A DNA stretch of 32,611 nt. Origin: Nitrososphaeraceae archaeon (lineage in GTDB: Archaea; Thermoproteota; Nitrososphaeria; Nitrososphaerales; Nitrososphaeraceae). A program made the position numbers and the translations under genes. Under the pieces are notes generated by a model, which saw only the letters and a program-made list of their open reading frames with translations, made no database searches and had not been told where the DNA came from. The stretch covers positions 1 through 32,611 of the forward strand of contig JANWJI010000052.1 in NCBI GenBank assembly GCA_025449515.1, read 5' to 3'. Positions 1-32,611 of this stretch are shown here, piece after piece (position 1 is the stretch's first letter; each line of letters opens with the position of its first letter).

Positions 1-509
1 AAGATAACCCATGCTTCACAGTATTATACTGAACGGATAGGATTGAGAAGAGAAGAAAATATGCGAAATTATCTATTGGAGCTGACGTGCTACAACAAAT
101 CATATGTACTAAGATATGACGAGCTCCAACAAGACACGATAATATAGATTTCAAGCCAATTATAACAAGGACATCAAATATCATTCCATTATCTGTAGTT
201 ACAGCTGATAAGGGATATGATAGTGAAGATAATCATCTTTAGGTAAGAGAGTACTTACATGCGTTCAGTGTGATAGCTACAAGATATGAACATGTGCCAA
301 TATGGAGAACACATGATAAACATCGGAAACAGATGAAGCGTGGTTACTTCAAAATGTTGTACAATCAAAGGAATAAGAAGAATGAGACCATAATGTCTGT
401 CATAAAACGACTATTTGGAGAGCATCTCATGTCCAGATTGACTAGAACACAGAACAGGGAATTGTCATTCAGATGCATAGCATACAATATACATACATGT
501 ACAGATTGA
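1..509 (+). pseudogene. Decayed IS4/IS5-type (DDE_Tnp_1) transposase, C-terminal part
   Basis: One reading frame from about base 60 to 509 reads as the C-terminal half of a DDE transposase and is broken by two in-frame stops, a TGA near 117 and a TAG near 240. Visible landmarks are an IGADV-type first Asp region, TADKGYDSE (second catalytic Asp) and NETIMSVIKRLFG (catalytic Glu and the following KR). The tail MSRLTRTQNREL followed by an A-Y-N segment is typical of this group. The 5' part lies outside the window or is lost. The 79-aa ORF at 270-509 is only the part after the last stop. I see no intact terminal inverted repeat. The family is recognised from its motif pattern; the exact IS name cannot be given. 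Confidence 0.75.
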
Positions 510-1244
510 CTAATCTTGTAATATTGATGATCTTTTCTACAAAGCCGATTTAACAATCGGTCTATATATAAGTAGGAAGCACATATTATTGTATAGATGA
601 CAGAAATTTGGGGGGGAAAACGTTCCTGCAAAGAGTAACTAGTCTGGATCGAGTTATCTAGCTCTCATGAGTACTCCGATTTTAAATAAGATTTCACGTT
701 AATAGCACCATGCGTTTTTCGCCAAAGCAAGTCACATTTAATTTGGGAGTATTACATAAAAATTCAATGGATGCTGCATTCGTGAGAAGTAGATTCGATA
801 GGAGGGAGGCTGAAACACTGTTAATCAATTTTTGATAGATTTTTAATGATCCATGACACTTAACAGTCGCAAATCTAGTGTAAAGTATGTCAGAATGTAA
901 GTTAAATTCTGATCACATGGAGTAGGAATGATACTTTCAACCACTATCATCTTATAAGAACCCTCAGATAATCTCATATATTCGTAATTTTGATAAGCAA
1001 TGGTGATAATTCCATCCAAACTTTAATGGGCCAGTCCCTTCTTTTCCAGCCGACTCTACATCAGCAAACCATTTTCCAATTTTAATATACTATTATCGCA
1101 TACCTCAGTATAACAAAAGAACAGAAAAATCTTGCAACGTGTACTATTGACTAAGATTGCTTCTCAAACGCCATCCCTTGGAACAGTAGATATGTCATGC
1201 ATTATTATATTTGAGATTGCAAAATAATTTAACATTCTCTATCT
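510..1244. other. Intergenic stretch, no supported gene
   Basis: A+T-rich DNA after the dead transposase. No credible full gene is seen. A short minus-strand open stretch at about 964-1085 (reading GKWFADVESAGKEGTGPLKF) has protein-like composition but no start, and may be a gene remnant. An A+T-rich TATA-like element (ATTATTATATTTG, 1201-1213) lies about 38 nt before the glycosyltransferase ATG and is the likely promoter, giving a short leader. Confidence 0.5.
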
Positions 1245-2597
1245 ATGACGTTTAAGAGTGTACCTTCAGTCGATATTTACTTACAAATATTAATAAATGG
1301 AAGCCTTCGTACGTATCCCCATTCATTGCAATTGTTTCATGGAGGAGAATTAATCTCAAAGCTCAGAGAAATTGATGTTTCCATCATTATTCCTACGTAT
1401 AACGAATCGGAAAATATTTTGAAATTGATCGATGCGATTAAAGTCAACCTTCCAGACAATATCATTACGGAAGTCATCATCGTTGATGATAATTCACCGG
1501 ATGGGACCGGATCGATTGTTGAGGATTATATTCGGACTACTGATAATTCTAGATCATTAAATAGCTTGCAACTAAATACCCCTCATAAATTTGAGGGTAA
1601 TACTGTAAATGATTTAAAAAGTACTACATTTCAAATAAAGGTAATACATAGAAAAAACAAATTTGGACTTATTCCAGCTATTCTTAACGGAATAGCATCT
1701 TCGGCGGGAAAATACGTTTTGATTATGGATGCCGATTTTTCCCATCCTCCGGAAACTATCCCCAGATTAATTCATGAACTAACTCGAGATCCAGATTCAA
1801 TTGTAGTTGCTTCACGATATATTCTTGGAAGTTCAATTAAGGGCTGGCCGTACAGAAGACGCCTTCTTAGTACTAGTGCTGTAAAAATTGCCCAGCATAG
1901 CTTGAGGGTACGGGATATTAATGACCCTATTTCAGGCTTCTTTGCAATCTCACGTAATGTTATTGAAAACGTGAGCATCGATAGTCTGGGGTATAAAATT
2001 CTATTAGAAATACTAGTGAAAGTCAAGGGAATAAGGGTTAAGGAAATTCCTTATACATTTGTCAATAGAAAATCTGGTTCAAGTAAACTTGATTTATCTG
2101 TTGCTCTTGATTACATACGGTCAGTTTGGCGATTGTACCGTTTTGGCCAAAAAGCTCGAAACAAACAGAAAACCGAAGTTGAAAAACGCAGTTCGGTTCG
2201 ATTCTTATCAAAAGTCGGTAGATTCTACACCGTGGGTGCAAGCGGTCTGGCATTAAATTTCTTGATATCCTACATTCTCTCGAACAGTATAGCAAACATG
2301 TGGTATATCCACGCGACCATTATAGGGATAGCATTTTCAGTAACGACTAACTTTATTTTTAACAAAATTTGGACATTTGAAGATATGAAATTTCCGATTA
2401 AATCGACTTTGCATCAATATGGCCTATTTGTTCTAATTAGTACCTTTGGTGCAGCCCTTCAATTAGGGCTACTCTACGTCTTTGTGCAATCTGGCGTCCA
2501 ATTTGGGCTCTCATTGATTTTTGCAGTTGCTCTTGCATCGGCTAATAATTTCTTGTTGAACAAGAAACTCACGTTTCATGAGAAAATATGGGAATAG
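1245..2597 (+). CDS. GT2 glycosyltransferase (dolichol-phosphate mannosyltransferase-like) fused to GtrA domain
   Basis: A predicted membrane-anchored GT-A fold enzyme that would transfer a sugar from a nucleotide donor to a polyprenyl phosphate, feeding cell-surface glycan or glycoprotein synthesis. Residues about 44-290 form the GT2 domain: SIIIPTYNES at the start, DDNSPDGT, the metal-binding DADFSHPPE, and DPISGFFA, which is characteristic of DPM1-like enzymes. Residues about 325-450 form a GtrA domain with four predicted membrane helices (around 326-345, 352-372, 390-412 and 418-437). The ATG at 1245 is the only ATG before the catalytic domain; it leaves about 40 residues of unassigned N-terminus. 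The gene stands alone. DPM1-GtrA fusions are common in archaea. The acceptor and sugar are not known from sequence. Confidence 0.88.
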   Translation: MTFKSVPSVDIYLQILINGSLRTYPHSLQLFHGGELISKLREIDVSIIIPTYNESENILKLIDAIKVNLPDNIITEVIIVDDNSPDGTGSIVEDYIRTTDNSRSLNSLQLNTPHKFEGNTVNDLKSTTFQIKVIHRKNKFGLIPAILNGIASSAGKYVLIMDADFSHPPETIPRLIHELTRDPDSIVVASRYILGSSIKGWPYRRRLLSTSAVKIAQHSLRVRDINDPISGFFAISRNVIENVSIDSLGYKILLEILVKVKGIRVKEIPYTFVNRKSGSSKLDLSVALDYIRSVWRLYRFGQKARNKQKTEVEKRSSVRFLSKVGRFYTVGASGLALNFLISYILSNSIANMWYIHATIIGIAFSVTTNFIFNKIWTFEDMKFPIKSTLHQYGLFVLISTFGAALQLGLLYVFVQSGVQFGLSLIFAVALASANNFLLNKKLTFHEKIWE

Positions 2598-3064
2598 CCG
2601 TAGTGTACCTTCAGTGTCGGATCTCACCTTATCGAGAACAGATCTAACTTCCAGAATTTCTGGTGTAAATTGAAATATGGAAGCTTATACATTATAAATA
2701 TGAACATATGCTTTATCTGTCAAGTGATCATGAGGCGGAATTCTTTAAATCTGTCTCGAAAAAGATATGATCCATATTGATAACAAATGATCAGTAATGA
2801 ATAATCAGCGTATCAAATCATATTGTGACACAACAGATGAAAATTAACTAACTTTGAGTTGCGACATCTTGCCATTAGGAAAACAAGAAGTATGTTAGAT
2901 CGAGATGGATGAATTGAGAATATCATAGAAAAACTTTCCGAAATATGCGACTTGTCTATGAAATTATTCTATTAGTTTAAATTTTGTAAGCAAAGCAGGG
3001 AAATTATACAACTTTCTTCGACTCGATCTTACATCGGTTTCTGACACAATAAAAGAAGTCTGAA
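2598..3064. other. Intergenic stretch, nothing recognised
   Basis: A+T-rich DNA with many stops in all frames. No gene, RNA or repeat is recognised. Confidence 0.5.
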
Positions 3065-3235
3065 TTACTCCTTAGTACTTCCGTCATCACCAGAGCTCTT
3101 AGATTTATTTCTCATCAGCATGATAAAGGAACCCCAGAAAGTACGTTTTCGTATACCTGCACAAACGCCACATAGTTCGGTGCGGTCGGTTTCTGACGTG
3201 CGTATCACTTTACCACAATCTAAACATCTTATCAA
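3065..3235 (-). CDS. Small zinc-ribbon protein (56 aa)
   Basis: Too short for the ORF track. The minus strand from a TTG at 3235 reads LIRCLDCGKVIRTSETD, then CGVC, then RTFWGSFIMLM and a charged Ser/Lys tail, ending in TAA. Two CxxC pairs (residues 4/7 and 22/25) spaced 14 residues apart make a compact zinc ribbon. The conserved-looking RTFWGS stretch follows it. The in-frame stop directly before the TTG fixes the 5' limit; a GTG at codon 10 would lose the first Cys pair, so TTG is preferred. A GAAGGTTAA sequence just upstream could act as a weak ribosome site. Function is unknown; such proteins usually bind nucleic acid or partner proteins. Confidence 0.62.
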   Translation of the reverse strand: MIRCLDCGKVIRTSETDRTELCGVCAGIRKRTFWGSFIMLMRNKSKSSGDDGSTKE

Positions 3236-3338
3236 TTAACCTTCACATGTATTTTCATAAGCGACCCTAGCCGTGACATTTAACCAACGATCTCCCAGAA
3301 TTAAATAGAATAATCAACGTTTGTAATAAGAATGTTTT

Positions 3339-3360
3339 ATACTATAGTGGTAGCAACTAT
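3339..3360. repeat. Copy 1 of a degenerate 22-bp direct repeat flanking the permease gene
   Basis: TATACTATAGTGGTAGCAA here and TATACTATACTGGTAGCACT at 6375-6396 agree except for one substitution and one indel. They lie upstream and downstream of the APC permease gene in the same orientation. This copy sits about 50-70 nt before the ATG and may include promoter sequence. Confidence 0.4.
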
Positions 3361-3407
3361 CCAAAAATTATTTCGGTGCGAAAACTATCATTACGTTCTA
3401 CCTATTT

Positions 3408-6017
3408 ATGAAATTATTTAAGCTTGCTGATCTTGGTCATAAATACAAAACCTTTAATAGATTACAACCAAAATGTGTAACTGTACTATTGGCTTTCCGT
3501 CATTATACCGGCGATGGCGATAGGTCCTCGACGTCTGAACATCCGCAACAAAATCATTTGGTCCGTACATTGGGTTTGGTGGATGTTATAATGATCGGCA
3601 TAGCGGGGATGATTGGTGGCGCAATTTTTGTGCTAGTTGGTCCGGCTATAGGCCTGGCAGGAAGCGCAGTAATTATAGCATTCATTATCAATGGAATTAT
3701 CACCCTTTTTACGGCAATGGGTTATGCGGAGTTGGGTTCGGCTATGCCGGAAGCAGGGGGAGGATATCTGTGGGTTAGGGAGGGTTTGCCTAGACCAAAC
3801 GCCTTTATAAGTGGATGGATGGCCTGGTTTGCTCATATCGTAGCTGGCAGCTTATACGCAGTGGGATATGGTTCATTTCAGTACAGCCTATTAAAGATGT
3901 TAGGTATAGTAGGGAATGATCCGCTTTTTGGCATAATTCCGATAGACAAACTTATTGCTGTCTTATCTATTGCTGCGTTTACCTACATTAATGTCAAAGG
4001 CGTTTCTGAGGCAGGAAAGGTGGGAATAATTGTTACGATTATCCAACTCGGAACTATTTTTGCCCTAATAGGCGCTGGAATATTAACTATGCACGGCAAT
4101 CCTGATTGGTATACAAATATTACATCCAACTTCGCGGCTAACGGTATAGGAGGCATAGTGGCTGCAATGGGTCTGACATTTATTGCGTTTGAGGGATATG
4201 AAATTATCGTTCAGACAGGAGAAGAAGTGAAAAATCCTAAGAAAAACATCCCCAGAGCAATTTTCATTTCTCTGACTCTTGTAGTATTGCTTTATTGTTT
4301 AGTTGCGTTTGTCTCTGTCGGAGCGATTTTTCACAAGAATATTGGGGATTCCAGTACTCCCTGGCAGTTCATAGGTGAAAATGGGGATCTAGGAATCATG
4401 AGGGCGGCACAACTATTTTTACCTTATGGCTCTTTCATTATTCTAGCGGGCGGCATTGTATCAAGTCTGGCTGCTTTGAATGCCACTACTTACTCTTCTT
4501 CTAGGGTTGCGTTCGCGATGGGTAGGCATTATAATCTCCCCCATCAGCTTAGCACTATACATAGTAAGTTCAAAACGCCCTATATCGCCACAATAATTTC
4601 CGGAGTAATAATGGCCATAATGGCTTATTCTCTTCCCCTTACACAAATTGCAATTGCATCAGGGGTGATTTTTTTACTACTTTTTACCCAAGTAAATATT
4701 TCAGTTATTACGATCAGAAAAATGTATGGAGATAAGTTAGACTATGGATTCAAGACTCCCTTCTTTCCCGTTATTCCAATTATCGGGGTTTTTCTAAAAC
4801 TAGGCCTTGCAATTTATCTGCTAATTACACAGCCTATGAGTTGGGTAATCAGTCTATTGTGGATTGGTGTAGGCTTTTTCTTGTATAGGATATATACTTT
4901 CAGGAAAGAGATTGATCACTATGCGCCGTTGATTACGAGTGAGGGTGATCTTACTAGGAGAGATTTTCGAATTTTGATCCCTTACACTCCGGAGAATCCA
5001 GATAGACTGATAAAATATGCGATAAGAGTTGCGAAGGAGAACGGGGGTGAAATCAATATTTTGCGGATTATTACAGTTCCGCACCAGACGCCACTTTCCG
5101 CAGGAGTTGCGTTCACGGAGTCCGCAAGAAGAGCTTTCGAACCGTTGGAAACCATGATCGAAAGAGAGAACATTCTAAACCACTATCTTGTAAGGATATC
5201 TCATGATACTACGGAGGCGATATTAGCAACAATTGAGGAGCAAAGAATCGATCTTATGATCACAGACTTTGAAACCTATCGTAACAATAAAGCCCTTCAA
5301 ACGCTAGTAACCTGCAATGTATTGGCCATTCTGACTGGCGGGACTAGTGATGAAGACCTCATACTCGAGGAACCTCGTTTCATAGAGCCGCAATTAGGGA
5401 CACAGCAACCGGGATCGCATGAGAGGGAACATGGGCGAAGTATGATCGCTTCCCCGACTACCAAGAAAAATTTGGTAGTCTTGTATGATAGCGAAAACCA
5501 CTCCGATATAGTATTGAAAACTGCTAGTTGGCTTGAGCGTTCTGGCAAGTTCAAAGTGAGCGTGTTATCTGTAGAAAAGCGGGAGGACGGAGAGAGTCAT
5601 AAGAGCGACAAGACCAGCAATAAGAACAGGAATTTTGGCGAAGAACGGTATGATGGAATTCGAGAAGAACCAGAATTTAGAAAGGACGAGATAGAAGATC
5701 TTTTGACAGAACGAGATCAGCATAGACAATATCTCGAACAGATTGGAGTAGAATTTAACGAAATTTATTTATCGAAAAGGACAGAAAGTAATAGTCAACA
5801 GTTTGCAAGACTGCTACTTTCTGCAATAAATGCCTCTCAAGCCGATTTATTAGTAACTGGCGCTAGCATTGGGAAATACGATCTTTTTAATAATCAACAT
5901 TTTATTTCAATGTTGGACAAGCTTAACTGCCCAACGATTATTGCGAAAAGCTTTTCCATCCCTGGTGTAAGCAGGATAAGGTCTGTGATAATGAGGATAT
6001 TTCAAAGACAAACTTAA
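3408..6017 (+). CDS. APC-superfamily amino acid permease fused to two universal stress protein domains
   Basis: A predicted cytoplasmic-membrane amino acid or amine transporter. Residues about 50-500 are the APC permease with roughly 12 membrane helices. The first carries GIAGMIGGAIFVLVG, the unwound Gly-rich TM1 motif that binds substrate in this family. MPEAGGGYLWVREG follows TM2. From about 520 to 640 (DFRILIPYTPENPDRL onward) and about 665 to 850 (NLVVLYDSENHSDIVL onward, ending LLVTGASIG) are two USP-like Rossmann domains, expected in the cytoplasm, where they may bind a nucleotide and tune transport. A charged, probably disordered insert (about 705-750) lies inside the second one. The first ~50 residues are not part of the permease fold, so the true start could be later. 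It is single-gene, with long intergenic DNA upstream. The substrate cannot be told from sequence. Confidence 0.88.
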   Translation: MKLFKLADLGHKYKTFNRLQPKCVTVLLAFRHYTGDGDRSSTSEHPQQNHLVRTLGLVDVIMIGIAGMIGGAIFVLVGPAIGLAGSAVIIAFIINGIITLFTAMGYAELGSAMPEAGGGYLWVREGLPRPNAFISGWMAWFAHIVAGSLYAVGYGSFQYSLLKMLGIVGNDPLFGIIPIDKLIAVLSIAAFTYINVKGVSEAGKVGIIVTIIQLGTIFALIGAGILTMHGNPDWYTNITSNFAANGIGGIVAAMGLTFIAFEGYEIIVQTGEEVKNPKKNIPRAIFISLTLVVLLYCLVAFVSVGAIFHKNIGDSSTPWQFIGENGDLGIMRAAQLFLPYGSFIILAGGIVSSLAALNATTYSSSRVAFAMGRHYNLPHQLSTIHSKFKTPYIATIISGVIMAIMAYSLPLTQIAIASGVIFLLLFTQVNISVITIRKMYGDKLDYGFKTPFFPVIPIIGVFLKLGLAIYLLITQPMSWVISLLWIGVGFFLYRIYTFRKEIDHYAPLITSEGDLTRRDFRILIPYTPENPDRLIKYAIRVAKENGGEINILRIITVPHQTPLSAGVAFTESARRAFEPLETMIERENILNHYLVRISHDTTEAILATIEEQRIDLMITDFETYRNNKALQTLVTCNVLAILTGGTSDEDLILEEPRFIEPQLGTQQPGSHEREHGRSMIASPTTKKNLVVLYDSENHSDIVLKTASWLERSGKFKVSVLSVEKREDGESHKSDKTSNKNRNFGEERYDGIREEPEFRKDEIEDLLTERDQHRQYLEQIGVEFNEIYLSKRTESNSQQFARLLLSAINASQADLLVTGASIGKYDLFNNQHFISMLDKLNCPTIIAKSFSIPGVSRIRSVIMRIFQRQT

Positions 6018-6235
6018 CTTGTCACGAAGGTATTGGTTGCTGCATGAAAACGTATTTTTTTGCTATAGTCTAGATTATTTGATAGGCAGTCGATGCAATA
6101 CTTCCAATTTATTATTGATGCAAGTCTTATGTCTACATGTTCCGGATCGCGATTGAGAACGCGAACGGCTTCTGACAAGGTATGAGAAAGCCTTAATTTA
6201 TGGATGGAAGATGATCCTCGAATCTCGTTTATCAA
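6014..6235 (-). CDS. Possible small protein (73 aa), unknown function
   Basis: Converges on the permease gene with a 4-nt overlap. From a TTG at 6235, directly after an in-frame TGA three codons upstream, it reads a helical segment (SEAVRVLNRDPEHVDIRLAS) followed by NWKYCIDCLSNN with a CxxC pair. Composition and varied third positions look coding, and a TATA-like GATTTATGA lies about 23 nt before the TTG. No family is recognised. It could be a chance ORF, since conservation cannot be tested here. Confidence 0.42.
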   Translation of the reverse strand: MINEIRGSSSIHKLRLSHTLSEAVRVLNRDPEHVDIRLASIINWKYCIDCLSNNLDYSKKIRFHAATNTFVTS

Positions 6236-7322
6236 ATGTTCAGTTCAAGTTTTAGTCATAAATCCGCTACAAACATAATTTTTTCATCAAATGCTATCTT
6301 ATCGACCACGCAAAGTCTACGTAGACAGGATATGTTCTAGGAGAGTAGATCTATCAATGTGCTGTGAAGCACTATATACTATACTGGTAGCACTATGATG
6401 CTACAAACCTTTCTTGGATGGGAAATTTATTAAATGAGTTATATTCTGTTGATGAACGATAATACATGCAATATCAAGGTAACTCATCAATATAACCCAT
6501 TTTGTTAAGCCATACGAACAAACTTGACCTAAATTGCTTTGATAATAATCCTATTCAGAATTTAATTATGATGAATCATTCAATGCGGATCTGTTAGTAA
6601 ATTGGGATAATAAAAAGAAACCTTCTTGATTCGTTTGGACATCCCTTAATGAGATGAGTTTCATTGTGATTTATTAAATGAAATGATCTCAATAACCCAT
6701 ATCAAATTGAGTATTATCGAGGACTTCTTGTATTCAGTAATCGAGTAACCTGGAGGACAATCCTCTCGGGAAGCTTTCACATAGTTAAGACTAGCCTTAT
6801 CGTTCAAAGCTGTGGGTCGATCACACTGCTCGATTTGGAAAATAAATCGACTTGAGCTCAAAAACGCAGGAAAATACGTGAAAATGTGAGGAATAAGATT
6901 TGCATAAGTACATCATCAGGGTAGCTATTGCCACGAATAGGAGCGGCTCAAGAATTACTAATGCAGACTTACCAGGAGGATTCAATACCTAAAAAAAATG
7001 TGAACGAATGGGTGATCTAATTTTTTGATCGTGCTATACATGCAGTTCAAACTCAGGAATATCATTGGCAAGTTAACTTTGACTCCTCTGAGGCTCGCAA
7101 AATGAACTATAGTTGATCCTTAAAAAGTAGCATTGGAGATAATTGAAAATCCTTGATTTCAATATTCGACATGGACTGACTAGCAAGCTGCAGAAAAATT
7201 CAAAAGAAGATACATGAATATGGTCTCACTCAGGGATTTAATAGTTTCAGACGGATAATCTGTCGAAATTTATCCAAATCTTCATATTGCACTGTGCACA
7301 TCTGGAACGAGAATTCTTGAAT
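6236..7322. other. Long intergenic stretch with repeat copy and hairpin
   Basis: No supported gene. It contains the second copy of the 22-bp direct repeat (6375-6396). That copy overlaps a perfect 6-bp inverted repeat, GTAGCA-CTATGA-TGCTAC (6387-6404). A minus-strand 66-codon ORF at 6661-6861 (with REDCPPGYSITEY) has plausible composition but only a TTG start and no promoter; I leave it uncalled. Confidence 0.45.
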
Positions 7323-7703
7323 CTAATTAATTAATGTCTTCCTGTATGCAAAATGTTTTTCATTCCAATGTCTTACAAACAAGTTAGAATTTCTTTCTAA
7401 CCCAGAGTATGAATGAATCATAAAATAGTTCATAAATCTGACACATATCCTGTTACATTCTGTGCATGTATTCAAGTATGAGGAAGAGTATCCATAAGCT
7501 TCGCCAACTACGCATTTTGAGGAATTCCTAATTTCTACATACCATCTGAACCATTTAATCGAAAGTGGAAATGGCAGACATTTACCTTCTTCCAGACGAT
7601 TATGCCATTTGGGGGATAAGTCGTGTAAGGTCATTTTTTTTTCATTAGGAGGATGAAGGTCCACCTCGGCTGAATGTGTATGTTTTATGTGTTTGACTAG
7701 CAT
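7323..7703 (-). CDS. Hypothetical small protein with Cys/His-rich C-terminus
   Basis: Read from the ATG at 7703 (126 aa). The track's GTG four codons upstream is less likely, and an ATG at 7634 (103 aa) is also possible. The N-terminus is basic and His-rich. The body has WHNRLEEGKCLPFPLSIKWF and then KCVVGEAYGYSSSY, followed by a CxxC (TCTEC), an aromatic helix and RHWNEKH. The CxxC plus HxxxxH pattern could bind zinc. Aromatic content and lack of low-complexity sequence argue that it is real, but I do not recognise the family. It stands alone in a gene-poor region. A TTAAATTT-type element lies about 38 nt upstream of the ATG. Confidence 0.5.
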   Translation of the reverse strand: MLVKHIKHTHSAEVDLHPPNEKKMTLHDLSPKWHNRLEEGKCLPFPLSIKWFRWYVEIRNSSKCVVGEAYGYSSSYLNTCTECNRICVRFMNYFMIHSYSGLERNSNLFVRHWNEKHFAYRKTLIN

Positions 7704-7715
7704 TCTAGCTACCAC

Positions 7716-8280
7716 ATCTTATTGTATAGACATCAAAATTTAAGAACATATCTCATACATATAGGCCTCAGATTTCGTTATCGCTCCGGGTCACCCTATA
7801 TTTTTGGCTACACTATGCCTTTCCGATAGGTTCAGTGAAGACTATCTACGTACAAAGCTGATGTCAACATAAATATATCAAAATTTAATCCGATCCGTAG
7901 CAATAGACGTCTATGGTAATTTCCATTGATTGTTGTAGAGCTTCTTAAATGAGCAGAATATGGACGCTGGATTATTTACAGGTATTTATTTCATCGACCA
8001 ATTATTGGCCTGATAATCTTAACACACTTCATCTTGCTTGTAGATCCTCTCTACTGGTGGCGTAATTGCATGTCACTGGGCGGGAAACTCAAACAGCTCT
8101 GTTTGATGTTTTATGTCATACCATCCATATATCCAAAGAATGGAATTGAGTTCAACTCATATTCATGTTAATTTCGATTCATCGAGTAATAGTGCCTTAT
8201 TTGGAAAAGTATTGCTTATCAAACGCTTATCAACTAATATTGAAACTAAGCTTCGAATAATATCCTTGAAATAAGGTCAA
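7716..8280. other. Intergenic stretch, nothing recognised
   Basis: About 560 nt without a supported gene, RNA or repeat. Confidence 0.5.
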
Positions 8281-8661
8281 TTAAGAACCCATCATACCAG
8301 GTATTTTTAGTGGGGTCCTGTACGTTCTGGTAACCTTCAATCCATGATCAGCAATGACAGTCACTGACTTTAAAGATGAGTTATTTGGAGGCGAAAGCAT
8401 TATCTTCTGTCCTGGAGGCAGTGAATTAATCCTCTCCGTGGATTTATCATCGTATATTACCGTAATGTTATTCAGAGTTAATTTTCCAGTATTTGTAACC
8501 ATTACCCTAGCCGTATTAAAGAGATTCTGATTATCTTTAATCGGATCCACGTCAAGAGCAAAATTTTTCGTTGCAAGCGAGAATATAGACAATAGCAGCA
8601 TTACTGAAATAACAGCAATTGCTGCGCTTACGGAGGCAAGGACAATTGCGTTCTTGTTCAA
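8281..8661 (-). CDS. Membrane-anchored extracytoplasmic protein with Ig/CARDB-like domain
   Basis: 126 aa. Residues 5-32 form one strongly hydrophobic N-terminal helix (AIVLASVSAAIAVISVMLLL), a signal anchor. The remaining ~90 residues alternate in a beta pattern, with RVMVTNTGKLTLNNITVIYDD and SLPPGQKIMLSPP. This is the layout of archaeal CARDB/Ig-like repeats, in which a conserved NTG turn is followed by a linker rich in Pro and Gly. It is expected to face outside the membrane, perhaps in the cell envelope or as part of a pilus-like assembly. The start is TTG at 8661, set by an in-frame TGA close upstream and by a TATA box 34 nt before it. No operon partner is visible. Confidence 0.68.
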   Translation of the reverse strand: MNKNAIVLASVSAAIAVISVMLLLSIFSLATKNFALDVDPIKDNQNLFNTARVMVTNTGKLTLNNITVIYDDKSTERINSLPPGQKIMLSPPNNSSLKSVTVIADHGLKVTRTYRTPLKIPGMMGS

Positions 8662-8690
8662 TATGATTCAATGGTGATATGCCAAAAAAG

Positions 8691-8699
8691 ATATATAGG
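8691..8699 (-). promoter_or_regulatory. TATA box of the membrane-anchored protein gene
   Basis: CCTATATAT on the minus strand, centred about 34 nt before the TTG start; this predicts a leader of only a few bases. Confidence 0.55.
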
Positions 8700-8980
8700 T
8701 TTGATCATAAATTAGCAACCTTCGGGTTCTAATAATGCAGCACACTGAGTCATTTATGAGGGGAAAAGTCGTTCCTAAAATAACAATACAAGATTCATAT
8801 TTTCCAGCTGAATATGGCTTTATAGTCCTCGCCCAACCACTATTGGGTTAGGCTTGTATGGCTGGCCGACCTTTTGTAGCTCTTAGGCGAAATGTATTCG
8901 CGAATGGCTAAATACCATGGAGTGTAATCCATTTCATTGAACGTATTGTAAATAATGTAAGACAAATAAAAATTCACGCC
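8700..8980. other. Intergenic stretch with short inverted repeats
   Basis: No ORF is supported. A locally structured section at about 8826-8880 has CCCAACC facing GGGTTAGG, but it does not match any RNA class I can name. Confidence 0.35.
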
Positions 8981-9142
8981 ATGATCCAGCCATTGGCAGT
9001 AACGATAGCCTGCAGAAGAGAAAAATGCAGCGGAACGTTGTCATTCACTGCCAATGAATTGAAAGTCGTTCCGAATTCTATATTCTGGATCTGTACTATA
9101 TGCGGAGAAAAAAATATAGATGAATTGGTTATTTTGCGTTAG
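8981..9142 (+). CDS. Small zinc-ribbon protein (53 aa)
   Basis: Absent from the ORF track. From ATG 8981 to TAG 9140-9142 it reads MIQPLAVTIACRREKCSG, a beta-rich middle, then FWICTICGEKN and a hydrophobic end. The Cys pattern C-x4-C ... C-x2-C with beta strands between is a zinc-ribbon layout. No upstream in-frame ATG exists nearby. Function is unknown. A following short Cys-containing frame (ATG 9157 to TAA 9270, 37 codons, with TCQFC) has the same flavour but weaker support. Confidence 0.6.
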   Translation: MIQPLAVTIACRREKCSGTLSFTANELKVVPNSIFWICTICGEKNIDELVILR

Positions 9143-9497
9143 TCCGATCGAATGTTATGTGTTGTAATGATGCATTTGGATTAGATCGTACATGTCAATT
9201 TTGTATCGATTTAGGAATTCTCGATACGTCTATATATCGTAATTTGGCTAATTGTAAGGGGATGAGGTAATATTCGCTGCTCCAATCTGAGTTTAAAACT
9301 ATGAAGACCTCGCGACGAACCGACCTATTATAGTACACAATTAAATTATCGGCAAGAATCTTTACGTACTATTTGTTTTCCTTTAGGAAATATCGACCAG
9401 TTAATTTCTCCTCCTTTAATCCTGAACATCTTAAACATAGAGGACCAAATCAAAGTCTCAAACATATTTTAATATAAAGTCCATCATAATCTAGTGT
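9143..9497. other. Intergenic stretch upstream of radical SAM gene
   Basis: Holds the weak 37-codon Cys-containing frame at 9157-9270 mentioned above, and the promoter of the radical SAM gene at its end. Nothing else is recognised. Confidence 0.4.
9467..9479 (+). promoter_or_regulatory. TATA box of the radical SAM gene
   Basis: TTTTAATATAAAG centred about 25 nt before the ATG at 9498, fitting a leaderless transcript. Confidence 0.6.
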
Positions 9498-10379
9498 ATG
9501 CAAATCGTTTATGATTATCCCTTGTACAGGCCCCCGTCTGAAGCTAACTCTGTGATATTTCAAGTTACAATTGGTTGTTCGTATAACAAGTGTTCATTCT
9601 GCAATATGTATAGAACGAAGCAATATGCGGAACGACCGTTGGATGAATCAAAAACGGAAATAGATCTTATTGCCGCCGAGCAGCCATGGACTCGGCGCAT
9701 TTTTTTAGCAGACGGAGATGCCCTCAACCTTCAAACCAACATCTTACAACAAATCTTGGAATATTTATATTTGAAATTCAAAAACCTTGAACGGGTTTCA
9801 TGTTATGCAATGCCTAAGAATCTATTACAGAAAAAGGATACCGACTTGCAATTGCTTAGAGAAGCAGGCTTGACTATGCTCTATGTTGGTATTGAAAGTG
9901 GCAATGACGTTGTCTTGAGGAAGATAACTAAAGGTGCCACTCAAAATGGCATAGTTCAAAGTTGTAAGAAAGCAAAGAAGCATGGATTCACTCTGTCGTG
10001 CATGATAATTTTAGGAATTGGTGGTAAGACATATTCTCGTCAACACATAATCGATACAGCAAGAATGGTGAGCAAGATTTCCCCTGATTACTTGGCTGCG
10101 TTGACTTTACATTTAGAAGCTGGCGTTTACGATGAGTTCATGAACAAGTATTCTGATACATTCGACCCATTAGACGATTTGGATATATTGGAGGAATTGG
10201 ACTCTCTTATTAGAGAACTGGCCCCGATAAATCCGGTATTGTTCCGAGCTAATCACGCATCAAACATCTATTCCATTGGTGGCACTATTCCTCAAGATAG
10301 AGATGGATTGTTAGCTCTAGTTGATGAATTGAAACATCATCCAGAAATGCTAAGAGACAAGAGTATAAGACGATTTTGA
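9498..10379 (+). CDS. Radical SAM protein (COG1032-like) with CX4CX2C cluster motif
   Basis: 293 aa. Predicted to bind a [4Fe-4S] cluster and S-adenosylmethionine and start radical chemistry. The cluster motif is GCSYNKCSFCNMY with Cys 27, 32 and 35, i.e. CX4CX2C. Next come FLADGDAL (residues ~69-76, GGE-motif equivalent region), YVGIESGND (residues ~128-136, the typical SAM ribose-binding segment) and SCMIILGIGGK. It covers the core partial TIM barrel with only a short C-terminal extension, and there is no B12-binding or TRAM domain. The spacing is seen in this uncharacterised COG1032 subgroup. The reaction and substrate are unknown, and no partner gene is adjacent. The TATA box placed 25 nt upstream supports the ATG at 9498. 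Confidence 0.85.
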   Translation: MQIVYDYPLYRPPSEANSVIFQVTIGCSYNKCSFCNMYRTKQYAERPLDESKTEIDLIAAEQPWTRRIFLADGDALNLQTNILQQILEYLYLKFKNLERVSCYAMPKNLLQKKDTDLQLLREAGLTMLYVGIESGNDVVLRKITKGATQNGIVQSCKKAKKHGFTLSCMIILGIGGKTYSRQHIIDTARMVSKISPDYLAALTLHLEAGVYDEFMNKYSDTFDPLDDLDILEELDSLIRELAPINPVLFRANHASNIYSIGGTIPQDRDGLLALVDELKHHPEMLRDKSIRRF

Positions 10380-10680
10380 TGTCGCAAAACGCCGGAGTTT
10401 CGCCCCTTAGTATTCATTTGTAAGGTCTGTACTAGTAGCAACACGAATATAACTCCGATATGGATTTGTCAGCAAGTATTCTCGAGTCATTCTCGGGGTA
10501 TTAATATAATAGATTGAGCACACGTCATAACCTAAACTATCGCTTTATTGTAGACACACAAATCTGCTATTAAACAATTCTTCACAAATACATCTGCAAT
10601 AACATATTAAATTGCTATATATTTGATTAATTAACGGTGTAGAGAAAAAGAAATTTAGGCGACAGATTCGGTTTTACACT
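10380..10680. other. Convergent intergenic stretch
   Basis: Sits between the 3' ends of the radical SAM gene (+) and the small membrane protein gene (-). Only a weak AAAC-GCCGGA-GTTT inverted repeat (about 10386) is seen near the radical SAM stop. No gene is supported. Confidence 0.4.
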
Positions 10681-10965
10681 TCACCAATGGTGCTTCTCGT
10701 CTGGGATTAAACCAATCTGTTCACGTTCAAAGTACCTTTCGAGTTCCTGAGTCCATTTTTCCTTTGCAGCACCACCACCAAGACCCTTTCTCCTTAACCA
10801 AAATGCAATAACGCTCAGCAAAAATACTGCGAACAGCATTACTCCGAAGATGTAGACCATTACATCATAGAATAGTGGGTCATAAGCAGGTCCAATCTGC
10901 TTCATCAAGTTTTCGAATCCATAACTTACCATTGCCACAATGCCTAGGATAGCGCTCATTATCAT
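10681..10965 (-). CDS. Small membrane protein, candidate AMO accessory subunit (AmoY/AmoZ-like)
   Basis: 94 aa from the ATG at 10965. The track starts at a TTG three codons earlier, but a TATA box centred 25 nt before 10965 makes that ATG the leaderless start. Residues 4-20 form a short hydrophobic helix. Residues ~33-57 (DVMVYIFGVMLFAVFLLSVI) form a clear membrane helix. It is followed by RRKGLGGG and a charged soluble tail ending KHHW, with two His at the C-terminus. Size, single-span build and lack of a paralogue fit the small conserved proteins proposed as extra archaeal AMO subunits (AmoY, AmoZ). In Nitrososphaera viennensis, as I recall, these are neighbouring genes, as this one and the next are here. 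Assignment rests on this resemblance, not on alignment. It could be an unrelated small membrane protein. Confidence 0.6.
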   Translation of the reverse strand: MIMSAILGIVAMVSYGFENLMKQIGPAYDPLFYDVMVYIFGVMLFAVFLLSVIAFWLRRKGLGGGAAKEKWTQELERYFEREQIGLIPDEKHHW

Positions 10966-10985
10966 ATAGAGCAAATAAGATCTTC

Positions 10986-10994
10986 GATATATAC
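10986..10994 (-). promoter_or_regulatory. TATA box of the small membrane protein gene
   Basis: GTATATATC on the minus strand, centred about 25 nt before the ATG at 10965; it selects that ATG over the upstream TTG. Confidence 0.6.
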
Positions 10995-11331
10995 ATTTTG
11001 GTTAAATTCAAGGTTGCCAAGGCGGCCACAATACATGCTATTAGAAACTGTCTTGAATCAAGCATTTAGCATCACTTGTGAACCAGGTAATTCGTCCGTA
11101 ACAATAAGCTAATAATCTTATGGAAGCATATCCCAAATATCTTTAGATCTACTTGTGTAGTCCAATAAGCTATTGATTATTTTGCGCCTTTGTTGAAATC
11201 TAAAACTGTGGGTGTCTGGGATGCAAGCGATGATATGACTGTTCCCGATGCAGGTCTACAGTATAAATCCTCGTGTATAAAGTTCTCCAAAAATAAGTAT
11301 AATCATAATATATAAAAAAAGATTACTTCGG

Positions 11332-11649
11332 TTATCGTGCCACTTCTTTCTTCTTGCTCCTACCCATAATGAAGAATGCTGCTGCTACTCCGCCAAATAT
11401 CACTGCGAGAATAATGATGAAAAGTACAGTCTCGTTGATGTTAGTTCCAAGCATAGGTGTACCTGATCCGTAAGCTCCAGCACTTTTAGCATTGCTTATT
11501 TTTTCTCGCGCCAATTTTAACTGCTCCTCGATATTACCTCCTGTTACTCCACCGTATTGAGCTTTAGCTATCTCAATTGATGGTAAAGCAAACACAGAAA
11601 TAGCCAGCGCTGCCGCAACCGCAACAGCCGCTATAGTAGGCTTGTTCAT
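11332..11649 (-). CDS. Secreted single-span protein, candidate AMO accessory subunit (AmoZ/AmoY-like)
   Basis: 105 aa from the ATG at 11649. The track's TTG start eight codons upstream would spoil the signal peptide, and the TATA box 29 nt before 11649 argues against it. Residues 1-30 are a signal peptide, MNKPTIAAVAVAAALAISVF, with probable cleavage after AKA. A short extracytoplasmic part (about 31-70) has a helix EEQLKLAREKISNAK. One membrane helix (about 73-95) and a basic tail RSKKKEVAR follow, so the topology is N-outside, C-inside. It lies on the same strand as the previous small membrane protein and diverges from rps15. The pair is a candidate for the AmoY/AmoZ subunits proposed for archaeal AMO. 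Which would be which cannot be settled by eye. Confidence 0.6.
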   Translation of the reverse strand: MNKPTIAAVAVAAALAISVFALPSIEIAKAQYGGVTGGNIEEQLKLAREKISNAKSAGAYGSGTPMLGTNINETVLFIIILAVIFGGVAAAFFIMGRSKKKEVAR

Positions 11650-11673
11650 ATAACATATTACGACATGAGTCAA

Positions 11674-11682
11674 TTATTTAAC
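11674..11682 (-). promoter_or_regulatory. TATA box of the secreted single-span protein gene
   Basis: GTTAAATAA on the minus strand, centred about 29 nt before the ATG at 11649. Confidence 0.55.
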
Positions 11683-11718
11683 TTTTGTCTACGTGGATAG
11701 ACAGATAAACTTAAGTAA

Positions 11719-11727
11719 CGTTTAAGA
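11719..11727 (+). promoter_or_regulatory. Probable TATA box of the rps15 operon
   Basis: CGTTTAAGA, centred about 28 nt before the rps15 ATG. It is back-to-back with the divergent promoter at 11674-11682. Confidence 0.45.
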
Positions 11728-11750
11728 GAAACGGTTGGCCCTGAACAATC

Positions 11751-12200
11751 ATGTCAAGAATGCATGCACATACTCATGGAAAGTCTCATAGTGTTCGCCC
11801 AGTTTCTATAAATGTCCCTAATTGGCTGACGCAAGATTATACTCAGGTATCGTCTCTAATTCTTCAATTATCAAAAGAAGGACTGGTGCCAAGTGAAATT
11901 GGTGTACGTTTGCGTGACCATCACGGTATACCCTTGGCAAAACCAATCATAGGCAAGTCAGTAACAAAGGTGCTGAGTGAGAGTGGTATATCTCGTGAAA
12001 TGCCTGAAGATTTAGATCAGCTAGTGAAGAAAGCCTTGGGCCTTCAGAGACACTTGAGGTCTCATAATACCGATCATAGAAATGTTCGCTCGCTGGAATT
12101 AATAGAGTCCAAAATCCATAGGCTTTCAAGATACTACAAGGAAAAAGGAAAGCTTCAAAAAAATTGGAAGTATGCGACTGTTATAGCACAGCTAGAATAA
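11751..12200 (+). CDS. rps15: Ribosomal protein S15 (uS15)
   Basis: 149 aa, the usual length for archaeal/eukaryotic uS15 with its N-terminal extension. MSRMHAHTHGKSHSVRP is the conserved basic start. Residues ~22-60 carry the helical domain with the GLVPSEIGVRLRDHHGIP segment, and the C-terminal 16S rRNA-binding part has HRNVRSLELIESKIHRLSRY. It assembles into the central domain of the 30S subunit. It is the first gene of an operon followed 9 nt later by the DHH protein gene, then pcc1 and serS. The rps15-recJ-pcc1 order is a known conserved archaeal neighbourhood. Confidence 0.95.
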   Translation: MSRMHAHTHGKSHSVRPVSINVPNWLTQDYTQVSSLILQLSKEGLVPSEIGVRLRDHHGIPLAKPIIGKSVTKVLSESGISREMPEDLDQLVKKALGLQRHLRSHNTDHRNVRSLELIESKIHRLSRYYKEKGKLQKNWKYATVIAQLE

Positions 12201-12209
12201 TAAGTTGGC

Positions 12210-13640
12210 ATGGGTAGAAAGGAACTCTATGAAAGGTTAGGACAATTTAACGAAAGAATAGAGTCTGCCGTTGAAAATGAGAAAAGCATCGCAATAGTTA
12301 CCTCTGCGAACCCTGATGGATTATGTTCGGGTGGTATAGCTGCGACATGCATATTCAGGCTTGGAGGCAGGTGCTCTATTCGTACAGTTCTCGAGTTGAC
12401 CCCAGAAATGATAACTGATCTCAAATCGTCAGGATACGATCTATTCATATTCATGGATCTTGGCACTACTACGGTCAATAAACTGCGCCATTCATTAGGT
12501 GCTAGGTGGCTTCTTATTGATCATCAAATTATCACAGAAGAGGCTGAAGAAAAATTGTCTGCAGATCACGTTATTAATTTGACGGGGTGCGGAATTGATG
12601 GCGAAAAAGAAATCTCATCGGGAGGGCTAGCGTACCTTCTTGCCCTAGAAGCGAGTAATAAGAATAAGGATCTTTCTACGCTTGCAGTCGTATCAGCGTT
12701 AGCAGAAAAACAAGATATAGGTGAAAAAAGGTCGCTTATAGGGATCAATTCTGAAATTGTCAATACAGCTCAATCAATCGGCGCTCTATCAGTTAAGTCC
12801 GGCTTGCTGATTACTGGGGAGACTATGCCAATTCATGAAGCGATAGCTTCCAATTTGTCCCCTTGTATAGACGGCTTAACTTGGAATTATGAAAATTCAT
12901 ACTCGCTGACAAAAAATTCTGGACTTCAAATGAAGAATAAGAATGGACAGTGGCGTATACTTGCGGAACTCGATCAAGAGGAAAGAGGAATCCTAGCTGA
13001 GGCAATTATAAAATTTATGGTCACATCTCCCAACACAGGACTCCCCCAACCAGAAGATCTAACCGGATCAATTTATAGCCTTAGAGAGGATCCGGAGACC
13101 TCTATTAGAGATGCCAGACAATTCGTAGAATTACTAAGAGCCTGCGGATCTGCAAACAAGGGTGGAATAGGTGTAGGGATTTGTATGGGTGACAGGAGGG
13201 CTATATTAGATGAAGGAGAGAGAATATTTTTGGCCTATAAGGAGACTCTAAAGGAGAACATATCCAGAATTTTTTCAGAAAGATGGCGCTTTAACGACTA
13301 TGGAAATTGTGTATATGTTTTTGGAGAGGGAGCTGTACATGAAACCATGATTGATTCAGTTTGTTCGTTTCTGGCCGGGTGTCTATCATTAAATAATAAG
13401 GTTCTGTTAGTAAGAACGATAACTAAAGACAACTCGCATTACAAATTTTGTATGACAAGAGGATTTAGATCCAAGTTTCCGCCTATTCTTGGAGATCTGG
13501 TGAAAAGCTCTTCTGAACAGATAGGAGGTGCTGCATGGGGCCGACTAAATTCAGCTATCTGCGAGATTCCATTAATGAGCTTAGATGATTTCATGATATC
13601 CATTAGAACAAAGATTAGGGACGCAGAATTTGAAGATTAA
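12210..13640 (+). CDS. RecJ/GAN/Cdc45-like DHH-family protein with degenerate active site
   Basis: 476 aa, matching the length of archaeal RecJ-like proteins of the replisome (GAN), the homologues of eukaryotic Cdc45 that join MCM and GINS. The fold landmarks are there: motif I SANPDGLCSGG (residues 32-42), motif II IFMDLGTT around Asp83, motif III LLIDHQII (104-106), motif IV SSGGLAYLLA, and a C-terminal DHHA1 region ending IGGAAWGRLNSA. The catalytic pattern is eroded. HxDxDG is SANPDG (His to Ser, first Asp to Asn), DHH is DHQ, and the GGGH of DHHA1 is GGAAW. This predicts little or no nuclease activity and a structural, Cdc45-like role. It lies 9 nt after rps15, and its end overlaps pcc1 by 11 nt, so they are probably co-transcribed and translationally coupled. 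Confidence 0.85.
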   Translation: MGRKELYERLGQFNERIESAVENEKSIAIVTSANPDGLCSGGIAATCIFRLGGRCSIRTVLELTPEMITDLKSSGYDLFIFMDLGTTTVNKLRHSLGARWLLIDHQIITEEAEEKLSADHVINLTGCGIDGEKEISSGGLAYLLALEASNKNKDLSTLAVVSALAEKQDIGEKRSLIGINSEIVNTAQSIGALSVKSGLLITGETMPIHEAIASNLSPCIDGLTWNYENSYSLTKNSGLQMKNKNGQWRILAELDQEERGILAEAIIKFMVTSPNTGLPQPEDLTGSIYSLREDPETSIRDARQFVELLRACGSANKGGIGVGICMGDRRAILDEGERIFLAYKETLKENISRIFSERWRFNDYGNCVYVFGEGAVHETMIDSVCSFLAGCLSLNNKVLLVRTITKDNSHYKFCMTRGFRSKFPPILGDLVKSSSEQIGGAAWGRLNSAICEIPLMSLDDFMISIRTKIRDAEFED

Positions 13641-13884
13641 TGTTGAATCTCACGTACATTTGGAACTAAAATTCGAAACAAAATCAGAATTGTTTGCAGT
13701 TATGAATTCGTTAATTCCAGATAACATCGACTGTCCTGACGGATTGGTAGTAGAGATGTATGACAAGCATAACTGCCTAGTATTTGACATCTCGTGCAAG
13801 AGAGAAATTTTTGTCATTATGAGTACAGTCGACGAAATTCTGAGGCACATTGTAATGGCAAAACAGGTAATTTCCAATGCTTGA
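13630..13884 (+). CDS. pcc1: KEOPS complex subunit Pcc1
   Basis: 84 aa, the normal size of archaeal Pcc1. It dimerises and scaffolds Kae1 in the KEOPS complex, which makes the t6A37 modification of ANN-reading tRNAs. The beta-alpha-beta-beta-alpha pattern is readable: strand HVHLELKFE, helix KSELFAVMNSLIPDN, the conserved P-G turn CPDGLVVEMYD, strand NCLVFDISC, and the last helix STVDEILRHIVMAKQV. The start is TTG at 13630, 11 nt inside the DHH gene. The only nearby ATG is out of frame. Its end overlaps serS by 8 nt. Placement with a ribosomal protein and serS fits a translation-linked operon. Confidence 0.85.
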   Translation: MKINVESHVHLELKFETKSELFAVMNSLIPDNIDCPDGLVVEMYDKHNCLVFDISCKREIFVIMSTVDEILRHIVMAKQVISNA

Positions 13885-15145
13885 TGTTAATCTCCTAAAG
13901 AATCCAAGTTTATTAAAAGGCATGCTCGTAAGGAGAAATTTGCAATTTCCACTGGAAGAATTATTACAATTGGATTCAAGAAGGAGAGACCTGAACATCA
14001 AGGTTGATGAAATTAGACATAGGAAAAATGTCCTAGCCAATCTGATCTCGACGAAAAGGAAGGTGGATAGCGATGCTCTAGAAGAGATAAAATTGATGAA
14101 TGAAATTAGTAACAATCTATCTAATCTGCAGGCTGAAAAATATGAACTTGACGTAAAATTTAAACGATTAATGATGATGTTACCTAATCTATTATTAGTA
14201 TCTGTGCCTTCTGGGAACACTGAATCGGACAACGTATTCGTAAGATCTAGCGGAACTACAAGGACTCTAAATTTTCAACCTAAAGACCACATCGATTTAA
14301 GCACTTCCCTTGACTTGGTCGATTTCGAAAGAGCGGCCAAAATTGCTGGCTCTAGGTTTTACTTCTTGAAGAATGATCTTGTACTATTGAACCAAGCATT
14401 GATACGAATGGCCTTAGATTTCTTGTCAGACAAATCCTACATACTATTGCAACCTCCTTATATGATTCGAAAAGAAGCTATGGAAGGTGCAGTGATGCTA
14501 GGAGATTTCGAGCAGGTCATCTATAAGATTGAAGAGGAAGATCTTTTTATGATAGGGACATCTGAACACGCGATGGCCTCAATGCATATGAACGAGATCC
14601 TAGAAGGCAGCAAGCTTCCGATAAAATATGGGGCCATTAGCCCTTGCTTCAGAAAGGAAGCCGGAGCTCATGGCAAAGATATGAAAGGAATATTCAGGGT
14701 TCATCAATTTGAAAAGGTCGAGCAATTTGTTTACTCTCGCCCAGAAGAGTCTGAAAAACAACATGATATTATGTTAGCAGTCACCGAGGATTTCTACGAG
14801 CACTTGGGAATTCCAACACGCACGATGTTACTCTGTTCTGGAGATTTAGGTAAGACTTCAGCTAAAACATTTGACCTCGAAGCATGGATGCCAGGCCAAA
14901 ACGCCTATCGTGAAATAGTCTCATGTTCGAATTGTATAGATTACCAAGCTAGAGGATTACATATACGATTCAGAGACAAGCCTAATGAAGAGACAAGACT
15001 AGTCCACACACTGAATAGCACACTAGTCGCTACAGAGCGTTGTATGGTGGCTATACTCGAGAACTATCAAACTAATAGAGGCACAGTTGAAGTCCCTGGT
15101 GCCCTTTGGAAATATATGAACGATCGTAAAGAAATTGAGCTGTAA
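13877..15145 (+). CDS. serS: Seryl-tRNA synthetase
   Basis: 422 aa, the usual length for standard (bacterial/eukaryotic-type, not methanogen-type) SerRS. It charges tRNA-Ser in the cytoplasm. Residues ~25-105 are the long antiparallel coiled-coil arm that recognises the tRNA-Ser variable arm (RRRDLNIKVDEIRHRKNVL on the first helix). The class II catalytic core follows with GTSEHAMASMH (serine pocket), motif 2 FRKEAGAHGKDMKGIFRVHQ, and motif 3 LVATERCMVAILENYQ. The C-terminus has the expected EVPGALWKYM. The ATG at 13877 overlaps the end of pcc1. It is the last gene of the rps15 operon, ending convergent to amoB. Confidence 0.95.
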   Translation: MLDVNLLKNPSLLKGMLVRRNLQFPLEELLQLDSRRRDLNIKVDEIRHRKNVLANLISTKRKVDSDALEEIKLMNEISNNLSNLQAEKYELDVKFKRLMMMLPNLLLVSVPSGNTESDNVFVRSSGTTRTLNFQPKDHIDLSTSLDLVDFERAAKIAGSRFYFLKNDLVLLNQALIRMALDFLSDKSYILLQPPYMIRKEAMEGAVMLGDFEQVIYKIEEEDLFMIGTSEHAMASMHMNEILEGSKLPIKYGAISPCFRKEAGAHGKDMKGIFRVHQFEKVEQFVYSRPEESEKQHDIMLAVTEDFYEHLGIPTRTMLLCSGDLGKTSAKTFDLEAWMPGQNAYREIVSCSNCIDYQARGLHIRFRDKPNEETRLVHTLNSTLVATERCMVAILENYQTNRGTVEVPGALWKYMNDRKEIEL

Positions 15146-15224
15146 TTTCTAGGACGTACCGGAATACGACGAATCATGTTAGAGTTCTGGGATTCACGTA
15201 TCCGTAAGCTGACTGTGATAAGAA

Positions 15225-15242
15225 AGTGAAAATAAAAAGTTA
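15225..15242 (-). terminator. Probable T-rich terminator after amoB
   Basis: On the minus strand, just past the amoB stop, the sequence is AACTTTTTATTTTCACTTT. Archaeal transcription stops at such T-rich tracts. It also lies in the short convergent gap behind serS. Confidence 0.5.
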
Positions 15243-15256
15243 GGAAAGTGCGGTTG

Positions 15257-15814
15257 TTAGATAACTTGCCAGGGCCGAGTAGCGAAGGTTACACCTAATC
15301 CAGCGCCAATAACAATCACTTGGTAGGCCACATTGCCCCATGGAACAGGCTTGAGTATTGCAGGACCCGATACTTGAACTGTTTGACCCGGACCGAGGCC
15401 TGGCCCAATGTGTTCAATATTCAGTTGAGTGTGAACGTGGTAAGTGCCAGGTTCCAATGCCTTTACTGTTATTGAGTACGGAATGCTTGCTCCCGCGGGA
15501 ATATCAAATATGTTGCCTGGAGGATCTCTAGACAGAAATTCCCATCTATTCCCTGCATTTGTCGACTCACTAAATAGGGACAGCCATGCTCTCAGAGGCC
15601 GATTAACCAAACTCTGAAGCGTTCCAGTAACGGTTAGTGTATCACCTGTATGCATAGTCTGAGTTGAAAATGATTCGTCACTTATTCTAACAAATCTGCT
15701 CTGTAGCTGAGCCTGTACTCCGTGGCCATGTGCTGCTGGTAAGAATGCCAGTATTGTAGACAACACCGTTACCGCAACGAGAGACGTCACTATATACGTC
15801 TTACACTTGATCAT
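15257..15814 (-). CDS. amoB: Ammonia monooxygenase subunit B
   Basis: 185 aa from the ATG at 15814. The track's GTG at 15844 lies at the TATA box and upstream of the predicted transcript start, so it is rejected. AmoB is the extracytoplasmic copper-binding subunit of ammonia monooxygenase, which oxidises NH3 to hydroxylamine. Residues 1-30 are a signal peptide, cleaved before HGVQAQLQSRF, leaving His31 at the mature N-terminus as in PmoB. HVH (126/128) supplies the other two copper ligands of that site. A single cupredoxin-like domain follows. A C-terminal membrane helix lies at about 160-178. Archaeal AmoB is this short because it lacks the second membrane helix and the second cupredoxin domain of bacterial AmoB. 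It is on the opposite strand from amoX and amoA. Confidence 0.95.
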   Translation of the reverse strand: MIKCKTYIVTSLVAVTVLSTILAFLPAAHGHGVQAQLQSRFVRISDESFSTQTMHTGDTLTVTGTLQSLVNRPLRAWLSLFSESTNAGNRWEFLSRDPPGNIFDIPAGASIPYSITVKALEPGTYHVHTQLNIEHIGPGLGPGQTVQVSGPAILKPVPWGNVAYQVIVIGAGLGVTFATRPWQVI

Positions 15815-15848
15815 GCCTTTGTATCTAGCGATACCAGAAGACACAAAG

Positions 15849-15857
15849 ATATATATT
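15849..15857 (-). promoter_or_regulatory. TATA box of amoB
   Basis: AAAATATATAT on the minus strand, centred about 39 nt before the ATG at 15814; it predicts a leader of around 12 nt and excludes the upstream GTG. Confidence 0.65.
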
Positions 15858-16203
15858 TTGCTATCGGATCTGGCGTCATTTTACGATTGATTGGTTGTAA
15901 AGCATTACTTTATCGGAAAAGAATCGGAACGAGTTGCCTAAAAATTACCTATAACCTAGTAATTTTATTGCACTCAAATTTGAAAAACTAATTTAGAGCA
16001 TTCTGTCTTTTTGGGCAAATGACTCAAGGTCGTATTAACTTATGCACATTCTAAATTATAGGTTCATAATATGATGTTTCAATTAGGCCGAATAAAGCCT
16101 AATGATGTCAATCACACTCGATTTATTTCTAAGATTAACTAGGTCCAAGCTGGAATTCAAAATTGCCATTCCCAATATCATTTAGACATAATATTAGAAG
16201 GAA

Positions 16204-16311
16204 TTGCAAAAGAGATATCGAATATATAACGGTAGTTACTATCTTTGCAGACATTGCGGAGAATGTATTGAAGCGAAGAGGTCCCCTCTTCATTATGACG
16301 TAACTGAATAG
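16204..16311 (+). CDS. Possible zinc-finger microprotein (35 aa) between amoB and amoX
   Basis: From a TTG at 16204 (two codons after an in-frame TAG) to TAG 16309-16311. It reads RYRIYNGSYYLCRHCGEC and then a basic, His-containing end (KRSPLHYD). The CxxCxxC cluster preceded by aromatic strands looks like half a zinc ribbon. It lies in the otherwise empty 500-nt region between the divergent amoB and amoX genes and stops two bases before the amoX TATA element. It could be a chance frame or a remnant. Confidence 0.33.
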   Translation: MQKRYRIYNGSYYLCRHCGECIEAKRSPLHYDVTE

Positions 16312-16314
16312 CAA

Positions 16315-16322
16315 TATTTAAA
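16315..16322 (+). promoter_or_regulatory. TATA box of amoX
   Basis: TATTTAAA, centred about 30 nt before the amoX ATG, fitting a leaderless or nearly leaderless transcript. Confidence 0.65.
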
Positions 16323-16348
16323 AAGGCATTGTCTTAATAATACATTAA

Positions 16349-16636
16349 ATGACATTACCGAAGGGATGGGGCACAGGTGGAAGGAGAGGCGAAAATAGAG
16401 ACGATATCGAGAAGATGATAGGCAAGAGGGTCGAAAATATGACTCCTATTTTCGTCCTAGGGTTTGCGCTTTGTTGGGTTGCTACTGCTGGAGGTGTATA
16501 TGTGGGTGTTACCATATATCCATGGGCATATCCATTGCCTAGCGGCTTGTATGCATTGTCTGTTTTAACTGTGATCGAATCACTGGGATTCCTCTTCATA
16601 ATGAAGATTTCTCACGAAAAGCTTGGTTATGCATAG
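16349..16636 (+). CDS. amoX: Ammonia monooxygenase-associated subunit AmoX
   Basis: 95 aa, typical AmoX size. AmoX is an archaea-specific small membrane protein found with the AMO genes and shown by co-purification work to be part of the complex. The N-terminus is basic and Gly/Arg-rich (PKGWGTGGRRGENRDD). There are two membrane helices, about 32-55 (PIFVLGFALCWVATAGGVYVGV) and about 64-86 (LPSGLYALSVLTVIESLGFL), with a short MKISHEKLGYA tail. It is on the same strand as amoA, 193 nt upstream, but each has its own TATA box. The ATG fits the TATA spacing; the unusual hydrophilic first 28 residues leave an internal start possible. Confidence 0.88.
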   Translation: MTLPKGWGTGGRRGENRDDIEKMIGKRVENMTPIFVLGFALCWVATAGGVYVGVTIYPWAYPLPSGLYALSVLTVIESLGFLFIMKISHEKLGYA

Positions 16637-16797
16637 TAGGATTCTACAATTCATGATTCAGCGGGCAGCATAAATACCATCATTTCCGTACGAGATTTCT
16701 CACTTCTTTTTCTAATTTTTTCAGCTTTCTGGAATGTCATTTATGCAGTAGTGAAATCTCCATTTCATAAGTGACTGACGGTTGGATTGCTCATAAA

Positions 16798-16806
16798 TTT
16801 TATATA
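16798..16806 (+). promoter_or_regulatory. TATA box of amoA
   Basis: TTTATATAT, centred 28 nt before the amoA ATG; predicts a leaderless mRNA. Confidence 0.7.
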
Positions 16807-16829
16807 TTACCTATCAGAATACGTTACCA

Positions 16830-17480
16830 ATGGTCTGGCTTCGACGCACAACGCACTATCTATTCATAATAGTAGTTGCTGTAAATAGCACACTACTGAC
16901 TATTAATGCTGGAGACTATATCTTCTACACTGATTGGGCATGGACGTCATTCGTCGTATTCTCTATCGCTCAATCTACAATGCTTGTGGTGGGGGCAATA
17001 TACTATATGCTGTTTACAGGTGTGCCTGGTACCGCTACTTATTATGCAACCATTATGACGATATATACATGGGTTGCAAAAGGCGCCTGGTTTGCATTAG
17101 GCTACCCATACGACTTCGTTACAGTACCTGTCTGGATACCTTCGGCAATGTTATTAGACTTGACTTATTGGGCGACTAGAAGGAATAAACATGCTGCTAT
17201 AATAATTGGCGGAACATTAGTAGGTCTATCTCTTCCAATGTTCAATATGATCAACCTTTTATTGATAAGGGATCCATTGGAAATAGCCTTCAAGTATCCA
17301 CGTCCGACATTACCACCATACATGACTCCCATTGAACCTCAGGTAGGTAAGTTTTACAACAGTCCTGTAGCCTTAGGAGCAGGCGCGGGAGCAGTGCTAT
17401 CAGTACCAATTGCAGCTTTGGGTGCTAAACTTAACACGTGGACATATAGATGGATGGCTGCGTGGAGTAAGTGGGACTAA
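16830..17480 (+). CDS. amoA: Ammonia monooxygenase subunit A
   Basis: 216 aa, exactly the length of group I.1b archaeal AmoA. It is an integral-membrane subunit of the copper ammonia monooxygenase in the cytoplasmic membrane. Recognised directly from its hallmark stretches: MVWLRRTTHYLF, NAGDYIFYTDWAWTSFVVFS, GVPGTATYYATIMTIYTW, AKGAWFALGYPYDF, PRPTLPPYMTPIEPQVGKF and the C-terminal TWTYRWMAAWSKWD. About six membrane helices are predicted. The ATG is fixed by the TATA box 28 nt upstream. A run of T follows the stop and probably ends the transcript. amoC is not next to it and not elsewhere in the window. Confidence 0.98.
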   Translation: MVWLRRTTHYLFIIVVAVNSTLLTINAGDYIFYTDWAWTSFVVFSIAQSTMLVVGAIYYMLFTGVPGTATYYATIMTIYTWVAKGAWFALGYPYDFVTVPVWIPSAMLLDLTYWATRRNKHAAIIIGGTLVGLSLPMFNMINLLLIRDPLEIAFKYPRPTLPPYMTPIEPQVGKFYNSPVALGAGAGAVLSVPIAALGAKLNTWTYRWMAAWSKWD

Positions 17481-17494
17481 GTCTTCCAACCTAA

Positions 17495-17513
17495 TTTTCT
17501 TTTTTTTGTTTTT
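17495..17513 (+). terminator. Poly-T terminator of amoA
   Basis: TTTTCTTTTTTTTGTTTTT begins 14 nt after the amoA stop; a strong T-run of the kind that stops archaeal RNA polymerase. Confidence 0.7.
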
Positions 17514-17759
17514 GAAGAACTTTTATTCAGAACTATAACTTGTAATAAATTCGAGCGTTGTACTTTGTATCTGTAGTAACAAGTACACGACGATGTAAAT
17601 CAGAATAAGTACTGGTCAATCACAACTTACCACCGAAGGCTGCGGCTAAGCTCTAAATCTTAACTCTATTTCAAACTCATGATTCAACTGTAATTACGCC
17701 GTATCAAACCATATCCTATATAAATTCACAGTGCATATAATGAGCTCTTCACTTAACAA
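17514..17759. other. Intergenic stretch between amoA and IS remnant
   Basis: No gene recognised. Confidence 0.4.
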
Positions 17760-18379
17760 TCTTTTCCATAATCTCTCTATTGTGCATATCTACAAATAAG
17801 CTCAACCAATTCATGACATGCTGTAGCTTACAATCATTGTCTTTCATACAAGGGAAATAATCATCAAAAAATTCGGTTCTATCTTTATGTACTGAATCGT
17901 TCTTTCAATGAAGCTTTTTTCAATCGAGGAATGATTATGATGTTGAATGTTTAGAAATCTACATGCTTGTGGATATCATGTACCACCATCGGTTGAAATA
18001 TTGTGTTTTCCATATTTTCTAATCAGTGATTTTATAAACTGTTCAGCCACAAGCATATTTCTTTCAATGGCGATACGTACACAAGATTGTTCTATCGGTT
18101 GGCTCAATAGCAACCCATAACTATACATAGTCACTGCCTACTTTAATCAACGTTTCATCTATGATAAATTCAGATAGTTTGTATCTCTTTTGTTTGCAAT
18201 ATCTTCTTTGGCTTGTAGCGCTGCATCCAGTTCCAAATGCAATCATCGTTTCTCTTGATAAATCGAGAAAGCCTTTGTGATGTTCTTCGAAGTGATAAAC
18301 CTGAAAGGTATAGCTGTAATGCATAATAAACATACTTTGAAGAGGTCCTACTTCTTTCTTTGGATGTGGACATTATCAA
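17760..18379 (-). pseudogene. Decayed IS6-family-like transposase
   Basis: Read on the minus strand with frame changes, nearly a whole DDE transposase can be followed. An N-terminal helix-turn-helix-like part has ALQLYLSGLSLRRTSQRL. After a frameshift comes EFIIDETLIKVGSDYV (first catalytic Asp), then a TAG and LWVAIEPTDR. Further on is DGGT-stop-YPQACRFL (second Asp, with the usual Trp now TGA). SSIEKSFIERTIQYIK gives the catalytic Glu, and after another frameshift DRTEFFDDYFPC and NWLSLFVDMHNREI. The order D-D-E with these motifs is that of IS6/IS240-type elements. The two track ORFs at 18121-18379 are fragments of it. At least two frameshifts and several stops make it inactive. Confidence 0.8.
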
Positions 18380-18488
18380 AATGTGGGAGGTATTTAGCTA
18401 TAGGTCTATCCGTTAACTGAACAGCGCCATATAATGACCAGATCAATAAATATACTGAATTCTCCTAGATCGAGAAAGGGAGCATCTT

Positions 18489-21408
<2,920 letters not shown>

Positions 21409-21463
21409 TCATATAAATTTGAATTTTTCTTGCTTTTAATGCTTTAGTATTCGAGAATTCAAT

Positions 21464-21610
21464 TTATCCTCCTCCAGTAACGGCATCATACAAACAGCAT
21501 TCACAGTTGTCAAGTTCTCCGCAGTATGGGCAGGCGCACATACAAGCTTCCATCGAGTTTCCACAATATTCGCACAACGTCCCGTCGCTACTAGATGTAC
21601 TTTCACTCAT
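21464..21610 (-). CDS. Cys-rich microprotein (48 aa)
   Basis: Not in the ORF track. From ATG 21610 to TAA 21464 it reads a Ser-rich start and then CEYCGNSMEACMCACPYCGE followed by CECC and a GGG end. Nine Cys in 48 residues (13, 16, 23, 25, 27, 30, 36, 38, 39) suggest one or two zinc sites. A TATA element (CTATATTAG, 21645-21653) lies about 39 nt upstream. Downstream it runs toward the OFOR operon on the same strand, 55 nt before the alpha start, and is independent of it. Function is unknown. Confidence 0.68.
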   Translation of the reverse strand: MSESTSSSDGTLCEYCGNSMEACMCACPYCGELDNCECCLYDAVTGGG

Positions 21611-21742
21611 ATGGCTTCAATCCTACTATGTTGTGCAGCTACTGCTAATATAGTTTACAAGAACAGTGTAATACCGAGTTCTATCCATCAACTTCGTGAT
21701 CTTTTTTGCAGCTTCGATTTACTTAACCTGCCGGCCTGAAAG

Positions 21743-21751
21743 ATTAATATC
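21743..21751 (+). promoter_or_regulatory. TATA box of pdxS
   Basis: ATTAATATC, centred about 33 nt before the ATG at 21780; too close to the upstream GTG at 21759 for that to be used. Confidence 0.5.
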
Positions 21752-21779
21752 TATATGAGTGTTCTATGAATTCATTCTT

Positions 21780-22736
21780 ATGGTAATATCTGTTGCCCAG
21801 CAGGAAACAAGGGGGACAAAATCTGAGGAGATTGAAAAGTTAACAATCACTCGAGGTACCACACTCGTCAAGCGCGGTTTTGCACGAATGCAAAAACATG
21901 GTGTCGTTATGGACATAACTAATGCTGAACAGGCCCGGATAGCTGAAGATGCCGGTGCGGTAGCCGTTATGGTTTTGGACAAGTTACCATATGACGTACG
22001 AAAAATTGGCGGAGTTGCGAGAACTGCGAGTGTTAATGTGATCCGGGAGATAATTGATAATGTCACTATCCCAATCATGGCAAAATGCAGAATTGGCCAC
22101 GTTTCCGAGGCTCAGCTTCTCCAAGGGATTGGTGTCGATATGATAGATGAGAGTGAGGTACTGACACCAGCAGATGAACAACGACATATATGGAAATGGG
22201 ATTTCACGACGCCCTTCGTTAACGGTGCAAAGAATCTCGGCGAAGCTTTACGAAGGATCGAGGAAGGATGTGCGATGATTAGGACCAAAGGTGAACCTGG
22301 AACAGGCAATGTTGCAGAAGCGGTCTCACACATAAAGTTAGTTAACTATGAAATTCGCAAGATCCGATCCCTACATGGAGATAAGCAAGAATTAATTAAT
22401 ATAGCAAGGGAAATGAGAGCCTCATTTTCTCTAGTAGAAGAGATTTCTCGTCTGGGTAGATTGCCTGTTGTTAATTTCGCTGCAGGTGGTATCTCAACGC
22501 CTGCAGATGCGGCTTTTCTTATGAATTTAGGTTGCGATGGAGTGTTTGTCGGATCTGGAATTTTTAAAGCCAACGATGCAGCTCAAAGGGCAAGAGCTAT
22601 CGTACTCGCTACTACGCACTTTGACAATCCTGAGATAGTTGCGGAGGCACAAAGTATGATTGATGAAAACAAATCAATGCTTGGGCTTGATACAAAAAAT
22701 CTTGATCTGAGGATGCAAGAAAGAGGACCAATTTGA
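21780..22736 (+). CDS. pdxS: Pyridoxal 5'-phosphate synthase subunit PdxS
   Basis: 318 aa from the ATG at 21780. The track begins at a GTG seven codons earlier, which the TATA position disfavours. PdxS condenses ribose 5-phosphate, glyceraldehyde 3-phosphate and ammonia into PLP on a (beta/alpha)8 barrel that assembles as a dodecamer. Visible catalytic parts are [18 protein letters not shown] (Asp ~45), [10 protein letters not shown] (Schiff-base Lys ~102) and [17 protein letters not shown] (second Lys ~170 and phosphate loop). [13 protein letters not shown] and GSGIFK complete the second phosphate site. It overlaps pdxT by 4 nt, forming a two-gene operon. Confidence 0.96.
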
Positions 22737-23350
22737 GGAATTCTGTTAATATTGGAGTTCTAGGTATACAGGGTGACATCGAAGAGAATATTTCCTGTAC
22801 CAAATTTGCCATGAAGAGAGCTAGACGACGTGGAGAAATCAAAGTAGTTCGCTACTCTGAAGACATTGAAAATCTAGACGGCTTGATCATTCCAGGCGGC
22901 GAAAGTACTGTGATGAGTTCACTTATTTCAGTCCAAGAAAAAGTCTTTCAATCTATCAAGAGACGCATCTCAGAAGGTATGTCCGTAATGGGTATATGCG
23001 CAGGCATGATATTACTTTCTAGAAAGGCTAACGACAGAGTTATAGGTAAGACAAAGCAAAATTTTTTATCTGCCTTGGACATTGCTGTAGAAAGGAATGC
23101 ATTTGGTAGACAAAATGATTCGTTCGAAACCTATTTGAACGTGCCCCTAATTGGTAAAGGTAAAATTAAGGCCATTTTCATAAGAGCTCCAATAGTGACT
23201 GAGATAGGCATCGGAGTGGACGTCATAGCGAAGTTTAATGAGAAGATCGTTGCTGTGAAGCAGAACAATATTGTTGCCACTTCTTTTCATCCAGAATTGG
23301 TCGATGATAGGTTCCACACATTGTTTATAAAAGGTATATCAAAGATTTAG
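22733..23350 (+). CDS. pdxT: Pyridoxal 5'-phosphate synthase glutaminase subunit PdxT
   Basis: 205 aa class I glutamine amidotransferase that releases ammonia from glutamine and channels it to Pdx[11 protein letters not shown] is the substrate/oxyanion loop, GICAGMILL carries the nucleophile Cys89, and SFHPELVDD carries His186 and Glu188 of the triad. The start is TTG at 22733 inside the pdxS stop region (TTGA overlap), so translation is likely coupled. No other in-frame start precedes the conserved GVLGIQGD beginning. Confidence 0.95.
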
Positions 23351-23431
23351 AATTTATGATCCGATATTTGATGATCAACTGAGATGTGCGGGGGGTGGGA
23401 TTCGAACCCACGAACCGCTAAAGGACGGGAT

Positions 23432-23448
23432 AACCCATTTCTTAAGAT
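23432..23448 (-). other. tRNA-Leu intron at 37/38 (17 nt)
   Basis: Interrupts the anticodon loop after G37; cutting it out rejoins CGGGA-CTTAAGA-TCCCG. This is the canonical archaeal position, expected to be cut by the splicing endonuclease at a bulge-helix-bulge. Confidence 0.75.
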
Positions 23449-23460
23449 CTTAAGTCCCGC

Positions 23461-23479
23461 GTCTCCAATTCATAAAGTC
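23461..23479 (-). other. tRNA-Leu second intron, D-stem/anticodon-stem junction (19 nt)
   Basis: GACTTTATGAATTGGAGAC on the minus strand sits between D-stem TAT and G26-CGGGA. Without it the D stem (GTA/TAT) and anticodon stem join by the one base expected. Exact borders may shift by a base. Confidence 0.65.
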
Positions 23480-23507
23480 ATATTTGGCCGGGCTCTACAA
23501 CCCCCGC

Positions 23508-23800
23508 ATCGTATCCGAATTATTTAGAACTACGTAATTAAAACCTTGAGTTTTTCACCGTTGTGCAGGATATTGTGGAAACTAATAATAAGAAAGCATG
23601 ATTTAATATGTTTTCCGAATATCTGAGGCCGATAGTAACAACGTCAATTAGCTTATCTAGCTATTGAAAGGGTTGGGTTGCTCAGGTGCTCAAAACTAAC
23701 TCTAAAATATGATACAGGAGATGGATCGCAATCTCACATACCTGAACCTTTAGAGGATAACAACATTAATGAAACCCTGCTGTCATGTAGAATTCTTGTT
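23508..23800. other. Spacer between the two tRNA genes
   Basis: No gene is seen. It holds the promoters of the two divergent tRNA genes, not individually identified. Confidence 0.4.
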
Positions 23801-23874
23801 GCCTTGGTAGCTCAGCCTGGTAGAGCGTTGCCTTGGTAAGGCAAAGGTCCCGGGTCCAAATCCCGGCCAAGGCT
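23801..23874 (+). tRNA. tRNA-Thr(GGU)
   Basis: 74 nt without CCA. Acceptor GCCTTGG/CCAAGGC with discriminator T. D arm GCTC-AGCCTGGTA-GAGC, anticodon stem TTGCC/GGCAA with loop TTGGTAA giving anticodon GGU (Thr), variable loop AGGTC, T stem CCGGG/CCCGG with loop TCCAAAT. The T loop has C at position 55, where U (pseudouridine) is usual. There is no intron. Confidence 0.92.
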
Positions 23875-24210
23875 CTCTTATATTTGGCTTAGGGAGTAAT
23901 TCTTGCTTTATTCGAATTTTCAACGATCTGAAGATTAGTACCAAGATGGAGTGTCTCCAACCCTCACTTTTATTAGCAGAAGAAATAAAACCATTTTTTA
24001 TAGATAGAGGTAATTCTAATTCTTGAAATGTCTGCACCTTCCTTTTGATATCGCTGCTTAATCTATATTCGTATACTTTTGGTACATATTCATCTTGCAT
24101 TCATTCAATTTCTATCTTGGATAATAATGTTGGATTGAAGCTACTGTTTCAGGGCATACCGTATTATAGTTTTAGTTATTTTTAGCTATTACTGAATTCC
24201 TTTTTCAAGG
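23875..24210. other. Stretch between tRNA-Thr and its inverted partial copy
   Basis: A minus-strand frame (24100 down to 23783) runs antisense into the tRNA gene; its tRNA-antisense end is certainly not protein, and the first ~70 codons are unconvincing. Nothing else is recognised. Confidence 0.4.
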
Positions 24211-24240
24211 TAACGCTCGACCAGGCTGAGCTACCAAGGT
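24211..24240 (-). repeat. Inverted partial copy of the tRNA-Thr 5' half
   Basis: The minus strand reads ACCTTGGTAGCTCAGCCTGG then TCGAGCGTTA, matching the first 30 bases of the tRNA-Thr gene at 23801 with three mismatches. It holds the acceptor 5' strand and D arm only, so it is not a functional tRNA. It may be a relic of an integration or duplication event. Confidence 0.75.
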
Positions 24241-24309
24241 AAACTAACAAGGTGACCAAATAATACAGCTAGATTCTTTATCTAACTTACGAAAGTCCTT
24301 CAGCCCGCT

Positions 24310-24774
24310 ATGAGAAATATGAATGAATTTAACATATCTGTTGGAAATAACCATGTATACGAGATATTATATTTTGGCGTAAATCTCATAATCATGTTTG
24401 ATTATAGACTTGTCTTTGAAATAGTAAAGAATTCGGATAAAGAAATATAAGTTTTAATTGTTGGTAGAAAAGAGGTTCCGGCATGGAAAGAAAATGATGA
24501 CAGTAATAACAATAGAAATTCTTAAATTAACTTATACTAGAGTAAGAGTGGACTAATAATTAATGGTATCTTTAAGCCTATCGTAAGCGATACATATGCA
24601 TTTGTACTAAGCAATCGACGGTCTTCTATTGGCCATGAAGCGAATACAGTTAAGGTTAATTTGATTAATAACTGGCAATGGGAGATAACGGAGGTCCAAC
24701 TGGAGGATCGCCCAAAAGAAGAAGAGTGTGCTACTGTTTTCTTTATGCCAAACATAATTCTCTTGTCTGCTTAA
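24310..24774 (+). pseudogene. Possible decayed protein-coding frame, unknown family
   Basis: One frame stays protein-like for ~155 codons but contains three in-frame stops (TAA at 24448, TAA near 24523, TAG at 24538). It reads MRNMNEFNISVGNNHVYEIL at the start, VLIVGRKEVPAWKEND after the first stop, and YAFVLSNRRSSIGHEANTV then a Trp-rich stretch and QLEDRPKEEECATVFF after the last. The constant frame suggests point-mutation decay or chance. No family is recognised. The track's 24537-24755 minus ORF is its shadow. Confidence 0.35.
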
Positions 24775-24777
24775 GCA

Positions 24778-25030
24778 AATAAAACAGATTTATTAATTTC
24801 GTCATTATCTTTTCTAAATCTTTATGATAGCTATAACATATAGAAATACCATATCTAGATTCTATAGCTCTTTACATGTCAATGCTTGTTCTACTGTGAA
24901 TACACTATTTCCTTTACAGATATCATTGAATGTCTTAGCATGATGGACTTCTAGTCTTATCTTTCATACTAGAACGACAAATCTGAAATCTAAAGTTATC
25001 ATGAATTAAGCGCCTAAGATAAAACAAGGA
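24778..25030 (-). pseudogene. Decayed HNH endonuclease, C-terminal part
   Basis: Minus-strand fragments in three frames line up as an HNH nuclease end. RRLIHDNFRFQICRSSMKDK is the zinc-knuckle region with one Cys of the CxxC pair lost. After a frameshift comes LEVHHAKTFNDICKGN (the HH of the active site), then TVEQALTCKEL-stop, and after another shift YGISICYSYHKDLEKI (the C-x-x-x-H end). At least two frameshifts and one stop. HNH nucleases of this kind are often homing or mobile-element proteins, which fits the adjacent tRNA fragment. Confidence 0.65.
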
Positions 25031-25504
25031 AGAATAACAAGGCCAGAGGTTGTTCAGGATCACACTCTCTTCTTAACCGAAAATCAATTGTAATAATTAT
25101 GTAGATTAATGATTCGACGAAATAGTTAAAGTAGACCTTTGCTTTAGATAGACACGGGACGTGTTCTAATTTTTGTTTTCATTTCCATGTACCAGTTCAA
25201 ATTAATACAAAATCATCGACCGAAAGTTGACAGCTCCTATCTACGTTATGCCCCAAAAACTGCCGTCCTTAGAAATTCATCACGGTACTTTAAGACATAA
25301 GGTTCTTAGCTCAGTATCTTTGTAAATATCATGTAAGGCCAGAATAAGCGAATGGAAATATATTCTATAGTTTCTAAAATTGGTATTCAGATAAGACATT
25401 TTCTTTGTACTTTATAATTTAGAGGGTGCGAGGCTAACTTTCGGGTACAGAACTTGGCACATTATGAACTAGGACTCGTTCCAATTCTTTGCGCCAGGCT
25501 CCAT
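25031..25504. other. Intergenic stretch, nothing recognised
   Basis: A+T-rich with stops in all frames; it may include upstream remnants of the HNH gene, but none can be read with confidence. Confidence 0.4.
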
Positions 25505-25966
25505 TTACGTGTGGTCTTTATTGGCATCTTTCAGAGACTCTATTATTCTTGCATTAACCTCATCGATGTCTAAATTGTCCTTAAGGTAGCCTACGAAATC
25601 GTTAGGACTTATTATACCTACAGGTTTGCTTGTATCATTACCTTGTATTACAAGCAAGTGTCTGACATTATTTTGCAACATTATATCGGCAGCTACATCT
25701 ATTTCTGAGTCCGCATCGATAGTTACTAAGGCAGAAGACATTATGTGTTGAACAATTGTATGTTTACTGCTGGCGTCATGGACGCATACTCTCCAAACCA
25801 AATCTCGTTCAGTTACAATTCCGATTGCTATGCCGGTCTCATCGGTTACTACTAACGAACTAATTTTTTTATCACTCATCCTCTTTGCAGCGTCCTGTGC
25901 GGTAGCAGATGACTTAATGGTTTCTAGTTTTCGGGTCATCAGTTCTGCGATCAAAGTTGTCGCCAT
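25505..25966 (-). CDS. CBS-domain pair protein
   Basis: 153 aa made almost wholly of two CBS motifs (about 7-60 and 72-132), forming one Bateman module. LIAELMTRKLETIKSSATAQ and ISSLVVTDETGIAIGIVTERDL mark the first repeat, and VQHIMSSALVTIDADSEID and VRHLLVIQGNDTSKPVGIIS the second. Such stand-alone pairs bind adenine nucleotides (AMP, ATP, SAM or NAD) and act as cytoplasmic regulators of unknown partners. No effector domain or operon partner is visible. The ATG at 25966 is supported by a TATA box 30 nt upstream. Confidence 0.9.
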   Translation of the reverse strand: MATTLIAELMTRKLETIKSSATAQDAAKRMSDKKISSLVVTDETGIAIGIVTERDLVWRVCVHDASSKHTIVQHIMSSALVTIDADSEIDVAADIMLQNNVRHLLVIQGNDTSKPVGIISPNDFVGYLKDNLDIDEVNARIIESLKDANKDHT

Positions 25967-25991
25967 ACTTCAGAATCAGGAAAGCTGTTGT

Positions 25992-26000
25992 CTATATAAA
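25992..26000 (-). promoter_or_regulatory. TATA box of the CBS protein gene
   Basis: TTTATATAG on the minus strand, centred 30 nt before the ATG. Confidence 0.6.
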
Positions 26001-26719
26001 GATTAGCAATGGGTCCACCCATCGATTTGCTAAGTTGTATGGGCTTATCGAATTAAATGAATTATTTTTAATTAATTAGTTATAACATTTCTCTTTATGG
26101 TACTAAATGGTGTAGCTCATGCAAGTATTGTTGAGTTTGCTAAATCACACGAATTAGATTCCATGTTTCAAAGACATCTAGAATTTCATTCAAAAGTTCG
26201 ACTAAATGTGATGATTCCTTTCTAGATTCCATTCGTTAGTAAACCACCTTTTTCTAAACCACCGACTTAAATATCGGAAATTGGACTAATCAGAGGTAAT
26301 TTCATGATTTTAGCCTAATTACTGATGTAATAACTTTGGAGGCGATGAACTGGGAAAGAGCGATCGAGTAATGACATGATAGAGTTAATCTGAATTCGGT
26401 TGTTTTCAAGGTCTACGTAAGAGGTGGAATAAGCAACTAGCTCCGATAACATATGATTCGTAATACTTTCGTGATTGCTTATACGTATTGGATGCACATT
26501 TCACGTTTAGCAATATATCTTGAATAAGGCAGGGTAATTCGACCTATGGCGGTCCTAGGATTTGTAAAAAAGGTATTTCAAATATTGGTAAATTCAAGTT
26601 ATCAAAGGATCTTAGGGACGCGAAATTAAAGATTTTTGCAATATTTGCAATTCACCTAGGCTTAGACTAAATTAAAGGAACAATATGGGTCCACCTTATA
26701 GCTATTCTTATATTTAAGC
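26001..26719. other. Intergenic stretch with repeated ATGGGTCCACC element
   Basis: ATGGGTCCACC occurs at about 26009-26019 (upstream of the CBS gene) and again at about 26685-26695 (upstream of the zinc-ribbon gene). A 42-codon frame (26097-26225, with GVAHASIVEFAKSHELD) vaguely recalls a universal stress protein fragment but is not convincing. Two TATA-like elements (26694-26702 and 26708-26717) precede the next gene. Confidence 0.4.
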
Positions 26720-26971
26720 ATGAGAGATCATTACAAATTGGTAATACAGGCTTATTGTGTAAAATGTAAATCCAAACGAGACATGAAAGATGACAAGCAA
26801 ATAACGATGAAGAATGGACGACAAGCCATTAGTGGTATCTGTACAACGTGTGGGACTAAAATGTTCAAAATAGGTGGCGGGAGTGCCAAAGTGGCCGCAA
26901 AGGTAAAGACTGCAAGCAAGAAACCAGTAAGAAAGGCTACCAAGACAAAGGCGAAGAGCAAAAGGAAATAG
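26720..26971 (+). CDS. Zinc-ribbon protein with Lys-rich tail (DUF5679-like)
   Basis: 83 aa. The first half is a compact zinc ribbon: AYCVKCKSKRDMKDDKQITM, then KNGRQAISGICTTCGTKMFK. The last ~30 residues are a basic Lys/Ala tail (KKPVRKATKTKAKSKRK), like a histone-type or nucleoid-binding tail, so nucleic-acid binding is likely. The strong TATA element TTATATTTAAG ends only a few bases before the ATG, so a leaderless mRNA would instead start at the TTG at 26738, giving (M)VIQAYCVKC..., a common beginning of this family. A weaker TATA at 26694 could serve the ATG. I keep the ATG but consider the TTG quite possible. Confidence 0.85.
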   Translation: MRDHYKLVIQAYCVKCKSKRDMKDDKQITMKNGRQAISGICTTCGTKMFKIGGGSAKVAAKVKTASKKPVRKATKTKAKSKRK

Positions 26972-27318
26972 CCGCTTTGCATTTTGCCTTTGCTAATTCG
27001 AACACCATTCGTTCATTCTAACCTATTTTTGCATCCTTATCGGTACATGATAAATGCCTTTAAGGATTGCGAAAAGCTTTCCTTATGATAGAGTCGTTTT
27101 TCTCGAGTTTAAATGAGATGTTATTCATGAGCTCGTAGATTATTTGGAGAATATCCTTTAGGAAATTAGTTCGATCTTCCAGGCGTGCAGTCAAGCAAAT
27201 CTCATACTCGACTACTAATTATTATCTAAGATGATTGTCATCTATGTCAGATCAAGCTCGCCAGGGTCTATATCTGCTAACAATGGTACTGATTAACTTC
27301 AAGGAGGATAGAATATAA
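26972..27318. other. Intergenic stretch, nothing recognised
   Basis: No gene or RNA seen; it ends with a strong ribosome-binding-like AAGGAGGA (27301-27308) belonging to the next gene. Confidence 0.4.
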
Positions 27319-27786
27319 GTGGATTGTTTTAATGGGATTTACAAAACTTACAGAATAATTATGTATTACGAATCCGATCAAGGCCCCTTACCACTAGACC
27401 TTGCAGTTTCTAATATGTTGGAAACTGATTATTCTGGCGCTACAAATCAAATACTAAATATCGAAGTAGAACAGCATGTCCTTTTAGATGATGGGACGTT
27501 CGTTAACACCGGATCGGAAATGTGTAGAATTGAAAATGAGAAGCGACGCACTGAAATACATACCTTCCAAAGAGAACACTCAACCAATAGTCATGATAGC
27601 TCGGAGGACATCGGTCATACTACACTAACAGCGTCACACGAGTTTGATCCAGGTCTTCATTCAGTATCGGAAAAACCGTTTGAACCTACTACAAAGTTAG
27701 TAGATTCAAACTTTTTTTTAGAAGAATCTTGCCAAAGTAGAAAGGTCAATATAAAACAGACATCTATTTTGGAATTCATTGGATAA
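27319..27786 (+). CDS. Unknown protein with C-terminal PIP-box (possible PCNA partner)
   Basis: 155 aa from a GTG at 27319 preceded by AGGAGG 11 nt upstream, one of the few clear Shine-Dalgarno sites in the window. An ATG at 27361 (141 aa) is the alternative. Residues ~18-75 look folded (LPLDLAVSNMLETDY, LNIEVEQHVLLDDGTFVNTG). About 76-140 are polar, rich in Ser, Glu, His and Thr, and probably disordered. The last residues are KQTSILEFIG, matching the Q-x-x-hydrophobic-x-x-aromatic PCNA-interacting motif at the extreme C-terminus, the usual place in archaeal replication and repair proteins. No domain family is recognised and no partner gene is next to it. Confidence 0.6.
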   Translation: MDCFNGIYKTYRIIMYYESDQGPLPLDLAVSNMLETDYSGATNQILNIEVEQHVLLDDGTFVNTGSEMCRIENEKRRTEIHTFQREHSTNSHDSSEDIGHTTLTASHEFDPGLHSVSEKPFEPTTKLVDSNFFLEESCQSRKVNIKQTSILEFIG

Positions 27787-28375
27787 TGTAACGTTAGTTG
27801 GTTGACCTCATATTTACAGGAGGAAAAGAACAATTCATCAATCTCATCTCTTGTTCTGATTGATCCCATACCAAATAATCTCTGCAGCTTAGAATGTAAT
27901 CTCTATAATTTGATCATATGCACATAATCACAAACGGCAATTTTGACTTGATAATCTGTAGCTGAAAATTATGCTAGAATCACTTGTATTTAGGACCCAA
28001 ATCTTATACAAACAATTGGTGAAATTACTGCAACGTTGTAGCTAGTGTATAGCATTTTAGGTAAGATCATAATAACGATGTAGTGTGTCTGGGCAACTCT
28101 AATGGGTTCTGATCCTCTTTATTGTAATGTAACTGCTTGACTCTCGAGGTATCTTTTTTACAATGTAGGATTGATAGTATGAAAGCTTAGGTAAGAGCTG
28201 AGAGCAGCATCACATAGGAATGAGTGCGATTGCAAACAAATAATGGTCATTAAATCGTTTTGCTTTCATGTAATTTTGACCGATTTTCACCATATACTTG
28301 TAAAGGGAATGATGCTTTCTACTGGGTCAAATCGTTATTCCGGACCTCAGCAACAAAAATATAGAGAACAATCTC
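27787..28375. other. Intergenic stretch, nothing recognised
   Basis: About 590 nt of A+T-rich DNA without a supported gene. Confidence 0.4.
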
Positions 28376-28522
28376 ATGAACCATGTGCCTAGTCATGGAG
28401 ATTGTGATGCAAGCACGATGCGATGGTATTGCAATTATTGGATGACTAAAGAAGAATGGTTGGACATTCATGATTACTCTCCCACAGACGTCGTACTTAC
28501 GCATCAAGATTCAGAACAGTAG
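28376..28522 (+). CDS. Possible small Trp-rich protein (48 aa)
   Basis: From ATG 28376 to TAG 28520-28522. It reads MNHVPSHGDCDASTMRWYCN, then YWMTKEEWLDIHDYSP and an acidic end. Three Trp, two Cys and four His in 48 residues are not what random A+T-rich DNA gives, and the WMTKEEWLDIHDYSP segment looks like a real helix-turn. Not in the track, where only the antisense ORF 28319-28507 is listed. No promoter is obvious; unknown family. Confidence 0.42.
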   Translation: MNHVPSHGDCDASTMRWYCNYWMTKEEWLDIHDYSPTDVVLTHQDSEQ

Positions 28523-28760
28523 TAATCCCTGTCCAGCCAATTCTTAGTCGCAGCGTGAGGCTCAGACTCGATTTAGAATTTCATTCCAAGGGAGGTAGTA
28601 ATCTGGTATAAGAGTAGTAGAATGTTAGTCAGTAAAGTACATTTGCCAGTCTATAAGATGTCTAGAGATGGAAATGTTGTTGAATGACTGAGTTTTGTAG
28701 TGAGAGCTGAGATGCACTTACCTCGTTTTACCGTAGTACCGAAGTCCTGGTCCAATGATT

Positions 28761-30302
28761 TCATGATGGTTCTGTGTGTATTATAACCCTAGAGGCCCCT
28801 GTTTCCCTAATTATCAAATTCTGAACAGACGTAGCGATTTTGTGTGCATCTTCTATCGTAGTGACACCACCATCGTGTAATGCTTCAATCCTTATTGTCA
28901 AAGTTATATGGATATCATGATTCATATCTATCACGCCAATATCTTCGCAATCAATAACTCCTGAGACTGAAATGGCTGATCTTCGAATATTCTCTAAATA
29001 GGCAGTATTTGCTTGTTTTTCTATTCCCATTGTTATGTCTTTCACGACTTCGGTTTCGATATGTGTTGTAATATTCAGTATTTCAGGAATTTCATATTTA
29101 ATCCGCCTCTCAAATTCGTCTACCGTTCTATGCGCAGCTTTAAGCACTAGGGTGTTATTCATTTGTACGTCTAGATACAGATGAAGTAATGTTGCCTTTT
29201 TGCTAATGGCACTTGTATTCCCATTCTGGAGCTTATTATGCATAACCCTGTATCGTCTACCGATATCTGGATTTTGGATCCTTGAAAAGTAAATAGAATG
29301 AATATTAGTAATCCCTTCAGTTTCAGCCGCAATCAGTCTTATCCTATCACTTATTGTCTCATTGCCAGATTCTATTGCATCCACATGTACTAGAACATCC
29401 GAATTCGGGAGCGCCTCCCTGATCTTGTTTTCTACTTTCGTTGCTACCTTATGCGCCCTCGCATGCGTACATGTTCTTGGGACTTCTATGTGCATATCGA
29501 CAAAGTCCTTTGTACCGATTCTTCTGACGCGTATATCGTGAGCACTATTTACTCCCTCCAACCCAGAAACAGTCTCTACTACACGTTGATAGACTCCTTT
29601 GGGAGCTTTATCAAGCAATATGTCGAGTGTTCTTCTTCCTAGTCCCAACGAAGTATAAATTATCATTGCTGCTATAGTCAGCGCTACATAGGCATCGATA
29701 TTTTCAATCGGAAAAATCGATGCTAGAATCAAACCGATGATAACAATCCCTGACGAAAACATATCTGCCTTGAAATGGATAGCGTCAGCTTCTAACGCTT
29801 GGCTACCAAATCTTCTTGCAGTCTTGCTCAATGTACTATACCTTAAATAATCTACACACAAGGATATGATCATAATCCCGAACGAAAAAATTGTTATCTC
29901 TGGTTGAACTGTCTTGAAGAATATTCGTTCCAATGCCTCGTAACAAACCCAGGTAGCAGTAGCAAACAGGAGACCAATCTGAACAACACTTGAAATGCTT
30001 TCAAATTTTGCATAACCATAGGTGTACTTCATATCAGGAGGCCGCGCAACCATATGGATAGCGTACAACGTCATGATAGCTGCGATTACGTCGAGACCGG
30101 AGTGCATCGCCTCTGTTAATATACTAAGACTGTTTGTAGAAACTCCGACTAAAAGTTTTAGAACAGTCAGCCCTACAGAAAACAAAATCGAGGTCAACGC
30201 TACCTTAAATTTGGTATTAAATATATCACCGTCGTTAACTGAAACATCTACTGTCTCACCGTTGTCTTCCTGACGGTCGTGATAGTTGTCTCCATTAACC
30301 AC
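28761..30302 (-). CDS. Cation diffusion facilitator (CDF) metal exporter with extended C-terminal region
   Basis: 513 aa, much longer than the usual ~300. It exports divalent metal ions in exchange for protons. Residues ~32-225 hold six membrane helices. The metal site is H67xxxD71 in TM2 (EAMHSGLD) and H176xxxD180 in TM5 (DAIHFKAD), the His-Asp/His-Asp set that favours Zn. The cytoplasmic part has one standard dimerisation module (~238-312, ending VLVHVDAIES). Two more copies of similar alpha-beta pattern follow (~313-410, and ~415-513 ending RVIIHTEPS). The GTG start at 30302 is the only start before TM1 with a TATA box at the right distance (32 nt). The gene is separated from the downstream regulator gene by 141 nt. 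Confidence 0.9.
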   Translation of the reverse strand: MVNGDNYHDRQEDNGETVDVSVNDGDIFNTKFKVALTSILFSVGLTVLKLLVGVSTNSLSILTEAMHSGLDVIAAIMTLYAIHMVARPPDMKYTYGYAKFESISSVVQIGLLFATATWVCYEALERIFFKTVQPEITIFSFGIMIISLCVDYLRYSTLSKTARRFGSQALEADAIHFKADMFSSGIVIIGLILASIFPIENIDAYVALTIAAMIIYTSLGLGRRTLDILLDKAPKGVYQRVVETVSGLEGVNSAHDIRVRRIGTKDFVDMHIEVPRTCTHARAHKVATKVENKIREALPNSDVLVHVDAIESGNETISDRIRLIAAETEGITNIHSIYFSRIQNPDIGRRYRVMHNKLQNGNTSAISKKATLLHLYLDVQMNNTLVLKAAHRTVDEFERRIKYEIPEILNITTHIETEVVKDITMGIEKQANTAYLENIRRSAISVSGVIDCEDIGVIDMNHDIHITLTIRIEALHDGGVTTIEDAHKIATSVQNLIIRETGASRVIIHTEPS

Positions 30303-30328
30303 GATTAGAGTAAGAATTGGTTTATTGA

Positions 30329-30337
30329 CTTATATAG
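30329..30337 (-). promoter_or_regulatory. TATA box of the CDF gene
   Basis: CTATATAAG on the minus strand, about 31 nt before the GTG start. Confidence 0.6.
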
Positions 30338-30443
30338 ATTATTAGTATGACGAATACTTGTAAATATACGAACTAGGTAAAAGCACGATATGATGAAATA
30401 TGGCTGTAATCAGCTTTCTAGATATCGATTCTAATTATTTAAT

Positions 30444-31352
30444 TTACTTCATATTTCTCAATTCTTTCTCAGTCCAGTTAATTAAAGATTGCAAGTCATT
30501 TGTTGTAAAATCTACGCCTATACGTTCAGATAGTGATTCCAATTCGGGGATAGTCATTGTCACTATCCGCAATTTTCCTTTTAGTCTATCCTTAATGGAA
30601 ACCGCAGCTGTAGCTAAGAACCTTAATGAGCTTTCTTTAGAAGAGCAAATAATTATAACCATGAAGCCTATCTTGTTGCTCCAAGTTCTAAGAATAAATC
30701 GCTGAATATCAATGTCAAAGAACGGATCCAGTTCGTCTTCTACGTTACCGACGAAGATTGAATGGCCACCAAGCATCTGGTACGCTAAAGCTGCAAATTT
30801 TGCATAATATGTAGCTTCTTCAGAACCAGCTACAGACATTGCGAAAACTTCTTGCTTTATACACTCTCTAGTTAAATTGAATTTCAAAAGCTCTGAAATT
30901 TCCATAATGACGTTGATAAGGTAGATTTTTTCGGTCTTGCCAAGTTTGCTTCTATCGTAAAGTTCCTTTATCGTATTTAGAGTTGGCAGAATTACGTCTA
31001 ACAAAATCCTTACTCTATCTGCTTGTGAATTAATTATATTCATCATGATCCTTCGAGCAGAATCTTCATTGCCGACCAATATTGCTTCCATAAATCTCTG
31101 CTGAATTTCGAAATATTCCATAGGATATGCAAAATCGGCTGCTCCTTGCTCGAGTGACCACACATTTACTGAGCCTAATTTCTTTTTTTTTATTAATCCG
31201 ATGGTATAGAGAAGATCCAAATATTTTGTGATTGTCATCCTATTAATCCCAGTCTTGCGTGCTAACTCTATTCCAGACATTCCAGTGTTATCGCTTTGGA
31301 GCACGTTAATGATTCGCCGCTTAACTTCCTCTAGTGTATACCTCCTAAACAT
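30444..31352 (-). CDS. Winged-helix regulator with B12-binding-like sensor domain
   Basis: 302 aa. Residues 1-70 are a winged helix: TGMSGIELARKTGINRMTIT is the helix-turn-helix and LIKKKKLGSVNVWSLEQG the wing. Residues ~85-165 form a helical bundle whose pattern (FMEAILVGNEDSARRIMMNI, DVILPTLNTIKELYDRSKLG) resembles the four-helix cap of B12-binding proteins such as CarH/LitR. Residues ~170-270 then follow the B12 Rossmann order: VFAMSVAGSEEATYYAKFAA, MLGGHSIFVGNVEDELDP, IGFMVIIICSSKES. The DxHxxG cobalamin-ligand motif is absent. It may sense another ligand or only dimerise. The gene lies downstream of the ACT-domain gene (33-nt gap) on the same strand, and upstream of the CDF gene. The domain call past the winged helix is inference. 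Confidence 0.72.
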   Translation of the reverse strand: MFRRYTLEEVKRRIINVLQSDNTGMSGIELARKTGINRMTITKYLDLLYTIGLIKKKKLGSVNVWSLEQGAADFAYPMEYFEIQQRFMEAILVGNEDSARRIMMNIINSQADRVRILLDVILPTLNTIKELYDRSKLGKTEKIYLINVIMEISELLKFNLTRECIKQEVFAMSVAGSEEATYYAKFAALAYQMLGGHSIFVGNVEDELDPFFDIDIQRFILRTWSNKIGFMVIIICSSKESSLRFLATAAVSIKDRLKGKLRIVTMTIPELESLSERIGVDFTTNDLQSLINWTEKELRNMK

Positions 31353-31385
31353 AAGCTGCTCAAGTTTAATACATGTTAAAACCTT

Positions 31386-32096
31386 TTAGTGATTATTGTT
31401 CCTATATTGTCGCACTTGAGAAATTAGTTTGGTAATTGCATCGAAAGCCCCTCCTACATCATTCATCTTTACTATCATTATAGTATCAGTATGACAGCTT
31501 ACCGTATCTTCTATGTTAATGTGTCTCCTCGAAATCTGATTGTAGAATGCAATAGCGCAACCTGGTGTTTTAATAATTTGTTCCGGACTGTGAACTATAA
31601 TCGCTGCCAAATCTTCATCAATTTCCAATATATCATAATCTGCGAATAGCTCTCTTACGGAATTTAATAGCTTATCGTCAAAAACCAAAGTTATTGATGA
31701 GATACTTTCAGAAACACTTATGAAGCTATTGACATTCTTTGTGAGTGCCTTCGCAACCCTCTCTACTGTTCGCTTACTTTTGACAGTAGAGATCTTGGCA
31801 ACATCGGTTTTGACACTAATCGTGCTCTCAAGTAGGATTGAAGAAATTACGTGATCATGAACGTGATAAAATTTTCTCGCCCGTTTTATAGCGGTGACAA
31901 CGCTTTCCATGTTTATCTCCCTTCCTAACAATTTTTCGATTTCAGGTTTGATCACTCTTGACAGACCGCTAAAATTGCAATAGTTATTTTGGAGGCAGTC
32001 TTGATAAGACAGATCGGTGGCAATGATGTCATTTACAATGCTAGTTATCGATTTTTGTCCGACCAAGGTTGGTCTAATATTACGCATTTTGGTCAT
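31386..32096 (-). CDS. ACT-domain protein, predicted regulator of amino acid metabolism (COG2150-like)
   Basis: 236 aa. The N-terminal ~100 residues are helical (VNDIIATDLSYQDCLQNNYC, SRVIKPEIEKLLGREINMES), resembling an HTH-like or dimerisation part. Residues ~125-230 contain an ACT pair: SISSITLVFDDKLLNSVREL, EDLAAIIVHSPEQIIKTPG, then NIEDTVSCHTDTIMIVKMND. The architecture matches archaeal proteins described as amino-acid-metabolism regulators with ACT domains. It diverges from argG over 48 nt with a shared A+T-rich promoter, so control of arginine (or LysW-linked) synthesis is a reasonable guess. The ATG at 32087 (codon 4) fits the TATA distance better than 32096. Confidence 0.75.
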   Translation of the reverse strand: MTKMRNIRPTLVGQKSITSIVNDIIATDLSYQDCLQNNYCNFSGLSRVIKPEIEKLLGREINMESVVTAIKRARKFYHVHDHVISSILLESTISVKTDVAKISTVKSKRTVERVAKALTKNVNSFISVSESISSITLVFDDKLLNSVRELFADYDILEIDEDLAAIIVHSPEQIIKTPGCAIAFYNQISRRHINIEDTVSCHTDTIMIVKMNDVGGAFDAITKLISQVRQYRNNNH

Positions 32097-32106
32097 CCTT
32101 GATCAT

Positions 32107-32117
32107 AAAATATAAAT
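32107..32117. promoter_or_regulatory. Shared TATA element between the ACT-domain gene and argG
   Basis: AAAATATAAAT, centred about 33 nt before the argG ATG and about 25 nt before codon 4 (ATG 32087) of the divergent ACT-domain gene. One element may serve both directions or make them compete. Confidence 0.5.
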
Positions 32118-32144
32118 GTAGCGTTATTACTGGGAACGCCTTGT

Positions 32145-32611
32145 ATGGCAATCAATAAAGTTATACTAGCATATTCTGGCGGATTAGATACCTCAGTTTG
32201 TGTACGTTACTTGCAGAAGCTGAATAATCTAGACGTCGTAACGCTTACCGTAGACTGTGGTCAAGATGAGGACTTTGCCAATCTGGAACAAAAGGCGATC
32301 TCCTTAGGTGTCGTTAAACACATACATATCGATGCAAAAAAAGAATTCGCTGCAAGTTACATTTCACGATCAATACGAGCAAATGGACTCTATCAGGGAA
32401 AGTACCCTCTTGCAACTGCACTAGCAAGGCCTCTAATAGCTACAAAGCTTGTAGATATTGCGCATCAGGAACATGCCAAGGTTGTTGCCCATGGTTGTAC
32501 CGGAAAGGGAAATGATCAAATTCGATTTGATGTGACTATTCGAAGTCTAGATCCAAATTTAAAGATTGTCGCGCCAATTAGAGATATGAATTTGACTAGG
32601 GATATTGAATT
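32145..32611 (+). CDS. argG: Argininosuccinate synthase, 5' part (cut by window end)
   Basis: 155 codons are in the window; the gene continues past it (family length ~400). It joins citrulline and aspartate with ATP hydrolysis to AMP in arginine synthesis. [14 protein letters not shown] (residues ~6-19) is the N-type ATP-pyrophosphatase P-loop. [13 protein letters not shown] and [16 protein letters not shown] are the citrulline/aspartate-binding signatures. The ATG at 32145 is supported by the TATA element. It is not listed in the ORF track because it has no stop in the window. Confidence 0.95.

Follow-up and report, generated by a model that had tools for sequence, protein, structure and literature searches.

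A 32,611-nt stretch of DNA from a Nitrososphaeraceae soil archaeon (here referred to as the window) almost certainly carries amoY and amoZ, coding for small accessory membrane subunits of 94 and 105 aa of the archaeal ammonia monooxygenase (AMO). The initial annotation had tentatively assigned two adjacent minus-strand genes of these lengths to AmoY and AmoZ. Both open reading frames were recovered as such (Table 1) and are real genes, their frame and protein sequence being kept across dozens of genomes, and the assignment was borne out by homology to Nitrososphaera viennensis-like proteins, by neighbor order, and by co-occurrence with AmoA. Both belong to an enzyme on which much of soil nitrification depends; a solved complex structure of archaeal AMO was not found in the literature. 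AmoY and AmoZ have already been described as AMO subunits (Hodgskiss et al. 2023, PMC10030591). Newly seen here is a soil archaeon with amoYZ near other AMO genes and with a shortened AmoZ. The linkage of amoYZ to amoB and amoXA, the shortened AmoZ, and separate conserved promoters go beyond the text of PMC10030591, the supplementary figures of which may already show deletion of the helix (as opposed to merely nonconserved cysteines) or partly linked clusters.

Table 1. Features of the amoYZ region in the window, and loci elsewhere that pair an AmoZ paralog with a membrane-bound winged-helix regulator
Feature	Position	Strand	Description	Basis
amoY	10681..10965	-	94 aa, start ATG 10965; single membrane helix; C terminus PDEKHHW	Open reading frame and sequence
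amoY, alternative start	ATG 10959	-	92 aa	
amoY core promoter, ACCAAAATGTATATATC	10986..11002	-	TATA box ~25 to 30 bp before ATG	Exact motif conservation
amoZ, short form	11332..11649	-	105 aa, start ATG 11649; signal segment, AQY, one soluble helix, GSGT, C-terminal membrane helix; cysteine-free	
amoZ core promoter, AGACAAAAGTTAAATAATTG	11671..11690	-	TATA-like box 11675-11682; 20-mer at about -39 to -42	
rps15	11751..12200	+	Divergent from amoZ; neighborhood anchor	NF006331 E 1.2e-52, Pfam S15; synteny
Presumed DHH-type gene (dhh)	12210..13640	+	Member of conserved block	Synteny
Small conserved ORF	13630..13884	+	84 aa, between dhh and serS	Synteny
Presumed serS-like gene	13877..15145	+	End of conserved block	Synteny
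amoB	15257..15844	-		PF04744 E 2.4e-11; NF041640 E 2.3e-14, below its cutoff
amoX	16349..16636	+		Homology and position beside amoA in linked loci
amoA	16830..17480	+		PF12942 E 1.9e-117
Paralog-regulator locus L058	632-1414 with 1477-1794	- with +		
Paralog-regulator locus L063	6173-7063 with 5785-6165	- with -		
Further paralog-regulator loci			L162, L164, L166-L170, L172, L173, L175, L177, L179, L180	

Pfam and NCBIfam searches with AmoY and AmoZ returned chance-level matches only, and for neither of the two nor for archaeal AmoA did PDB sequence searches yield a relative. Since these databases hold no family for either protein, identity was tested via orthology. Across 78 aligned residues, AmoY shared 88% identity with a protein encoded at position 374.8 kb in a 2,527,938-bp N. 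viennensis-like chromosome (G271), which we take to be the place of NVIE_004540 on the assumption of evenly spaced locus tags. The comparison with NVIE_004540 and NVIE_004550 suggested in the initial annotation was thus in its favor, AmoZ being the upstream neighbor in this chromosome, as is NVIE_004550 (PMC10030591). Identities to other lineages ranged from 53 to 65%, with 53% to the N. maritimus-type protein (G102) and 65% to the Nitrosocaldus-type protein. Named relatives (Nitrosocaldus, Nitrosotalea, Nitrososphaera, Nitrosocosmicus, and Nitrosopolaris) were taken from GTDB contigs. From Nitrosocaldus to the window, 23 AmoY columns were invariant (alignment A1), and the N-terminal 16 residues were variable. 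The window protein matches published AmoY in sequence, size, single membrane helix, single copy number, and adjoining amoZ, but differs from it within these 16 residues. The one strong membrane helix that had been predicted lies at residues ~33 to 58. The C-terminal His pair was likewise present, but turned out to be a family trait: HHW was found at the C terminus in Nitrososphaeraceae only, whereas Nitrosopumilaceae proteins end in PDNGKYW and those of Nitrosocaldaceae in or near PEER. Being confined to one family, the pair is not an AMO-wide metal site, and a role as a copper site was rejected; an RRK following the helix moreover suggests that it is probably cytoplasmic.

The presence across ammonia oxidizers expected from the initial annotation was observed throughout the order: of 151 genomes, 75 encode AmoA (PF12942), and AmoY was detected in 72 of these and an AmoZ match in all 75. 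The AmoZ match in G200 adjoins a regulator and may be a paralog. The AmoA-positive genomes without AmoY (G082, G200, and G309) are all drafts of 130 to 720 contigs. AmoY was always present in a single copy, and its total of 73 genomes and that of AmoZ (76 genomes) each include one further genome, G287, a 200-contig draft of an ammonia-oxidizing genus and the only genome with AmoY but without AmoA. When 200 genomes sampled from the phylum were searched, the AmoY profile matched in 30, all of them among the 31 AmoA-positive genomes, and in none of the AmoA-negative ones. Apart from one AmoA-negative draft, AmoY was thus conserved in and exclusive to ammonia-oxidizing archaea.

The adjacency to rps15 seen at first understated the conservation of the neighborhood. 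In the window, amoZ lies directly upstream of amoY and is divergent from rps15, followed by dhh, a small ORF, and serS, and the same order was found in nearly all loci of the Nitrosocaldaceae, Nitrosopumilaceae, and Nitrososphaeraceae; in Nitrosocosmicus, amoY sits at the far end of the amoZ-rps15-serS block. The second gene of the block is presumably DHH-type, and from its sequence the last one presumably codes for a seryl-tRNA synthetase. Where other amo genes have left (Nitrososphaera and Nitrosocosmicus), the pair stays with rps15-dhh-serS, as might be expected of mere housekeeping neighbors of rps15 and serS whose comigration with AMO was due to chance. Such a role is, however, barely conceivable, given that the pair is absent from the non-ammonia-oxidizing members of the order and the phylum and that cross-links and coexpression with AMO are reported in the text of PMC10030591.

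According to the text of Hodgskiss et al. (2023, PMC10030591), amoY corresponds to NVIE_004540, Nmar_1506, and NCAV_0488 and amoZ to NVIE_004550, Nmar_1507, and NCAV_0486, and the two N. viennensis proteins were named AMO subunits from gel comigration, cross-links, expression, and synteny. Complex membership rests there on blue native PAGE (BN-PAGE) comigration, cross-links, and coexpression in N. viennensis and N. cavascurensis; a gel correlation of AmoZ with AmoABC was absent in N. viennensis, but present in N. cavascurensis. Both genes are given among the most highly expressed of N. viennensis (log2 TPM of 13.55 for amoY and 13.39 for amoZ; PMC10030591). By analogy with the published complex, AmoY would be a one-helix membrane subunit packing against the AmoA/B/C/X core. 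AmoZ would be a secreted protein tethered through its C-terminal helix, with a short helical ectodomain resting on the AmoB cupredoxin domain, as in the published model. It has been proposed as a functional equivalent of the C-terminal cupredoxin domain of bacterial PmoB in contacting the soluble domain of the B subunit (model in PMC10030591), but has no sequence relation to that domain and is a separate small helical protein.

As annotated, the 105-aa protein combines a signal, i.e., a hydrophobic N terminus ending in AKAQY, with one C-terminal membrane helix. It has the AQY, GSGT, and membrane-helix motifs in common with its orthologs, and agrees with published AmoZ in its signal segment, AQY, LAxxK helix, GSGT motif, C-terminal membrane helix, and amoY-rps15 position. 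AmoZ evolves faster than AmoY: identities were 34 to 63% (alignment A2), and 83% to the closest relative. Fast evolution of AmoZ has been remarked for Nitrosopolaris by Pessi et al. (PMC10117904). The low identity to N. viennensis-like AmoZ (35% over 120 columns with a gap; BLASTP E 9e-14), and the observation that some Nitrososphaera paralogs outscore true AmoZ against the window protein (E 1.5e-9 versus 1.8e-5 in G271), would also fit a scenario in which AmoY is correct but its neighbor is an AmoZ paralog instead of the true subunit. This is very unlikely, since no other AmoZ-like gene was found in the window's genome, the gene occupies the place in amoYZ-rps15 that is kept throughout the order, same-position orthologs occur in other Nitrososphaeraceae lineages, and paralogs mostly adjoin membrane regulators instead. 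Profile-profile comparison related the short form, as found in the window, to the long form with a probability of 99.9 (E 4e-33).

In contrast to published AmoZ, the window protein lacks the 17-residue two-cysteine segment of the N. viennensis type, the gap being bounded exactly by (E)EQL(K) on one side and LAxxK on the other, and hence lacks one soluble helix and the disulfide. In N. viennensis-type and Nitrosocaldaceae AmoZ, ~45 to 54 residues, a C-x(5-12)-C segment among them, separate AQ from GSGT; in the window, as in most other lineages, this span is cysteine-free and only ~32 residues long (median). AlphaFold predicted helices at residues 3 to 32, 40 to 57, and 71 to 98 of the window protein, only one of which (40 to 57) is soluble (mean pLDDT of 68), and two soluble helices (38 to 47 and 56 to 70) in a long-form protein (mean pLDDT of 56); although weak, with low to moderate confidence, these models agree with the alignment on the missing soluble helix. 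A soluble domain of two disulfide-joined helices is described in the text of PMC10030591 for Nitrososphaera and Nitrosocaldaceae only, and, without any cysteine and with the 17-residue gap, window AmoZ does not have it. Its ectodomain is predicted to form a single helix without disulfide, which might dock on AmoB via this helix and the invariant GSGT linker.

On the tree of rps15, serS, amoY, amoA, and amoB, the form of AmoZ changes at least twice. Since Nitrosocaldaceae, Nitrososphaera, and SAT137 have the long form, this suggests that the cysteine helix was lost rather than gained, some long-branch placements being unsure. Judged by their sequences, most of the lineages sampled have retained just one half of the soluble domain of AmoZ. 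This domain is presented as conserved and as stabilizing AmoB in the text of PMC10030591; with half of it lost in most lineages sampled, that statement needs qualifying. Nitrosocosmicus AmoZ carries the published C-terminal four-cysteine tail, whereas the window protein has no such zinc ribbon. In the genus nearest to the window (L085, L086, L088, and L089), a charged extension of ~30 residues (SEPDWKLEAQRYKDELEAMKRNQNR) past the membrane helix occupies the place of the Nitrosocosmicus tail.

AmoZ paralogs outside the amo locus were found in Nitrososphaera and some Nitrosopumilaceae, and in 15 of the loci examined such a paralog adjoins a membrane-bound winged-helix protein (Table 1). We know of no description of such paralog-regulator pairs. 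The C-terminal half of the Nitrosopumilaceae-type regulator contains an AmoZ-like ectodomain segment, ESLYMAKTKVDSVVSNPGAGSGTPY, with GSGTP (profile E 2e-7 to 3e-14 in seven proteins; hhalign E 1.2e-10 over 35 columns), and the resemblance to AmoZ was weak in the Nitrososphaera type. Near-full-length matches to the Nitrosopumilaceae-type and Nitrososphaera-type regulators were obtained in 7 and 8 of the 151 genomes, respectively, all of which have such paralogs; neither type was found in the window's genome. Possibly, the pair constitutes an AMO-related sensor. A broader reading, which we consider doubtful, is that AmoZ, instead of being a fixed two-helix substitute for the missing PmoB domain, is a variable module, which lost the cysteine helix at least twice (in Nitrosopumilaceae and in most Nitrososphaeraceae, that of the window among them) and similar ectodomains of which were also taken up by winged-helix regulators that are membrane-bound and paired with AmoZ paralogs. 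If so, a cell could use these regulators to monitor AMO or its surroundings and to adjust gene expression.

A well-placed TATA box of its own had been noted for each gene, and this held across relatives: in 94% of 49 to 52 loci, a TTTAWATA-like box (at least 7 of 8 matches) preceded the start by ~22 to 45 bp, compared to 16 to 20% in shuffles. Each amo gene examined in Nitrososphaeraceae has a conserved core promoter. Mean identity of this 20-bp block, which surrounds the box, to the family consensus was 97% for amoY, 94% for amoX, 91% for amoB, 89% for amoA, and 86% for amoZ, whereas shuffles gave 66 to 72% (66 to 68% for amoY and amoZ) and the non-amo neighbors rSAM and rps15 71 to 79%; the 20-mers mostly start at about -37 to -51, and serS was not compared, its upstream region being coding. 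The amoY promoter sequence ACCAAAATGTATATATC occurs a single time in the window's genome, and most relatives tested likewise have one copy, upstream of amoY. The motif (A/C)C(A/C)AAAAT(A/G)TATATATC was found once in 8 of 10 genomes of 2 to 4 Mb, twice in one, and was absent from one; by position, one copy lay at amoY in all nine genomes with a match, and a near form persists where amoY has moved away from amoZ (L124). Conserved promoters of their own, that of amoY being kept in near form after separation of the genes, speak for independent transcription of amoY and amoZ in Nitrososphaeraceae, whereas cotranscription was suggested as possible in the text of PMC10030591. The two genes would accordingly form separate transcription units, each with a strong TATA promoter near the start codon, as its conservation shows, and with a box ~25 to 30 bp before the ATG, leaders would be short or absent. 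The near-unique, conserved amoY motif provides a precise target for transcription studies. Rfam searches of region 8000 to 18500 gave no match, and repeats between and around amoY and amoZ were short and chance-like.

The distance of 4 to 5 kb to amoB/amoX/amoA given in the initial annotation agrees with the measured ~3.6 to 4.3 kb for amoB and ~4.7 to 5.9 kb for amoX/amoA; amoC had no match in the window's genome, which says little for a 75%-complete assembly. Among the loci listed, amoB lies within 2.7 kb of the amoYZ-rps15-serS block in 18 of 29 scored Nitrososphaeraceae loci, but not in the other 11; 11 further loci of this family had flanks too short for scoring, and the sample is biased by draft contigs and by the restriction to 80 loci. 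A retained cluster was seen in the window and in L082, L084, L087, L089, L090, L092, L093, L094, L096, and L098. Three of these (L092, L094, and L096) show the order serS, small ORF, dhh, rps15, amoZ, amoY, amoB, amoX, amoA, which is the Nitrosocaldus orientation without amoC. L084 and L087 run amoZ-amoY-amoB-amoC to the contig end, and L090 (positions 1-8478 of JAICSL010000054.1, a Nitrososphaeraceae MAG contig of ~8.5 kb) has all six amo genes within ~4 kb in a rearranged order. In the window, L082, and L089, the same gene set is present, but the amoYZ-rps15-serS block is turned around with respect to amoB-amoXA. Because this arrangement recurs in L089 and in L082, a near relative from a separate assembly with 99% identical AmoY, the linkage in the window is not an artifact of one assembly.

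Several Nitrososphaeraceae lineages, including that of the window, hence keep amoYZ within a few kilobases of amoB and amoXA. Compared to the amo clusters of Nitrosocaldaceae and Nitrosopumilaceae, the window has the same link of amoZ-amoY to amoB and amoXA and the same rps15-dhh-serS anchors, but its block runs the opposite way with respect to amoB-amoXA, and its cluster lacks amoC. The various arrangements give the impression of one ancestral amo cluster caught at different stages of break-up. Judging from gene order, the genes would lie close together in the window because part of this cluster survived, the amoYZ-rps15-serS block having been inverted once. Nitrososphaeraceae are described in the text of PMC10030591 as having no conserved amo operons; the published full scattering of amo genes in soil members of the family needs qualifying, as much of the ancestral cluster persists in several soil lineages.

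Two further features of the region were observed. A 126-aa membrane-anchored protein with weak resemblance to DUF7507 and CopK is encoded at 8281-8661 (minus strand) of the window; it belongs to a paralogous family present in 69 of the 151 genomes of the order, apparently all of ammonia oxidizers, and located beside amoA in Nitrosocaldus (L064, L132, L133, and L136). Downstream of amoA, a gene pair at 18489-21408 (minus strand), which we take from its sequence to be 2-oxoacid:ferredoxin oxidoreductase-like, was also found beside amoA in L066/L089, L067/L093, L073/L116, L092, L094, and L098.
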